Below, piece by piece: positions 1 to 64,000 of a DNA stretch of 64,000 nt. The stretch spans positions 310,001 to 374,000 of the forward strand of contig NZ_LT700189.1 in NCBI RefSeq assembly GCF_900155425.1. Direction: 5' to 3'. The notes beneath the pieces were generated by a model that made no database searches, was not told where the DNA came from, and was given only the letters and a program-made list of their open reading frames with translations. The first letter of the stretch is position 1; each line of letters starts with the position of its first letter. The translations under genes and the position numbers were made by a program. Source of the DNA: Parabacteroides massiliensis. GTDB lineage: Bacteria; Bacteroidota; Bacteroidia; Bacteroidales; Tannerellaceae.

Positions 1-3000
1 ATGCCTGAAAAAAAATTACTTCGGGGTGAACCGCTTGACGCCACTATGCATGTGGAATGGCTGCAAGGTGCGACCGCCCGTAACCTGAAATACGACATTC
101 AAGGAACCTTCATATCGACCCCGACAACCTTTGCCGGTTATAAGAATTTTTATTTCGATGATCCGTCGAAAATTTTCAACAGTGAAGAAAGCAAAGTGAT
201 TTCCGGTACGACCGATGCCGCCGGCAATGCCATCATCAAGGCACGTTTCGAGATAGGAGCCTCGGCTCCCGGCATGTTGTTGGCGAACTTCGTTACCCGT
301 GTATATGAGGAATCCGGAGATTTCAGCATCGATGCCAACCGAGCGTTCTATTCACCCTACCGGCGCTACGTCGGTATCAGGTCGCCCCAGCAAGATGGTG
401 GGGAGCCGTTGAAGACCGGAACCGAATATAAATATGAAGTGGCCTCCGTCAATTACCTCGGACAGCCGGTAACCGATACCGAACTCGAAGTGAAGGTCTA
501 TAAAGTTTATTGGTATTGGTGGTGGAACTCCGACAACGGCAGCTTGGCGAACTACGTATCCAACTCATACAACAAGCCGGTGAAAACCTTTACCGTCCGT
601 ACGGGAGCGAATGGCACGGCCTCTTTCAATCTGAAGTATGCCGATGCCGATTGGGGGACCTATTTCATCTCGGTGAAAGACAAGGATAGCAAGCACTCCA
701 CCGGCGTGATGAACTATTTCGACTGGCCTTACAGCGAAGGGCGGCGCGATGCCGACGGCTCTTCATCCGCCAATATGCTTACCTTCAAGACCGACAAAGA
801 CACCTATGCGCCGGGAGAACAGATTGTCGTCACCTTCCCTTCCGTAAAGGGAAGCCGTGCGATTGTCAGCATCGAGAACGGCACGCGTGTCCTCTCGACT
901 ACCGAGCACATGTGTGAGGACCGGCAGACCACGGTCAAGATAGACGTCACCCCCGATATGCAGCCGAATGCGTACCTCTATATAACGTTGTTGCAACCGC
1001 ACGGAATCACGAAGAACGATCTGCCGATCCGCATGTACGGTGTCGTTCCTTTCACGGTAACTTCTCCCGAAAGCCATTTGGCTCCGGTTATCCGTATGGC
1101 GGACGAGGTCAAGCCTGAAGCTCCTTACCACGTGACGGTTTCCGAAAAGAACGGTCGCGAGATGGCCTATACGCTGGCGATTGTCGACGAAGGGTTACTT
1201 GACCTGACCCGTTTTCGCACGCCCGATCCTTGGCAGGCGTTTAATGCTCGAGAGGCTTTGGGGGTCAATACCTGGGATTTATACAACTATGTGGTCGGCG
1301 CGTATGGCGGCCGCATCGAGCAACTGTTCAGTATCGGTGGCGACGATGCCTTGAACAAAGGCCCGAAAGCAATCGTGAACCGTTTCAAGCCGGTCGTACA
1401 GTTTGCCGGTCCGTTCTTACTGAAAAAGGGAGAAAAACGACAGCATACTTATATGATGCCGAACTATAACGGCCGTGTCCGTGTCATGGTTGTTACAGGA
1501 AACGGAGAGGCTTATGGCAACACGGAGAAGAGTGTGCTCGTGCGCAAGCCAGTCATGTTGCTCGGCACGCTTCCACGCGTCATCGGCATAGAAGAGGAAA
1601 TGGTGGTCCCGGCTACTGTCTTTGCTACTGAGAAAGAGGTCGGAAACGTTCAGGTCACGATTGCTTGTTCCGATAATATGGAGGTGATCGGCGAGGCGAG
1701 CCGTACGTTGCATTTTGAAACGGTCAGCGACAAATTGGCGCAGTTCCGTATCCGTGTGAAAGATACCCCAGGAGTCGGACACGTGAAGATCACGGCTACC
1801 GGTGGAGGAGAAAAGTCTGTGTATGAAACCGATATCGAAATTCGTTCCGTGCGCCGTCCGCAAGTCAAGGTGACGCCTGTGACGCTCGAAGCCGGAAAGA
1901 GTTGGAAAGGAACGGTCGACCTGCCCGGAACGGACGGCACGAACTCCCTTGTGCTCGAAATGTCGGATGTCCAGCCCGTCAATCTCTCCACACGGTTGTC
2001 CTATCTGTTGGGCTATCCACATGGATGTGTCGAACAAATCACCTCGAAAGGATTCCCGCAACTATACTTAAGTGAGTTCGCTTCGTTGACCCGCGAACAA
2101 GAACAATCGGCCGAAGCGGATGTGAAAGAAGTGATCCGCCGCCTGCGCTCCTACCAGACGGTAGACGGTTCTTTCTCCTACTGGCCCGGTGGTACGAGTA
2201 GCAATGCCTGGGGTACTGTTTATGCCACCCACTTCCTGCTCGAAGCAGAAAAGAAGGGATATCTCGTGTCTGAGGCAATGAAGCGAAATGTGTTGAACGA
2301 TTTGATCCGTATCGCCCGTAACTGGAAGCCGGCAACTTCTTCTTTTGCCGAATCCGAAGAGATGACTCAGGCATACCGTCTGTTTGTCCTTGCTTTAGGG
2401 CAAGCATCTGAGGTTGGCGCCATGAATCGCCTGAAAGAGAGTAAGACGCTCACGCCTATGAGCCGCTATCTGTTGGCGGGCGCTTACGCTTTGGCCGGCC
2501 GTCCGGATGTCTCGAAGGAGTTGATCGAAAAGACAACGGCTTTGACAACCGCTTATTCCGAATACGACCAGACGTTCGGCAGCGACCTGCGTGACAACTC
2601 GATCCGTCTGATGACGCTCTGCTTGCTCGACAACGGCAAGGAAGCAGCTCTCTTGGCGAATGAAATCTCCAAGACACTCGCTTCCGACGATTGGCTGAGC
2701 ACGCAATCCACGGCGTTCAGCTTGGTGGCTCTTTCCAGTTATATGGAGAAATACAAGGTGTCCGGTTCGATGGACTTTTCCTATACCTTAGGAGGCAAGA
2801 CGGAAAAAGTTTCCACCACTCGAAACATCTGGACGGAAACTTTGCTCGATAAGGCGGCCTCTTCCGTCTCTTTGGAGCTGAGAAACACCGGCAATTCTAC
2901 TTTGTTTGCCCGTCTCGTGACCGAAGGAATCCCTGCCGAGGGCAAAGAAGATGCCTATGCGAACGGTCTGACACTTGCTGTCAGCTATATGGATCAGAAC

Positions 3001-3384
3001 GGCCTTCCGGTGAATGCTTCCGCCTTGCAACAGGGTACGAACTTCACGGCCGTGGTGACCATTGCGAACCCGTCTGCGCGTGATTATAGCCACTTGGTGC
3101 TGACCGAGATTTTCCCGGCAGGCTGGGAGATACTGAACACGCGCTTCCTCACCACGGGTGGCACGGCCGACAACCGGGTGGCGGGCATCAACTACCAGGA
3201 TATCCGCGATGATCGCGCCTACAGTTACATTGATTATCTGCCTGCCGGAAAACAGGTGACGGTCCGCATTAACCTCTGTGCCGTCTACCCCGGCCGTTTC
3301 TACTTGCCTCCGGTCTATTGCGAGGCAATGTACGACCGTCTGATCCGGGCGAATACGGCGGGTAAGATAGTAACGGTCGAGTGA
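1..3384 (+). CDS. alpha-2-macroglobulin family protein (5' end outside window)
   Basis: The frame is open from the first base and the protein lacks a signal peptide, so the ATG at base 1 is most likely an internal Met and the true start lies upstream. The 1127 visible residues carry beta-rich macroglobulin domains, then a thioester signature YPHGCVEQ at residues 672-679 (Cys676 and Gln679 would form the thioester), then an alpha-helical thioester domain and C-terminal receptor-like beta domains. Bacterial members of this family are large envelope proteins, usually 1,500-1,900 residues, thought to trap attacking proteases covalently; CVEQ instead of the common CLEQ is a conservative change. 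The gene ends 20 bp before the convergent msrC-like gene. The family call is firm; the protease-trap role is inferred from the family. Confidence 0.9.
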   Translation: MPEKKLLRGEPLDATMHVEWLQGATARNLKYDIQGTFISTPTTFAGYKNFYFDDPSKIFNSEESKVISGTTDAAGNAIIKARFEIGASAPGMLLANFVTRVYEESGDFSIDANRAFYSPYRRYVGIRSPQQDGGEPLKTGTEYKYEVASVNYLGQPVTDTELEVKVYKVYWYWWWNSDNGSLANYVSNSYNKPVKTFTVRTGANGTASFNLKYADADWGTYFISVKDKDSKHSTGVMNYFDWPYSEGRRDADGSSSANMLTFKTDKDTYAPGEQIVVTFPSVKGSRAIVSIENGTRVLSTTEHMCEDRQTTVKIDVTPDMQPNAYLYITLLQPHGITKNDLPIRMYGVVPFTVTSPESHLAPVIRMADEVKPEAPYHVTVSEKNGREMAYTLAIVDEGLLDLTRFRTPDPWQAFNAREALGVNTWDLYNYVVGAYGGRIEQLFSIGGDDALNKGPKAIVNRFKPVVQFAGPFLLKKGEKRQHTYMMPNYNGRVRVMVVTGNGEAYGNTEKSVLVRKPVMLLGTLPRVIGIEEEMVVPATVFATEKEVGNVQVTIACSDNMEVIGEASRTLHFETVSDKLAQFRIRVKDTPGVGHVKITATGGGEKSVYETDIEIRSVRRPQVKVTPVTLEAGKSWKGTVDLPGTDGTNSLVLEMSDVQPVNLSTRLSYLLGYPHGCVEQITSKGFPQLYLSEFASLTREQEQSAEADVKEVIRRLRSYQTVDGSFSYWPGGTSSNAWGTVYATHFLLEAEKKGYLVSEAMKRNVLNDLIRIARNWKPATSSFAESEEMTQAYRLFVLALGQASEVGAMNRLKESKTLTPMSRYLLAGAYALAGRPDVSKELIEKTTALTTAYSEYDQTFGSDLRDNSIRLMTLCLLDNGKEAALLANEISKTLASDDWLSTQSTAFSLVALSSYMEKYKVSGSMDFSYTLGGKTEKVSTTRNIWTETLLDKAASSVSLELRNTGNSTLFARLVTEGIPAEGKEDAYANGLTLAVSYMDQNGLPVNASALQQGTNFTAVVTIANPSARDYSHLVLTEIFPAGWEILNTRFLTTGGTADNRVAGINYQDIRDDRAYSYIDYLPAGKQVTVRINLCAVYPGRFYLPPVYCEAMYDRLIRANTAGKIVTVE

Positions 3385-3404
3385 ATTTGGGTGTGGTTGC
3401 CTTG

Positions 3405-3878
3405 TTAAATCGGTAAGGAGGCACAGAGTTTTTCCAAATACTCTGCGTCTACCTCATCAAACTCATTCAGTTTGTCGCTATCGATGTCCAGTACGGCAAC
3501 CACTTTTCCACCTCTGACTACCGGTACGACGATCTCCGACCGCGAGTCGGAGCTACAGGCAATGTGTCCCGGAAACTGCTCCACATCCGGGACAACGATT
3601 GTCCGTGCTTCTTTCCATGCAGTCCCGCATACACCTTTTCCATACCGGATGCGTGTGCAGGCAAGAGGGCCTTGGAACGGGGCGAGCACGAGCATCTCCT
3701 CTTTTACCCGGTAAAAACCGACCCAGAAGAAATCGAATGTCTGTTTCAGGGCTGCGGCGACATTCGCCATGTTGGCTACTGTATCTGTTTCTCCCGTTGT
3801 CAGCGATAGCAGTTGAGGGAGCAATGTCTCATACATTTCTTGTTTGTTCCCTCCGTTGATTATTAAATTTTCCGCCAT
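3405..3878 (-). CDS. msrC: free methionine-(R)-sulfoxide reductase (GAF domain)
   Basis: This 157-residue protein is a single GAF domain of the YebR/fRMsr type, which reduces free L-methionine-(R)-sulfoxide in the cytoplasm using thioredoxin-like electrons. The diagnostic stretch is FWVGFYR at residues 51-57, followed by the three family cysteines: Cys74 in PLACTR, Cys84 in GVCGTAW and Cys108 in GHIACSS. The later SRSEIVVPV and DIDSD segments also match the family. Length is normal. It is transcribed leftwards, divergent from the cytidylate kinase-like gene, and has its own -7 box about 23 bp upstream of its ATG. It likely repairs oxidised methionine in an anaerobe exposed to oxygen. The function is assigned from conserved cysteines and not tested. 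Confidence 0.9.
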   Translation of the reverse strand: MAENLIINGGNKQEMYETLLPQLLSLTTGETDTVANMANVAAALKQTFDFFWVGFYRVKEEMLVLAPFQGPLACTRIRYGKGVCGTAWKEARTIVVPDVEQFPGHIACSSDSRSEIVVPVVRGGKVVAVLDIDSDKLNEFDEVDAEYLEKLCASLPI

Positions 3879-3900
3879 ATTCTTATGTTTTATGAGAGAA

Positions 3901-3908
3901 CAAAAATA
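3901..3908 (-). promoter_or_regulatory. -7 promoter box for msrC-like gene
   Basis: On the minus strand this reads TATTTTTG, an exact match to the Bacteroidota -7 consensus TAnnTTTG. Transcription would begin near 3894, giving a leader of about 15 nt before the ATG at 3878. It lies back to back with the rightward promoter at 3936-3943. Confidence 0.6.
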
Positions 3909-3935
3909 ACCTTTTTATTCTAAATAAATTTTATT

Positions 3936-3943
3936 TACCTTTG
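3936..3943 (+). promoter_or_regulatory. -7 promoter box for cytidylate kinase-like gene
   Basis: TACCTTTG matches TAnnTTTG exactly, with a T-rich -33 region near 3910-3917. A start near 3950 leaves the ATG at 3970 in the transcript but excludes the upstream TTG at 3946, which supports 3970 as the start codon. Confidence 0.6.
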
Positions 3944-3969
3944 TCTTGATACCAAAAATATTGATAGAC

Positions 3970-4611
3970 ATGGATAATAAAATCATATTGGCCATCGGCC
4001 GGCAGTTCGGTAGCGGTGGCCGTGAGATAGGGCAGAAGCTGGCAAAAGAGTTGGGCATCGGTTATTATGACAAGGAACTGATGGCGCTTGCCGCGAAAGA
4101 AAGCGGATTGAGCGAGGAATTTTTTGAGAAAGCTGACGAGAAGGCTTCCAGTGGTTTGGCTTATGCCTTTACGATGGGCTATTCGTATATGGGGTTGTTT
4201 CCGCCGTATGCGGATGTGTTGTCTAACGACCGTTTGTTTCTGTATCAGAGCGATACGATCCGTAATCTGGCAGAAAAAAATTCTTGTGTGATTGTCGGAC
4301 GGTGTGCTGATTATATCTTGCGTGATGATCCCGACTGCCTGAGTTTCTTTATCCACAACAACAAAGAGAACCGCATTCAACGGATCATCGAAAGTCAAGG
4401 CCTGACGGTCGAAGAGGCGGAGGAATTGATGGTGAAGACAGACAAGTCGCGTGCCGCCTACTACAATTATTATACGAATAAGGAATGGGGAGTTGCATCT
4501 ACTTACAACTTCTCGATAGATGTCTCGGTGCTGGGGATAGATGAAACAGTTGCGTTCATGAAGAATTTTGTGGAACGGAAAATGAACAAGCGTCCGCCAC
4601 ATTTCGGATAA
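3970..4611 (+). CDS. cytidylate kinase-like family protein
   Basis: This 213-residue protein is a P-loop kinase: the N-terminus ILAIGRQFGSGGREIGQKLA is a Walker A loop of the cytidylate-kinase-like (PF13189-type) family, followed by YYDKELM and later VIVGRCADYIL. These proteins are distinct from Cmk; their substrate is not well established, although the fold implies phosphoryl transfer from ATP to a nucleotide or similar acceptor. I chose the ATG at 3970 because the eight extra codons upstream begin with TTG inside the promoter. The gene has its own promoter. Its stop overlaps by a few bases the promoter region of the riboswitch-controlled thi4 gene, so the two are probably separate transcripts. 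Family call firm, substrate unknown. Confidence 0.85.
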   Translation: MDNKIILAIGRQFGSGGREIGQKLAKELGIGYYDKELMALAAKESGLSEEFFEKADEKASSGLAYAFTMGYSYMGLFPPYADVLSNDRLFLYQSDTIRNLAEKNSCVIVGRCADYILRDDPDCLSFFIHNNKENRIQRIIESQGLTVEEAEELMVKTDKSRAAYYNYYTNKEWGVASTYNFSIDVSVLGIDETVAFMKNFVERKMNKRPPHFG

Positions 4612-4616
4612 TTTAT

Positions 4617-4624
4617 TATCTTTG
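4617..4624 (+). promoter_or_regulatory. -7 promoter box for the TPP riboswitch/thi4 transcript
   Basis: TATCTTTG is an exact TAnnTTTG match 6 bp after the upstream stop codon. A start near 4631 places the whole TPP aptamer in the leader RNA. Confidence 0.65.
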
Positions 4625-4635
4625 CAACCGACTTA

Positions 4636-4709
4636 TCATAGGGGTGCCTTACTATACAGGCTGAGATTATACCCATTGAACCTGCCGGATAACGCCGTGA
4701 AGGGAAAAG
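4636..4709 (+). promoter_or_regulatory. TPP riboswitch (THI box) aptamer
   Basis: The leader carries all the hallmark TPP-aptamer blocks in order: GGGGTGCC at 4641-4648, GGCTGAGA at 4659-4666, TACCC at 4670-4674, GAACCTG at 4678-4684, and GGATAA at 4687-4692 followed by GCCGTGAAGGGAA. Thiamine pyrophosphate binding would lower expression of the downstream thiazole synthase. The aptamer lies 75 nt upstream of the start codon, leaving room for the hairpin at 4728-4754 as expression platform. Confidence 0.95.
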
Positions 4710-4727
4710 GTAGAATTACTAAATAAA

Positions 4728-4754
4728 GGGAAGCGTTACCTCTATGTGCTTCCC
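4728..4754 (+). promoter_or_regulatory. hairpin in the riboswitch expression platform
   Basis: GGGAAGC (4728-4734) pairs perfectly with GCTTCCC (4748-4754) across a 13-nt loop. No strong U tract follows; the sequence after it is AT-rich up to the ATG at 4784. It could act as a weak terminator or be part of a switch that hides the ribosome site; the sequence does not decide between these. Confidence 0.5.
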
Positions 4755-4783
4755 GATGTTTAAACTCTAATTATTATTTTGTA

Positions 4784-5554
4784 ATGGAACAGATTGTTTC
4801 AACAGGAATTATTGACTCTTACTTTGCAAAGTTAAAGAGTAATTTGTCTATTGATGTCGCTATTGTCGGAGGGGGTCCTTCCGGTATTGTCGCTGCTTAT
4901 TATCTGGCTAAGGCCGGAAAGAAGGTGGCATTGTTCGACCGCAAGCTGGCTCCCGGTGGAGGTATGTGGGGCGGCGCCATGATGTTTAACGATATCGTGG
5001 TTCAGGAAGAAGCTATGCCGATCGTACGCGAGTTGGGTGTAAGTTATAAGGATGCCGGAAACGGTACTTACATTATGGATTCAGTACACACGACTTCGGC
5101 TTTGATATATAACGCGACAAAAGCCGGTGCGACTATTTTCAACTGCTATTCCGTAGAAGACGTGGTGTTCCATAACGATGCCGTAGCCGGTGTGGTTGTG
5201 AACTGGGCTCCGGTGATCCGCGAAGGCATGCATGTGGACCCGCTGACGATCATGTCCAAGGCTGTTCTGGAGGGGACAGGCCATGATTGTGAAATTGCCC
5301 GCGTGGTGGCTCGCAAGAATGATATCAAGCTGAATACTCCGACCGGAGGCGTGATCGGCGAACGTTCGCTTAATGTCGAACTGGGTGAATCTACAACCGT
5401 AGAAAATACGAAAGAAATCTATCCGGGACTGTTCGTCTCCGGTATGGCGGCCAACGGTGTGAGTGGAAGTTTCCGTATGGGACCGATCTTCGGCGGTATG
5501 CTGATGAGCGGCAAGAAGGCGGCCGAACTTATTTGTGCTAAACTGGATAAATAG
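4784..5554 (+). CDS. thi4: thiamine thiazole synthase, Thi4 family, sulfide-dependent type
   Basis: This 256-residue flavin-type Rossmann protein begins with the dinucleotide loop VAIVGGGPSGIVAAYYLA (residues 25-42) and contains PGGGMWGGAMMFN, typical of Thi4/ribulose-1,5-bisphosphate synthase-like proteins. Thi4 makes the thiazole half of thiamine from NAD and glycine. Yeast Thi4 uses an active-site Cys as sulfur donor and is used once; here the matching segment is GMHVDP with His150 in place of Cys, the arrangement of archaeal enzymes that use free sulfide and turn over repeatedly. The upstream TPP riboswitch independently supports a thiamine role. No other thiamine gene is adjacent, so this is a stand-alone transcript. 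The function is well supported; sulfide dependence is inferred from the His. Confidence 0.93.
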   Translation: MEQIVSTGIIDSYFAKLKSNLSIDVAIVGGGPSGIVAAYYLAKAGKKVALFDRKLAPGGGMWGGAMMFNDIVVQEEAMPIVRELGVSYKDAGNGTYIMDSVHTTSALIYNATKAGATIFNCYSVEDVVFHNDAVAGVVVNWAPVIREGMHVDPLTIMSKAVLEGTGHDCEIARVVARKNDIKLNTPTGGVIGERSLNVELGESTTVENTKEIYPGLFVSGMAANGVSGSFRMGPIFGGMLMSGKKAAELICAKLDK

Positions 5555-5602
5555 GACTTGCTCCCGATACGGGAAGATGTCCAGACATCTTTTTCAGGTA
5601 TT

Positions 5603-5655
5603 TTAGGGCGGTGTTTCAAAAGGGGTGTAAGCTCTTTTTGAGATGCCGCCCTAAT
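5603..5655 (+). terminator. long stem-loop downstream of thi4
   Basis: TTAGGGCGGTGTTTCAAAA (5603-5621) pairs with TTTTGAGATGCCGCCCTAA (about 5636-5654), with a few mismatches or wobble pairs. It begins 48 bp after the thi4 stop. The T-run follows only weakly, so it may be a bidirectional or RNA-stabilising hairpin as much as a classic terminator. Confidence 0.5.
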
Positions 5656-5691
5656 TTGTGTGTGCCCTATTGTTCCTGCTTCATCAAAACA

Positions 5692-5748
5692 TAGGTGTTT
5701 TAAAGTCAAAACATAGGTGTTTTAAAACCGAATCACCGGTGTTTTGGA
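5692..5748. repeat. three short palindromes around AAAACA..TGTTTT
   Basis: Two direct copies of AAAACATAGGTGTTTT (near 5696 and 5709) are followed by a diverged copy containing ATCACCGGTGTTTTGG. Each unit is an inverted repeat (AAAACA/TGTTTT). They sit between the thi4 stem-loop and the promoter of the metal-efflux operon. Function unknown. Confidence 0.55.
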
Positions 5749-5828
5749 AACAGATGATTGCCGCTTTCCGAAATGCGGGTTTATCTGACAAATTCTGATG
5801 TGGTTTTCTTGTTATTTGGAAGGTATAA

Positions 5829-5859
5829 TTGCGTAGTAATTAAAAACTTCTTATTTTTG
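5829..5859 (+). promoter_or_regulatory. promoter of the metal-efflux operon
   Basis: TTG at 5829-5831 and TATTTTTG at 5852-5859 fit the Bacteroidota -33/-7 consensus with a 20-bp gap. The predicted start (about 5866) lies only a few bases before the ATG at 5871, so the leader would be very short. Confidence 0.65.
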
Positions 5860-5870
5860 TAGTCAGAAGT

Positions 5871-6281
5871 ATGAGAGCTAAAAAGAAAATATATCAGTAT
5901 GTAATGCTGCTCGTCAGTATCGTGGTGCTTATGTCGGTTGTCATACCGCACCATCACCATAGTAACGGGTTGCCATGCTATAAATCGCTTTCAGCCGAGG
6001 CAGCCCATGGCGGGCATGGAAGTTCTGAATCGCATGATTGCGGTTGCAACGGACATAACGTCGCACTCTACACTTCCGTCTTTTCGCATGTGACAGATGG
6101 AAACGTGAACCAGTACCTTTTCCCTTTGCTTGTATTGTTTGATTATATAAACCCTCCTGTTCCGGCCTTTTATAAGCTCTTGTTCGAAAAAGACCGGACC
6201 TACTACATCGAGTCCTTGCATGATACGTGGATCGCTTCTGCGTCAGGGCTTCGTGCGCCTCCGTACGAATTTGATTTATGA
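5871..6281 (+). CDS. small His-rich exported or membrane protein of an efflux operon
   Basis: A 136-residue protein with one N-terminal hydrophobic segment (about residues 8-25, YQYVMLLVSIVVLMSVVI) directly followed by PHHHH, then a second His/Cys-rich patch (HGGHGSSESHDCGCNGHN, about residues 46-63). A short hydrophobic stretch lies near residues 80-95. I do not recognise an enzyme domain; small proteins of this look occur just upstream of CusB-like genes in Bacteroidales. The metal-ligand residues and position as first gene of a CusB/CusA/TolC operon suggest a periplasmic metal-binding or sensing accessory. Its last codons and stop lie in the AT-rich repeat starting at 6272. Role is inference. 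Confidence 0.7.
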   Translation: MRAKKKIYQYVMLLVSIVVLMSVVIPHHHHSNGLPCYKSLSAEAAHGGHGSSESHDCGCNGHNVALYTSVFSHVTDGNVNQYLFPLLVLFDYINPPVPAFYKLLFEKDRTYYIESLHDTWIASASGLRAPPYEFDL

Positions 6282-6387
6282 TTTATAATTTATGATTTAT
6301 ATCACCTACACATAAATCATAAATCATAAATCACAAACCTTCTTTCCTTTTTATTCATAAATCATAAATCAAAATTCATAAATCATA
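6272..6387. repeat. AT-rich inverted repeat cluster (ATTTATGATTTAT family)
   Basis: Several head-to-tail copies of ATTTATGATTTATAAT-like sequence (6274-6300) face copies of the opposite strand, ATAAATCATAAATCAT (6312-6333 and 6355-6387). The cluster fills the whole gap between two operon genes, provides the stop of the first (TTTATGA), and runs into the ATG of the second. Related clusters occur at 30406-30478 and 49281-49312. Confidence 0.8.
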
Positions 6388-7611
6388 ATGAAAAAGATAT
6401 ATTTATTGTGGGTGGTTTTCGCCTACATTCTGGCAGGTTGCAATGGTAATACTGCGACACATGGAGAGCATGAACATGAAGCTCATGAACACGAAGAAGG
6501 ACATGACCATGATCACGAAGGCCACGACCATGAACATGAAGGCCACGATCATGATCACGAACATGAAGAAGCCGGAGGAGGACATGCCGGTGAGATTTCT
6601 TTCAAGAAAGCATTGGCGGAAGCCGTCGGGTTGCAAACGCATAAAGTGGAGCCGGGCACTTTTACCGATGTGATCAAGACGAGCGGGCGGGTGATGGCTG
6701 CACAGGGAGAGGAATCGACTGTGGTGGCTACGGTTCCCGGAGTGGTGACATTCGGCAACCTGTCGTTTGTCGACGGGACGGCTGTTCGTAAAGGGCAGGC
6801 TATATTGAGTCTTGCTTCGAGCGGTTTGTCTGACGGGAATGTAGCGGCTAAAGCTAAATATGCATACGAGAATGCAAAGAAAGAATATGAACGTATGGAA
6901 GCCTTGATTGGCGATAAGATCGTTTCGGCCAAAGATTTCGAACAGGCTCGTCTGAACTATGAGAATGCGAAGGTGGCTTGGGAAGCGGTGGCCGGAAAAC
7001 AGACGGCTAATGGTGTGTCTGTCGTTTCGCCGATGAACGGTTATCTGAAGAACCTGCAAGTGAAAGAGGGCGATTATGTGACGGTCGGCCAGCCGTTGGC
7101 AACAATCTCGCAGAATAGCCGCCTGGTATTGCGTGCGGAAGTTTCAGAGAAATATTACAACTATTTGCCTTCTGTCCAGTCCGCTAATTTCCGTACGTCG
7201 TACGATAACGTGACTTATAAACTATCCGAGCTGCGCGGACGTTTGCTCTCTTATGGAAAGGCCTCCGATGCCAACTCGTTTTATGTCCCGGTTACATTCG
7301 AGTTTGATAACAAAGGAGCCATAATCCCCGGTTCGTTTGTCGAAATCTATCTGCTTACCGCTCCGATGCAGAATGTGATCAGCGTTCCTGTCTCCGCCCT
7401 TATCGAAGAACAAGGAGTCTACTCCGTCTTTGTCCGCGAGCATGAAGAGGCCTATAAGAAAGTCCCTGTGACATTAGGAGCCGACAATGGTTCTGAGGTC
7501 CAGATCTTGAGCGGCTTGAAAGCCGGCGACGAAGTCGTGACGGCCGGTGCTTACCAGATCAAGTTGGCTTCTGCTTCTAATGCAATACCTGCACATACAC
7601 ATAACCATTAA
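6388..7611 (+). CDS. efflux RND periplasmic adaptor, CusB/CzcB-like lipoprotein
   Basis: This 407-residue membrane-fusion protein links an inner-membrane RND pump to an outer-membrane channel. The N-terminus MKKIYLLWVVFAYILAGC ends in a lipobox with Cys18. Residues about 25-65 are a run rich in His, Glu and Asp, typical of heavy-metal adaptors and probably a metal-binding leash. A biotinyl-lipoyl-like half (VVATVPGVVTFGNL), a short coiled-coil hairpin (about residues 150-205), a second lipoyl half (VVSPMNGYLKNLQVKEGDYV) and beta-barrel domains follow. It is followed by CusA- and TolC-like genes in one operon. The His-rich segment points to divalent metals (Cu, Zn, Co or Cd); the specific ion cannot be read from sequence. 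Confidence 0.92.
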   Translation: MKKIYLLWVVFAYILAGCNGNTATHGEHEHEAHEHEEGHDHDHEGHDHEHEGHDHDHEHEEAGGGHAGEISFKKALAEAVGLQTHKVEPGTFTDVIKTSGRVMAAQGEESTVVATVPGVVTFGNLSFVDGTAVRKGQAILSLASSGLSDGNVAAKAKYAYENAKKEYERMEALIGDKIVSAKDFEQARLNYENAKVAWEAVAGKQTANGVSVVSPMNGYLKNLQVKEGDYVTVGQPLATISQNSRLVLRAEVSEKYYNYLPSVQSANFRTSYDNVTYKLSELRGRLLSYGKASDANSFYVPVTFEFDNKGAIIPGSFVEIYLLTAPMQNVISVPVSALIEEQGVYSVFVREHEEAYKKVPVTLGADNGSEVQILSGLKAGDEVVTAGAYQIKLASASNAIPAHTHNH

Positions 7612-7645
7612 TGAATTGACAATTGACAATAGGCAATTGACTATT
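7612..7645. repeat. AATTGACAATT-family repeat between cusB- and cusA-like genes
   Basis: Right after the stop codon come tandem copies of the unit: TGAATTGACAATTGACAAT, then AGGCAATTGACTATT. This is one of many copies of a short intergenic repeat family in the window (see findings). Confidence 0.75.
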
Positions 7646-7662
7646 ATTTACGCAAAAAGATT

Positions 7663-10600
7663 ATGCTGAATAAAATAATATATTACTCGTTGCATAACAG
7701 GTTGGTTGTATTGATCTGTTCCCTGCTTCTGATGATTGCCGGAATGTATACTGCTTTCCATATGGATGTGGATGTATTTCCGGATTTGAATGCGCCGACC
7801 GTTGTCATTATGACGGAAGCGAATGGTATGGCTCCTGAAGAGGTGGAGCGTCTGGTGACTTTTCCGGTAGAAACGGCTGTGAACGGTGCGATGGATGTGC
7901 GCCGTGTCCGTTCGTCTTCTACGACAGGTTTTTCCGTCGTGTGGGTTGAGTTCGATTGGGGCACGGATATTTACCGGGCTCGTCAGATCGTTTCCGAAAA
8001 ATTGGCGGTCGTCAGTGAAAGCCTGCCGGAGAATGTCGGGAAGCCGACGCTGGGCCCGCAGTCTTCCATTTTGGGAGAAATGATGATTATCGGGCTTACG
8101 GTCGATGAAACAAGTAAGGACGATTCGCAAGCCACTCCAACAACCCAAATGGACCTGCGCACGATTGCCGACTGGACCATCCGTCCACGGTTACTATCGA
8201 CGGGAGGTGTGGCACAGGTTGCCGTGATCGGTGGCGATATCAAGGAATACCAGATATTGCTCGATCCCGCCCGTATGAAACATTACGGTGTCAGCCTTGA
8301 TGAAGTACTGGCTGTTACCCGTAATATGAACAGGAATGCCAATGGCGGTGTCCTTTATGAATATGATAACGAATACATCATCCGCGGTGTCCTTTCGACC
8401 GCGAATGCAGAAGAGATCGGAAAGGGAGTCGTCAAGATTGTCGGGGATTTTCCCGTCCTGTTGGAAAATATCGCAACGGTGAAGGTCGGAAGCAAAAGCC
8501 CGAAGCTCGGAACAGCGTCCGAACGGGCAAAACCCGCCGTGTTGATCACGGTCACCAAGCAGCCCAACACCAGCACGATCGACTTGACGGAAAAGCTGGA
8601 TGCGATTGTGGCAGACTTGCAGAAGAACCTGCCTGCCGATGTGCATGTCTCAACCGACATATTCCGTCAGAGCCGCTTTATCGATAGCTCTATTAATAAT
8701 GTAAAGGACAGTTTGTTCGAAGGAAGTTTCTTCGTTGTTATTGTCTTGTTCCTGTTCCTGATGAATATCCGTACGACGGTGATTTCGTTGGTAGCCTTGC
8801 CTCTATCCTTGTTGGTTTCCATACTGACGTTGCATTATATGGGATTGACCATCAATACCATGAGTTTGGGAGGTATGGCGATTGCGATCGGTTCGCTGGT
8901 CGATGATGCGATTGTCGATGTTGAGAATGTGTATAAACGAATACGGGAGAATCGTTTGTTGCCGCCCGACCGGCAACTTTCCATCCTGGAAGTCGTGTTT
9001 GAAGCCTCTCGCGAAGTACGTATGCCGATTCTGAATTCGACATTGATTATCGTGGTCAGCTTCGTGCCCCTTTTCTTCCTGCATGGGATGGAAGGACGTA
9101 TGTTGGTGCCGCTGGGTATCGCCTTTATTGTTGCATTGTTTGCCTCTACGGTCGTTGCGTTGACACTGACTCCGGTGTTGTGCAGCTATCTGCTGAACCA
9201 GAAGTCTACGGATAAGAAAGTGGAGAAGGAAGCGTGGGTGGCCCGTAAATTGAAAGAGTTATATGGCAAAGCCTTGAATGGAGCATTGGCTCATAAGAAA
9301 ATGGTGTTGGGATGCACGATCGGTCTGTTCTTTGTCGCCTTGGGAACATTCTTTACGTTGGGGCGCAGCTTCCTGCCGTCGTTCAACGAAGGTTCGTTTA
9401 CGATCAATGTCAGTTCTCTACCGGGTATCTCCCTCGAAGAATCGGACGAGATGGGACGACGGGCGGAAGAATTGCTGATGCAGGTCCCCGAAATCCAGAC
9501 GGTTGCCCGTAAGACCGGACGTGCCGAGCTTGACGAGCATGCTTTAGGGGTGAACGTGTCGGAAATCGAAGCTCCGTTTGCCCTGAAAGACCGTAGCCGC
9601 GATGCCGTAATGAATGATGTCCGTAAGAAATTGTCTACCATCAGTGGCGCCAATATCGAAATCGGACAACCGATCTCTCACCGTATCGACGCCATGCTTT
9701 CCGGTACGGAAGCGAATATCGCAATCAAGCTGTTCGGTACGGACCTGAACTTGATGTTTACGGTCGGCAACCAAATCAAGGAAGCCATTCAGGGAATCCC
9801 CGGTCTGGTGGATTTGAAAGTGGAACAGCAGATCGAACGTCCGCAACTTACCATCACGCCCAAACGCGAGCTGATGGCCCAGTATGGCATTTCGTTGCCG
9901 GAGTTTGAAGAGTATGTCAATGTCATGCTGGGCGGCGAAGCGGTCAGCCAGGTGTATGACGACGGCAAGACATTCGACCTGACGGTGAAGACTTCGGACG
10001 AAAGCCGCGCCACAATGGAGGACATCCGTAATCTGATGATCGATGCGGGCGGTAAGAAAGTCCCGTTGAGCTATGTGGCGGATATCCGTTCCGTGACAGG
10101 TCCGAACACGATCAACCGCGAAAATGTACAACGCAAGATCGTGATCAGTGGCAACGTTTCCGAGCGCGACCTCCGTGGCGTTGTCAATGAGATACAGCAA
10201 AAAGTGGATACATCCATCCGGTTGCCCGAAGGCTATCATATCGAATATGGCGGACAGTTCGAGAGCGAACAGGCAGCCAGCCGTACGTTGTTGCTAACTT
10301 CGTTGATGTCTTTGTTGGTGATCTTCCTGTTGCTCTATAATGAGTTTAAGAATGCGAAGGAGAGTGGGGTTATTTTGTTAAACCTGCCGTTGGCGTTGAT
10401 CGGAGGCGTGTTCATCTTGAGGTTGACTTCCGGCGAGATAAGTATTCCGGCGATTATCGGTTTTATCTCCCTGTTCGGTATCGCCACCCGTAACGGCATG
10501 TTGCTGATCAGCCACTATACGCATCTGCAGACCGTAGAGAATATGCCGCTTCAGCAAGCAGTCCTGCAAGGTTCTATGGACCGTTTGAACCCGATCCTGA

Positions 10601-10776
10601 TGACGGCCCTCAGTTCGGCTCTCGCATTGATCCCGCTTGCACTGAATGGCGATTTGCCCGGCAACGAGATACAAAGCCCGATGGCAACCGTCATCTTGGG
10701 CGGGTTGTTGACATCCACTTTCCTGAACGGCTTCATCATCCCGATTGTTTATTTATTGATGAATAAAGAGAAATGA
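7663..10776 (+). CDS. heavy-metal RND efflux pump, CusA/CzcA family
   Basis: A full-length 1037-residue HME-type RND transporter: TM1 at about residues 13-33, the porter motif DVDVFPDLNAPTVVIMTEA, a periplasmic porter domain, a TM2-6 block containing GSLVDDAIVDVENVYKRI, a second periplasmic domain and a TM8-12 block with GFISLFGIATRNGMLLISHY. It uses the proton-motive force to move metal ions out through the adaptor and TolC channel. It lies 51 bp after the adaptor and 21 bp before the channel gene. HME subfamily membership is clear; whether it moves monovalent Cu/Ag or divalent Zn/Co/Cd is undecided, though the His-rich partner leans toward divalent ions. Confidence 0.95.
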   Translation: MLNKIIYYSLHNRLVVLICSLLLMIAGMYTAFHMDVDVFPDLNAPTVVIMTEANGMAPEEVERLVTFPVETAVNGAMDVRRVRSSSTTGFSVVWVEFDWGTDIYRARQIVSEKLAVVSESLPENVGKPTLGPQSSILGEMMIIGLTVDETSKDDSQATPTTQMDLRTIADWTIRPRLLSTGGVAQVAVIGGDIKEYQILLDPARMKHYGVSLDEVLAVTRNMNRNANGGVLYEYDNEYIIRGVLSTANAEEIGKGVVKIVGDFPVLLENIATVKVGSKSPKLGTASERAKPAVLITVTKQPNTSTIDLTEKLDAIVADLQKNLPADVHVSTDIFRQSRFIDSSINNVKDSLFEGSFFVVIVLFLFLMNIRTTVISLVALPLSLLVSILTLHYMGLTINTMSLGGMAIAIGSLVDDAIVDVENVYKRIRENRLLPPDRQLSILEVVFEASREVRMPILNSTLIIVVSFVPLFFLHGMEGRMLVPLGIAFIVALFASTVVALTLTPVLCSYLLNQKSTDKKVEKEAWVARKLKELYGKALNGALAHKKMVLGCTIGLFFVALGTFFTLGRSFLPSFNEGSFTINVSSLPGISLEESDEMGRRAEELLMQVPEIQTVARKTGRAELDEHALGVNVSEIEAPFALKDRSRDAVMNDVRKKLSTISGANIEIGQPISHRIDAMLSGTEANIAIKLFGTDLNLMFTVGNQIKEAIQGIPGLVDLKVEQQIERPQLTITPKRELMAQYGISLPEFEEYVNVMLGGEAVSQVYDDGKTFDLTVKTSDESRATMEDIRNLMIDAGGKKVPLSYVADIRSVTGPNTINRENVQRKIVISGNVSERDLRGVVNEIQQKVDTSIRLPEGYHIEYGGQFESEQAASRTLLLTSLMSLLVIFLLLYNEFKNAKESGVILLNLPLALIGGVFILRLTSGEISIPAIIGFISLFGIATRNGMLLISHYTHLQTVENMPLQQAVLQGSMDRLNPILMTALSSALALIPLALNGDLPGNEIQSPMATVILGGLLTSTFLNGFIIPIVYLLMNKEK

Positions 10777-10797
10777 TGATTTAAACAATAAAGAAAT

Positions 10798-11985
10798 ATG
10801 CAAATGAAACGATTCATATTAACAATAGCATTGGTTTCTTCAGCAATGGCCGCCGGGGCGCAAACGTCTATCGAGGAAGTGCTCCGGAGCGTAGAAGCCA
10901 ACAACAAGGAATTGCAGGCAAACCGCCAGATGGTGACGGCTCAGAAGTTGGAAGCCAAATTGGACAACAACCTGCCGGACCCGTCCGTTTCCTATACGCA
11001 TCAGTATGGAAATAAGGAAGGGATGGGAATACAAGGTGAGTTGGTGGCTTCCCAGTCTTTCGATTTCCCTACGGTCTATGTGCAGAAGAATAAATTGTCG
11101 AAAGCAAAAGGAGAGGGTTTCGACCGGCAAAGTGCGGAAATCCGCCAGCAGATTTTGTTGCAGGCCAAAGAAGTTTGTCTCGATTTGGTCTTGCTGAACC
11201 AGCAGAAGAACCTTTTGGACATCCGCCGGCAGAATGCCGAGCAGCTATCTGCCCTTTATGAGACACGTTTGCAGAATGGCGATGCCAATGTACTCGAAGT
11301 AAACAAGATCAACCTCGAACTGCTCAATGCAAAGAACGAAGCCCGCATGAACGAAGCTGCCCGCATGGCCAAGTTGCATGAGTTGGCGATGCTTAACGGC
11401 GGTATCGAGATTAATTTTACCGATACGGCCTATCTCCCGGTAGAAAACCCGTTGTCTTTTGTCGACTTGAAGCAGGAAGCGATCCCGGCCAATCGCCAGT
11501 TACTCTCTTTACAGAGTGAAAAGGCGGCGGCCCTGCGCCAGTTGAGTGTGAGCAAATCATTGAATCTGCCCGGCTTCGAATTGGGCTATCGTCTGAATAC
11601 GGCTACCGGAGGCGAACGTTTCAATGGTTTTTTGGTGGGGATCAGCATTCCTCTTTTCTCCAATCGCAACCATGTAAAACAGGCGAAAGCGCAGAGCCTT
11701 TATACCGATTTGCAACTGGAAAGCGCGACGGCGACGATCGAAAGCGATTTGCTCCGGCTTTATAACCAATCGGTGGCCCTGAAGACCTCCATCGACGAGT
11801 ATAGCGAAGTGTTGAAAAGCCAGAATAACCTGGCGTTGTTGAACAAGGCGATCCAAGCAGGACAAATCTCGATGATCGAATATTTTGTAGATGTCACCAC
11901 GCTTTACCAAAGTATGCAGAATCATATGCAATTGCAGAATGAATACCAGAAAGTGATGGCTCAATTGTATAAATTCAAGTTATAA
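10798..11985 (+). CDS. TolC-family outer-membrane efflux channel (CusC-like)
   Basis: This 395-residue protein has a signal peptide (MQMKRFILTIALVSSAMAAGAQ, cut near residue 22) and the two alpha-helical repeats of outer-membrane efflux proteins, for example LLQAKEVCLDLVLLNQQKNLLDIRRQ and the later helix ending at LYKFKL. Such proteins form trimeric channels across the outer membrane and periplasm. Starts at 10798 or 10804 (MKRFIL) are both possible. It is the last gene of the metal-efflux operon, ahead of the terminator at 11991-12060. Confidence 0.92.
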   Translation: MQMKRFILTIALVSSAMAAGAQTSIEEVLRSVEANNKELQANRQMVTAQKLEAKLDNNLPDPSVSYTHQYGNKEGMGIQGELVASQSFDFPTVYVQKNKLSKAKGEGFDRQSAEIRQQILLQAKEVCLDLVLLNQQKNLLDIRRQNAEQLSALYETRLQNGDANVLEVNKINLELLNAKNEARMNEAARMAKLHELAMLNGGIEINFTDTAYLPVENPLSFVDLKQEAIPANRQLLSLQSEKAAALRQLSVSKSLNLPGFELGYRLNTATGGERFNGFLVGISIPLFSNRNHVKQAKAQSLYTDLQLESATATIESDLLRLYNQSVALKTSIDEYSEVLKSQNNLALLNKAIQAGQISMIEYFVDVTTLYQSMQNHMQLQNEYQKVMAQLYKFKL

Positions 11986-11990
11986 AAGTA

Positions 11991-12060
11991 GGAGAGGTGT
12001 CAAAAATTCCTTGTCCCTACGCTTGACGTGGGATCGAGGGAATATTGACACCTCCTTTTT
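11991..12060 (+). terminator. terminator of the metal-efflux operon
   Basis: GGAGAGGTGTCA (11991-12002) pairs with TGACACCTCC (12046-12055), with an inner GGGA/TCCC-type arm, and is followed by TTTTT. It starts 6 bp after the stop of the TolC-like gene. Confidence 0.8.
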
Positions 12061-12079
12061 GTTTCAGATATTTCTTTGT

Positions 12080-12121
12080 GGTGAAAATAAATTTTCATGC
12101 CGGTGAAAATTTATTTTCACC
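12080..12121. repeat. perfect 18-bp inverted repeat of the TGAAAAT/ATTTTCA family
   Basis: GGTGAAAATAAATTTTCA (12080-12097) and its exact reverse complement (12104-12121) are separated by 6 bp. Each arm is itself close to palindromic. A related palindrome is at 60262-60279. The role is unknown. Confidence 0.85.
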
Positions 12122-12282
12122 AGAGAGAAATTTTTTTTATCCTCCATGCAGGGCTTTATACATGCCCCCGTCCACCTTACAGACCGGAATCCGGTCCACC
12201 TGCCAAACTCAGTGTTTCGATATATGAATGGAGTGATTGTTGTGTATTGTGATTGTTGTTGTTATATAGGAACTTATGATGA

Positions 12283-12609
12283 CATAGTTCTGTAAGAACT
12301 ATGGATATTTGAATGGGAAAGTTGAAAATTAGAGGATTTACAAATCCTTTCCTGGATGGGTATCATTTTGCGTTCCTGAATAAAGAATAAAAACGGACAT
12401 ATAGACTATGTATATAAATGCAGATAACGTTTGTTGTGAAATAAGACATGGTGGCGGATTATTAATTGCGAATGTGTTAATTGTTTGTTTTGTAGAATGT
12501 TGTGATTAAAACATCGGTAAAAGGATTATTTGAATGGAAATTTCGTAACATGAATAAATCTTTTATATCTTTGTTGGCGACGAAACTCCTAAGTTCTTAC
12601 AGAACTCTG
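12283..12609. other. candidate invertible segment carrying the sigma-factor promoter
   Basis: A 22-bp sequence at 12283-12304 and another at 12588-12609 are inverted repeats of each other (19 of 22 positions match); both contain the palindromic core AGTTCTGTAAGAACT. The 283 bp between them has no gene and contains the rightward promoter TATCTTTG at 12566-12573, near the right repeat. This is the layout of phase-variable promoters in Bacteroidales. The rest of the 12061-12645 gap shows only AT-rich sequence. Inversion is inferred; no recombinase gene is in the window. Confidence 0.5.
12566..12573 (+). promoter_or_regulatory. -7 promoter box for ECF sigma gene
   Basis: TATCTTTG is an exact TAnnTTTG match. 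The predicted start near 12580 would give a leader of about 65 nt that reads through the right-hand inverted repeat before the ATG at 12646. The -33 element is weak. Confidence 0.6.
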
Positions 12610-12645
12610 CTGTTTAAAGAATGTTAAAGTAATATATATAAGTGG

Positions 12646-13203
12646 ATGAACAAACCTATTTCTAACAAAGGATGTATGTTGAATAATTTTGACAGGATAT
12701 ATGTCACATATTATTCCCGTATGCTTCGTTTTGCCAAAGAATATGTATTGTTTGATGAGGATGCTGAGAATGTTGTTCAAGACGTGTTTCTTCTTTTATG
12801 GGAGAAGCGGGAAGTCTTGGATATACAGGTCAGTTTGGTTTCCTATCTTTTTTCGCTTGTGAAGAACCGGAGTCTCGATTATCTTCGTCATAAAGTGGTG
12901 GCAGAGGAATACAGACAAGAACTGACTTTTAAGCTGTCGGCCCTTGAACAATTGAACTATACTTTTACATCAGAAGAAGATATCGAGCAAGCCGTAACCA
13001 AAGCTATCGACAAGTTGCCCGAACGATGTCGTGAAATATTTTTAAAGAGCCGTATAGAAGGAATGAAATATCGGGAAATTGCCGATGAATTAGACATCTC
13101 AATGAATACGGTAGAGAACCAGATGTCCATAGCCTTAAAGAAACTTCGTATTGAATTGAAGGACTACTTGCCCCTGTTATTATTTCTGATTTGTGTTAAA
13201 TAA
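12646..13203 (+). CDS. ECF-type RNA polymerase sigma-70 factor (FecI-like)
   Basis: This 185-residue protein has sigma region 2 (FAKEYVLFDEDAENVVQDVFLLLWEKR, about residues 29-55) and region 4 with the HTH (AIDKLPERCREIFLKSRIEG, then YREIADELDISMNTVENQMS). It has the usual size of Bacteroidales PUL sigma factors. The first Met at 12646 is kept, although Met at 12676 (MLNNFDRIY) would fit many relatives better. It is followed by a FecR anti-sigma and a SusC with an N-terminal signalling domain, so it probably switches on the downstream SusC/SusD/GH92 operon when substrate binds SusC. Its own promoter lies in the candidate invertible segment. Confidence 0.93.
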   Translation: MNKPISNKGCMLNNFDRIYVTYYSRMLRFAKEYVLFDEDAENVVQDVFLLLWEKREVLDIQVSLVSYLFSLVKNRSLDYLRHKVVAEEYRQELTFKLSALEQLNYTFTSEEDIEQAVTKAIDKLPERCREIFLKSRIEGMKYREIADELDISMNTVENQMSIALKKLRIELKDYLPLLLFLICVK

Positions 13204-13272
13204 TATTTATTTGCGATTGTTTTTTGGTGGTAAATGAGAAGATAATCGCTCTTCCTTACAAAAGTGTGAGGA

Positions 13273-14250
13273 ATGCATGAACTAATAACAAAATATTTTT
13301 ATGGGGAAATAACTGCTAAGGAGAAAAAGCAGTTGTTTTCCGCTATGGAAACAGATGCAGAACTGAAAAAGGAGTTTTTGTCAGTTCAGAACCTTTGTGC
13401 TTTGACATCGTGGATTCCGGCAGAAAAGGACGAATCAGTTGCTGTCGGTAAACTTCTCGAATTTAAGCAAGCTCGCAAAGAAAAATCATTCGCAATCCCC
13501 TATAAGCATATTTTAGGATATGTAGCAACGATTTGTGTTGCTGTTTTTTCCACTTGGATGATCTCTAATCGGATAAATCGGTTCGTAGTTGAGGAACCCG
13601 TGATTATGTATGAAGAATTTACCACTCCTCCCGGACAACGTGCATTAGTGAAGTTGCATGATGGAACGACCGTTTGGCTGAATGCCCGTTCGACCTTGCG
13701 CTATCCGAATCGTTTCGAAAAGAATGAACGAAAAGTGGAACTGGACGGAGAGGCTTTTTTTGAAGTGGAGCGGAATGAGAAAGCGCCTTTTGTCGTCTCT
13801 ACGGAAAAAGCGAATATAGAGGTGTTAGGCACTAAGTTTAATGTCTTTGCCTATAAAGAACATGACGAATTCAACACTTCGTTGGTTGAAGGTTCCGTAA
13901 AAGTTTATCAAGGTGATAGCGATAGCAACGCATTGACGATTTCGCCACACGAATGTGTTTTCTTGTCAAACGGCAAGTTGGTGAAGAGCTATTTCGATAA
14001 TTCTGATTTTATGTTGTGGAAAGAAGGAGTCTATGCTTTTGACGATGCCTCTTTTAGTGATATCATTAAAAAGCTTGAGCTATATTATGATGTAACGATA
14101 GTGCAAAAAAACAAGCAACTGGATCGGTATAGATTTAGTGGCAAATTCCGCCAGCGAGACGGGGTGGAGAGTGTACTCCAGATTTTGCAAAAGGTCTATT
14201 CTTTTTCGTTTGTGAAGGATGAGGATAGAAATTGCATTACCATACGTTGA
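13273..14250 (+). CDS. FecR-family anti-sigma factor
   Basis: A 325-residue protein: a cytoplasmic N-terminal segment (about residues 1-76), one membrane helix (HILGYVATICVAVFSTWMI, about residues 77-96), then the periplasmic FecR domain with TPPGQRALVKLHDGTTVWLN and LDGEAFFEVERNEKAPFVV, and the C-terminal DUF4974-like part (FDDASFSDIIKKLELYYDVTI). It should hold the upstream sigma factor at the membrane until the SusC signalling domain interacts with its periplasmic part. It lies 69 bp after the sigma gene. Start choice is clear because the overlapping ATG at 13277 hits a stop. Confidence 0.93.
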   Translation: MHELITKYFYGEITAKEKKQLFSAMETDAELKKEFLSVQNLCALTSWIPAEKDESVAVGKLLEFKQARKEKSFAIPYKHILGYVATICVAVFSTWMISNRINRFVVEEPVIMYEEFTTPPGQRALVKLHDGTTVWLNARSTLRYPNRFEKNERKVELDGEAFFEVERNEKAPFVVSTEKANIEVLGTKFNVFAYKEHDEFNTSLVEGSVKVYQGDSDSNALTISPHECVFLSNGKLVKSYFDNSDFMLWKEGVYAFDDASFSDIIKKLELYYDVTIVQKNKQLDRYRFSGKFRQRDGVESVLQILQKVYSFSFVKDEDRNCITIR

Positions 14251-14427
14251 AACTCTTATAAAAGAGATAATAAAAAAACATGTTTAATCTTTAATTTAGT
14301 ATCGTAGCCTATGATTTAGAAGAAAGAAAAAATAAGAAAAGCCGACAGATGTTCCCGCACCTGCCGACTTGAGAGCTAACACAAAATTCCAACAAATTAA
14401 GTATTAACAAGTAAACGAAGCAAAGTT

Positions 14428-17400
14428 ATGAAAAAAGAACCGAAAATTCTAAATGCCATGAGAATTTCAGTATTCTTTCTTTTCCTTTGTGTATTCTCTT
14501 CATTTGCGACAGAAACAAGTTCGCAAAATGCACGAGTCAATATCAGCGGAAAGAATTTAACAATCGGAGAATTTATCGATCAAGTAGAAAAGCAAACAGA
14601 TTATCTGTTTGTTTACAGTAAAAATGAGGTAAATACGAACGACGCCGTATCCGTCAAAGCGGGATCTAAGACGGTCGCTCAGTATTTGAGTGAAGCATTC
14701 GGTGATTCGAATGTAAAGTATGCTTTTGAGAACGATTATATCGTTCTGACAAAAAATGCGAGTCCAGTTGTTGCCCAAGATGGAAAAACAATTACTGGGG
14801 TTGTTACGGATGAATTGGGCCCGGTTGCCGGAGCCAATGTGATTGTAAAAGGTACCACCAACGGGACGATAACCGATATGGACGGAAAGTATTCTCTTTC
14901 GGGTGTTCCGGCTGGGGCAACCTTGCAAATATCCTATATCGGTTATCTGACAAAAGAAGTACCGGTCGGATCTCAATCGGAGATAAACGTTACTTTGCTT
15001 GAAGATTCGCAGGCTTTGGACGAAGTCGTGGTGGTCGGTTATGGTACGATGCGCAAATCAGACGTAACAGGTTCTATCAGTGTGGCTAAAGGTGAAGAAT
15101 TGCTAAAGAGCCAGAATTTCAGTGCATTGGATAATTTGCGCGGTAAGGTTTCCGGTGTAAACATCTTTTCCAATTCCAGCCAGCCGGGAGCATATGCCAA
15201 TCGTGTCGTGATCCGTGGTTTGGCTACGATCAATGCTTCTTCGAATCCATTGTATGTAGTGGATGGTGTGGTTATGGAGAATTTCGAATTGGTCAATCCG
15301 AATGACATCGAATCGATGGAAGTATTGAAAGATGCTTCAGCCGCTGCTATCTATGGTGCACGTGGTGCCAATGGCGTTATCATGGTGACGACGAAACGTG
15401 GCAAGAAAGACGGAGAAGGCACTTCCGTTAGTTATCAAGGTTCGGTCAGCGCAAGCCATATTGCCCGCAAGATGGATGTACTTACGGCTCAAGAGTGGTG
15501 TGACGCTTTCATGCAGGGGCTTGAAAACGAAAACAAATGGCAGGGAAAGAATTGGTCTTTGAATCGTGCCGACTGGTTTAACGATGCCGATTATTTCGAT
15601 GCAAGCGGCAATCCGCTATATGATACAAACTGGCAAGACGAAGCAACTCGTACCGCTATTTCCCACAACCATCAGATCAATATTCAGCAAGCAGGGAAAA
15701 GTTCTTCCATGGGAGCATTCCTGAACTATACGGACCAGCAAGGTATCGTCAATAATACATATAATAAACGTATCAATGCGAAATTGGCCTACGATGCAAA
15801 TCCGACTTCTTGGTTGTCCACATCTGTCAATGTATTGGTGAACCATACATGGGGACGTTATACTCCGGAAGATGGTGGCGGGCAGGAAGCACGCCGTACC
15901 ATGATCGAAATGGTGCCATGGATGCCTGTCCGGGATAAAAACGGCAATTATACGACTTCGGCTTCATCTTCTATCGGAGATGTATTGGGTTTCGAAGGAA
16001 TGTCTAATCCTGTCATGATCTTGGATATGCAGAAACGTATGCGTTACAATACTCAGATTTTCGGGAATGCCGCATTTACGTTCCATTTGGCTGAAGGACT
16101 GGATTTAAAGACTCAGTTGGGTATTGATAGCCATAACAGGACCTATCGTGGCTATTCTTCTATTGATTTGAACAACATCTCCATGCCGAACGGATGGGCT
16201 GAATACCAGAACTGGAATACCCTGTATTGGCAGGAAGAAACTTATCTGACCTATAATAAAGTGTTTGGAGATCATCGTATCAATGCTATGGTCGGTTTGT
16301 CTTGGCAAGAACGCACTCAGAAATGGAATAAGAGCCGTACGACCGGTTTTTCGGACGACTTCTTTGAAGATAACAATATGTCGGTAGGTACGACTCCTGA
16401 TTCTCCTGAGTCTTCTTACACACGTTGGGCAATGAACTCTTATTTCTTACGTTTCGCTTATACGTATAAAGATCGTTATTCCGCAACCCTGACAGGACGT
16501 GTCGATGGTTCTTCCAAGTTCGGAGAGAACAACAAATATGCCGTTTTCCCATCAGCCGGCTTAGCTTGGAATATTTCGCAGGAAGACTTTTTGGCAGATA
16601 ACAACACGATCAGCAATTTGAAATTGCATACAAGTTACGGTTTGACCGGTAACTCTGAAATCGATGTTTATAAATCGTTGGCACAAGTCTCATCCGGAAC
16701 TTTGTTGCTGAATGGTGTGCGTGCGCCATATGCCTATGTCAACTCAATGGCCAATCCTGACCTGAAATGGGAAAAGACCGGCCAGTTCGATGTCGGTGTC
16801 GAATTAGGTTTGTTCCAAAGTCGTTTGAATTTCGATATAGCATATTATAACAAGAAAACGACCGATTTGCTTCTTGATTGTCCGTTGCCTCATTCAACCG
16901 GTTATTCAACCGTTTATAAGAATATCGGTTCCGTACGTAACTCCGGTTTGGATTTGATGATCAACTTCCGTCCGATCCAAAGCCAGGATTTTAGTTGGAA
17001 TTCCACAATCAATTTGAACTATAACAAAAATAAGATCCTTCATTTAGGAGACAACGATGAAGATATCGAGATGAACAGCTGGGTAGGCGGTTCTGAAAGT
17101 ATCTTGCGTGTCGGCGAAAATATGTCTTCATTCTATGGATATAGAAGATTAGGCGTTTATACCGAAGAAGACTATGAGAACGAAGAATGCACGTTGGACC
17201 AGATCGGTCGTGCAAAACGTACGGAAAAGAAGGAAATCTTGGGTAAAGGTATGCCGGACTGGACAGGTAGCTGGGTAAATACGTTCAATTATAAGAATTT
17301 TGATTTGACAATGGACTTGCAATTTGTTTGGGGAGTTGAAACCATGCAACAGTTCTACCATTCAACTTACGACCGTTTTGGAATCACGAACGGTTTGAGC

Positions 17401-17775
17401 AATATCCTGTATGACGCTTATAACGGGACGAATCCGAACACCATGCAACAAGCTATTTATTTGTGCAACTCAGGTCATGCCGGACAGGATACGACCGTTG
17501 ATTCCCAGTGGATTGCCGATGGCTCTTATTTACGTTGCAATCTGTTGCAACTTGGTTACACATTCACTCCGAAAGCGATTAAATCGATCGGTTTGTCTGC
17601 TTTGCGTCTGTATGCGAGTGCAAATAACCTGTTCTTGATAACTTCGAAGGATTTCAACGGATATGATCCGGAATCAACCTCACAGGGTGATAGCAATAAG
17701 TTCGGGCAGAATATGACATTCTTCTCTTATCCGAGAGCAAGAACGTTTACTTTTGGCGTTAACGTAACATTTTAA
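14428..17775 (+). CDS. SusC/RagA-family TonB-dependent outer-membrane transporter with STN domain
   Basis: This 1115-residue glycan importer has a signal peptide (about residues 1-33), an STN signalling domain (about residues 36-112, NLTIGEFIDQVEKQTDYLFVY), a carboxypeptidase-regulatory-like domain (ITGVVTDELGPVAGANVIVK, about residues 121-195), a plug with EVVVVGYGTMRKSDVTGS and VEVLKDASAAAIYGARG-like sequence, and a 22-strand beta-barrel ending in FTFGVNVTF. The STN domain matches regulation by the upstream sigma/FecR pair. Together with the SusD-like lipoprotein 23 bp downstream it would import oligosaccharides with TonB energy. The three GH92 genes that follow suggest mannose-containing glycans. 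Confidence 0.96.
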   Translation: MKKEPKILNAMRISVFFLFLCVFSSFATETSSQNARVNISGKNLTIGEFIDQVEKQTDYLFVYSKNEVNTNDAVSVKAGSKTVAQYLSEAFGDSNVKYAFENDYIVLTKNASPVVAQDGKTITGVVTDELGPVAGANVIVKGTTNGTITDMDGKYSLSGVPAGATLQISYIGYLTKEVPVGSQSEINVTLLEDSQALDEVVVVGYGTMRKSDVTGSISVAKGEELLKSQNFSALDNLRGKVSGVNIFSNSSQPGAYANRVVIRGLATINASSNPLYVVDGVVMENFELVNPNDIESMEVLKDASAAAIYGARGANGVIMVTTKRGKKDGEGTSVSYQGSVSASHIARKMDVLTAQEWCDAFMQGLENENKWQGKNWSLNRADWFNDADYFDASGNPLYDTNWQDEATRTAISHNHQINIQQAGKSSSMGAFLNYTDQQGIVNNTYNKRINAKLAYDANPTSWLSTSVNVLVNHTWGRYTPEDGGGQEARRTMIEMVPWMPVRDKNGNYTTSASSSIGDVLGFEGMSNPVMILDMQKRMRYNTQIFGNAAFTFHLAEGLDLKTQLGIDSHNRTYRGYSSIDLNNISMPNGWAEYQNWNTLYWQEETYLTYNKVFGDHRINAMVGLSWQERTQKWNKSRTTGFSDDFFEDNNMSVGTTPDSPESSYTRWAMNSYFLRFAYTYKDRYSATLTGRVDGSSKFGENNKYAVFPSAGLAWNISQEDFLADNNTISNLKLHTSYGLTGNSEIDVYKSLAQVSSGTLLLNGVRAPYAYVNSMANPDLKWEKTGQFDVGVELGLFQSRLNFDIAYYNKKTTDLLLDCPLPHSTGYSTVYKNIGSVRNSGLDLMINFRPIQSQDFSWNSTINLNYNKNKILHLGDNDEDIEMNSWVGGSESILRVGENMSSFYGYRRLGVYTEEDYENEECTLDQIGRAKRTEKKEILGKGMPDWTGSWVNTFNYKNFDLTMDLQFVWGVETMQQFYHSTYDRFGITNGLSNILYDAYNGTNPNTMQQAIYLCNSGHAGQDTTVDSQWIADGSYLRCNLLQLGYTFTPKAIKSIGLSALRLYASANNLFLITSKDFNGYDPESTSQGDSNKFGQNMTFFSYPRARTFTFGVNVTF

Positions 17776-17798
17776 TTAATTAAAGGAGAATTCTAACG

Positions 17799-19367
17799 AT
17801 GAAAAGAATATTGACAATGGTTGTTACATGCGCCTCTTTAATAGGGTTTAGTGCATGTTCGGACTTTTTGGATGAGGAGCCTAAGTCTTCATTGACAAGT
17901 GGAGCATTTTATAAAACGGAAGCTCAAGTGTTGGCAAATGTGAATTATCTGTATCGTACAGGTGCTTCTACTAAGTTAACAGGTGCAGGTAGTGCTTATA
18001 TCGGACCTTTTGCTTCTGTAACAGGAAATTTGACAGGCTACTTTACGAATAGTTACGAAGGACAAGAATTGGTGTGTAAGTATTCACGAGAATTGACCCG
18101 CCAGCAAAACACGATGACGGTATCATCAACGATGGATGGTGTATGGGATGATTGCTATAAGGCCATTAATGTCGCCAATGGGGCTATCAAACACATACCG
18201 GAAGTTTCCATGTCTGAATCTGTAGCAAACCAGTTGATGGCGGAAGCTAAATTTTTCCGTGCATTCAATTATTTCAATCTGGTGAAAATTTTCGGACCCG
18301 TACCGATGCCTACGGAGCCTTATGAATCTATGGACAATCTATATTTGGAGCGTACTTCGACAGAACAGGTTTATGCGTTAATCGAATCAGATTTGAAAGA
18401 TGCGGTAAATGCCCTGCCTGCAACTACGTTCTATAATAATGGAAATCGTGTTACGAAGTATGTGGCAGCTATGGCTTTGACTTCCGTCTATATGCAGGAA
18501 GGAAAGTATGCTGAAGCAGCTTCAACGGTGAAAACGGTTATCGATTCTCCTCATTCATTGACGGCAAACGGTGATCTGAGCATGAACAGCGCTTATAATA
18601 AAATCCGTTCGACAGATGGTTTGGACGAATCGATTTGGGCGTATGAGTTTGATGATGCCATCAGTAATGGCGGTTGGTGGCCTACGTATGCTTTTAACTC
18701 TTCCGCTACGGCTGTATTTGGCACTTATTCTATTTTCGAACGTGTATATGGCCCGATAGACCGATTCTTGAATGTATATGAATCCAACGATTTGCGTATC
18801 CAGCCTAACCAATTTTTCCATTGGAATTATACGAATCCGAATACAGGCAAGACATGGTCTTCCGAACAGGCAGGATGCTGGTTCTGGTATGATGAAGATG
18901 CATTGTTGAATACGGGACGTTCGACCAAAGACAAGGATTTGTATCGCTATGCAGAAGCATTGTTGGATGCGGCCGAGTCGATTGCACAATCTCAAGGTGT
19001 GACGGCCGAGGCTGCCGGTTATTTGGCACAGATAAAAGCCCGTGCCAACATGGAAGGCAAGTCTGCCGAGGCTATTGCTACCGATTTGCAGGCCTTGAGC
19101 CAGCAAGCCTTTATTGAAGAATGCTGGACTGAACGTCTGCGTGAGTTCCCATTGGAATTTAAGATTTGGGACGATTGTCTGCGTACGAAGAAGTTCCCGG
19201 TGATTTCCACGACAGAGAAAGGGCGTGTGACATATGTCGATTTGGTAGGAGCCCAAAATGCTTCCGGTGCGACATTCAAGTCATCTGACCTTCTGTGGCC
19301 GATCTCGTTGAACGAAATGCAACGCAATCCGAATTTGACGCAGAACGACGGATATCAGCTGAATTAA
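17799..19367 (+). CDS. SusD/RagB-family surface glycan-binding lipoprotein
   Basis: A 522-residue lipoprotein: MKRILTMVVTCASLIGFSAC with lipobox Cys20, followed by SDFLDEEP, the acidic surface-export context typical of SusD proteins. The TPR-like SusD fold is seen in AEAKFFRAFNYFNLVKIFGPVP (about residues 147-168) and ECWTERLREFPLEFKIW near the C-terminus. SusD acts as a lid on the SusC barrel and binds substrate at the cell surface. It is part of the SusC operon and is followed by a terminator hairpin, which may lower expression of the GH92 genes relative to susCD. Confidence 0.95.
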   Translation: MKRILTMVVTCASLIGFSACSDFLDEEPKSSLTSGAFYKTEAQVLANVNYLYRTGASTKLTGAGSAYIGPFASVTGNLTGYFTNSYEGQELVCKYSRELTRQQNTMTVSSTMDGVWDDCYKAINVANGAIKHIPEVSMSESVANQLMAEAKFFRAFNYFNLVKIFGPVPMPTEPYESMDNLYLERTSTEQVYALIESDLKDAVNALPATTFYNNGNRVTKYVAAMALTSVYMQEGKYAEAASTVKTVIDSPHSLTANGDLSMNSAYNKIRSTDGLDESIWAYEFDDAISNGGWWPTYAFNSSATAVFGTYSIFERVYGPIDRFLNVYESNDLRIQPNQFFHWNYTNPNTGKTWSSEQAGCWFWYDEDALLNTGRSTKDKDLYRYAEALLDAAESIAQSQGVTAEAAGYLAQIKARANMEGKSAEAIATDLQALSQQAFIEECWTERLREFPLEFKIWDDCLRTKKFPVISTTEKGRVTYVDLVGAQNASGATFKSSDLLWPISLNEMQRNPNLTQNDGYQLN

Positions 19368-19397
19368 TTGACTTAAAATCAGTTACTCCTTTATATA

Positions 19398-19435
19398 AAC
19401 AGAGGTCGTTCGTTCACGAGTGGCCTCTGTTTTTT
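19398..19435 (+). terminator. terminator/attenuator between susD and the GH92 genes
   Basis: AACAGAGGTC (19398-19407) pairs with GGCCTCTGTT (19422-19431) and is followed by TTTTT. Because the next genes are in the same orientation without a strong new promoter, it may act as a partial terminator. Confidence 0.75.
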
Positions 19436-19503
19436 GGTATTAATAAATGGGGGATAACCCCGATCATATTGAAAACAAATCCAGAAATAAAAAAATTAAA
19501 GCA

Positions 19504-21777
19504 ATGAAACTAAGTAAACAAGGAGCGATGGTGGGTATGATATGCCTTACCTCTCTCGTCTTTTCTTGCCAAGCACCGGAAAAGAAGCAACAAGTAGCAG
19601 CCACGGACTATACTGCTTATGTTGATCCGTATATCGGGTCAGGCGAACACGGACATGTCTTTGTCGGAGCCAATGTGCCTTTCGGCGCCGTGCAGGTCGG
19701 GCCGCAGAACATTCATAAAGGATGGGACTGGTGTTCCGGCTATCATTATTCGGATAGCGTGATTATCGGGTTCAGCCATACCCACCTGAGTGGTACGGGA
19801 TGTGCCGACCTGGGCGATATCCTGGTGATGCCGTTTGTCGGAGAAGTCCGCACGGCACGTGGCGAACAGGACAATATCGAAGGCTCATGCGCCTCTTATT
19901 ACAAGCACGAGAACGAATCGGTCGCCCCAGGCTACTACTCCCTTTTGATGGACAATGGCGTGAAAGTGGAGTTGACCTCTACCGAGCGTGTCGCCATGCA
20001 CCACTATACGTTTCCGAAAAATCAAGCCGCTCATTTGCTGATCGACCTGAAAGAAGGGAACGGAGACAAATCGTACGACACGTATCTGAAGAAAGTCGAT
20101 GAATATACAATAGAAGGTTATCGTTTCTCCCACGGATGGAGCCCCCAGCACAAGGTCTTTTTCGTAATGAAGTTTGACCAGCCGATTGCCTCTGTGCAAG
20201 TTTTCAAAGGTGACGAACCGGCCGGAGCCGACGAGCTGACCGCCGAAAACGTGAAAGGCGTTGTCTCTTTCCTGGACAATCCCGAGAACGTAATGGCCAA
20301 GGTGGCGATCTCTTCCGTCGGTTGTCCGAATGCCGGGCTGAACATGCAAACCGAGTTGCCGCATTGGGATTTTGCCCAGGTGCGCCAAGCCGCCAAAGAG
20401 AAATGGAACGACCAGTTGGCCTGTGTAGCAATAGACGGGGCGGACGAAAAAGACAGAAAAGTTTTCTATACCGCTCTTTACCATGCTTTTATTGCTCCGA
20501 CTCTGTATTGCGATGTGAATGGCGAGTTTCGTGGGCAGGACGATCAGATATATAAGGACAATGATTGGACAAACTATTCCACCTTCTCTTTGTGGGATAC
20601 CTACCGCACATTGAACCCGCTCTATACTATCATCGCGCCTGAGAAAGTAGACGACATCGTAAACTCGTTCCTGAGTATTTACGACCAACAGGGTAAGTTG
20701 CCGATCTGGCATTTGCTCGGTGGAGAAACCGATTGCATGCCGGGCTATAGTTCCGTGCCGGTCGTTGCGGATGCTTACCTCAAAGGTTTCGGCGGTTTCG
20801 ACGCCGAGCGTGCTTTCCGGGCTATGGTCGGAACGGCAACAAACAAGAACCAGAAAGCAGTGCCTTATGTATTGGAAAAAGGCTTTATCCCGTGCGACAA
20901 AGTGCATGAAGCAACCTCCATCGCGATGGAATATGCCGTCGATGACTGGGGTATCGCTCTGATGGCGAAAAAGATGGGTAAGGACGATGCTTATGAAACT
21001 TATCTGAAGAGAGGAAAATATTATGCCCAGTATTTTGACACGGACATTCATTTCGTTCGTCCGAAAATGGAAGACGGAAGCTGGCGTACGCCGTATGACC
21101 CGTTCCGTTCCGTCCACGGGGTAGGCGATTTTACGGAAGGAACAGGCTGGCAATACACTTTCTTCGTGCCTCAGCATCCGGAAGGTCTGATCGGGATCAT
21201 GGGAGGCGATGCTGCTTTTACGGCTAAGTTGGATTCCTTGTTCTGTGTCGAAGGCGATATGGGCGAAGGCGCTTCAAGTGATATCAGCGGTTTGATTGGG
21301 CAATATGCCCACGGCAACGAACCGAGCCACCACATTGCCTACCTTTATCCGTATGCCGGCGAACAATGGAAGACGGCCGAGAAGGTGCGCTACATTCAAA
21401 AAGAGTTCTATACCGACCAGCCCGATGGAATTATCGGTAACGAAGATTGCGGGCAGATGTCAGCCTGGCATATCATGTCTGCTTTAGGTTTCTACCAGGT
21501 GAACCCGTCGAACGGCGTGTTGGTCTTCGGAAGCCCCTTGTTTGAAAAAGCTTCGATCCGTTTGCCGGGTGGCAAGACGTTCGATGTCGTTGCCCAAAAC
21601 AACAACGAAGAGAATATCTATATCCAGTCTGTGACATTGAACGGGCAGCCTTACGACAAGTCCTATATATTGTATGAAGACGTGATGAAGGGTGGAACGC
21701 TGACTTTCGTTATGGGCAACACTCCTAACAAACAATTCGGCGCGGCTCCGGAAAGTCGTCCGGTCTCTGCCGAATAG
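19504..21777 (+). CDS. GH92 glycosidase (alpha-mannosidase family), lipoprotein
   Basis: This 757-residue GH92 enzyme starts at the ATG at 19504, which gives a lipoprotein signal (MKLSKQGAMVGMICLTSLVFSC, Cys22); an upstream ATG at 19447 would put 19 polar residues in front. Family marks include YVDPYIGSGEHGHVFVGAN at the N-terminus, FTEGTGWQYTFFVPQ (conserved acid Glu), the loop HGNEPSHH, and GNEDCGQMSAWHIMSALGFY. GH92 enzymes are Ca2+-dependent inverting exo-alpha-mannosidases. The loop reads GNEP rather than the GHEP described for alpha-1,2-specific BT3990, so another linkage such as alpha-1,3 is possible. It is the first of three tandem GH92 genes. Confidence 0.93.
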   Translation: MKLSKQGAMVGMICLTSLVFSCQAPEKKQQVAATDYTAYVDPYIGSGEHGHVFVGANVPFGAVQVGPQNIHKGWDWCSGYHYSDSVIIGFSHTHLSGTGCADLGDILVMPFVGEVRTARGEQDNIEGSCASYYKHENESVAPGYYSLLMDNGVKVELTSTERVAMHHYTFPKNQAAHLLIDLKEGNGDKSYDTYLKKVDEYTIEGYRFSHGWSPQHKVFFVMKFDQPIASVQVFKGDEPAGADELTAENVKGVVSFLDNPENVMAKVAISSVGCPNAGLNMQTELPHWDFAQVRQAAKEKWNDQLACVAIDGADEKDRKVFYTALYHAFIAPTLYCDVNGEFRGQDDQIYKDNDWTNYSTFSLWDTYRTLNPLYTIIAPEKVDDIVNSFLSIYDQQGKLPIWHLLGGETDCMPGYSSVPVVADAYLKGFGGFDAERAFRAMVGTATNKNQKAVPYVLEKGFIPCDKVHEATSIAMEYAVDDWGIALMAKKMGKDDAYETYLKRGKYYAQYFDTDIHFVRPKMEDGSWRTPYDPFRSVHGVGDFTEGTGWQYTFFVPQHPEGLIGIMGGDAAFTAKLDSLFCVEGDMGEGASSDISGLIGQYAHGNEPSHHIAYLYPYAGEQWKTAEKVRYIQKEFYTDQPDGIIGNEDCGQMSAWHIMSALGFYQVNPSNGVLVFGSPLFEKASIRLPGGKTFDVVAQNNNEENIYIQSVTLNGQPYDKSYILYEDVMKGGTLTFVMGNTPNKQFGAAPESRPVSAE

Positions 21778-21823
21778 CCTTTTATGCTTTTAGTTAGGTT
21801 TTGATGGTTTTTAAGAAGAAAAG

Positions 21824-21855
21824 TTGCAGAGAGTGCAAAGAAAAACTTATCTTTA
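21824..21855 (+). promoter_or_regulatory. possible promoter before the second GH92 gene
   Basis: TTG at 21824-21826 and TATCTTTA at 21848-21855 are spaced by 21 bp; the -7 box has one mismatch to TAnnTTTG. It could give the second and third GH92 genes expression independent of the upstream operon. Confidence 0.35.
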
Positions 21856-21882
21856 GCATCCAAATATAAAAGAGAAGCATAA

Positions 21883-24192
21883 ATGAAGAAAAAAAGTATA
21901 TGGGGTTTTGCCCTTGTAGCTATGCTGACCTGCTTGGGGAGGCCGGCCGTTGCGGCGGACGGGGCTTTTGATCCGGTAGAGTATGTTAATCCTTTAATGG
22001 GGACGCAATCGACGTATGAACTATCGGCCGGTAACACTTATCCGGCCATAGCACGTCCCTGGGGTATGAATTTCTGGACTCCGCAGACCGGAAAGATGGG
22101 TGACGGATGGGGGTATACCTATACCGCGAATAAGATACGCGGTTTCAAACAAACCCACCAACCGAGCCCCTGGATCAATGATTACGGCCAGTTTGCGATC
22201 ATGCCGGTTGTCGGTTCTCCTGAATTCGATCAGGATAAACGCGCCAGTTGGTTTTCCCACAAGAGTGAGATCGCGAAACCGTATTACTACGAAGTCTATC
22301 TGGCGGAACATGACGTGAAGACCGAGTTGACACCGACGGACCGTGCCGCCATGTTTCGTTTCACTTTTCCCGAAAACGAACATTCTTATGTCGTAGTGGA
22401 TGCGTTTGACAAAGGTTCCTACATCAAGGTGGTTCCCGAAGAAAACAAGATTATCGGCTATACGACAAAGAATAGCGGGGGGGTGCCGGACAATTTCAAG
22501 AACTATTTCGTCATCGAGTTTGACAAATCTTTCACCTACGAAGCGACCTTTGCCGATGCGGCTTTGAAGGAAGGTGCGCGCGAGCAGCAATCCGACCATG
22601 TCGGTGCCGTTATCGGTTTCAAGACGGCGAAAGGCGAGATAGTGCATGCGAAGGTAGCCTCTTCGTTTATCAGTTTCGAACAAGCTTCGCTCAATCTGAA
22701 AGAACTGGGAACTGACAATTTTGACACATTGGTGCAAAAAGGCAAAGAGGTATGGAATAAGGAGTTGAGCAAGATCGAGGTGGAAGGCGGGACGCTGGAC
22801 CAGTATCGGACGTTCTATTCTTGTATGTACCGCTCGCTTCTGTTTCCTCGCAAATTTTATGAAATAGACGCGTCGGGGAAAATCGTACATTATAGCCCTT
22901 ACAATGGGGAAGTATTGCCGGGCTATATGTTTACCGACACCGGTTTTTGGGATACGTTCCGTAGCCTGTTCCCGTTCCTGAACCTGATGTACCCGACTAT
23001 GTCGAAGGAGATGCAGGAAGGCCTGATCAATACCTATAAGGAAAGCGGCTTCTTCCCCGAATGGGCGAGCCCCGGACATCGTGGTTGCATGGTGGGCAAC
23101 AACTCGGCTTCGGTTCTTGTGGATGCTTATGTCAAGGGTATAAAAGTGGACGATCTCGAAACATTGTACAAAGGTTTGATCCACGGAACGGAAAATGTAC
23201 ACCCGACGGTTTCTTCTACCGGTCGCCTCGGACATGAATATTACAACAAGCTGGGTTATGTGCCTTATGATGTAAAGATCAACGAGAATGCCGCCCGTAC
23301 GTTGGAATATGCCTATAACGACTGGTGTATTTACCAGATAGCAAAAGACTTGGGACGTCCAAAGAAAGAACTGGACCTGTATGCCAAGCGTGCGATGAAC
23401 TACAAGAACCTGTTTGACAAGGAGACCAAACTGATGCGTGGAAAGAATAAAGACGGCAAGTTCATGGCACCTTTTTCGCCATTGAAATGGGGAGATGCTT
23501 TCACGGAAGGGAACAGCTGGCACTATACATGGTCGGTTTTCCACGATCCGCAAGGCCTGATCGATCTGATGGGCGGACGAAAGGAATTTGTCGCTATGCT
23601 GGATTCCGTATTTGCCGTTCCCCCTGTGTTTGACGATAGCTATTACGGACAGGTTATCCATGAGATACGTGAAATGCAGATTATGAATATGGGGAACTAT
23701 GCGCATGGCAACCAGCCGATCCAACATATGATCTATCTGTACAACTATGCCGGTGAGCCTTGGAAAGCCCAATACTGGCTCCGCCAGGTGATGAACCGCA
23801 TGTACACCCCGACACCGGACGGCTATTGCGGTGACGAAGATAACGGGCAGACTTCCGCCTGGTATGTCTTCTCCGCACTCGGCTTCTATCCGGTTGCTCC
23901 CGGAACGACGCAATATGTATTGGGCGCACCTTTGTTCAAGAAAGCCACCCTGCACTTCGAGAACGGAAAGAATCTGGTTATCAACGCGCCGGAGAACAGC
24001 GACAAGAATATCTATATCGAGTCCATGTCTTTCAACGGAAAGAATTACACCAAAAACTATCTGGAGCATTTCGAACTGCTGGAAGGCGGTGTCCTGGATG
24101 TCAAGATGGGAGACAAGCCGAACATGAACAGAGGCGTGAATCCGGAAGATTTGCCATATTCGTTTTCAGTGAATGAGAAACAAAAAAAATAA
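21883..24192 (+). CDS. GH92 glycosidase, secreted
   Basis: A 769-residue GH92 enzyme with a Sec signal peptide (about residues 1-24, cut after AVAA) and no lipobox cysteine. Family marks are YVNPLMGTQSTYELSAGNTY, FTEGNSWHYTWSVFHDPQG with the conserved Glu, and GDEDNGQTSAWYVFSALGFY. The +1-subsite loop reads GNQPIQH instead of GNEPSHH; the Glu of that loop is replaced by Gln, so its linkage preference, or its substrate, probably differs from its neighbours. Likely periplasmic. It lies 105 bp after the first GH92 and 3 bp before the third. Confidence 0.92.
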   Translation: MKKKSIWGFALVAMLTCLGRPAVAADGAFDPVEYVNPLMGTQSTYELSAGNTYPAIARPWGMNFWTPQTGKMGDGWGYTYTANKIRGFKQTHQPSPWINDYGQFAIMPVVGSPEFDQDKRASWFSHKSEIAKPYYYEVYLAEHDVKTELTPTDRAAMFRFTFPENEHSYVVVDAFDKGSYIKVVPEENKIIGYTTKNSGGVPDNFKNYFVIEFDKSFTYEATFADAALKEGAREQQSDHVGAVIGFKTAKGEIVHAKVASSFISFEQASLNLKELGTDNFDTLVQKGKEVWNKELSKIEVEGGTLDQYRTFYSCMYRSLLFPRKFYEIDASGKIVHYSPYNGEVLPGYMFTDTGFWDTFRSLFPFLNLMYPTMSKEMQEGLINTYKESGFFPEWASPGHRGCMVGNNSASVLVDAYVKGIKVDDLETLYKGLIHGTENVHPTVSSTGRLGHEYYNKLGYVPYDVKINENAARTLEYAYNDWCIYQIAKDLGRPKKELDLYAKRAMNYKNLFDKETKLMRGKNKDGKFMAPFSPLKWGDAFTEGNSWHYTWSVFHDPQGLIDLMGGRKEFVAMLDSVFAVPPVFDDSYYGQVIHEIREMQIMNMGNYAHGNQPIQHMIYLYNYAGEPWKAQYWLRQVMNRMYTPTPDGYCGDEDNGQTSAWYVFSALGFYPVAPGTTQYVLGAPLFKKATLHFENGKNLVINAPENSDKNIYIESMSFNGKNYTKNYLEHFELLEGGVLDVKMGDKPNMNRGVNPEDLPYSFSVNEKQKK

Positions 24193-24195
24193 ACG

Positions 24196-26496
24196 ATGGA
24201 GATACTAAAGAAAACAGGAAAAATCTTATTGGGCGTCATGATCGGAGTTGCCATCATGATGATTGTCGACAGGTATTGTGTCAAAGGAAAGCGACCGGCA
24301 GCCGGCGATTTGCCGAAAGAACCGGTTGAATATGTCAATCCCTATATGGGGAACATCAGTCATCTGCTGGTGCCGACCTATCCGACCGTCCACCTGCCAA
24401 ACAGCATGTTGCGTGTCTATCCCGAACGAAGCGACTTCACGGGAGACCGATTGGGAGGCCTGCCTCTCATCGTGACGAGCCATCGAGGCAGTTCGGCCTT
24501 CAACCTGAGTCCTTATCAAGGCGACGAGGCAGGGCTGAGACCGGTTATCCGGTATAGCTATGATCGGGAAAAAATCGTCCCGTATCGGTATCAGGTCTAT
24601 TTGGACGATGCGAATATCGAGGTCGATTATGCCCCCTCTCACCAGAGCGCGGTTTACAACCTTACATTTGAGAAAGACGGACTGGCTTATCTGGTGTTCA
24701 ATAGCCGTAACGGAGAGTTGAAATGTGATGGAAATACGGTCAGCGGTTTTCAATATGTAGATAAGAAAACGAAAGTCTATTTATATGCCGAAACAGACAA
24801 GGCGCCGGAGAAATCCGGTGTCCTGTCCGATGGAACCGTGAAGTTTGGTGAATCGTCCGTAGAAGGGAAAAATGCAGCTTTGGCATTGGCTTTCTCCGGT
24901 CAGAAAGAGATCAGCGTTCGTTATGGAATCTCTTTTATCAGCACGGAGCAAGCCCGGAAGAACCTGGAACGTGAGATCAACTCTTACGATGTGGATGCGA
25001 TCGCCCGGATCGGACGCAACGAATGGAACGACGCTTTGGGCAAGATACAGGTGAGCGGAGGAAGCGAAAACGACAAGACTATTTTCTATACCTCCTTGTA
25101 CCGTTGTTATGAACGCCCGGTGAACCTGAGTGAAGACGGTAAATACTATAGCGCCTTTGACGGCAAGATACATGATGACGGTGGCCATTCGTTCTATACC
25201 GACGACTGGATTTGGGATACTTATCGTGCCACCCATCCGCTTCGTATCCTGATCGATAAGGAGCGTGAGACCGATATTATCAATTCCTACCTCTTGATGG
25301 CCCAGCAGATGGGGACAAACTGGATGCCGACGTTTCCCGAAGTGACCGGCGATTCCCGTCGAATGAACTCCAACCACGCCGTAGCCACCGTTATCGATGC
25401 ATGGCGGAAAGGTGTTCGCGGTTTCGATCTTGAAAAAGCCTACGAAGCAGCCCGTAAGGGTATCGAGGAAAAAACGCTGATCCCCTGGTCGGCGGCTCCT
25501 TCCGGATGGTTGGATGAGTTTTATAAGGAACATGGCTATATCCCCGCTTTGAAACCGGGAGAGAAGGAAACGGTAGAGAACGTCTCTCCGTGGGAAAAAC
25601 GCCAGCCGGTCGCCGTTACCTTAGGGACGGCTTATGACGAATGGTGCCTTTCGCAGATTGCGGCCGAACTGGGAAAGAAAGAAGATGCGGAATATTTCCT
25701 TGCCCGGTCTTATAACTACCGGAACCTCTTTAATCCGGAAACCCGCTTCTTCCATCCGAAGGACAAGGACGGCCGTTTTATCGAAGGAGTGGACTACCGG
25801 TATTCCGGAGGCCTGGGAGCCCGTGATTATTATGATGAGAACAACGGCTATGTCTATCGTTGGGATGTACAACACAATATCGGCGACCTGGTTTCGCTCA
25901 TCGGTGGAAACGAAGCCTTTACGGCTGCCCTCGATTCGATGTTCGATACACCCTTGGGCATGTCCAAATGGCAATTCTATTCGTTCCTGCCTGACCACAC
26001 CGGCAATGTCGGCATGTTCTCGATGGCAAATGAACCGAGCCTGCATATCCCGTATCTCTATAATTATGCCGGGCAACCTTGGAAGACACAGAAGCGCATC
26101 CGTGTCCTGCTCGATGAATGGTTCCGTAATGACCTGATGGGTGTTCCCGGCGATGAAGACGGTGGTGGTATGTCGGCCTTCGTGGTGTTTAGTATGATGG
26201 GATTTTATCCGGTGACACCGGGATCCCCGACCTACAATATCGGCAGCCCTGTCTTTTCGGACGTGAAGATCGACCTTGGAAATGGTAATGTGTTTGAGAT
26301 TGTGGCAGACGGTGCAACCCATGATAATAAATATGTGCAATCGGTTACGTTGAATGGCGAAGAATTGAACCGGCCCTGGTTTGACCATAGCCGGATTTCC
26401 GCCGGCGGCGTTCTGTCTCTGAAGATGGGACCGAAAGCCAATAAGGAATGGGGAGTCGGAAACCCGCCGCCATCGGTCGGTCCGAAGCAGCAGTAA
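24196..26496 (+). CDS. GH92 glycosidase with N-terminal membrane anchor
   Basis: A 766-residue GH92 enzyme beginning with one uncleaved-looking hydrophobic helix (GKILLGVMIGVAIMMIVD, about residues 8-25) and no lipobox, so it is probably anchored in the inner membrane facing the periplasm. Family marks are YVNPYMGNISHLLVPTYP, DENNGYVYRWDVQHN (aligning the catalytic Glu), ANEPSLHIPYLYNYAG and GDEDGGGMSAFVVFSMMGFY. It is the most diverged of the three GH92 copies: the +1 loop is ANEP and the Gln of the usual GQMSAW block is Gly. It starts 3 bp after the preceding stop. Membership is clear; linkage is unknown. Confidence 0.9.
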   Translation: MEILKKTGKILLGVMIGVAIMMIVDRYCVKGKRPAAGDLPKEPVEYVNPYMGNISHLLVPTYPTVHLPNSMLRVYPERSDFTGDRLGGLPLIVTSHRGSSAFNLSPYQGDEAGLRPVIRYSYDREKIVPYRYQVYLDDANIEVDYAPSHQSAVYNLTFEKDGLAYLVFNSRNGELKCDGNTVSGFQYVDKKTKVYLYAETDKAPEKSGVLSDGTVKFGESSVEGKNAALALAFSGQKEISVRYGISFISTEQARKNLEREINSYDVDAIARIGRNEWNDALGKIQVSGGSENDKTIFYTSLYRCYERPVNLSEDGKYYSAFDGKIHDDGGHSFYTDDWIWDTYRATHPLRILIDKERETDIINSYLLMAQQMGTNWMPTFPEVTGDSRRMNSNHAVATVIDAWRKGVRGFDLEKAYEAARKGIEEKTLIPWSAAPSGWLDEFYKEHGYIPALKPGEKETVENVSPWEKRQPVAVTLGTAYDEWCLSQIAAELGKKEDAEYFLARSYNYRNLFNPETRFFHPKDKDGRFIEGVDYRYSGGLGARDYYDENNGYVYRWDVQHNIGDLVSLIGGNEAFTAALDSMFDTPLGMSKWQFYSFLPDHTGNVGMFSMANEPSLHIPYLYNYAGQPWKTQKRIRVLLDEWFRNDLMGVPGDEDGGGMSAFVVFSMMGFYPVTPGSPTYNIGSPVFSDVKIDLGNGNVFEIVADGATHDNKYVQSVTLNGEELNRPWFDHSRISAGGVLSLKMGPKANKEWGVGNPPPSVGPKQQ

Positions 26497-26516
26497 GCCG
26501 GATAAAAAAATAGTCG

Positions 26517-26524
26517 TATATTTG
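26517..26524 (+). promoter_or_regulatory. -7 promoter box for UpxY-like gene
   Basis: TATATTTG matches TAnnTTTG, 8 bp before the ATG at 26533. A start 6-8 bp downstream would fall at or next to the ATG, giving a leaderless or almost leaderless mRNA. Confidence 0.5.
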
Positions 26525-26532
26525 TATACGTT

Positions 26533-27045
26533 ATGGAGGAGAAAAAACGAAAGATAAACGCTGATAAAAAAAATTGGTATGTATTATATACCGCCCCAAG
26601 AGCGGAAAAACAGGTGAGAGACCGGGTGGGTGCGCTCGGAATCGAATGCTGGCTTCCGCTCCATCGTGCACCCCGGGTTTGGTCTGACCGTGTCAAGATT
26701 GTGGAATTGCCGTTGTTTAGCTCTTATCTGTTTGTACGGTGTACCGATCCTGTGTTGAGAAATCTGACCCGGGTGTATGGCGTGGCTCGTATTGTCTATT
26801 ACAATGGAAAACCGGCCGTTGTCCGCCAAAGAGAAATCAATGCTATCCAGGAATTTCTCGATCAGGCCGCCGAACATGCTTTATGCCCCGGCGAAGAAGT
26901 CGAAATCCTTTGCGGGGCCATGAAACATATTTCCGGTAAAGTGAAGAGGGTCAAAAAGAATCACCTCTTTCTTTACCTCGAACAATTGGGAGCTACCGTC
27001 TGTGTCAGGCTGGACGAGGTGGCGAGGGTAGACCGGTTGAAATGA
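26533..27045 (+). CDS. UpxY/NusG-like transcription antiterminator
   Basis: This 170-residue protein has an NGN domain (WYVLYTAPRAEKQVRDRVGALGIECWLP, about residues 15-42; LFSSYLFVR) and a C-terminal KOW-like domain (CPGEEVEILCGAMKHISGKVKRVKKNHLFLYLE). In Bacteroidales such proteins (UpxY) bind RNA polymerase and let it read through early stops in capsule or large polysaccharide operons. Here no capsule operon follows; the gene converges on cobQ with 3 bp between stops and sits after the GH92 genes. It may act in trans on another operon, be a relic of a lost locus, or act on the PUL. No in-frame alternative ATG exists near the start. Confidence 0.85.
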   Translation: MEEKKRKINADKKNWYVLYTAPRAEKQVRDRVGALGIECWLPLHRAPRVWSDRVKIVELPLFSSYLFVRCTDPVLRNLTRVYGVARIVYYNGKPAVVRQREINAIQEFLDQAAEHALCPGEEVEILCGAMKHISGKVKRVKKNHLFLYLEQLGATVCVRLDEVARVDRLK

Positions 27046-27048
27046 TTG

Positions 27049-28611
27049 TCAATTGTCAATTGCAAAAAGCAGTTGCCGATAGACATAATCCATATCGACA
27101 TGCTTTCTGACCAAAGCCGCCAACTTATCGTATTGTTCTTCTTTGAATGCGGCATAGTCGAAGGGGGCAGAGGTGCACGGTTGTGCGTCTTTGCTCCCTT
27201 TGTCAAAACCTTCGGCCAGGTTGTCCAAAACCTCCGGGTTGTCCAGTATCCCGTGCATATAGCTGCCCCAACACATGTTGTCCACGTAATAGCCGTCCGT
27301 CCGTCCGTCATCGAGGATGCAGACCGGGCTTTCGGGCGCGTCGCCAAGCCGTGTTGTCCGGCCCATGTGTATCTCGTAGCCCCGGCAATGGCCATGGAGG
27401 GCGTTTTGCGCCCCGTTTTTCCATACGTCGTCCGTACGCCCAGTGGAGGGCAGGAATGTGAAGGAACTTTGGCAGGTTACTTTCTCCGGTTCGATGACCG
27501 TACATTGCGGCAACAGGCCCAGCCCGGGAACGGCGGGCAGGTTACCCTCGATAGCGTCCGGGTCTTCGATCCGTGCCCCCATCATCTGATACCCACCACA
27601 GATGCCGATGATCTTTTTCCCGTTTTTGCGGGCGCGTATAATTGCATCGGCTATGCCGTTTGCCCGCAAGCTTTGCAAGTCTGAAAGTGTGTTCTTGGAT
27701 CCGGGGATCAGGATGATATCCGCTTTTTCTATCTCATCGATGTTGTTCGTGTAATAAGCATTGAAACGGGGGTCCATGTCCAAAACATCGAAGTCGGTGA
27801 AATTGGACATCCGCTTTAACAGGATGATCGCCACGTTGATCTTTCCGTCCCGGAAGGCATTGTGTTTCATATCGAGGGCAACCGAATCTTCTTCTTCGAT
27901 CTTGATGTCGCGAAACCAAGGGATCACGCCTACGACCGGCACACCGGTCAAGTCCTCGATTATCTTCCGCCCCTCGTCAAAGAGAGAAGCATCTCCTCTG
28001 AATTTATTGATAATGATACCTTTGATCAACGCTCTTTCTTCCGGTTTCAGCAGAGCGATTGTCCCGTAGACAGACCCGAAGACACCGCCCCGGTCTATGT
28101 CGGCGACCAAAAAGGTGGCTGCTCCCACCTGCTTGGCCATTCGCATGTTGGTGATGTCGCGCTCACGCAGGTTCAGTTCGGAAATACTGCCGGCTCCTTC
28201 CAGCACGATCGGGCTATAGCGGCTTTCCAGACGGTGGAAGGCAGCGACCGCCTCTTCGAACAATTTCTCTTTTCGGTTCTGCATGCCGAAATAATCCCGT
28301 GCCGACATGTTTCCGACCGGCCGGCCGTTCAAGATGACCTGAGAGCTTTTGTCATTTGTTGGTTTCAGCAACACCGGATTCATATCCGTATGCGGAGCGA
28401 TCCCACAAGCTTCGGCCTGTACCACCTGCGCACGCCCCATTTCTCCACCTTCGGGCGTGGAGTAGGAGTTGAGCGACATGTTTTGCGCCTTGAACGGAGC
28501 CGGACGATATCCGTCTTGTTTGAATATACGGCAGAAAGCCGTATTAATAACGCTTTTGCCTGCATCGGAACAAGTCCCGACAAACATGATCGGTTTCAGG
28601 TGTTTGTTCAT
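27049..28611 (-). CDS. cobQ: cobyric acid synthase (CobQ/CbiP)
   Basis: This 520-residue amidotransferase makes cobyric acid by amidating the corrin ring at four positions using glutamine and ATP, late in cobalamin synthesis. The N-terminal ATP-binding domain starts with PIMFVGTCSDAGKSVINTAFC and contains FKAQNMSLNS; the C-terminal class-I glutaminase domain has GICGGYQMMG with nucleophile Cys338 and the partner His in WGSYMHGIL. Length is normal to slightly long. The last residues FAIDN and the stop lie in an AATTGTCAATTG repeat. No other cobalamin gene is in the window and no B12 riboswitch was seen in its leader. It converges with the UpxY-like gene. Confidence 0.96.
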   Translation of the reverse strand: MNKHLKPIMFVGTCSDAGKSVINTAFCRIFKQDGYRPAPFKAQNMSLNSYSTPEGGEMGRAQVVQAEACGIAPHTDMNPVLLKPTNDKSSQVILNGRPVGNMSARDYFGMQNRKEKLFEEAVAAFHRLESRYSPIVLEGAGSISELNLRERDITNMRMAKQVGAATFLVADIDRGGVFGSVYGTIALLKPEERALIKGIIINKFRGDASLFDEGRKIIEDLTGVPVVGVIPWFRDIKIEEEDSVALDMKHNAFRDGKINVAIILLKRMSNFTDFDVLDMDPRFNAYYTNNIDEIEKADIILIPGSKNTLSDLQSLRANGIADAIIRARKNGKKIIGICGGYQMMGARIEDPDAIEGNLPAVPGLGLLPQCTVIEPEKVTCQSSFTFLPSTGRTDDVWKNGAQNALHGHCRGYEIHMGRTTRLGDAPESPVCILDDGRTDGYYVDNMCWGSYMHGILDNPEVLDNLAEGFDKGSKDAQPCTSAPFDYAAFKEEQYDKLAALVRKHVDMDYVYRQLLFAIDN

Positions 28612-28649
28612 TTATTTTGGATTTATGTAGATGACACAAAAATGCAGCA

Positions 28650-28657
28650 CAAAGATA
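28650..28657 (-). promoter_or_regulatory. -7 promoter box for cobQ
   Basis: On the minus strand this reads TATCTTTG, an exact TAnnTTTG match, giving a leader of about 30 nt. The 28612-28935 gap otherwise holds only AT-rich sequence and the divergent V-ATPase promoter. Confidence 0.6.
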
Positions 28658-28880
28658 GAATGCAATTTGTCATTTCTGTCGAAAAAAAAGACTGTTTTGG
28701 GTAGATTTTAATGTTAAAAATTTTTTGCGGGCGATAGTATTTTCAATAATTATGGTACGGATGGAACAAAATTCATTGTTTTTTGACGAATAGAGGTAAA
28801 GAATATGGTTATAATTTTGTAATGACGCTTTTTTCAATAGTGATTTCATGGACAAATAAGTGATAATTCCAAAAAAAGAA

Positions 28881-28888
28881 TAACTTTG
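28881..28888 (+). promoter_or_regulatory. -7 promoter box for the V-type ATPase operon
   Basis: TAACTTTG matches TAnnTTTG, 47 bp before the first ATG. A start near 28895 gives a leader of about 40 nt. The -33 element is not clear. Confidence 0.55.
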
Positions 28889-28935
28889 TAGGCGTTTAAT
28901 ACTTACATGGGAACAACTTAAAAATAAATATAAAA

Positions 28936-29526
28936 ATGGATACAAAGATTCAGGAACTGACCGACAAGATCTACAAGGAAGGAGTAGAGAAAGGCAACGA
29001 AGAAGCAGGGCGAATCATTGCCGATGCAAATGCTCAGAAACAGGCTATTTTGACTGAAGCAGAAGCAGAAGCGAAACGTATTGTGGCGCAGGCTGAAAAG
29101 CAAGCAGCCGAGTTGAAAAAGAATACGGAAGCCGAATTGAAGTTGTTTGCCACCCAAGCTGTAGAAGCGCTGAAGAGCGAAGTGGTAAATCTCATTACCG
29201 GGAAAATCACCTCCTCCAATGTGAAAGCGATCGTTTCTGATACTGCATTTATGCAGAAAATGGTTTTAGAAATGGCAAAGGAATGGGTGGTGAAGGAAGC
29301 TATCACGATCCAGACGGCCGATGCCGATGCACTCACCCGGTATTTCGAAGCCAATGCCAAAAGTCTCTTGGATGGCGGTGTGAAAATTGAAAAAGTGAGC
29401 GGTCATGATGCCTCTTTCGCGATCGTCCCGGCTGACGGTTCGTATAAAGTTAGTTTCGGAGAAGACGAGTTTGTCGCTTTCTTCAAAGAATTCCTTCGTC
29501 CCGGATTGGTAGAAATGCTGTTCTGA
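28936..29526 (+). CDS. ntpE: V-type ATP synthase subunit E (peripheral stalk)
   Basis: A 196-residue protein with a long Ala/Glu/Lys-rich N-terminal coiled coil (about residues 5-75, ADANAQKQAILTEAEAEAKR) and a compact C-terminal domain, the usual form of subunit E, which forms the outer stalk holding the catalytic head. It is the first gene of the operon and ends 1 bp before the DUF2764 gene. Identification rests on the coiled coil and the operon rather than on catalytic residues. Confidence 0.88.
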   Translation: MDTKIQELTDKIYKEGVEKGNEEAGRIIADANAQKQAILTEAEAEAKRIVAQAEKQAAELKKNTEAELKLFATQAVEALKSEVVNLITGKITSSNVKAIVSDTAFMQKMVLEMAKEWVVKEAITIQTADADALTRYFEANAKSLLDGGVKIEKVSGHDASFAIVPADGSYKVSFGEDEFVAFFKEFLRPGLVEMLF

Positions 29527-29527
29527 T

Positions 29528-30397
29528 ATGGGTAAGTATTATTGCTTAATCGCAGGACTCCCCAATATCGCGCTCGACGATAGTAAACTGACCTATTCCA
29601 TCAGCGAATTCAGACAGGAATTGGACGGCATACTGACGAAAGCCGATAAGAAGCTGATCGATCTGTTCTTCCTCAAATTCGACAATAAGAACCTGATTGA
29701 TCATCTCAAACAACCGGACCGTGATTCGGATCAGAGGGGATGTATAACGTACGAAGAGTTCGATGCCCTTTACAAAGCATTGAAGGAAGAAGAAAAAATT
29801 CCCAAGAATGACCGGATACCTCCTTATTTCAAGGCGTTTTTCAGAGCTTACCTTGACGCGCAAGGAAAAGAAAACAATTCCGAAATCCCGTGGGAAGACC
29901 GCTTGGCAGCCCTTTACTATGCGTATGCCATGAAAAATCCGAACAGGTTCGTTCGCGATTGGTTCGAGTTGAATTTGAATATCAACAATATGCTGACGGC
30001 TATCACCTGTCGCAAACACGGCTTCGATAAAGCCAGCTATATCGTCGGAGAGAATGAAGTCGCCCAGGCGCTTCGTACATCCAACGCCCGTGATTTCGGG
30101 TTGGGAGATACGGTGGACTATTTGCCCGATCTCGGGCGTATTGCCGAAGAAACGGATTTGATGGTTCGCGAGAAGAAAGTGGACCTCTTGAAGTGGAAAT
30201 GGCTCGAAGAACATACATTCTTTAAACCTTTCGACATAGAGAGTGTATTCGCCTATCTGCTGAAACTGGAAATGATCGAACGTTGGGTGACACTGGATAA
30301 GGCGACCGGTGAAAAGACTTTCCGTGAGATCGTCGGAGCGATGAAGAAAGGCAGCGATAATGCCTTGGAAGAATTTAAAAGAAACAATAAAAAATGA
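29528..30397 (+). CDS. DUF2764 family protein of the V-ATPase operon
   Basis: A 289-residue, mostly helical, soluble protein starting MGKYYCLIAGLPNIALDD. I recognise it as the DUF2764 family, found in V-type ATPase operons of Bacteroidales. No enzyme motif, signal peptide or membrane segment is visible. It occupies the place where subunit C (the central-stalk socket, NtpC/d) stands in other V/A-type operons, and no recognisable C gene exists here, so it may replace C functionally. That role is inference. It starts 1 bp after ntpE and is followed by an 86-bp repeat-filled gap before ntpA. Confidence 0.8.
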   Translation: MGKYYCLIAGLPNIALDDSKLTYSISEFRQELDGILTKADKKLIDLFFLKFDNKNLIDHLKQPDRDSDQRGCITYEEFDALYKALKEEEKIPKNDRIPPYFKAFFRAYLDAQGKENNSEIPWEDRLAALYYAYAMKNPNRFVRDWFELNLNINNMLTAITCRKHGFDKASYIVGENEVAQALRTSNARDFGLGDTVDYLPDLGRIAEETDLMVREKKVDLLKWKWLEEHTFFKPFDIESVFAYLLKLEMIERWVTLDKATGEKTFREIVGAMKKGSDNALEEFKRNNKK

Positions 30398-30405
30398 TAT
30401 CCGGA

Positions 30406-30478
30406 TTTATGGTTTCAGATTTATGATTTATGCGTCGATGCCAAATCATAAGTCATACATCATAAATCATAAATAAAC
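30406..30478. repeat. AT-rich inverted repeat cluster (ATTTATGATTTAT family)
   Basis: GATTTATGATTTATG-like copies (30418-30432) face AAATCATAAGTCAT and ATCATAAATCATAAATAA copies (30444-30478). They fill the gap between DUF2764 and ntpA, the same operon-internal position as the cluster at 6272-6387. Confidence 0.75.
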
Positions 30479-30483
30479 AGATT

Positions 30484-32247
30484 ATGGCTACGAAAGGAAT
30501 TGTAAAAGGAATCGTTTCCAACCTTGTTACCGTAGAGGTGGATGGACCGGTTTCCCAAAATGAGATCTGTTACATTTCCGTAGGAGGCGTGAAGCTGATG
30601 GCGGAAGTTATTAAGGTAATAGGCAAGAATGCTTTTGTACAGGTATTTGAGAGTACTCGCGGTATGCGCGTGGGCGACGAAGCCGAGTTTGAAGGACATA
30701 TGTTGGAGGTAACGTTGGGACCGGGAATGTTGTCGCGCAACTACGATGGTTTGCAGAACGACCTCGACAAGATGGAAGGTGTTTTCCTCAAACGCGGAGA
30801 ATACACGTTCCCGTTGGACAATGATAAGTTGTGGGATTTCAAACCTCTTGCCAAAGTGGGCGACAAGGTGGCCGCCGGTGCCTGGTTGGGTGAAGTAGAC
30901 GAAAACTTCCAGCCTCACAAGATCATGGTCCCCTTTACCTTCAAGGGAGAATATACGATCAAGAGCCTGAAAGAAGCAGGACAATATACAATCAATGAGG
31001 TGATAGCCGTCCTGACGGACGAAGCCGGCAAAGATGTGGAGGTGACGATGATACAACGCTGGCCGGTAAAACGCGCCATCACCTGCTACAAAGAGAAGCC
31101 GCGCCCTTATAAGTTGCTCGAAACGGGGGTCCGTACGATCGATACGGTGAACCCGATTGTGGAAGGTGGTACAGGGTTTATCCCCGGACCGTTCGGAACC
31201 GGAAAGACCGTGCTTCAGCACGCCATCTCCAAACAGGCAGAAGCCGATATCGTGATCATTGCCGCTTGTGGTGAACGTGCGAACGAGGTGGTGGAAATCT
31301 TTACCGAGTTCCCCGAACTGGTCGATCCGCATACGGGCCGTAAGTTGATGGAGCGTACCATCATTATCGCCAATACGTCGAACATGCCCGTGGCCGCCCG
31401 TGAAGCGTCTGTCTACACGGCCATGACAATCGCTGAGTATTACAGGAGTATGGGATTGAAGGTGCTTTTGATGGCTGACTCGACTTCCCGTTGGGCACAG
31501 GCCTTGCGTGAAATGTCCAACCGTTTGGAAGAACTTCCCGGACCGGACGCGTTTCCGATGGACTTGTCCGCAATCGTGGCCAACTTCTATGCACGTGCCG
31601 GATATGTACATTTGAATAATGGTGAAACGGGTTCCGTTACTTTCATCGGCACGGTATCGCCCGCCGGTGGTAACCTTAAAGAGCCTGTGACGGAAAATAC
31701 GAAGAAGGTGGCTCGTTGCTTCTACGCATTGGAGCAGGAGCGTGCCGACCGTAAACGCTATCCGGCTGTGAACCCGATCGATAGTTACTCTAAATACCTT
31801 GAATATCCCGAATTTCAGGAATATATAGCAGAACATATCTCTCCGACATGGATCGACAAGGTGAACGAGATCAAAACACGAATGTTGCGCGGTAAGGAAA
31901 TTTCCGAACAGATCAACATCCTTGGTGACGATGGTGTACCGGTGGAATATCACGTGATCTTCTGGAAATCGGAACTGATCGACTTCGTGATCCTGCAACA
32001 GGATGCGTTCGATGCGATCGATGCGGTAACCCCGCTCGCACGTCAGGAGTTCATGTTGGACAAGGTTGTGAAGATTTGCCATACCGAGTTCAAGTTCGGC
32101 TCCTTCCTCGATGTAATGGAATACTTCAAGAAGATGATCAACATATTCAAGCAAATGAACTATTCCGAATATGAGAGTGAACAGTTCAAGGCGTTTAACG
32201 CCCAGCTCGATGAACTGATCGCTAAGCAATTGACAATGGATAATTGA
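30484..32247 (+). CDS. ntpA: V-type ATP synthase catalytic subunit A
   Basis: A 587-residue catalytic subunit that binds and hydrolyses (or makes) ATP. It has the beta-barrel N-terminus (GIVKGIVSNLVTVEVDGPVS), the long A-subunit insertion (about residues 90-190), the P-loop GPFGTGKT at residues 235-242, IIAACGERANEVVEIFTEFPEL with the catalytic Glu region, and LLMADSTSRWAQALREMSNR. Length is normal for the family. The last residues AKQLTMDN and the stop are encoded by a copy of the AATTGACAATT repeat, so the natural C-terminus has been set by the repeat. Confidence 0.97.
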   Translation: MATKGIVKGIVSNLVTVEVDGPVSQNEICYISVGGVKLMAEVIKVIGKNAFVQVFESTRGMRVGDEAEFEGHMLEVTLGPGMLSRNYDGLQNDLDKMEGVFLKRGEYTFPLDNDKLWDFKPLAKVGDKVAAGAWLGEVDENFQPHKIMVPFTFKGEYTIKSLKEAGQYTINEVIAVLTDEAGKDVEVTMIQRWPVKRAITCYKEKPRPYKLLETGVRTIDTVNPIVEGGTGFIPGPFGTGKTVLQHAISKQAEADIVIIAACGERANEVVEIFTEFPELVDPHTGRKLMERTIIIANTSNMPVAAREASVYTAMTIAEYYRSMGLKVLLMADSTSRWAQALREMSNRLEELPGPDAFPMDLSAIVANFYARAGYVHLNNGETGSVTFIGTVSPAGGNLKEPVTENTKKVARCFYALEQERADRKRYPAVNPIDSYSKYLEYPEFQEYIAEHISPTWIDKVNEIKTRMLRGKEISEQINILGDDGVPVEYHVIFWKSELIDFVILQQDAFDAIDAVTPLARQEFMLDKVVKICHTEFKFGSFLDVMEYFKKMINIFKQMNYSEYESEQFKAFNAQLDELIAKQLTMDN

Positions 32248-32299
32248 CAATTTAGAAAGGGAAATATATACAAACATTTAATTGTTAATTGACAATTAA
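32227..32299. repeat. AATTGACAATT-family repeat overlapping the ntpA 3' end
   Basis: CAATTGACAATGGATAATTG overlaps the last codons of ntpA, and TTAATTGTTAATTGACAATT follows at 32279-32298, just ahead of the ntpB start. The two blocks are partly inverted copies and could pair in the mRNA between A and B. Confidence 0.75.
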
Positions 32300-32315
32300 A
32301 AAACGAAGTTTTTTT

Positions 32316-33632
32316 ATGAAGGCTTTTCAAAAAATATATACAAAGATTACCCAGATTACAAAAGCGACCTGTTCGCTGAAAGCAACGGGGGTTGGGTATG
32401 ACGAGTTGGCCTCTGTTGACGGCAAACTGGCTCAGGTGGTAAAGATTATCGGCGATGAAGTGACCCTGCAGGTCTTTTCCGGTACGGAAGGTATCCGTAC
32501 GAATGCTGAAGTCGTGTTCATGGGAAAGGCTCCTTCCTTGAAGGTGGGTGACCAGCTGGCCGGCCGTTTCTTCAACGCGTATGGTGATCCGATTGATGGC
32601 GGTCCTGTACCCGAAGGTAAAGATGTCGAAATTGGTGGTCCGTCCGTGAACCCCGTTCGCCGCCAGCAACCATCCGAACTGATCGCTACGGGTATTGCCG
32701 GTATCGACTTGAACAACACGCTGGTGACCGGGCAGAAGATCCCGTTCTTCGCTGACCCCGACCAGCCGTTCAACCAGGTAATGGCAATGGTAGCCTTGCG
32801 GGCTCAGTCCGATAAGATTATCCTGGGTGGCATGGGTATGACGAATGACGATTATCTCTTTTTTAAGAATACGTTTAGCAACGCCGGTGCACTGGATCGT
32901 ATCGTCAGTTTCATCAATACGACGGAAGACCCCTCTGTAGAACGCATCCTGATCCCTGATATGGCCTTGTGTGCGGCCGAATATTTTGCTGTGCAAAAGA
33001 ACGAAAAGGTGTTGGTGCTGCTCACCGACATGACCAACTATGCGGATGCTTTGGCAATAGTCTCCAACCGTATGGACCAGATTCCGTCGAAAGACTCCAT
33101 GCCGGGTTCCTTGTATTCCGATTTGGCCAAGATTTACGAGAAAGCTGTTCAGTTCCCTGCCGGCGGTTCGATTACGATTATTGCCGTGACGACTCTGTCC
33201 GGTGGCGACATTACGCATGCCGTGCCTGACAATACGGGCTATATCACCGAAGGCCAGTTGTACCTCCGTAAGGATAGCGATGTCGGCAAGGTGATCGTCG
33301 ACCCGTTCCGAAGCCTGTCCCGTCTGAAACAATTGGTGACCGGAAAGAAGACGCGCGAAGACCATCCGCAGGTGATGAACGCCGCCGTCCGTCTGTATGC
33401 CGATGCCGCCAATGCGAAGACGAAGATGGAGAACGGTTTCGACCTGACAGACTACGACAATCGTACATTGGCTTTCGCAAAAGACTATTCCGAAAAGCTA
33501 TTGGCTATCGACGTCAATCTCGATACGACCGAAATGCTCGATGTGGCATGGGATTTGTTCGGCGAGTATTTTGAACCGGCCGAAGTGAATATCAAACAGG
33601 CGTTGGTCGACAAATATTGGAAAAAGAATTGA
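32316..33632 (+). CDS. ntpB: V-type ATP synthase subunit B
   Basis: This 438-residue non-catalytic head subunit alternates with A in the hexamer. It lacks a P-loop, as expected, and carries GIAGIDLNNTLVTGQKIPFF, ADPDQPFNQVMAMVALRAQS, VLLTDMTNYADALAIVSNRMDQIPS and GSITIIAVTTLSGGDITHAVPDNTGYITEGQ. I start it at the ATG at 32316; a TTG nine codons upstream is inside the repeat. It ends WKKN with the stop inside another repeat copy and is followed 13 bp later by ntpD. Confidence 0.96.
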   Translation: MKAFQKIYTKITQITKATCSLKATGVGYDELASVDGKLAQVVKIIGDEVTLQVFSGTEGIRTNAEVVFMGKAPSLKVGDQLAGRFFNAYGDPIDGGPVPEGKDVEIGGPSVNPVRRQQPSELIATGIAGIDLNNTLVTGQKIPFFADPDQPFNQVMAMVALRAQSDKIILGGMGMTNDDYLFFKNTFSNAGALDRIVSFINTTEDPSVERILIPDMALCAAEYFAVQKNEKVLVLLTDMTNYADALAIVSNRMDQIPSKDSMPGSLYSDLAKIYEKAVQFPAGGSITIIAVTTLSGGDITHAVPDNTGYITEGQLYLRKDSDVGKVIVDPFRSLSRLKQLVTGKKTREDHPQVMNAAVRLYADAANAKTKMENGFDLTDYDNRTLAFAKDYSEKLLAIDVNLDTTEMLDVAWDLFGEYFEPAEVNIKQALVDKYWKKN

Positions 33633-33645
33633 CAATTTAAAAAGT

Positions 33646-34269
33646 ATGGCAATAAAGTTTCAATATAATAAAACTTCCCTTCAGCAATTGGAAAAGCAAC
33701 TGAAGATGCGTGAGCGTTCCCTGCCAACGATCAAGAGCAAGGAAAGCGCCTTGCGTATCGAAGTGAAGCGGACTAAAGACGAAGTGACGAAATTGGAACT
33801 TCAGCTTGAACAGGAAATACAGAGTTATGAAAACATGGTGGCTCTGTGGAACGAGTTCAATCCCGAACTGATTGCGGTACGGGATGTTTCTCTTTCCACC
33901 AAAAAAATAGCCGGCGTGGTGGTTCCTGTGTTGGACGAGATCCAATTCGAGATCGGTCGTTACAGCCTGTTCAATGCCCCGGCTTGGTTTGCCGACGGTA
34001 TCGAGCTATTGAAGAAGTTGGCGCGTACCGGTATCGAAGCCGAGTTTTCGGGAATGAAGTTGGAGTTGTTGGAGCATGCGCGGAAGAAAACTACTCAGAA
34101 GGTGAACCTTTTTGAGAAGGTGCAGATTCCGGGGTATAAAGATGCGATCCGCAAAGTGAAACGATTTATGGAAGACGAGGAAAGCCTCTCCAAATCATCA
34201 CAAAAGATCATGCGGGCTAATCAGGAAAAGCGTAAAGCGAAAGAAGAAAAAGAGGAGGCTGAAGTATGA
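33646..34269 (+). CDS. ntpD: V-type ATP synthase subunit D (central rotor shaft)
   Basis: A 207-residue protein made almost entirely of two long helices that form the antiparallel coiled coil of the rotor shaft (about residues 1-75 and 135-200), for example LQQLEKQLKMRERSLPTIKS and RKKTTQKVNLFEKVQIPGYK. The latter segment is a conserved mark of subunit D. Its stop overlaps the start of the subunit I gene by 4 bp (ATGA), implying translational coupling. Confidence 0.93.
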   Translation: MAIKFQYNKTSLQQLEKQLKMRERSLPTIKSKESALRIEVKRTKDEVTKLELQLEQEIQSYENMVALWNEFNPELIAVRDVSLSTKKIAGVVVPVLDEIQFEIGRYSLFNAPAWFADGIELLKKLARTGIEAEFSGMKLELLEHARKKTTQKVNLFEKVQIPGYKDAIRKVKRFMEDEESLSKSSQKIMRANQEKRKAKEEKEEAEV

Positions 34270-36086
34270 TAGTAAAGATGAGCAAATATGCCTTCATGGT
34301 ATATCATAGAGAATATGATGCATTCCTCACGACTCTCCGCGAATTGGGTGTTGTGCATGTGAAGGAAACGAACTCGATTTTGGACAATGCGGAACTACAG
34401 GCTCTGCTGGCCGAACGAAAACAGGTGGGAACAGCAATCCGCTATTGTAAGAGCTTGAATTCGCAGGTGAAAGGAGCGACTCTCGCTCCGGCACGGGAAC
34501 TGACGAAGGCCGAAGGGCTGAAACTGGTGGACAATCTGGAAGAAATGCAGGAGAAGAAGGCCCGGTTGCAAGCGGAAAAAGCTTTGTTGGAGAAGGATAT
34601 CGCTTATATGGATATCTGGGGAGAGTTCAGTTATGCAAATATCAGACGGCTGGAAAAAGCGGGCTTCGACGTGACGTTCTTTAGTTGCCCGACTTCCAAA
34701 TACGAACCCAAATGGGGAGAAGAGTACAACGCTTTTCTGGTCAATAATTTCCAGTCGGTCACCTATTTCGTGACGATCACCAAGGCGGGGACACCGATTG
34801 ACATCGATGCTGAACGTCCGAAAATGCCCGACCGGAGTTTGGCGAAACTTCATCTCGCGAAAGAACAATTACTTGACAATATCAAGGACTTGAACAATCA
34901 GTTGAAGGAGTTTGCCGCCGGTCAGTACAATACATTGATTGAGTTGGAAAAGAATATCCAAAACGAATTCAATCTCTCTCATACGTTGGTACAAACAGAC
35001 CGCGAGGCCGGTGATAAGTTGATGTTGCTGGAAGGATTTGTCCCTACAGAAGAAGCTCAGGCTATGGAGGCCGCCCTTGAAAAAGATGGCTATTATTTTC
35101 AGGAATTGGACATACAGGACGGAGACCGGGTTCCGATCAAACTGAAAAATAATAAGTTCAACCGGTTGTACGAACCGATCACCAAGATGTTTTCCTTGCC
35201 GAACTACACCGAGTTCGACCCGACGCCGTTCTTCGCCCCCTTCTTTATGCTCTTTTTCGGACTTTGTTTCGGAGATGGTGGCTATGGCTTGCTGGTGATC
35301 ATTGCTTGCACGATTATGAAGCGCAAGGTGGGGGCTGATTTCAAACCCTATCTGAGCCTGTTCCAGTATCTCGGTCTGGCGGCGCTGATTGTCGGAATCT
35401 GTACAGGATCGTTTTTCGGTATCGCTCTGGTCGATGTACCGGCGTTTGCCTCCGTAAAGGATTACTTTGTGAATAGTGATAACCTGATGACGTTCTCGAT
35501 TATCATCGGTTTGGTGCAGATCGTATTCGGAAAGGCGGTTGCCGCTTTGAAGATCATGTCGCAAAAAGGAACAAAATACGGTATTGCCCCGTTTGCCTGG
35601 GTCTTTATCATTATTGCTCTGTGTTGCACATTTGGCCTGCCGATGCTGAACGTACAATTGTCCGACACGGTGAAGAATGTATTCTTAGGTATTGCGGCAG
35701 CCGGTTTGCTGGTGGCTTTTCTCTACAATTCTCCGGGAAAGAACATCTTCCTGAATTTCGGTACAGGACTTTGGAATACTTATAATATGGCTTCGGGTCT
35801 GTTGGGAGATACGCTTTCTTACATCCGTCTGTTCGCAATCGGGCTGACCGGGGCGATTCTGGGGGGCGTGTTCAACTCGCTGGCCGTCGACATGACGGAA
35901 GGAATGAATGTTGTCCTGCGTGCGGTTTGCATGTTGCTGATCCTGCTGGTTGGCCACTCGATCAACATTGGTCTCTGTACGATCAGTTCGCTGGTTCACC
36001 CGTTGCGTCTTATTTTCGTGGAATATTATAAGAATGCGGAATTCGAAGGTGGCGGAAAAGAGTACAAGCCGTTCAAAAAAGTATAA
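34266..36086 (+). CDS. ntpI: V-type ATP synthase subunit I (membrane stator)
   Basis: A 606-residue protein with a cytoplasmic N-terminal half rich in helices (residues 1-310, MIVKMSKYAFMVYHREYDAF) and a membrane C-terminal half of about seven helices, starting PFFAPFFMLFFGLCFGDGGYG and including LSYIRLFAIGLTGAILGGVF with the conserved Arg that faces the rotor ring, and LVGHSINIGLCTISSLVHPLRLIFVEYYKN near the C-terminus. It forms the ion half-channels next to subunit K. Confidence 0.96.
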   Translation: MIVKMSKYAFMVYHREYDAFLTTLRELGVVHVKETNSILDNAELQALLAERKQVGTAIRYCKSLNSQVKGATLAPARELTKAEGLKLVDNLEEMQEKKARLQAEKALLEKDIAYMDIWGEFSYANIRRLEKAGFDVTFFSCPTSKYEPKWGEEYNAFLVNNFQSVTYFVTITKAGTPIDIDAERPKMPDRSLAKLHLAKEQLLDNIKDLNNQLKEFAAGQYNTLIELEKNIQNEFNLSHTLVQTDREAGDKLMLLEGFVPTEEAQAMEAALEKDGYYFQELDIQDGDRVPIKLKNNKFNRLYEPITKMFSLPNYTEFDPTPFFAPFFMLFFGLCFGDGGYGLLVIIACTIMKRKVGADFKPYLSLFQYLGLAALIVGICTGSFFGIALVDVPAFASVKDYFVNSDNLMTFSIIIGLVQIVFGKAVAALKIMSQKGTKYGIAPFAWVFIIIALCCTFGLPMLNVQLSDTVKNVFLGIAAAGLLVAFLYNSPGKNIFLNFGTGLWNTYNMASGLLGDTLSYIRLFAIGLTGAILGGVFNSLAVDMTEGMNVVLRAVCMLLILLVGHSINIGLCTISSLVHPLRLIFVEYYKNAEFEGGGKEYKPFKKV

Positions 36087-36133
36087 ATAACAAAAGGGAA
36101 ACATTTCCCTCTCAAAGAAAAATCAAATAATAA

Positions 36134-36616
<483 letters not shown>

Positions 36617-36634
36617 TTTGAATAAGAACAACGA

Positions 36635-36678
36635 AAAAGGCGGCATATAATGTCAATATTTTATATGCAGCCTTTTTT
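36635..36678 (+). terminator. terminator of the V-ATPase operon
   Basis: AAAAAGGCGGCATATAA (36635-36651) pairs with TTATATGCAGCCTTTTTT (36661-36678) with one mismatch and ends in a T run. It starts 18 bp after the ntpK stop. Confidence 0.85.
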
Positions 36679-36703
36679 ATTTGTATATATAAAATAACGT
36701 CAG

Positions 36704-39142
36704 ATGAAGAAACAATTACTATTAATGACGCTTTGTGTCGGGATGTTCTGCGGAACGGAGGCTCAAGGGCAGGATGCAGAGCGGTTATCCGGATACGTTC
36801 AGGCGGAACGTTTTACGAAAGAAAAACTGAACACAATGCTTTTTTCCACATCCGTCGATCCGCATTGGTTTCAGAAAGGCAATAGCTTCTGGTACGAATA
36901 TAAGACCGGTAACGGCAAAGCCTGGTATGTCGTCGACCCGGTGGCAAAGACGAAGCGTCCGCTTTTCGACCTGGACGATATTGCTGCACAGATAACCGAG
37001 ATCGTCAAAGACCCGTTTACCGCCCAGCAGCTACCCATCCAGAAACTCGAAGCAGGGGAGGACGGACGTACTTTCACTTTCCAGATCACCTCTTCGCAAG
37101 ATGCCAAAAAGGACACGACCGACAAGGACAAAGGCCCGAAGAAAGAGATATTCTTTTTCTCCTACGACTATCCCACGCGTAAATTGACCTGGCTCGAGGA
37201 CAAGAAGAAAGAAACGAAATATCCGGACTGGGCCTCGTTTTCGCCCGACGGCAAAACGGTCGTGTATGCAAAAGACCTGAACCTCTACCGGATGTCTCGC
37301 GAGGACTACGAGAAATTGAAGAAAGACGATAAGGATAGCACGGTTACAGACATACAACTCACTACTTTCGGTGTGAAAGACTTCGGATTCGGCCAACCTT
37401 ATAGCTTGCTGAACACCGACACGCTTTGCAACGGCAAGAGGAAAGGTGTTTGGGGGATCGTCTGGTCGCCTGATTCCCGTTATTTTGCCGTGACGGTTGA
37501 AGACGAGCGTGCCGTGAAAGACCTTTGGGTGATCAACTCTATGGCTTCGCCCCGTCCGACACTGGAAACCTATAAGTACCAGATGCCCGGTGAGAAGGAA
37601 GCCCCCGTCGAACACCTGTTCTTGTTCGATATGAACGACAACAGCTACAAGGAAATCCGCACGTCGGCATTCAAAGACCAGACGTTGCGCTTGGCACGTC
37701 GGCCGTGGGAACAGAAAGACCGTGACCGGAAGGAGGTGGCGAATGTCTGGCTGGGCGACAATGACCGTTTCTTCGTCACCCGTTCGAGCCGCGATCTGCA
37801 CCGCATCGATATCTGTTCGTATACGGTCGGCCAGGATTCGATCCGTCCGATTATCGAAGAACGTATGAACACATATCAGGAAGTCCGTCCATTGGCTACC
37901 ATCGGTAATGGCAAGGAACTGATCCAGTGGAGCGAACGCGACGGCTGGGCGCACCTCTATCTCTATGATGGCGAGGGTAACCTGAAGAATCGTATCACAC
38001 GTGGTCCTTGGCATGTGGATCAGATCGTGAAGGTGGACGAAGCCAAACGTGTCGTTTACTTCTTGGCTAACGGGAAAGATAAAGATGAAAATCCCTACTA
38101 CGAACACCTGTATCGTGTGGGCCTCGATGGAAACGGTTTGCAACAGGTCACTCCGGGCGACTATTTCCACACGGTCAGCATGGATGACAACGCGGCCTTC
38201 GTGGTCAACAACTATTCGCGCGTGAACACTATCCCACGTACGGATTTGATGGATAGCAACGGCCGGAAGCTGATGACGCTCGAAGAGAGCGACTTTTCAG
38301 GGTTGCTGGCTGCCGGTTACCAGTTTCCCGAACCTTTTAAGGTGAAGGCGGCAGATGGCGTGACCGACCTCTACGGTGTGATGTATAAACCCTTCAATTT
38401 CGATTCGACGGCCCTGTATCCGATCATCGATTATGTCTATCCGGGGCCGCAGGTCGAAGCTACCGTTTATCCGTTCAGCCGTATGAGTGTACGTACGGAC
38501 CGTCTGGCACAGGCAGGCTTCATTGTGATCACGGTCGGAAACCGGGGCGGACATCCGAGCCGTTCAAAATGGTATCATAACTTCGGCTATGGTAATTTGC
38601 GCGATTATGGATTGGCGGATCAGAAGGCGGCTATCGAACAATTGGCCAACCGCTATTCATTCATCGATATCAACCGTGTCGGTATTCATGGCCATTCGGG
38701 TGGCGGATTCATGTCTACGGCAGCTATTCTGCAATATCCGGATTTCTTCAAGGTTGCCGTTTCGTGTGCCGGAAACCATGACAACCGCATTTATAACCGT
38801 TGGTGGAGTGAAACGCATCATGGCGTGAAGGAAGTGGTCAGCGAAAAGGGGGATACGACTTTCGTCTATAACATCAAGACGAACGAGGAGATCGCAAACA
38901 GGCTGAAAGGACATCTGATGCTTGTACATGGCGATATCGACAACAATGTTCATCCGGGCAATACGCTCCGTGTGGTAGACGCCTTGATCCGTGCAGGCAA
39001 ACGCTTCGATATGTTGCTTTTACCGCAACAACGCCACGGTTTCGGCGACATGGACGAATATTTCTATTGGCGTATGGTCGACTATTTCTCCCGCAATCTG
39101 CTGGGCGAACAAGAAATATCGGTAGATATCCCGAAACGATAA
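36704..39142 (+). CDS. S9-family dipeptidyl peptidase IV-like serine peptidase
   Basis: An 812-residue secreted peptidase: signal peptide (about residues 1-22), an eight-bladed DPP-IV-type propeller (about residues 60-570), and an alpha/beta hydrolase domain. The catalytic triad is Ser665 in GHSGGG, an Asp in HGDIDNNVH (residues 742-750) and His778 in QQRHGF. Such enzymes clip dipeptides, often X-Pro, from peptide N-termini in the periplasm and support peptide feeding. The exact dipeptide preference is not readable. It is bounded by terminators on both sides, so it is probably monocistronic. Confidence 0.93.
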   Translation: MKKQLLLMTLCVGMFCGTEAQGQDAERLSGYVQAERFTKEKLNTMLFSTSVDPHWFQKGNSFWYEYKTGNGKAWYVVDPVAKTKRPLFDLDDIAAQITEIVKDPFTAQQLPIQKLEAGEDGRTFTFQITSSQDAKKDTTDKDKGPKKEIFFFSYDYPTRKLTWLEDKKKETKYPDWASFSPDGKTVVYAKDLNLYRMSREDYEKLKKDDKDSTVTDIQLTTFGVKDFGFGQPYSLLNTDTLCNGKRKGVWGIVWSPDSRYFAVTVEDERAVKDLWVINSMASPRPTLETYKYQMPGEKEAPVEHLFLFDMNDNSYKEIRTSAFKDQTLRLARRPWEQKDRDRKEVANVWLGDNDRFFVTRSSRDLHRIDICSYTVGQDSIRPIIEERMNTYQEVRPLATIGNGKELIQWSERDGWAHLYLYDGEGNLKNRITRGPWHVDQIVKVDEAKRVVYFLANGKDKDENPYYEHLYRVGLDGNGLQQVTPGDYFHTVSMDDNAAFVVNNYSRVNTIPRTDLMDSNGRKLMTLEESDFSGLLAAGYQFPEPFKVKAADGVTDLYGVMYKPFNFDSTALYPIIDYVYPGPQVEATVYPFSRMSVRTDRLAQAGFIVITVGNRGGHPSRSKWYHNFGYGNLRDYGLADQKAAIEQLANRYSFIDINRVGIHGHSGGGFMSTAAILQYPDFFKVAVSCAGNHDNRIYNRWWSETHHGVKEVVSEKGDTTFVYNIKTNEEIANRLKGHLMLVHGDIDNNVHPGNTLRVVDALIRAGKRFDMLLLPQQRHGFGDMDEYFYWRMVDYFSRNLLGEQEISVDIPKR

Positions 39143-39182
39143 AACAAAAAGGCGGTGTGTCAAAACACCGCCTTTTTGTTTT
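39141..39182. terminator. perfect 18-bp bidirectional terminator
   Basis: AAAACAAAAAGGCGGTGT (39141-39158) pairs perfectly with ACACCGCCTTTTTGTTTT (39165-39182) over a 6-nt loop. T runs on both strands serve the peptidase gene on the plus strand and the HU gene on the minus strand. Its ends overlap the peptidase stop and the HU stop. Confidence 0.93.
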
Positions 39183-39465
39183 ATTTCCCAGTATTCAATT
39201 TATGAATCAGGATTTCACTGGCCTTGAATTTTACTGATGTGCGGGCGCGTATCTTACATTCTTCGCCTGTACGAAGGTTACGCCCCGGGCGCTCTGTCTG
39301 ATAATGAGGAACCAATTTGCCAAAATAATGAATGCTCACACCTTCTCCCTTTGCGAGTTTTTCAGTAATCAGTTCGATATATGAATTCAGAAATTTCTTT
39401 GCGGCAACGTCCGTACATTCCATCCGTTGTGCCAATTCCTTAATTAGTGCTCTTTTTGTAGTCAT
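39181..39465 (-). CDS. HU-like DNA-binding protein
   Basis: A 94-residue HU/IHF-fold protein (LIKELAQRM, then KGEGVSIHYFGKLVPHYQ and ERPGRNLRTGEECKIRARTSVKFKAS). The GRN(L/P)RTGE block is the DNA-bending arm signature. It would bend and compact DNA. No promoter box is seen directly upstream; the nearest match on this strand is at 40039-40046, so the gene may have a leader of about 570 nt that includes the duplicated structured element. Confidence 0.92.
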   Translation of the reverse strand: MTTKRALIKELAQRMECTDVAAKKFLNSYIELITEKLAKGEGVSIHYFGKLVPHYQTERPGRNLRTGEECKIRARTSVKFKASEILIHKLNTGK

Positions 39466-39650
39466 ATAATAGTTGTTTTATCGTTATTGTTTTTCTTTCC
39501 GAACCCTGTCCCTGGGCGGATTTGTCTAAGATGAAAAGCGCGGGACTGTTGTCTTTAATACTATCGCTAATCCTGATTAGCGATAAACATAGCCCACGCT
39601 TTACAGATACGATAAAACGTTTGGAACTGATTGTTTCGCTACTTTCCCGG

Positions 39651-39700
39651 ATGGCTTGAAATTGTCTAGATTTCTACTTAGGGATAATACTAAAACGCTT
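39651..39700 (-). repeat. repeat copy 1 (contains TTGTCTAGATTTCTACTTA)
   Basis: The first 30 bases are identical to those of the copy at 39935-39983; the rest differs by a few substitutions and one indel. A third, inverted copy of the core lies at 39816-39837 and a degenerate one at 40164-40180. Confidence 0.85.
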
Positions 39701-39934
39701 ATAAGTGGAAAAAATATTGTCTTGTTAATTCATAGGCCCCTTTGTTAAATTGCCCGGTAGTCCTCCGAAGTCAGGCGTATTATAAAATGAAAAAGCGTGA
39801 GGACTGTTGTTCGGACTTAAGTAGAGGTTCTAGACAACCCGCCATGCAGTACTATACAACAGTTTGCTCACGCCCTTATGCTATATACGTAGGTATATAA
39901 TCAAAACATGAGCATTTTTGTTTATGACCCTTCT

Positions 39935-39983
39935 ATGGCTTGAAATTGTCTAGATTTCTACTTAAGGATAAACCAAAACGCTT
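39935..39983 (-). repeat. repeat copy 2 (contains TTGTCTAGATTTCTACTTA)
   Basis: Direct repeat of 39651-39700, offset by 284 bp. Flanked by AT-rich sequence and followed downstream, on the minus strand, by the stem at 39795-39873. Confidence 0.85.
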
Positions 39984-40038
39984 TTTATATAAATCATAGA
40001 TAATGTTTCCTTGACGCTTCAAGGTTCAATTACCACCA

Positions 40039-40046
40039 CAAAGATA
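40039..40046 (-). promoter_or_regulatory. -7 promoter box pointing toward the HU gene
   Basis: On the minus strand this reads TATCTTTG, an exact TAnnTTTG match, with a T-rich -33 region about 19 bp upstream. It is the only clear leftward promoter match I found between the HU gene and 40.3 kb. The remaining gene-free stretch, 40050-40630, shows only the degenerate repeat core at 40164-40180 and no supported gene. Confidence 0.5.
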
Positions 40047-40635
40047 GGAAACATCTATGAAAAACCCGATTCATTTCATTAAAAAAGCTCTTATTTATTC
40101 ACAGGTTTTGAGAATTTAATAAGGGCGTGAATTTATAATTTCCAATTCCCTATAGCAATAATAATGTCTAGATTCCTACTCCGATGAATTGGCTTTTTAT
40201 CTCCATACCTGACCGCCTTTTCAATGAGATGTTCGGGATTTGTGACTGAAAGATACGATTTTGCATTCAAAAATCAAGTGACGTTTTAATTTGTTTACGA
40301 CTCCGAAAGCCGATGGAAAGTTTGTGACAATCCGTATCTGGACTTTAAAAGTTTCGCGGACAAGGAGAGGGGTGTGGCGGAGGAGTGGCAGGTAAAAAAG
40401 GAAACAAGATGGAAACGGAAAGTCTTTCTTCGTAAAAATTTTACTTGATTATTATGGAGAATTACGATTTTATTTTTGGCACTATCGGATTTGCAACTGG
40501 CTGGAACGGTGGTCTCCTCTGAGGTTGTTCCTGAGATGGATGAAGGCATGGGAGAGAGGTAAACAATGTGGAAAAGGAAGAATGGATATGGCTTATTAAA
40601 AAATGTTATCAATGGATATTTTAATAATTCTTATC

Positions 40636-40752
40636 ATGAAACGATTGGTGTTTGTCGGGTTGTTCATATCGGATTGTTGGGTTTGGTTAGGACAGGGAAA
40701 TACCTGTGTTCCTATCGACTCACTAAGAAAAGTAGTTTATAAACTAATTTAA
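40636..40752 (+). pseudogene. short signal-peptide-like frame, possible gene remnant
   Basis: A 38-codon frame begins MKRLVFVGLFISDCWVWLGQ, which resembles the start of an exported protein, and ends in the operator region of the BlaI-like gene. It has no ribosome-site strength to speak of and no recognisable domain. It may be the remnant of a deleted exported-protein gene, or chance. Low confidence. Confidence 0.25.
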
Positions 40753-40779
40753 ATAGTTTGCAAACTAAATATTTTAGTT
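40734..40779. promoter_or_regulatory. dyad operators for the BlaI-like repressor
   Basis: AGTTTATAAACT (40734-40745) and TAGTTTGCAAACTA (40754-40767) are perfect palindromes whose centres are 21 bp apart, two helical turns. A third dyad, AACTAAATATTTTAGTT, lies at 40763-40779. They overlap the promoter at 40758-40786, as expected for a self-regulating BlaI/MecI-type repressor. Confidence 0.7.
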
Positions 40780-40786
40780 ATATTTG
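40758..40786 (+). promoter_or_regulatory. promoter of the BlaI/M56 operon
   Basis: TTG at 40758-40760 lies inside the second dyad and TATATTTG at 40779-40786 matches TAnnTTTG; the gap is 18 bp. The leader before the ATG at 40807 is about 14 nt. Confidence 0.65.
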
Positions 40787-40806
40787 CTCCGAATAAATAA
40801 AATATC

Positions 40807-41181
40807 ATGAAACGACTGACCGCAAGAGAAGAAGAAATCATGGGTTATTTCTGGACGAAAGGCCCTTTGTTCGTCAAGCAACTGCTCGAATTTTATGACG
40901 AACCAAAGCCGCATTTCAATACCCTTTCCACAATTGTACGCGGATTGGAGGAGAAAGGTTTTTTGGCACATAACACGTTTGGTAACACCTACCAATACTA
41001 TGCCACCGTGACGGAAGCAGACTATAGCCGAGGCACGTTGAAGAATGTCATTGCCAAGTATTTCAACAACTCCTATCTTGGTGTTATCTCTTCATTGGTG
41101 AAGGAAGAGGAAATATCTGTGGAGGAACTGAAGGAACTGATAGAATCAATTGACAAAGGACAATTGACAATTGATAATTAA
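40807..41181 (+). CDS. BlaI/MecI/CopY-family transcriptional repressor
   Basis: A 124-residue winged-helix repressor (LTAREEEIMGYFWTKGPLFVKQLLEFY, then HFNTLSTIVRGLEEKGFLAHNTFGNTYQYYATV) with a C-terminal dimerisation helix. It probably binds the dyads upstream of its own gene and is cleaved or released when the M56 protease downstream senses a signal. The last residues KGQLTIDN and the stop come from a copy of the AATTGACAATT repeat, which extends the C-terminus beyond the dimer helix. The gene is 42 bp from the M56 gene. Confidence 0.93.
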   Translation: MKRLTAREEEIMGYFWTKGPLFVKQLLEFYDEPKPHFNTLSTIVRGLEEKGFLAHNTFGNTYQYYATVTEADYSRGTLKNVIAKYFNNSYLGVISSLVKEEEISVEELKELIESIDKGQLTIDN

Positions 41182-41223
41182 GAGAGTGAAGGATTTTTAT
41201 TATTAATCTTTAATTCTTTCAAC

Positions 41224-42681
41224 GTGGGAACATTTTTAGTCTTCATAATGAAATCTACCTGTTGCCTGGCGGTGTTCTACCTGTTCTATCGCCTGCTTTT
41301 GAGTCGGGATACGTTCCACCGTTTCAACCGGATGGCGCTTCTCGGCGTGATAGCTTTTTCTATGGCGGTTCCTTTTATGCGGTTTGCAACGGATGAACCG
41401 GCCATCGTGCAGCCTACGGTGTCGGATATCGGGCGGTTATTGCAAATGGCTGGGACTCCCGTGGAGGTAGAGAGTGGCCTTTCGTTTTGGTTAGTGGCTC
41501 TGTTTGTGGTCTATGCCAGCGGATGCCTCTTTTTTACGGGGCGGTTCCTCTATTCTGTTTGGCTGATTGTCCATCTGATTCGCTCGGGCGAGATGACCAT
41601 GCTGGAGGATGGAACGCGGCTTGTCGTGACCGACCGGACGATCCCGCCTTTCAGCTGGATGAAATATATTGTCATTTCCCACATTGACATGGAAGAGAGC
41701 GGGGCTGAAATCTTGGCACACGAACATGCACATATCAGGGCTTACCATTCGTTGGATATGTGGCTTGCCGGATGTTGTGTTGTCCTGCATTGGTTCAATC
41801 CCGCCGCCTGGTTGCTAAAACAAGAGTTGCAGAACGTGCACGAATATGAGGCGGACGAGTGTGTGATTGCGCATGGTGTGGATGCAAAGCATTATCAATT
41901 ATTATTAATAAAGAAAGCGGTCGGTGTACAACGTTTCACCTCTATGGCCAATAATTTCAACCATAGTAAACTTAAAAAACGAATTGCCATGATGTTAAAA
42001 CAAAAATCAAATCCCTGGGCTCGCCTGAAGTACCTCTATGTGCTTCCGCTTGCAACCGTTGCCGTTGTTGCTTTTGCCCGCCCTGAGGTATCCGTACGGT
42101 TAGATGAAATTTCAGAAATCAACCTCTCCGATTTTTATTCCCGGTCCCAGAGCGAAGTGGAAGAAGAGGTAATTCGGCAACCGGATACAATCCCCTCGCA
42201 ACAAATAACGGAGGAACAGGAAAAGCCACTCTATGTGTTGGACGGAATGGAAATGCCTGATTTGGACTTGAAACAACTCGACCCTGCTTTGATCGGTAGC
42301 ATAACGGTCCTGAAAGAGGAAGGAGCAACCAGTGTCTACGGGAAGAAGGGGAAACACGGCGTGTTGCTCATCACAACGAAGCGGAGGGACAAGCTATTGG
42401 ACAAACCGCGTGATACAGCAGGAAACAGGCTTTTCCTGCCACTTCCGGGGACGGATATCAAACTTCGACCTGCTCCCCGTATCGGAGGCCTTGCTCCCAC
42501 GTTGGATCCTGTTGTTATCGTCGATGGGAAGGAGATGCCGTATAGTGAGTTCGAAAAGATCGAGACGGAAAGGATCCGTTCGATGAACATCCTGAATCAG
42601 GAATTGGCACTTCGGAAATACGGGAAAAAGTTTAAGGATAGAAGCGTGATGGAAATAGAGTTGAAAAGAAAAGATATATGA
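41224..42681 (+). CDS. M56-family (BlaR1-like) sensor metallopeptidase with plug-like tail
   Basis: A 485-residue membrane protease. The GTG start at 41224 gives the family-like N-terminus MGTFLVFIMKSTCCLAVFYL; an ATG at 41248 is the alternative. Several membrane helices flank the zinc site HEHAH (residues 166-170), with the downstream ligand region EYEADECV. It would cleave or inactivate the BlaI partner. The C-terminal 150 residues contain two copies of a motif like the TonB-receptor plug: LYVLDGMEMPD...VYGKKGKHGVLLITTKRR (about residues 333-390) and VVIVDGKEMPY...ALRKYGKKF (about 425-475). The tail may be a periplasmic sensor or partner-binding region. Its stop overlaps the next start by 4 bp. 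Confidence 0.93.
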   Translation: MGTFLVFIMKSTCCLAVFYLFYRLLLSRDTFHRFNRMALLGVIAFSMAVPFMRFATDEPAIVQPTVSDIGRLLQMAGTPVEVESGLSFWLVALFVVYASGCLFFTGRFLYSVWLIVHLIRSGEMTMLEDGTRLVVTDRTIPPFSWMKYIVISHIDMEESGAEILAHEHAHIRAYHSLDMWLAGCCVVLHWFNPAAWLLKQELQNVHEYEADECVIAHGVDAKHYQLLLIKKAVGVQRFTSMANNFNHSKLKKRIAMMLKQKSNPWARLKYLYVLPLATVAVVAFARPEVSVRLDEISEINLSDFYSRSQSEVEEEVIRQPDTIPSQQITEEQEKPLYVLDGMEMPDLDLKQLDPALIGSITVLKEEGATSVYGKKGKHGVLLITTKRRDKLLDKPRDTAGNRLFLPLPGTDIKLRPAPRIGGLAPTLDPVVIVDGKEMPYSEFEKIETERIRSMNILNQELALRKYGKKFKDRSVMEIELKRKDI

Positions 42682-43925
42682 AGATGAAAAAAAGTTTATT
42701 ACCGGTCGTCGTGGTGACTTGCCTGGCCTTTTGCGCTTGTGGCGGAGGCGAGGCTGAAAAAGCAAAAATCGAAGTGATCCCTTTGGGAGCGGCTTTTGAC
42801 AATCAGACGGAGTTGAAGACTTCCGATTGTTTTAAGAAAATACGTTATGTTGCATTGGAAACGACCGATAGTTGCCAGGTCGGACAGGGGGCATATGCTA
42901 CCGTTCTGAATGATTGGATTGTGGTGACATCCGGACGGAACCGTTGCCAGTTGTTCGATAAGAAGACAGGCCGTTTTATCCGTTCGATAGGGCATGTGGG
43001 CGAAGATCCCGAAGGCTATTCGAATGTTCACGGAGGATGGCAGAACCCGTATACCGACAAATTGAGTTTTCCCGGATGGAAAAATAAAATCGTTGTTTAT
43101 GGGGCGGACGGTAAATTCGATCAGATCTGGACTCCTCCGATTCCTGCCGGACAATTCCCGGCAACAGCGGCGTTCGATTACTTGGACGCGGATATTATCG
43201 CCGGCTATTATTCTGCTACCGATAGCCTGCCGGCCCGTATCGCTTTGTTTCGTGGAGAAGAGGTTGTCCGTGTAGAATCATTGCTGACGGAGCAAGAGGG
43301 AGACGGGGCGATCACTCCGAACGACATCGCTTCCATCTCGGTTTTGAGAGATGGCGGAGACGGTATGATGATCATAAAATATAAAGACGATAAGTCTGCC
43401 GTTTATCCGCTTGGTAACAGCTGTTTCTGGCATGCGGACAAAGATCTCTATTTTCGCAAGTCTTACAACGATACGATCTATCGGGTGTCGGCCGTGAAGG
43501 AGTTGCAACCTGCGCGTGTATTGGATTTGGGGGTTCATGGATGGACTTATAACGAACGTTTCGAAGATAAGAAAGACGCTATCTATCCAACAAAGTTCAT
43601 GGAAAACAAAGAGGTGGTCCTTTTCCGTTTTATGACAAATGTCTATAACGACAAGCAGAAGACCTATAATGCTCTTTACCGGAAAGCGGACGGAACCGTC
43701 AAAGTCTGTCCTTTCGATGATAAAATAACCGACGATACGAATGGCTTCCTTCCCTTGCAGCCCGTCTCTGTTTCTGCTTCCGGCGAATTTGCCGCCATTC
43801 TCCCTTCGGAAGAGGTCGTAACCTGGTTCGAAGATAACGCCGGTAAAACGGATATCCCCGCCGAAGTAGCCGCCTTGAAGAAAGTCGGTGAGGAAGATAA
43901 TCCGGTAGTGGTAATCATGGAATAA
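42678..43925 (+). CDS. lipoprotein, 6-bladed beta-propeller type
   Basis: A 415-residue lipoprotein (MKMKKSLLPVVVVTCLAFCAC, lipobox Cys21). Repeated blade-like segments such as NDWIVVTSGRNRCQLFDKKTGRFIRSIGHVGEDPEGY match the 6-bladed beta-propeller (DUF4934-like) lipoproteins common in Bacteroidales, whose function is unknown. The start overlaps the M56 stop as ATGA, so it belongs to the BlaI/M56 operon and may deliver or present the signal sensed by the protease. That role is inference. Confidence 0.82.
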   Translation: MKMKKSLLPVVVVTCLAFCACGGGEAEKAKIEVIPLGAAFDNQTELKTSDCFKKIRYVALETTDSCQVGQGAYATVLNDWIVVTSGRNRCQLFDKKTGRFIRSIGHVGEDPEGYSNVHGGWQNPYTDKLSFPGWKNKIVVYGADGKFDQIWTPPIPAGQFPATAAFDYLDADIIAGYYSATDSLPARIALFRGEEVVRVESLLTEQEGDGAITPNDIASISVLRDGGDGMMIIKYKDDKSAVYPLGNSCFWHADKDLYFRKSYNDTIYRVSAVKELQPARVLDLGVHGWTYNERFEDKKDAIYPTKFMENKEVVLFRFMTNVYNDKQKTYNALYRKADGTVKVCPFDDKITDDTNGFLPLQPVSVSASGEFAAILPSEEVVTWFEDNAGKTDIPAEVAALKKVGEEDNPVVVIME

Positions 43926-43938
43926 TAAATGTAGTATT

Positions 43939-44916
43939 ATGGAAAACTTTAAAGTCGGAATTATTGGAGCCGGGCATATCGCCCGCAAAATGGCGCATAC
44001 GTTGCGCGATATGGAAGGGGTTGAACCGTATGCGGTCGCTTCTCGTAATTTGGAAAATGCCGAAGGCTTTGCCCGTGAATGGGGTTTTACACGGGCTTAC
44101 GGATCATACGAGGAATTGGCGGATGATCCCGAAGTGCAGTTGATTTATATCGCCACTCCTCATTCACATCATTTTGAACAAGCACGGATGTGCCTCGAAA
44201 AAGGTAAGCCTGTCCTATGTGAAAAAGCATTCACCGCCAATGCGGAGCAAGCGGAAGCGTTGATACGCTTGTCCAAAGAGAAAAAGGTTTTCTTGACTGA
44301 AGCAATCTGGACACGTTATATGCCTTTCTCCAGGACGATCCGTGAACTGGTCGACGGCGGTACGATCGGGCGTGTGATGATGCTGACGGCCAATATCGGC
44401 TATCCGATTGCCGAAAAGGAGCGCATCGCCAAACCGGAACTTTGTGGCGGTGCTTTGCTGGATATCGGCGTTTATCCGATCAACTTTGCAAGGATGCTTT
44501 TCGGCTCGGAGATTACGGGTATCACTTCTGCTTGCGTGAAAGGTGAGACTGGAGTGGATTTGCAGAGCAGCATTACTTTTGTGTATCGGAACCACCGGAT
44601 GGCCGTTTTGCAAATGACCGCTTTTTGTGCGAACGACAGGCAGGGAGTTATTTCGGGAGATAAGGGATATATAATCGTCGACAATATCAACAACCCACAA
44701 CAGGCAATCGTCTATTCGACGAGCCACGAGGAAGTGGCTCGCTACACCTGCCCGCCGCAGATAACGGGGTTCGAGTATCAGGTGCAAGCCTCTATCGACG
44801 CGATCCGCGAGGGAAAGATCGAAACGCCTTATATGCCGCATATGGAAACTTTGCATGTCATGCAGATGTTGGATGACCTTCGGTCTGAATGGGGCGTGCG
44901 GTTTCCGATGGATTGA
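43939..44916 (+). CDS. Gfo/Idh/MocA-family NAD(P)-dependent oxidoreductase
   Basis: A 325-residue protein with an N-terminal Rossmann loop (VGIIGAGHIARKMAHTL, residues 6-22), LIYIATPHSHHFEQA, CEKAFTAN (the conserved EK(P/A) lysine) and GGALLDIGVYPINFARMLFG of the C-terminal domain. Members oxidise or reduce sugars and sugar acids. The closest type by sequence is the dihydrodiol/xylose dehydrogenase-like group, but the substrate is unknown. It starts 13 bp after the propeller gene, so it may be transcribed with it. The stop is followed at once by the inverted repeat at 44918. Confidence 0.9.
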   Translation: MENFKVGIIGAGHIARKMAHTLRDMEGVEPYAVASRNLENAEGFAREWGFTRAYGSYEELADDPEVQLIYIATPHSHHFEQARMCLEKGKPVLCEKAFTANAEQAEALIRLSKEKKVFLTEAIWTRYMPFSRTIRELVDGGTIGRVMMLTANIGYPIAEKERIAKPELCGGALLDIGVYPINFARMLFGSEITGITSACVKGETGVDLQSSITFVYRNHRMAVLQMTAFCANDRQGVISGDKGYIIVDNINNPQQAIVYSTSHEEVARYTCPPQITGFEYQVQASIDAIREGKIETPYMPHMETLHVMQMLDDLRSEWGVRFPMD

Positions 44917-44917
44917 A

Positions 44918-45000
44918 CAATTGACAATTAACAATGGACAATTGACAATTAAATGTCTTTGAGACCTAATCGTCAATTGTCCATTGTTAATTGTCAATTG
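44918..45000. repeat. perfect 29-bp inverted repeat of the AATTGACAATT family
   Basis: 44918-44946 and 44972-45000 are exact reverse complements, separated by 25 bp. The repeat lies between two convergent genes, starts 1 bp after one stop, and supplies the stop codon and last Asn codon of the other (44994-44999). It can form a hairpin on either strand without a T run. Confidence 0.95.
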
Positions 45001-47492
45001 ATCTCGTGGATGTTGACAGGAGATGATCCTGCATTATGTACTACTAATGTCTTTACACTTTCCAAGGCTTCCTTTTTCAATTTGATGTAATTTGCCGGGC
45101 CGGAATAGAGCACCTGTTTCACTTTTCCTTTCAAGGGAGTGCCTTCCACTACAACTTGGCTACGAGGGGAACCGGACAGATACAGTTCGAGCGAACCGCT
45201 TTTCCCCTTATCGATCGTGATGTGTGAACCAGCGGGCAATGTATTGACAGATTCCAGATTCTTGTCATACATCAGTCGGACAGGGTCGATGGAGGTGTCT
45301 CCCTTCGTTGTCACGGCAAATTCATACAGGTAGATTTGCATCTGCTTGTCCGTTGCATTCCGCATACGGATATAACGTGCTTCGGGAGCGATCTTTTCCA
45401 GTTTGAAGCGAGCCTGGTCGGTGGGTATATCTGCAATAGCCGTCCATTGTTTTCCGTCGGCGGACCATTCGAATACCCGTCCGTTGTTTTCACTCTTCGG
45501 CAGGCTGAAATTGAAAGAGGTAGCCTCTTTCTGCAACTCCCAAGTGAGGCCGAAGGATTGTCCCGGTTCGATGCGCAGTACCTCGTTCAGGCGGTTGTAT
45601 CCGATCTGATCCTTGCCTTCCTTCAACGGCTGATATTTCAATTGTTCGATATCCGTCAGGATAGAAGCCTTGCTCATCCGGGTGGCGGTGGCATCTGCCT
45701 GGTCTGAGAACAGCAGGTTACTTTCGACCCCTGAATGTATCTCCTGTACGAACGGAGTCAGGACACGCGAGCCGACTTTCACCCCTTTCTGGTACGGATT
45801 TTGATTGTAGGTCCGGTCGATCATGCGCATGCTGTCGAGCAACGATGTGAGCGACAGATACGATTGCCAGGTAGTGACACGGTCCTCGCCTTGTCCGGCT
45901 TCGGCGGTACGGATAGCAGCTTGTCCGGCCTTCCCCAACAGGTGGAATTGCATCAGCCATGGTCTGATTTCGTCTATCAGCGCCGTGTTGCGGCTTGTTC
46001 CGATGGCGGCCGGAGCGGCTATGATTTCAGCGAACAATCGGTTCATCTGGTCGGCGGCATCTGCATTATAGTTGTGCTGGCGGAAGTCATTGAGAAATGC
46101 TCCGGCATAGCCGGCGTTACGGACAGACTCGTCGCGGCGGTAACGGTGGCCGTTCGGTCCCGGATCGCAATTGTTCTCGCAGAACGTCCGGAATGCTTCG
46201 GGCGCTTCCGGCAAAACATAACGGCAGGCTTCTACGAAATCGCTTTCAGGGTTATAGGCTTTCATGTTCCATGCATAATCGGCAACTCCGTAAAGGGCTA
46301 CTTTGGAAGCTTCCGCCCGTTCCATCGGGTTGGCTACGAAACCGGACATGGCATACGCCGCATTCGGATCGAGTCCGTAAGACGGTCCCATCAGCAGATG
46401 ATCGCGGCAATAGTCGCTTACCGGAAAATTCCACCAGACATATGACGGGCGCTGGATGCGCTTGTTCACCCATTCCTGCCCTTCGAGTGTGATATCGTGG
46501 ATCACACTGTTACCGGTCCACATCACGTGGATGGCCGGGTCGAGCGTTCTGCCCAACACATCCAGGTAGTCGCTTCCCGCCCAGGCCCGGTTATATTCAG
46601 TCGGACACATGATCAGCGGGCTGACGCCTTCTTTTTTCTCGATAAATTCTTTTTGCAGGAAGTTGAGCAGGTCGGCTTGTTTGTCAGCCTTTGCTCCCTC
46701 TCCGGAAATATCATCGAAGAAGACCGCGAAAGAGCGGACTCCCAAATCGTACATCATTCCGAACTTGTTCAGCACATTCATCCGGTCTTCATCCGTCCAT
46801 TTGATGTCCAGGCCCGGATGGATCGCCCAGACGAAATCCACCTTGTTGGCGGCGGCCTCCTTTACCAAGTCCTTGATCTGTGTCGCTTCCTTTTCCGGAT
46901 AAGGTTTGCGCCAATTCGGGGAGCTGTGGTAGGGATCGTCCTTCGGTCCGTAGATATAAGTATTCATCTTCATCTTGCCATAAAAACGAAGCTGTTCGAT
47001 TCGGTCGGCATGACTCCACGGATCGCCGTAGAAGCCTTCGACGGTTCCGCGGTATGCGATGTCGGGATAGTCTTTGATAGCACCGAGCGGAAGTGCCGTA
47101 TTACCTTGCCCGTCGGTTTGTGCCAGTTGTTGCAATGTCTGTGCCGCGTAGAAAAGACCTCGATTGTCGGAAACGGCGATGTCGATTTCTTTGGGTGTGA
47201 TAATTAATAGATAGGCCCCTGAACGTTTCAATTCTGGAACCTGGTCTTCCATCAACGTGATTTTGAGTGGTAGCGCTTCGGGATTGTCTGTCACCGGCAA
47301 GGTTTGTTTGATCAGTCGCATGGCGTCTTCATCCGGATGCTGCATGCCCGAAAGGATAAAACCATGAGGCGCTATCAACCGCTTGGTCGACAATGTGACT
47401 TCCTGTGGATGCGGATGGATAGCCGGCAAGGAATTTTGTGCTTGCAGGACACCTCCTAAAAAGAGGGCGGCGGTTAGATTTAGTAGTTTCAT
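44994..47492 (-). CDS. GH84 beta-N-acetylglucosaminidase (NagJ/O-GlcNAcase-like)
   Basis: This 832-residue secreted enzyme starts best at the ATG at 47492, which gives a signal peptide (MKLLNLTAALFLGGVLQA); a frame open further upstream to 47552 adds only non-signal residues. It has the GH84 N-terminal alpha/beta domain, the catalytic barrel with GTVEGFYGDPWSHADR and the adjacent catalytic pair Asp260-Asp261 in FFDDISGEG, matching the pair in BT4395, and a C-terminal F5/8-type C-like region (about residues 600-770). It removes beta-linked GlcNAc by substrate-assisted catalysis, likely from host glycans. It is on the minus strand, 93 bp after the DUF3857 gene. Confidence 0.95.
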   Translation of the reverse strand: MKLLNLTAALFLGGVLQAQNSLPAIHPHPQEVTLSTKRLIAPHGFILSGMQHPDEDAMRLIKQTLPVTDNPEALPLKITLMEDQVPELKRSGAYLLIITPKEIDIAVSDNRGLFYAAQTLQQLAQTDGQGNTALPLGAIKDYPDIAYRGTVEGFYGDPWSHADRIEQLRFYGKMKMNTYIYGPKDDPYHSSPNWRKPYPEKEATQIKDLVKEAAANKVDFVWAIHPGLDIKWTDEDRMNVLNKFGMMYDLGVRSFAVFFDDISGEGAKADKQADLLNFLQKEFIEKKEGVSPLIMCPTEYNRAWAGSDYLDVLGRTLDPAIHVMWTGNSVIHDITLEGQEWVNKRIQRPSYVWWNFPVSDYCRDHLLMGPSYGLDPNAAYAMSGFVANPMERAEASKVALYGVADYAWNMKAYNPESDFVEACRYVLPEAPEAFRTFCENNCDPGPNGHRYRRDESVRNAGYAGAFLNDFRQHNYNADAADQMNRLFAEIIAAPAAIGTSRNTALIDEIRPWLMQFHLLGKAGQAAIRTAEAGQGEDRVTTWQSYLSLTSLLDSMRMIDRTYNQNPYQKGVKVGSRVLTPFVQEIHSGVESNLLFSDQADATATRMSKASILTDIEQLKYQPLKEGKDQIGYNRLNEVLRIEPGQSFGLTWELQKEATSFNFSLPKSENNGRVFEWSADGKQWTAIADIPTDQARFKLEKIAPEARYIRMRNATDKQMQIYLYEFAVTTKGDTSIDPVRLMYDKNLESVNTLPAGSHITIDKGKSGSLELYLSGSPRSQVVVEGTPLKGKVKQVLYSGPANYIKLKKEALESVKTLVVHNAGSSPVNIHEIN

Positions 47493-47529
47493 TTTTGAGT
47501 TATTTAGGTGATTAATTAATGAAAGAAGA

Positions 47530-47571
47530 TTTACCGGTATGAAACAATTCATTTAGTTGCACACCGGTAAA
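47530..47571 (-). terminator. inverted repeat before GH84 gene
   Basis: TTTACCGGT (47530-47538) and ACCGGTAAA (47563-47571) form a 9-bp stem with a 24-nt loop between the DUF3857 gene and GH84. There is no clear T run, so it may separate the transcripts only partly or be an operator. Confidence 0.4.
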
Positions 47572-47585
47572 TTATAAATCATCAT

Positions 47586-49280
47586 TTACCGTACCGAAAA
47601 CAACAACGTCTTTCCGTTCACGTCGCTCCATTCTGTCAGAAGCAGGCGCAGATCCTTATATTCGGCAGGTGTATAAAGTTGCTTGTTCAGTTTCAGGTTG
47701 CGGGTGATAGTTGCCGTGCGTCCGTTTTTCTTGACGGTGATGGTCAGGTTGCCGGCGGCATTGCTGATCGTCTTGTCGGTTTCCGGTGTGCGCAGTTCCA
47801 TGTTCTCCGGACATTCGATCGTGTATACATAGACTTCGCTGACAGGGCGTGGGATCAGCAGGTTTTCTTTCCTCTGGCTGTTCAGGTTACCATAAGGCAG
47901 ATGGGAAAAACCATATCCGGCATCCGGAAGCGAGATCGTAGCATACCCGTTTTTCACTTCCAAAGGAGCCGTCTGGTTGCTCTCGTTGTTTCCTGTCGTG
48001 AAATAAGGCATCAACGCTTTGCCAACAGATTCTTTAGCGGATGTCGTCATTTTTCCATCTTTGAAACTGATCGTGATGTCACTCTTGATCTGGTAATCCT
48101 GTGGAACGGCCACGGCTACAGGCTTTCCTGTTTGCAGGCTGAAAAGCGGAGTCCTGTCGAAGTTCACCGTTTGCGGACGGCCGGTCGAATAAGTGGAGAA
48201 CAGATACGATTCACCGTTCACCATACAGGAGACGAGCAACTGGTCGACCGCTTTCAGTGCCAACCCTTTGTCTGCATGAGCTTGGTAAGTCACCATCGGT
48301 TCGGCCTTGAAACCGGCTCCATTTAACAGGCCTGTGAGCAAGTTGGCTTTTTCGGCTTCGGTTCCGTAAGCAGAGCTCATGACTGCATCGGCTGGACGGA
48401 GGCGATAGCCGGTCTGGTCCAGTGTCAGCATATTGTTGGCAATATGGCTGGTTGTGTATTCGAGGATTGCTTTCAGTTTGTCTTCATCCTTGTCTTTCCC
48501 TTCGGTCAGGCTCTCTGCCAAAGTCGTGAGTTGTGGGTCGCCGGACGGATTGAACTGTTTGAGCAGGGTTGCCAAAGCTTCACCTTCGGATGCGTAGGTC
48601 GTGGCGGCGAGAAAAGGAACGTCGCCATTCCGGACAGAGACGAACGGGGCGCGGGAAGAAGCCGGCAGGTTACGCAATGTCCAGCTCGTCGTACGGGTTC
48701 CGGCGGATTGTTTGACGGAAGCTTTTGCCGGATTGTTTGCCAACGTGTAGGCAAGTTCTTTGGCTTCGGGTGTCACGATCGTCAGGGTGTATTCCTTGAC
48801 GGGAGAGGATTGGAGCAGTTCTTCGAAAACATCCACCTCCGGCAGATAGCCCGGTTTGGATGTGACCGTGTAGTCGAGATAGATAGTCGCTCCCAGTTCC
48901 AGGCCCGTATGGACGACAACCACTTCTTTCAGATGATTGTAAGCCGGAGCATCAGCCGCGTTGCGGGGAAGAACTTCCACGAAGGCGTTGTCCGGTGTCT
49001 TGATGATCGTGCCGTCTTTCTGTTTGGTGTAAGACGAGTTGATCTTCAGTTCTTGGTATTGCGGATTGTACACGATGAAACTTTCTCCGTAGGTGCCGTT
49101 CATGGCCGTGTGAGTGAAAAGTGTCAGTTCCATGTCATAGCGGAACTCCTGGCTGCCATCGGCATTGAGTGTCCAGGTCTTTGCCAGTTTCTTGTATTCT
49201 GCTTCCGATGCTCCGAAGGCTGTCGTGGCCATTAGCAGCAGGCAAAGTAGGAAAGCAAGTTTATATTTGTTTTGTATCAT
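47586..49280 (-). CDS. DUF3857 protein with degenerate transglutaminase-like domain
   Basis: A 564-residue exported protein (signal peptide about residues 1-23) with an N-terminal DUF3857 beta domain and a central transglutaminase-like fold. Aligned with the neighbour at 49325-51295, the catalytic Cys is replaced by Glu (about residue 308, SSAYGTEAEKANLL), the His by Gln (about 347, VDQLLVS) and the Asp by a non-acidic residue. It is therefore probably not an enzyme and may bind peptides or regulate its partner. It lies 44 bp after the active-looking paralogue in the same orientation. Substrate and partner are unknown. Confidence 0.85.
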   Translation of the reverse strand: MIQNKYKLAFLLCLLLMATTAFGASEAEYKKLAKTWTLNADGSQEFRYDMELTLFTHTAMNGTYGESFIVYNPQYQELKINSSYTKQKDGTIIKTPDNAFVEVLPRNAADAPAYNHLKEVVVVHTGLELGATIYLDYTVTSKPGYLPEVDVFEELLQSSPVKEYTLTIVTPEAKELAYTLANNPAKASVKQSAGTRTTSWTLRNLPASSRAPFVSVRNGDVPFLAATTYASEGEALATLLKQFNPSGDPQLTTLAESLTEGKDKDEDKLKAILEYTTSHIANNMLTLDQTGYRLRPADAVMSSAYGTEAEKANLLTGLLNGAGFKAEPMVTYQAHADKGLALKAVDQLLVSCMVNGESYLFSTYSTGRPQTVNFDRTPLFSLQTGKPVAVAVPQDYQIKSDITISFKDGKMTTSAKESVGKALMPYFTTGNNESNQTAPLEVKNGYATISLPDAGYGFSHLPYGNLNSQRKENLLIPRPVSEVYVYTIECPENMELRTPETDKTISNAAGNLTITVKKNGRTATITRNLKLNKQLYTPAEYKDLRLLLTEWSDVNGKTLLFSVR

Positions 49281-49312
49281 TTGATTTTATGATTTATAAT
49301 TTATGATTCATG
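49281..49312. repeat. AT-rich repeat (ATTTATGATTTAT family)
   Basis: TTTATGATTTATAATTTATG plus ATTCATGA fills the 44-bp gap between the two DUF3857 genes, again at an operon-internal junction. Confidence 0.7.
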
Positions 49313-49324
49313 AAGAGGGAGAAC

Positions 49325-51295
49325 TTATCGTTTTATGACGATATAATCCCCGAATGACTTATGTGCATTCACAGCATCCCGGAATCCGTTCCAGTCGCCT
49401 GCCTCATACACGCGTTTCTTCAGCGCTAACTTTTGGTGCAACACTACTTTGTTGCCTTCCTGGCGGAGAGAACCTTCGAAGTCGGCGGCAGAACTTTGCG
49501 TGTTGTCTTCTTTTCCGTCACTCGCTAACTTATAGCCTGCGGGGAGTTGGATCGTTTCGTCCAGTTCGACCAGACGTGAACAGGCATCCTTGAAACCATA
49601 CCGGCGTTCTTCGAGGTCGGTGTTGATGCGCAGATAGCTTTTTACCTGGTTGTAAAGATTGTTCATCACCATCGGCTTGAACAGCATCTCTCCTTCTCCC
49701 GGAAGGGCATAACCGGGAATCTCATAACGGAATGTCATTTTGATCGGTGCAGCCTGGTAGTTTTTCGGGTCTTTGCCATAATCCACGCCGATAAGACGGG
49801 CTTTAGGCGAAACGGCAAGAAGTTGGTTTTCCAATGCAGCTTGCCACTGAGATTGCCAGCCGGTGGTGAAGATGCGGCGGATATTGCTGTCCGACTGCCC
49901 TTCGGCCGTGATCGTGAACTGTCCGGTCAACGTGCCTTTTGCATCCAGGCGGTTGTCGGCTTTGATGCGGACGTAATGGTTTTCAGGTGCGGAAACCGGT
50001 GTGAGGCAAAGGTCGGAAGCTTCGGGAACTCCCGGCAAATAGTTCTGTTGTTGTTCGGCGCTACTCCACAATTCGCGGCAGAAAGGAACCCAGGTCGGAT
50101 CGAGCGGCATATAGGTTCCGCTGGAAAGTTTCACGACGGCGACACAGTGGTTGAAGTGGTCGGCCGGAATGCTTTCCACACGGCTGCCAGCCATCGTCAT
50201 GGCCGGATAGGCTTCGAAGCCAGCCATGCGCAGGAATGCGATCAAGGTTCCGGCAATATCTTTACAGACACCGCAACGGTCCGTATAGTTCATTTTCAGA
50301 TTGTGCAGCGTGTAGCCTTCACCTTTGCCCATCGAAATGCCGGAGTAACGGATATTGTCGGCAACCCAATGAGTGAGAACGGCGATCTTTTCCATTTCCG
50401 TCTTTTTGCCTTTGATCAGCTCGTCCACTTTCTTTTGGGCTTCGGGAATAGCGTTGAAACTACCGTAGTCCTCGTTTACTTTATTGAACCAAAGAGATTT
50501 GTCTTGCCATCGTGGTGTGGATGACATCATCAGCTTCGGAGCGGCGTCGAACAGGTCTACCATGTTCGGTTCGCGCCGGGTCGGCATGATGTCCGTGCTG
50601 ACGAACGTATAGGCTTTCCGGCCGTCCTCATAACGCATGGAGGAGGTACATTCACCTTGATAGAACTGGAACTGCATCTCTTTCTCCATCGGGATATTTA
50701 CCTTATATACTTTGCGGACGGTCGGTTCGGTCGCCCAGAAAGGTACGATATCATAGAATTGTCCACGCATGGGTGGGATGAAACGGGATTCGTCATCGCC
50801 TGCTGTGGCAGAAGTCAGCAAGGCATAGGTGAAACCTTTCTTGTCGATCTGGTAGTCGATGATATCACCCGGATCGAGACGGCCGACTTCCATCATGATC
50901 TGACGGGCTCCCCAGTAGATGGCACGGGCAGGAGCGGCGTAGTCCTGCTGCCGGGTAATGTCGAGGTTGACCACGTCGCCGTTTGCCTTGTAGATGGTGA
51001 CGCGATGGAACTCCGCATGTGCCGTCAGCGGGTCGTAATCGTATTTAAGGATGCGATTGGCGACAGCTCCGCGCGTGTTCATGACTTTGATGATCTTGCA
51101 GACAGCGAAGGAGCCGGAGCCGGTAGGCTGTACGGTCACGGAGGTGCTGTCGAGCAGGTTTACACAATCGTAACCTGCATATAATTCCGGCTTTTGTAGA
51201 GTCGGATCGGGTGCCATCCGGCAACTTTCCCCATTTTGTCCGTAGGCAGACGCCGTGGCGAGAAGGGCGGTGGCTAAGATTGATAAGTACTTCAT
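49325..51295 (-). CDS. DUF3857 and transglutaminase-domain protein
   Basis: A 656-residue exported protein (signal peptide about residues 1-20) with an N-terminal DUF3857 domain and a transglutaminase-like domain with an intact Cys-His-Asp triad: Cys344 in DRCGVCKD, His383 in FNHCVAV and Asp399 in MPLDPTW. Such domains cleave or cross-link peptide bonds; in Bacteroidota they are often periplasmic and of unknown target. The paralogue downstream has lost all three residues. It lies 25 bp after menE and may share that transcript. Confidence 0.9.
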   Translation of the reverse strand: MKYLSILATALLATASAYGQNGESCRMAPDPTLQKPELYAGYDCVNLLDSTSVTVQPTGSGSFAVCKIIKVMNTRGAVANRILKYDYDPLTAHAEFHRVTIYKANGDVVNLDITRQQDYAAPARAIYWGARQIMMEVGRLDPGDIIDYQIDKKGFTYALLTSATAGDDESRFIPPMRGQFYDIVPFWATEPTVRKVYKVNIPMEKEMQFQFYQGECTSSMRYEDGRKAYTFVSTDIMPTRREPNMVDLFDAAPKLMMSSTPRWQDKSLWFNKVNEDYGSFNAIPEAQKKVDELIKGKKTEMEKIAVLTHWVADNIRYSGISMGKGEGYTLHNLKMNYTDRCGVCKDIAGTLIAFLRMAGFEAYPAMTMAGSRVESIPADHFNHCVAVVKLSSGTYMPLDPTWVPFCRELWSSAEQQQNYLPGVPEASDLCLTPVSAPENHYVRIKADNRLDAKGTLTGQFTITAEGQSDSNIRRIFTTGWQSQWQAALENQLLAVSPKARLIGVDYGKDPKNYQAAPIKMTFRYEIPGYALPGEGEMLFKPMVMNNLYNQVKSYLRINTDLEERRYGFKDACSRLVELDETIQLPAGYKLASDGKEDNTQSSAADFEGSLRQEGNKVVLHQKLALKKRVYEAGDWNGFRDAVNAHKSFGDYIVIKR

Positions 51296-51320
51296 AAAAT
51301 ATAGAGTTTTTTAAAATTGT

Positions 51321-52430
51321 TCATTGTCGATTCTCCCTTGTCAATTGCTTTGCCAGTTCCCGGCATGCCACCCTGTCGATCTTACCACTGTCGGTGAGTG
51401 GGATTGCTTCGACCCGGAGGATATGCTTCGGACGCTGGTATTTGGGTAATATCTCAAATATCTTTTCCCCTGATTCAGAGAAGAGATTGTCTCCCGGTAA
51501 GGGGGAAGATTGTTCTCCGGTGAAAGAAGAGGCTGTTTCCTTATCCGGAAAACGGTTGTTCTTTGCGGAGACCAATAAGGTCATCGCCTCTCCGAATTTC
51601 GGGTCTGGAACGGATGTTATGGCAAAGTTAGCAGAAATAACAGAACGCAGGGCTTCCTCCACTGTTTCTGTTTGTATTTTTATACCTCCGCTGTTGATGA
51701 TGTTGTCTTTCCTTCCCAAGATGCGGAAACGGCCGTCCGGGAGTAACTCGGTGACATCGTTCGTGACGAGTGTCCCGTCGGCGACGAGCGGAGCGTCTAT
51801 CACCAGTGTCCCGTCAGTCGAAAGTGATAACTTGACAGACGGGAAAGGCGTGTAATAAGGCGATGCTTCCGGTCCGTTCAACCTCCGGAGGGCGATATGC
51901 GAAAGTGTTTCCGTCATTCCATAGGTCGAGTAGGCACGGATAGGCAATTCTTGTATCCGGGCTTCCAGTTCGCGGTCTATGGAGCCACCGCCGATGATCA
52001 GGATATCGGTTTGGCAGAGGCGCTCCCGTTCTTCCGGTACTTGCAGTGTGTTGTATACTTGCAACGGGATCATGGCGGCGAACCGGAGTGGCATGTCGAT
52101 GTCTGCCATCGGATGTCCGGAAGGTTCGCGCACGATCAGGTCCAATCCTGCCACGAGTGACCGGACGACCATCATCTTTCCGGCAATGTACCGGAGCGGC
52201 ATGCAAAGGAGCGCCTTATCCCCTTGTCGTAATCCTAAATAATCGCAGGTGAGACGGGCGCTGTTTACCATCTGTTCCTTGCGGACCGTGATTCGTTTGG
52301 GTGTACCGGTCGAACCGGAAGTCTGTACCTCCAAGTAAGGAGAGTCAGACTCCCAGTCGCTCAAAAAAGAGGATAATTGGCAATTATCGGGGTAGTTTCT
52401 GTTTATCAATTGTTCATTGTCCATTGTCAA
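51321..52430 (-). CDS. menE: o-succinylbenzoate-CoA ligase (MenE)
   Basis: This 369-residue AMP-binding enzyme activates o-succinylbenzoate with ATP and CoA in menaquinone synthesis. It has the phosphate loop VQTSGSTGTPKRITVRK, YGMTETLSHIAL, GRKDNIINSGGIKI and the C-terminal Lys in DSGKIDR. It is short compared with the 450-500 residues of many MenE proteins but is usual for Bacteroidales. Both ends are made of AATTGACAATT repeat sequence: N-terminal MTMDNEQLINRNY and C-terminal KQLTRENRQ. The true start may therefore be a little further in. It overlaps menC by 17 bp. Confidence 0.93.
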   Translation of the reverse strand: MTMDNEQLINRNYPDNCQLSSFLSDWESDSPYLEVQTSGSTGTPKRITVRKEQMVNSARLTCDYLGLRQGDKALLCMPLRYIAGKMMVVRSLVAGLDLIVREPSGHPMADIDMPLRFAAMIPLQVYNTLQVPEERERLCQTDILIIGGGSIDRELEARIQELPIRAYSTYGMTETLSHIALRRLNGPEASPYYTPFPSVKLSLSTDGTLVIDAPLVADGTLVTNDVTELLPDGRFRILGRKDNIINSGGIKIQTETVEEALRSVISANFAITSVPDPKFGEAMTLLVSAKNNRFPDKETASSFTGEQSSPLPGDNLFSESGEKIFEILPKYQRPKHILRVEAIPLTDSGKIDRVACRELAKQLTRENRQ

Positions 52431-52458
52431 TTATTAGTTGTCCATTGTCGATTGACAA
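52406..52458. repeat. AATTGACAATT-family repeat at the menE/menC overlap
   Basis: Copies such as ATTGTTCATTGTCCATTGTC and TTGTCCATTGTCGATTGACA run through the 17-bp overlap of the two genes. The repeat encodes the last residues of MenC and the first of MenE. Confidence 0.8.
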
Positions 52459-53448
52459 CGGCATGTCGATGTTGTTGGTGAAGAGGCCACCGGTTCCTAA
52501 CCCTTGCGGAAGCGGATTGTCGAAAGTCGCGCACCATTGAGCGATGGCGTTCAGTCCGATGTTCGATTCCAAAGCCGAAGTGATCCACCAGCCGATCTGC
52601 CGCTCCTGAGCTTCCTTGATCCATTCGCCACAGCCGTACAGGCCTCCGTGAAGGGACGGTTTCAGGATGATATATTGCGGATTGATGAAAGAAAGCAATT
52701 CTTTTTTCTTCTCCGGTGTGTTGCAACCGATCAGTTCTTCGTCGAGTGCGATGGGAACCGGAGAAGAAGCGGCTAACAAGGCCATCTCATCCCACTGTCC
52801 GGCACGGATCGGCTGTTCGATCGAGTGCAAGTCCAGTTCTGCCAGGCGGTTCAACTTCGTCATGGCTTCATTGGGAGAGAAAGCGCCGTTGGCATCGACA
52901 CGCAGTTCTATTTCATCGGACGAAAATTGTTTGCGGATGATGCGAAGTATTTCCAGTTCTTTATCGAAATCGATCGCCCCGATCTTCAGCTTGATGCAAC
53001 GAAAGCCGGACTTGATTTTGTCTGCCGCCTGCTTCAACATCTCCTCATAGCTCCCCATCCAGACCAGTCCGTTGATCGGAATACCCGTCTCGCCACGCGA
53101 AAAAGGAGTGTCCCATAAGGCAAAGGAGCCAGCTTCAAAGTGGCGGATGGCAGTCTCCAGACCGAACAGGATGGATGGGTAGTCGCGCAGTTCGTCCACG
53201 TTGATTCTGCCTGTGCGGGTGTAGTTTTGGCAAGCCTTGGCCAAGACTTCTTCATATCCGGGGACATCGTCACAACTCAGTTTCGGCAGCGGGGCGCATT
53301 CGCCTATTCCCTGGCGACCGGGTGTCTCCTCTGCGGTGAGGCAGATGTACCAGCTCTTCCTCTCCGTGTAGGTTCCGCGCGAAGTCCCTGCCGGCTTTTT
53401 AAAGTACAAGGTCTTAGGGCGGATCTCTATGTGATAGTGCATTGCCAT
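52414..53448 (-). CDS. menC: o-succinylbenzoate synthase (MenC)
   Basis: A 344-residue enolase-superfamily enzyme that dehydrates SHCHC to o-succinylbenzoate. It has IKLKIGAIDF (catalytic Lys of the KxK motif), RVDANGAFS (metal-binding Asp), SIEQPIRAG, LDEELIG and ILKPSLHGG with the second catalytic Lys. The C-terminal DNGQLIIDNGQ is encoded by the repeat at 52406-52458 and has no counterpart expected in the family. The start may be at 53448 or 53442 (MHYHIEI). It follows menB by 13 bp. Confidence 0.94.
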   Translation of the reverse strand: MAMHYHIEIRPKTLYFKKPAGTSRGTYTERKSWYICLTAEETPGRQGIGECAPLPKLSCDDVPGYEEVLAKACQNYTRTGRINVDELRDYPSILFGLETAIRHFEAGSFALWDTPFSRGETGIPINGLVWMGSYEEMLKQAADKIKSGFRCIKLKIGAIDFDKELEILRIIRKQFSSDEIELRVDANGAFSPNEAMTKLNRLAELDLHSIEQPIRAGQWDEMALLAASSPVPIALDEELIGCNTPEKKKELLSFINPQYIILKPSLHGGLYGCGEWIKEAQERQIGWWITSALESNIGLNAIAQWCATFDNPLPQGLGTGGLFTNNIDMPLSIDNGQLIIDNGQ

Positions 53449-53461
53449 CGTGACTTCGGGA

Positions 53462-54286
53462 TTATGGGAATTTCGGATAATCTTCGAAACGAGGGCGACG
53501 TTTTTCGAGGAACGCTTTACCTCCTTCCTGAGCTTCGTCGGTCATATAGTAGAGCATGGTGGCGTCACCTGCCAGTTCTTGGATTCCGGCCTGACCGTCC
53601 AGTTCGGCGTTGAGGCCGGCCTTGATCATGCGGAGGGCAAGCGGGCTGAGCAGCATCATTTCCTCGGCCCATCCGACATATTCGTCTTCAAGTTTGTCCA
53701 AAGGTACGACCTTGTTCACGAGGCCCATGTCGAGTGCCTCCTGTGCATTGTATTTGCGGCAAAGAAACCAAATCTCACGTGCTTTCTTCTGGCCGACGAT
53801 ACGAGCTAAATAGGATGAACCGAACCCGGCATCGAAACTCCCCACGCGAGGACCTGTCTGTCCGAATATCGCGTTTTCAGAAGCAATCGTCAGGTCGCAG
53901 ACTACATGCAACACATGCCCGCCACCGATCGCAAAACCGTTTACGGCAGCGATCACCGGTTTCGGAATCGAGCGGATTTGCTTTTGTACATCGAGCACAT
54001 TCAACCGTGCCACACCATCTTTGCCGATGTAGCCGCCATGACCTTTCACATGCATGTCGCCTCCGGCACAGAAAGCCGTGTCTCCGGCTCCTGTCAGTAC
54101 GACGACATTGATATCCGGCCGTTCGCGGCAGATATAGAGGGCATCGCTCATTTCCGTTGTCGTAGTCGGGGTGAAAGCGTTGCGATAGCGTTCGCGGTTG
54201 ATGGTGATGCGGGCGATCCCGTTGTAGAAATCAAACAGGATTTCTTCATATTCTTTGATGGTTTCCCATTCTCTTTTCATTCCCAT
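53462..54286 (-). CDS. menB: 1,4-dihydroxy-2-naphthoyl-CoA synthase (MenB)
   Basis: A 274-residue crotonase-fold enzyme that closes the second ring of the naphthoquinone. Marks are [40 protein letters not shown] (oxyanion hole), [20 protein letters not shown] and [13 protein letters not shown]. Length is normal. The start is either 54286 or the Met two residues later. It follows menD by 75 bp without a promoter match. Confidence 0.96.
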
Positions 54287-54361
54287 ATGATGAATCTTGT
54301 ATTTATAAATTATGAGTTATTGACTGTTGAAATGCCGGCCATGATTGTAGCCGTATTGTTC

Positions 54362-56026
54362 TTATTTTTTTAATTGGTGATAATATTCTTTGAGTAGCCG
54401 TACATCTTCAGACGCATCCGTGAATACCTCCATCAGCATTGGCCGGTTGTGGGGGGTAGACTGGGTGAAAACAGCCATCGCATCCGTCAGTTCACCGTCG
54501 TTATGGACGGAAAAGTAGTCGAATCCCCGCTCTTCGGCCCATCCTTTGGCTGAAGTCTTGTGGGTGGCGGTCACGAAGCGGTGTGTCTTATCTTCCATTT
54601 TCAGTCCGGGGAGCGCCTGGAATATTTCGCCGCCTCCGTTATTGAGCAGCAGAATGCGCAGGTTACAGCCGAAGTTGGTGTTCCAAAGTGCGTTCATGTC
54701 ATAAAAGAAACTCAGGTCTCCGATCACCACAAAGTTCAGTTTGTCCGAACAAACGGAGTAACCGATGGCGGTCGAAAGCGATCCTTCTATGCCGCTCGTC
54801 CCCCGGTTGCAGCAAACTTCGACATCTTCGGGGAGTGTGTATAACTGAGCGTAACGTATGGTCGAGCTGTTACCTAAATGCAAGGACGCAGGTGTCGGAA
54901 GCGATTGGATCAATGCTCCGATGGCTGCCATTTCCGAATAGCCGAATTCCGGTTGCGGCAGGTCGCGGGTGTTATTCTCCCAAATACGTGGAAACTCCGT
55001 TGTCCGGTTTTCCAACAGGTAAGCGATCTTTTCGAGAAATTCGAACGGGTCCATCTCGATAACGGTTGTCAGAGAACCGTAAAGGTCCGCCACTTCTCCG
55101 TCGAGCGAAACGTGCCAGTGTTCGCGAGGCGGGTGCTTGCGGAGAAACTGTTTGAGGCGTTTCGACACGATATGTCCGCCGTACGTGATCAGCAGGTCGG
55201 GAACCATCTTCTCTAATTTTTCTTCCGGCAGGGCATAGAGTGCAGCATCGAAATTCTTTACCGGGATGCCGGGAACGGTCTTGTTACCCGTATGCTCGGT
55301 AAGCCAGGCGAAATGTTTATACAGCAGTTTGGAATATTTCTTTTCAAAAAGATAAATCAGGTTCATTTGTCCGGCAACGATCATACGGCGGTTGTAGTTG
55401 TTCAGCCGTTCGATCAGCCCGGTATATTCACGGTCGTAAACGTTTAACCCTTGATAGCGGGTGATGACGCGCACCTTCGGCAGTTCTTCCGCGGTGAAAC
55501 GGAACAGCGGTTCCGAGATCGGCACGTTGATATGCACCGGTCCTTTCCCGTGATGGTTCAGTTCGAGCAGGGCTTCGTTGATAAGACGGTTGCAATACCA
55601 TTCGTCTTCGTCGGTATGTATCTCCGGCAGGTTGACGGATTTTTTGACAAGCGGGCCGAAGACACCGGGTTGAGGAAGTGTCTGCCCGTCCATCTGCCCG
55701 ATCCACGCTCCGGGACGGTCTGCCGAGATCACGACCAACGGCACTTGCTGGTAGAAGGCTTCCGATACGGCAGGATGAATATTAAGTAACGCACTGCCCG
55801 ATGTGCAGCAGACTGCCGCCGGGCTGCCGCCATGCAATGCCAGCCCGATCGCGAAGAAAGCCGCGCTCCGTTCGTCTGTCACCGGATAGCAGGAGAAGAA
55901 CGGATGGTTGGCAATCGTATGTACGATAGGGGAGTTACGGCTACCGGGGCACAAAACGATTTTCTTGACGTTATGCTCGATGAGCAAAGCTACGAGCTGC
56001 AGGATGTTTTTCTTATCTGAGTACAT
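54362..56026 (-). CDS. menD: SEPHCHC synthase (MenD)
   Basis: A 554-residue thiamine-diphosphate enzyme that condenses isochorismate with 2-oxoglutarate. It has [32 protein letters not shown] (the ThDP-activating Glu) and [18 protein letters not shown] of the ThDP/Mg site. The frame is open to 56107, but I place the start at 56026 ([10 protein letters not shown]), which matches the family N-terminus and lies downstream of the promoter at 56074-56081. It links thiamine use in this window (Thi4) to menaquinone. It is first in menD-menB-menC-menE; menF is absent here. Confidence 0.95.
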
Positions 56027-56073
56027 AATGTATTTGTTTGCATTGTCATGCGATGGTTCGATCGCTTTTTCTG

Positions 56074-56081
56074 CAAAGATA
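56074..56081 (-). promoter_or_regulatory. -7 promoter box for the men operon
   Basis: On the minus strand this reads TATCTTTG, an exact TAnnTTTG match. Transcription from about 56067 gives a leader of about 40 nt to the ATG at 56026 and excludes starts further upstream. Confidence 0.6.
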
Positions 56082-56117
56082 ACATCTGTGGGGCAGAAAA
56101 CATTCATAATCTTAACG

Positions 56118-56159
56118 AAAAAGGCTTCGCCCCGGAACGATCCGGCAGGCGAAGCCTTT
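56118..56159 (-). terminator. terminator of the GH31 gene
   Basis: On the minus strand AAAGGCTTCGCC (56148-56159) pairs with GGCGAAGCCTTTTT (56118-56131), ending in a T run, 30 bp after the GH31 stop. Confidence 0.88.
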
Positions 56160-56190
56160 CTGCTTTTGTTTATTTCAAAAATTCTTTGTG

Positions 56191-59100
56191 TCAGAACTTC
56201 TGCATATTCAGGTTCTTGTCAACCAGGATGCCGTCGGTTGCTTTCAGGTTGAATTTGACTTTGCGTTTTGCTTTCAGTTTGATGGTAAAGAGGGCATCAG
56301 AACCTTCGAGCGTCTTTTTGTCACCGAGATTGACGAAAGTAGGATAGAGCGCCTTTTGGCCGTTGGTGTGCAGGCGGTCGTATGTCAGGTTCTCCATCGT
56401 ACCGAGGTTTTTCGCTTCGATACCGACAAAATCATAATCCCGTTGGTCGTAAGGCAATGCGAAACTCAAGGCGTTGACGGCTTTGATACTGTCGCCTTTG
56501 ACGGTGATTTCGACTGTTTCGCCGGCATTGTATGTCTGCTTCGGGGTGGAGAGGGAGAGCGTTCCGGCTACGCGGTCCGTACCCGGATTCTCGATACCGT
56601 CTTCCAATTGGGTTGCCACGACCGATATGTCGTAAGCATCGATCAGGCCGTTTTGGTTGATATCGCCTGCACTGACATAATCAAAATCGCTGTCGCCGCG
56701 GCGCAGCCCCGTGTAGTTCATGTACGAGGTCAGGTCGTTCGCATCGATCTTCTTGTCGTTGTTGATGTCACCCGGCAAATAGCTTTCCGTTCCCGGAACC
56801 TTGAATACATACAATTCGCGGCCGGAAGCGTAGTTGCCGACGCCTTCCGTGATATGCAACTTGATGTAGCGGGCTTTCGGCTGATCTTTGAATGTGAATA
56901 CTTTCACATCGCCATTGCGTTCCCAGCGGAACGAATCGACCGCCGTCCAGTTTTCCTTATCCATGCTGTAGGCCACGTCGCCGGCAAGGATCGTACCGTT
57001 GCCTCCGTCCTGGCGACACAGATAATGGAACTTATCCAGTTGGTTGATGGTGCGCAGGTCGATGATCATGTCGAACGGCATCGCATTCTTGCGGTATTTC
57101 GTATGGAACATATCGCCCAACTCGGCAAAGTCGAACAGCCGGAAGATTTCGAAGCCTTCCTGTTCTTCGGCTGTCACCTCTCCGCGGATGCCTTTGATGG
57201 CAAACTCCAACGGGTTGGACTTGGTCTTGACGGAGAAAGCAGACCAGTCGGAATAACCGTCCTTGTTGACGGAACGGATCTTGAACGAATAGTCTGTTTC
57301 GGCAGAAAGATTGTCGAACAGGAGTTCGGTATTCTTGATCTGCGTGTAGAGCATGTCGTTAAATTCTATTTCGTAGAAGTCGGCGCCGGAGACTTTGTTC
57401 CAGGTCGGTTTCAGCGTGTAGGCTTCCGTGTTTTCGGCAGTCACCTGTGCTGTCGGAGCGGCCAGAGAGCCGGTAGAGACGCGGTGGGTGTCGGGCATGT
57501 CGAACCGGTAGCCGTCGAGGGTGACAACCGTTTCGTTCAGGACGATGTCTGTCGGAGCCAGTTTGACCAACAACTGCGGGTTCTTGGTGATCGTCACCTT
57601 TTTGAATTCGCTTCCTTTGGTGGCGAACTTGTTCAGGTTCGGAGCCGCATCGTAGAAATAGATGTTCGTGCCGTTCAGGTATTCGTCCATCGAACGAGCG
57701 GCTGCCAGTTTCACTTTGGAAGAACCGACTTTGGCAGTGATCTTCTTCGGCATTTCCGAGAGGTTGATACGCAGTTCGGTAGCCTTGTCTTTCACGAAGC
57801 CGTCGAAATCGCCTGTTGTCGGAAGGATGGTGATCGAGACTTTTGACGGGTCGTCGTTTTCGATTTTGATCCGTGTGGTTGTCCCTTTGCCGTTCAGATA
57901 AGCCTGTGTCCTGCCATCGTCGTCATATTCGGTGAACTCGCTATAACCGGACGGGTAAAGCTCATAGATGCGCAGGCTCTTGTCGATTTCCGCTACATTA
58001 TTATTCGGGTTCGTCATCGGGATGATCGCACCGGCTTTCACGAATACCGGAAGTTTCCAAAGCGGAGAAGCGAAGTTGTTGACCACGCAGCCGCCTGTGT
58101 ATTTCTCGCCGGTGAAATAGTCGAACCATTCGCCTTCAGGCAGGTAGATGCCGTCGCGGATGTCGTTGCCTTTCTCGTCCGCTTGCGTCTCTTGGTAGAT
58201 CGGGGCGACGAGGAAGTACGGTCCGTACATGAACTGGTATTGTGTAGCCTTACCATACGTGTAAGGGTTCGGATCTTCAAGGAACATGGCGCGTATCATC
58301 GGCATGCCGTCTACCGCTTCGCGGGCGATGCTGTAGGCATACGGCATCAGGCTGGATTTCATCTTCAGATACGAGCGGTTGATGGAAGTTGCCGGTTCGC
58401 CCAAGGCGTGCGGATATTTCTCGTTCGATCCCCAGCCGTCCATATTCAGCTCCATTGGTGTCCAGGTTTTCCACTGGAAATCGCGGGTATTCATCGCCGG
58501 GTTCTTGCCTCCGAAGATACCGTCCATGTCGGACGTGATGTTCGGCTGTCCGGAAAGCCCCGAACCGATGTAAGTCGGGATGTGGAAACGGATATATTCC
58601 CATTGTCCGCCTGTCTGGTCGCCCGACCAGATGCCGGCATAACGCTGCGTGCCGGCCCAACCGTCGAGAGAGATGATGAACGGACGAGCGTCGTTTCCGT
58701 AATACGGCATGATGTATCCGACGTCGGCGACACCGTTCAGGCCGAACGAGTAGCCCCAGCCGACCCATGCCACGTCTGTTTTCAGGACCCGTACACCGGC
58801 ATCGCGCACCTCCTTTACGATGTCACGCTGCAACAAGGCGCTGATGCTGTCTTTCGGATGCAGGTCGGATTGTGTCCAAAGCCCGATCTCGACACCGTTT
58901 TTGTGGGCGTAGTCGGCGAGGTTCTTTAGGTTTTGAATATTACCGTCCAATGTCTCGGTCTGTCCGTAGCCGGCTCCGTAGCCGTCGTTCGGCAACAACC
59001 AGCCTAACGGCATATCATGATTCTTGTAACGGTCGATCACGGCGCGGGCAGAGAACTGGTAGTTGTTCTTTTCTCCGTTCAGCGATTCCTTGATACCGCC

Positions 59101-60057
59101 ATTGTCTTTCTGGCTTTCCTTGTAGCGCTTGCCGTCTTCGAAGAGGATGCCCTTTTCGTCTTCCACCCAGTAGTCGCGGTTGTATGCGTTCAGATGTCCC
59201 TGATAGAATCCGAATTTGGGCAGCAGTACCGGATTACCGGTCAGTTGGTAAAAATCGTTCAAGAGGGCGACCGGGCTGTCGTTGACCATATAGAAGGCAT
59301 CCAGATAGTCTGTGTCGTGGGATAGTATTACCGTTCCTTTTTCGGCTGCACCGAAATCATATTTCCCCTGTTTGAAGGTATACCACATGAAACCGTAGCC
59401 GTTTGTCGACCAATAGTAAGGAGTCGGAGAGGCCACACCGCCGTCGGTCCAACTGTTCTGGTTTTCGATGGCTATGGCTTTTCCCTTATGTGAGAAACGT
59501 CCGTTCTGTACGCCGCCGCCGTAGAAATATTCATCGGGGTTTTCTTTCAGCGTCAGGATTGTTTTGCCCTTTTCGTAAACCACAGGTTTCGTCTCTTCGA
59601 AAACGATTTTGTTTGTGGCAAGATCGGTGACTTTCAGCAAGGCAGTCGATTTGTCCAATTGAAGCCTGACTCTGCCGGTCGTGATGGTCACTTGTCCGTT
59701 CTCGTCCTGGATGTCCAGTTGGGAAATCGGGCGGCGGGGATTATCCACCAGAATCCGTGCCTCCGGTTTTGCTTCCGGATCACGAAGGATGCCGCCGCTG
59801 TTGTCTTGGAACATGCGGAAGATGTTGTCTCCGTAGAAATCGAATGTCATCCGCTGATTGTTGGAGAACACGACGTCGACCGTAGTCGGGTTGATTTGTT
59901 GCACACTGACGATCGTTTGCGCCTGCCGGGCGATGGCAACTGTAGGATCGGAGGTTCCGGTCTCAGCCATTAATGGGGCAGGAGAAAACATCAATGGCGC
60001 CGCGAGAGCGATCAGGATCGCTTGTCTCTGTTTATGATTAGCCATTAAGCGTTTCAT
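56191..60057 (-). CDS. multidomain GH31 glycosidase with FN3, CBM32-like, dockerin and cohesin-like domains
   Basis: A 1288-residue secreted enzyme. Layout: signal peptide (1-31), GH31 beta domain (about 45-270), catalytic barrel (about 280-600) with nucleophile Asp428 in LKTDVAWVG and acid/base Asp480 in WSGDQTGG, C-terminal beta domains, FN3 (about 865-947), F5/8-C/CBM32-like (about 960-1087), type-I dockerin with two Ca2+ loops ([14 protein letters not shown] 1096-1109, [14 protein letters not shown] 1131-1144), and a cohesin-like domain (about 1163-1285). This architecture and the [13 protein letters not shown] motifs resemble GH31 alpha-N-acetylgalactosaminidases acting on mucin O-glycans; alpha-glucosidase or alpha-galactosidase activity is not excluded. 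Monocistronic, with its own promoter and terminator. Confidence 0.93.
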
Positions 60058-60099
60058 GTTGATTTTTGATTGAATTATTTAGATTTTTATATTCTGAGA

Positions 60100-60107
60100 C
60101 AAAAGTA
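60100..60107 (-). promoter_or_regulatory. -7 promoter box for the GH31 gene
   Basis: On the minus strand this reads TACTTTTG, an exact TAnnTTTG match, giving a leader of about 35 nt. The rest of the 60058-60412 gap contains the palindrome at 60262-60279 and AT-rich sequence, but no gene I can support. Confidence 0.55.
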
Positions 60108-60261
60108 CATAAAATATTTCGATGTTATTATGGGAAAACAAACCAACTGCGCCAAAACCGATTTTTTTGTTTTCCGGGGATCCGCTACAAGTTCCCGCAT
60201 TCTTATTGTTATTGTAATAATTGGCCGAAATACCTGTTGGTTTATTTCGAAACACACAGGC

Positions 60262-60279
60262 ATGAAAATCGATTTTCAT
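60262..60279. repeat. 18-bp perfect palindrome ATGAAAATCGATTTTCAT
   Basis: A member of the TGAAAATnnATTTTCA family also seen at 12080-12121. A partial copy (ATAAAAATGAATTTTCC) follows at 60284-60300. Confidence 0.85.
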
Positions 60280-60412
60280 ACCCATAAAAATGAATTTTCC
60301 CTATAGGGTAATATTTTTTAATAATCTTGCATAAACTATAACGCTGATTATCAGTGTTGTCTAAAAAGGCTGTTTTAAAGGGGAATATTGTATTTTTTTA
60401 ATAACCGGCAGG

Positions 60413-61273
60413 TCAGAAGCAACACTTGCGATAGTCTTTGGGTGACATCCCGACATATTGTTTGAAGTATTTCCCGAAAAAGGACTGGGTGGGGAAATTA
60501 AGCTGTGCGGCAATCTCTTTTATACTCAGGTCCGAGCTTTCAAGTAACTGTTTCGCTTCCGTAATGACCATCTGGACAATCCAGTAGGAAGCGCTGCTGC
60601 CTGATTTTTCCTTGATGATGCTTGAGAAGTAGCGGGGAGAAATATGTTGCTTCCTTGCGTAGTAGTTAACATCGCGTTCCTTGCGGTAGGAGCGGAAAAG
60701 AGACAACATGAAATTCTGAAATATCTGGTCTTTTTTGTCTTGCGGCAACGGCTGTAACGGCAGTTTGGTGAAATAAATGTTCAGTAATTCGTAACAGAAT
60801 GTCTGCCCTATCGACTTGATCAGTTCCTGCATCAGGCGTTGTCGCTGTATGTTCATATCGGCTTTGTCCTCCTTTTTGATCCGGTTCTCCAAATCTTCAA
60901 GCAGTTTTGTGATGTGTGCATATTGCTCTTCGGACAACGAGACACACGGATGTTTCCGCATGAAAAGCAGGTTCTCGACATTTATCACTTTATTGACAAT
61001 CGGGATGACATAATCCAAATCGACCTCGATAATCATCCCTTCCGCATCTTCGCTTTTGTGCAGAAGGCGTACCAAAGTGGACGGTTGGTAGATGTAGATG
61101 TCTCCATGCCTGATCTGAAAAGGTTCGTTTTCCAACGAAATTTCGATCTGTCCGCGATGGCAAAGGAAAAGGCCGCATTTGTTGAGCGTCGAAATGATTT
61201 GGCCATTCCGGAACGTTGGTGAAGCGTTGCTGGAAAGCAGCGTAAAGCAAAAAGGCAGTTGTTGGTTGGACAT
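60413..61273 (-). CDS. AraC-family transcriptional regulator
   Basis: A 286-residue regulator: an N-terminal cupin-like sensor domain (about residues 1-150) and a C-terminal AraC double HTH (YYARKQHISPRYFSSIIKEKSG and LSIKEIAAQLNFPTQSFFGKYFKQYVGMSPKDYRK). It is divergent from an RND efflux operon across a 167-bp gap and is likely its regulator, though the inducer is unknown. Confidence 0.92.
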   Translation of the reverse strand: MSNQQLPFCFTLLSSNASPTFRNGQIISTLNKCGLFLCHRGQIEISLENEPFQIRHGDIYIYQPSTLVRLLHKSEDAEGMIIEVDLDYVIPIVNKVINVENLLFMRKHPCVSLSEEQYAHITKLLEDLENRIKKEDKADMNIQRQRLMQELIKSIGQTFCYELLNIYFTKLPLQPLPQDKKDQIFQNFMLSLFRSYRKERDVNYYARKQHISPRYFSSIIKEKSGSSASYWIVQMVITEAKQLLESSDLSIKEIAAQLNFPTQSFFGKYFKQYVGMSPKDYRKCCF

Positions 61274-61388
61274 CTTTACTATCGAATTAGGATTTTCCTA
61301 CAAAGAAAATATAATTTGCAGAATATTTACGTTCTCTTTTTCAAAAAAAATATACAAATGGAACAATTTATTATTCATATTGACCTTT

Positions 61389-61416
61389 TTGAGGTTGTTT
61401 TGCCTGGATAATTTTG
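61389..61416 (+). promoter_or_regulatory. promoter of the second RND efflux operon
   Basis: TTG at 61389-61391 and TAATTTTG at 61409-61416 (exact TAnnTTTG) lie 17 bp apart, 25 bp before the ATG at 61441. The divergent AraC promoter on the other strand is less clear (TTTCTTTG near 61293-61300, one mismatch). Confidence 0.55.
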
Positions 61417-61440
61417 CCGCTAAATAAATACACTTAAATT

Positions 61441-62508
61441 ATGAAACGAATTTATTTCATTTTAGCGGGTATTCCCTTGTTTTTATTTATTTCTTGTGCC
61501 CGGCCGGAGAAAGGCCCAAAAGAGTCTCAGACAGTCAAGATCGACACGGTTGTTTCCGCCAGTGGTCAGACGGCGCTCCAGTTTCCGGGTAAAGTGAAAG
61601 CAGCACAAGACATCAGTTTGGCTTTCCGGGTGAGCGGAACAATTCGTAAAATATATGTAGAAGACGGTGCCCGTGTACGGGAAGGACAGTTGCTGGCCGA
61701 GTTGGATCCGACGGATTATCAGGTACAGCTGGATGCGACGGAAGCCGAATACAAACAGGTCAAGGCAGAGGCCGAACGTGTCATGGCGCTTTATAAAGAA
61801 AACGGGACCACACCCAACGTCAACGATAAAGCCGTGTACGGCCTGAAACAGATCACAGCCAAATATCAGCATCATAAAGACCAGTTGGAATACACCCGGC
61901 TGTATGCCCCTTTCAGCGGTTTCGTGCAGAAAAAACTGTTCGATGCACACGAGACGATCGGAGCAGGCATGCCCGTGATCTCGATGGTCAGCGCCGGCAT
62001 TCCGGAGGTGGAAATCAACCTTCCGGCAGCCGACTATATCCGGCGGGACCGGTTCGACGGTTACCACTGTACGTTCGACCTCTATCCGGGAGAAACCTAT
62101 CCGTTGAAATTGATTAGCGTCACTCCGAAAGCCAATGCGAACCAGTTGTACACGATGCGCCTGCAAATGGTTCCGGGCAAGTTGCCGCTTCCTTCACCGG
62201 GAATGAATACGATGGTCACGATCTATTGCAATGAGGACGAAGCACAGCCGGTTTCTGTTCCGAGCGGAGGACTCCTGCAAAAGGATGGCAAAACATATGT
62301 GTTCGTATATGATCCGTCTGCGGGAAAAGTGCATAGCAGCGAAGTGAAAGTGTTGCGCCTGTTGTCCGACGGACGTGCGGTAGTGGTCTCCGATACGCTG
62401 AAAGTCGGTGAAACAGTGGTCGCTTCCGGTGTGCATCATATTGAAGAAGGAGAAAGTGTCCGGCCTTTGGCTTCCGGTTCTAAAACGAATGTAGGAGGAC
62501 TGTTGTGA
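61441..62508 (+). CDS. RND efflux periplasmic adaptor (AcrA-type lipoprotein)
   Basis: A 355-residue membrane-fusion protein with a lipobox (LFISC, Cys19), lipoyl halves (LQFPGKVKAAQDISLAFRVS, VREGQLLAELDPTDYQVQL), a short coiled coil and LYAPFSGFVQKKLFDAHETI. No His-rich segment is present, so it is more likely a multidrug or solute type than the metal type at 6388. It ends TGATG with the next gene starting inside (1-bp overlap), indicating coupling. Confidence 0.93.
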   Translation: MKRIYFILAGIPLFLFISCARPEKGPKESQTVKIDTVVSASGQTALQFPGKVKAAQDISLAFRVSGTIRKIYVEDGARVREGQLLAELDPTDYQVQLDATEAEYKQVKAEAERVMALYKENGTTPNVNDKAVYGLKQITAKYQHHKDQLEYTRLYAPFSGFVQKKLFDAHETIGAGMPVISMVSAGIPEVEINLPAADYIRRDRFDGYHCTFDLYPGETYPLKLISVTPKANANQLYTMRLQMVPGKLPLPSPGMNTMVTIYCNEDEAQPVSVPSGGLLQKDGKTYVFVYDPSAGKVHSSEVKVLRLLSDGRAVVVSDTLKVGETVVASGVHHIEEGESVRPLASGSKTNVGGLL

Positions 62509-64000
62509 TGGATATAAGCAAATGGGGATTTCAGAACCGGAACCTGATCTATTTTCTGGTTGCGGTTTTGCTGGCAGGCGGAGCTTTGTCCTGCTATCAG
62601 ATGAGTAAGCTGGAAGATCCGGAAATCAAGGTGAAGTTGGCGATGGTGGCAACTGTCTATCCGGGAGCTTCGGCACACCAGGTGGAATTGGAAGTGACGG
62701 ATGTGCTCGAAAAGAGCATTCGTAAGATGGACGATGTAAATAATGTCGAAAGCTATTCGTTCAATGATCTGTCCTTGATCCAGGTCGAGCTGCTGACGAC
62801 CGTCAAGGATGACGACGTGGAACAGCATTGGGACCTCCTCAGGCGGAAAGTGAACGATGCTTCCGCCACGCTTCCTTCCGGAGTCAACACGCCGATTGTC
62901 CAGGACGATTTCGGCAAAGTGTTCGGTATGTTCTACGCATTGACGGGTGACGGCCTGTCCGATCGCGAGATGGCCGATTATGCCGAACTGATCAAACGGG
63001 AAGTAATCGAAATAGAAGGAGTGGACCGGGTGGATATATACGGGAAACGCTCCGAATGTATCAATATCTCCCTCCTGCAGGACCGTATGGCCAATCTCGG
63101 CGTGAAGCCGGCAGAAGTGCTGGCCACTTTGAACGGGCAGAACGAGACGACCTACAGCGGTTATTATGATAACGGAGACAACCGCATCCGTGTGACGGTG
63201 AACGACCGTTTCAAGACGGTAGACGATATCGGCAAAATGCTTATCCAGGGGCATGACAACGACCAGTTGCGTTTGCGCGACATAGCCTTGATCGAGAAGG
63301 GTTATGAGGATCCTACCCGTAACGAACTGTTCTATAACCAGGAACGTTCGATCGGCCTTTTGATAGCCGCATCGAGCGGTTCGGATATCGTGAAGGTCGG
63401 CAAAGCCGTAGAAACGAAGCTGGCAGATTTGAAAGACAACCGCCTGCCTGCCGGAGTGGAATGCCATAAAATATTCTATCAGCCCGAACGTGTGGGAGAT
63501 TCGCTTGGGACGTTTGTCATCAACCTGATCGAATCCGTCGTCATCGTTGTGCTGATCTTGATGTTGGCGATGGGCTTCAAGAGCGGGCTGATTATCGGTA
63601 TCAGTTTGGTGGTGACTGTTTTCGGATCATTCCTTTTCCTGCAATTTGCCGGAGGAACGATGCAACGTGTCTCTCTGGCGGCTTTCGTGTTGGCGATGGG
63701 GATGCTGGTGGACAACGCCATCGTGATCATCGACGGCATATTGGTGGACCTGAAAGCCGGGAAAGACAGGATGGAGGCGATGACCGCTATCGGACGACAG
63801 ACGGCGATGCCGTTGTTAGGGGCGACCCTGATCGCCATCATTGCCTTTCTGCCGATTTATATGTCGCCGGATACGGCAGGCGTTTATACGCGTGACCTGT
63901 TTATCGTACTGGCCGTTTCACTGTTGTTGAGCTGGGTGTTGGCCTTGCTCCATGTCCCGTTGATGGCAAATCGGCGGTTGCATCCGGCGGTGGAAAACAA
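62508..64000 (+). CDS. RND efflux transporter permease (AcrB-type), 3' end outside window
   Basis: The frame starts at the ATG at 62508, which overlaps the preceding stop, and stays open to the window edge (497 codons). It starts MDISKWGFQNRNLIYFLVAV (TM1), then the porter motif EDPEIKVKLAMVATVYPGAS, a periplasmic domain, and TM helices with VLAMGMLVDNAIVIIDGILVDL (the conserved TM4 region with acidic relay residues). It belongs to the HAE/hydrophobe-type RND pumps. About half of the expected 1,000-1,040 residues are visible. A TolC-type gene may follow outside the window. Confidence 0.94.
   Translation, partial: MDISKWGFQNRNLIYFLVAVLLAGGALSCYQMSKLEDPEIKVKLAMVATVYPGASAHQVELEVTDVLEKSIRKMDDVNNVESYSFNDLSLIQVELLTTVKDDDVEQHWDLLRRKVNDASATLPSGVNTPIVQDDFGKVFGMFYALTGDGLSDREMADYAELIKREVIEIEGVDRVDIYGKRSECINISLLQDRMANLGVKPAEVLATLNGQNETTYSGYYDNGDNRIRVTVNDRFKTVDDIGKMLIQGHDNDQLRLRDIALIEKGYEDPTRNELFYNQERSIGLLIAASSGSDIVKVGKAVETKLADLKDNRLPAGVECHKIFYQPERVGDSLGTFVINLIESVVIVVLILMLAMGFKSGLIIGISLVVTVFGSFLFLQFAGGTMQRVSLAAFVLAMGMLVDNAIVIIDGILVDLKAGKDRMEAMTAIGRQTAMPLLGATLIAIIAFLPIYMSPDTAGVYTRDLFIVLAVSLLLSWVLALLHVPLMANRRLHPAVEN

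Follow-up and report, generated by a model that had tools for sequence, protein, structure and literature searches.

A putative phase-variable promoter switch upstream of an ECF sigma/FecR pair, and a family of inverted cores with matched centres in Parabacteroides

The locus and its inverted repeats

The window, i.e., the whole stretch of 64,000 nucleotides analyzed here, contains a locus in which genes for an ECF sigma factor, a FecR anti-sigma factor, SusC, SusD and three GH92 glycosidases all lie on one strand, downstream of a promoter box that is enclosed between two inverted repeats. GH92 enzymes point to alpha-mannosidic substrates. On the other side of the repeats we found RND efflux genes, including an HlyD-type gene (6388-7611), an ACR_tran gene (7663-10776) and the outer-membrane efflux gene given first below.

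10798..11985, + strand: outer-membrane efflux protein (PF02321), last RND efflux gene, on the other side of the proposed switch
12283..12305, + strand: left inverted repeat, putative recombination site; core 12286-12300, AGTTCTGTAAGAACT; 15 of 15 core bases the same in G014, the genome of a sister species
12301..12591, no strand: proposed invertible segment, geneless, 291 bp between the cores; 71% identity to G014
12541..12544, + strand: TTTC, possible -33 element (consensus TTTG), 21 bp before the -7 box; read from the sequence
12566..12573, + strand: -7 promoter box TATCTTTG, TAnnTTTG type, 18 bp inside the right core and facing the sigma gene (ON)
12587..12609, - strand: right inverted repeat; core 12592-12606, AGTTCTTACAGAACT; 15 of 15 core bases the same in G014
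12646..13203, + strand: ECF sigma factor, first gene of the putatively switched unit (TIGR02985, 175 bits, cut-off 126)
13273..14250, + strand: FecR anti-sigma factor (PF04773, PF16344)
14428..17775, + strand: SusC/RagA TonB-dependent transporter (TIGR04056, 854 bits)
17799..19367, + strand: SusD lipoprotein (domain search)
19447..21777, + strand: GH92 glycosidase (domain search)
21883..24192, + strand: GH92 glycosidase (domain search)
24196..26496, + strand: GH92 glycosidase (domain search)

A repeat search of the window gave two arms of 23 nt (12283-12305 and 12587-12609), 87% complementary and with 281 nt between them. An inverted pair had been described here in the initial annotation, and it is indeed present, with dimensions that differ from those given then (22 bp, 19 of 22 positions equal, 283 bp). 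Each arm includes a 15-bp core of the form AGTTC-N5-GAACT, and the two cores are exact mutual reverse complements. They had been called palindromic; their dyad arms are confirmed, but the palindrome is interrupted by an asymmetric centre of 5 bp (N5). The region between the repeats is geneless, as previously claimed: no open reading frame of at least 80 aa in the ORF list of the window overlaps 12301-12591. The core is not a rare sequence in the window taken by itself, with three matches at up to one mismatch versus 1.86 expected; its significance comes from the genome-wide counts described below. Behind the efflux genes and outside the switch, the window also contains a 28-nt inverted repeat with a 6-nt gap (12070-12131).

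The box TATCTTTG is the only TAnnTTTG found facing the ECF sigma gene (ATG at 12646), in agreement with the earlier report of an exact promoter box inside the right repeat and aimed at that gene. We found no TAnnTTTG between the right core and the sigma start codon, and no outward-facing one within 30 bp of the left core. In the excerpted text of two papers, TAnnTTTG is the Bacteroides -7 consensus (PMC4747536, PMC3090145). The window pair has three features of Tsr-type invertible promoters: a geneless promoter segment bounded by inverted repeats, an identical crossover region at both sites (N5 is the same in the two cores), and a -7 box near one repeat, directed outward to the regulated gene. 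With the segment inverted, the promoter and the efflux gene at 10798..11985 would be convergent.

Matches to positions 12200-13250 were found in 23 of 58 other genomes, and the segment itself only in G014 (83% across 970 bp, starting at the left repeat); the other matches fall within the sigma gene or its edges, except for one of 43 bp in G056, to the left of the switch. Identity to G014 is complete in the cores (30/30), and is 207/291 in the segment, 43/106 positions to the left and 26/39 between the core and the start codon. The opposite orientation was not seen in the two genomes bearing the segment, both of which are ON. The nearest named relative of the sigma factor (81% protein identity) is in Parabacteroides acidifaciens, which also has the identical stretch AAATCTTTTATATCTTTG. 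No exact core occurs across 6.6 kb around its sigma gene, and from its sequence this promoter is predicted to be fixed ON. The conservation test that had been set beforehand thus gave a divided answer, with the repeats kept in G014 and the promoter present without them in P. acidifaciens.

A family of core pairs with matched centres

We searched for the same core in the rest of the genome (G000; 5.02 Mb, 23 contigs), as the initial annotation had proposed, and did find it beside other promoters. There are 25 exact cores, versus 7 matches to the reversed pattern; the excess is absent at one mismatch (189, i.e., 214-25, versus 196, i.e., 203-7, reversed). Five exact pairs lie at most 400 bp apart, versus 0.05 expected if the 25 sites were scattered at random. 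Among the 23 exact sites examined in context, ten make up five exact pairs, seven are each paired with an inverted site that shares their N5 but has one mismatch in the core, and six are partnerless, one of them at a contig end. The genome thus has 12 core pairs in total, nine of them with a TAnnTTTG box. SusC genes (called by BLASTP, several confirmed by Pfam) are the nearest genes on at least one side in 9 of the 12 pairs, an ECF sigma gene in two (the window pair and the one at C2:846), and the 3' end of a FecR gene in one. The sigma/FecR neighbourhood recurs in the genus, at the window pair and its G014 ortholog, at the C2:846 pair and its G014 ortholog, and at L140 and L141 of G019. G004 is also core-rich (21 exact versus 2 reversed), and G016 (14 versus 23) and G017 (9 versus 25) are not enriched.

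The N5 centres were compared across a list of 146 exact cores from eight genomes of the genus (with G019 covered in part and G021, G023, G004 and G018 outside the set), taking all neighbour pairs less than 2 kb apart irrespective of N5. Among these cores, N5 was matched in 35 of 35 neighbour pairs, none being unmatched, and 34 pairs were inverted; the single direct one is in G012, at a SusC cluster with three sites. The 35 pairs have 21 distinct N5. Centres matched within a pair and free between pairs, in inverted order, indicate strand exchange within N5 rather than operators of a repressor. Such pair-specific centres would keep most switches from recombining with one another. The N5 argument rests solely on these 35 unselected pairs, since the set of 45 pairs described next was picked by identical N5.

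This larger set comes from five genomes (N5 identity, at most one core mismatch) and includes orthologs, so that its pairs are not independent. Of the 45 pairs, 29 have an outward TAnnTTTG no more than 30 bp from one core, none has one at both cores, and 16 have one at neither. In the same segments, the 2,790 near-core positions hold 29 boxes and the other 25,332 outward positions 26; 300 mononucleotide shuffles gave a mean of 2.28 boxes and a maximum of 7, versus the 29 observed. The distance from box to core is mostly 14 to 21 bp, with extremes of 6 and 28 bp. The box faces its gene at the window pair, and it is directed away from the gene it could serve at L078, L079, L080 and L083 (SusC) and at L086 (sigma/FecR). 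Promoters directed away from their own genes are most easily explained by turning round. L087 lies between two divergent SusC genes, and no SusC reading frame was found beside L091.

At L077:5122-7166 (G000:C1:205621-207665), the box points away from SusC and toward a tyrosine recombinase gene; inversion there might alternate the expression of SusC and the recombinase. Contig C2 starts 4 bp before a core, and its first 127 bases are identical to a stretch of C4 (C2:1-127 = L081:1-127; C4:378441-378567 = L091:8442-8568), suggesting that the assembly breaks at a SusC leader present in several copies.

Candidate recombinase

The search for recombinase genes, also proposed in the initial annotation, returned 26 matches to the phage-integrase family in the genome; 20 of them were scanned with NCBIfam and four were searched in other genomes. 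No NCBIfam model for a tyrosine-type DNA invertase was above cut-off among the 20 scanned; one protein passes as XerD, and one, from a partial reading frame, is XerC-like below cut-off. The best candidate is a chromosomal tyrosine recombinase of 390 aa (G000:C3:342118-343287), with Arm, SAM-like and catalytic domains and a reading frame uninterrupted by stop codons. Its C-terminal HxxRH, LGH and Y align with those of XerA and IntI4, and the R and K were read from the sequence. We infer that the enzyme is a tyrosine rather than a serine recombinase, and we consider this protein reasonably likely to be the one that acts on the switch.

Orthologs of the C3 recombinase (74-93%) were found, one each, in 8 of 11 genomes searched; G011 has fragments, and G004 and G018 have only relatives of about 30%. 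It is present in 6 of 7 core-rich relatives, the exception being G004, a draft of 490 contigs, and in 2 of 4 others. Counting against the link are its presence in the non-enriched G016 and G017 and its absence from the sequence of core-rich G004. SusC-like genes adjoin the orthologs in all 11 genus neighbourhoods examined, which is weak evidence because SusC genes are common in these genomes. Four of the 11 (G012, G016, G017 and G032) also have an exact inverted core pair at a distance of about 5 kb, flanked by divergent SusC genes; G012 and G032 have a common N5, as do G016 and G017, so that these are probably two cases. No exact core was found in 16 kb around the copy of G000 itself.

The enzyme may instead be another tyrosine recombinase, such as the 409-aa protein encoded beside the core pair at C1:207293/207651, a possibility that we consider doubtful. 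This gene lies 443 bp from a pair whose promoter box faces it, and its closest ortholog is in core-rich G004 (81%). Apart from that, identity above 60% was found only in G016 (65%), the other core-rich genomes having about 40% or less; we rejected it as the common enzyme because close orthologs are absent from most core-rich genomes. Two further integrases, found in G014 at 98% identity (L053 and L061), are possible enzymes.

For the same reason we set aside a 413-aa recombinase at C1:1150010 (at most 42% outside G000, apart from one short piece) and a 307-aa one at C2:286130 (no more than about 36% across most of the protein). Outside the genus, relatives of the C3 recombinase (49-58%) were found in three genomes of one other family, one with an internal stop and all beside SusC. 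At one of these places (L243:9218-11552), the related recombinase gene lies between inverted repeats that coincide with, or are close to, the 5' parts of two divergent SusC genes, an arrangement that resembles a coding shufflon.

Orientation of the segments and the proposed switch

Segments and flanks were compared across species, and six orthologous pairs were re-aligned with and without in-silico inversion. Three are flipped, and three have the same orientation (the window against G014, L085/L117 and L077/L112). The first flipped segment, C2:846698-846937 at the second sigma/FecR locus, aligns to G014 with 80.8% identity over 681 columns after in-silico inversion; the uninverted alignment is broken at the core, and only about 45 bp of the right flank align. 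The second, C4:378276-378459 against G013, gives 97.3% over 335 columns, the flanks aligning for about 40 bp on the left and 110 bp on the right. The third, C2:864746-865218 (L087) against L127 of G013, gives 84.8% over 613, in an alignment confined to the left flank and part of the segment. The first two flips have a variant outer half of the left core (AGTCC) that stays with the left flank while the interior is turned, which places the crossover inside the core. In the third, the variant half-core is outer in G000 and inner in G013, and this crossover pattern is not displayed.

Four more comparisons are unflipped (G013 L125/G014 L115, G013 L124/G014 L114, G013 L121/G014 L112 and G013 L121/L077). 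We kept outside the flip count three weak or ambiguous cases, L084 against G013 L120 (47 bp of left flank, and 146 bp of segment at 73% on the opposite strand), G000 L087/G014 L116 and G013 L127/G014 L116, in which the flanks are confused by SusC paralogs on both sides.

Two alternatives to an active switch were considered. The palindromes could serve as operators, to which a dimeric regulator would bind so as to repress the sigma promoter or to loop it, without any recombination. All cores have dyad symmetry, and one of them closely follows the promoter, a suitable position for a repressor. Operators, however, have no need of a shared asymmetric N5 or of inversion, yet all 35 listed pairs are matched, with 21 different N5 and 34 pairs inverted, and orthologous segments are flipped at the cores of three other pairs. 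We thus regard this explanation as extremely unlikely. Alternatively, the sites may once have recombined, with the window pair now frozen ON in these strains, as suggested by the ON state of both known copies (window and G014) and by the promoter that P. acidifaciens retains without the repeats. Against a locked switch, the 30 core bases are all intact around a segment at 71% identity, which points to continued selection on the sites, and the candidate recombinase has an uninterrupted reading frame; this we regard as very unlikely.

We conclude that 12286-12606 is an invertible promoter flipped by a tyrosine recombinase acting on the cores, with a probability of about 0.9. The phase-variable promoter switch originally proposed is thus also our best reading, given the matched N5, the one-ended outward boxes and the flipped orthologous segments, including the one at the second sigma/FecR locus. 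Counting against it are the 16 of 45 pairs without TAnnTTTG near a core, the box and sigma gene of P. acidifaciens without cores, the single orientation of the window segment in its two genomes, and the unflipped ortholog comparisons. On sequence grounds, the window segment itself very probably inverts. We infer the flipping of the window segment, the OFF expression state, the step from sigma to SusC and the enzyme.

In the proposed mechanism, a recombinase encoded elsewhere would bind the palindromic arms AGTTC/GAACT of both cores and exchange strands within the asymmetric N5; the N5s being inverted, the 291 bp between the cores would flip. As assembled, the TATCTTTG promoter would read through the right core into the ECF sigma and FecR genes (ON). 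The sigma factor, once freed by FecR upon sensing of the substrate, would activate the SusC, SusD and GH92 genes. After inversion no TAnnTTTG would face the sigma gene (OFF), and the glycan would go unanswered whatever the signal.

The type of switch is already known in relatives: it would work like the Tsr switches of Bacteroides fragilis, but flip the promoter of a sigma/anti-sigma pair and not that of susC. Excerpts from PMC4747536 describe the B. fragilis master invertases Mpi, Tsr0667 and Tsr19, and Tsr0667 controls three SusC/SusD clusters and nine other regions in the excerpted PMC4747536 and PMC11852207. As in the Tsr0667 system, a single tyrosine recombinase would serve many distant regions, the candidate adjoining SusC/SusD in a genome with 12 pairs; unlike there, the flipped promoter would drive an ECF sigma/FecR pair (Tsr0667 being compared by its description). 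A second B. fragilis system, as excerpted from PMC4747536, likewise combines a tyrosine recombinase, inverted repeats and a TAnnTTTG promoter inside the segment; it has one local and one distant promoter, and its targets are exopolysaccharide and outer-membrane protein operons, with no sigma factor. Mpi of the capsular polysaccharide loci is also a master invertase of many promoters (excerpts of PMC4747536 and PMC12632263), but it is a serine recombinase with other targets, again compared by description only. Inversions have been detected from reads in Parabacteroides distasonis (PMC5903667, excerpt), and regulatory genes are mentioned among those near invertible regions (PMC10939037, excerpt). 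An invertible promoter in front of an ECF sigma/FecR pair in Bacteroidales is not described in the excerpted text of PMC12632263, PMC10994844, PMC4747536 and PMC13114119, nor in that of PMC8748976, PMC12118408, PMC12548429 and PMC10939037; the main surveys lie outside this scope, and we do not claim primacy.

Beyond the locus itself, three results should be of most use: the candidate recombinase, the core motif together with the N5 rule, and the family of pairs that the motif brings to light; the motif provides an easy scan for such switches in Parabacteroides. There is about an even chance that the genus has a common regulon of invertible promoters, from ten to several tens of them, flipped mainly by one chromosomal recombinase beside SusC/SusD and placed before ECF sigma/FecR and SusC genes. 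If so, the response to a glycan would be double-gated, a random DNA switch setting ownership of the sensor and the substrate its use, and some of the cells in a gut population would fail to perceive a glycan however abundant, with a bearing on niche sharing and on the reading of expression data from such loci. Placed at the sigma factor, a switch would let one 291-bp flip decide seven genes.

Some pairs of the family have arrangements of their own. The pair at L087:2247-2719 (G000:C2:864746-865218) has a single outward box, and the divergent SusC genes on its two sides have similar N-termini; it would be an either/or rather than an on/off switch. Inside the core pair at L084:2726-4139 (G000:C1:1470725-1472138) is a DDE_Tnp_1 transposase gene, apparently from an insertion sequence trapped within an invertible segment, and an ORF with the length and start of this transposase gene lies at L080:8962. 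Finally, inverted cores with matched N5 occur 49 kb apart in G013 (C1:2143073 and 2192397), the second of them 385 bp from a recombinase gene, and may delimit a large invertible region.
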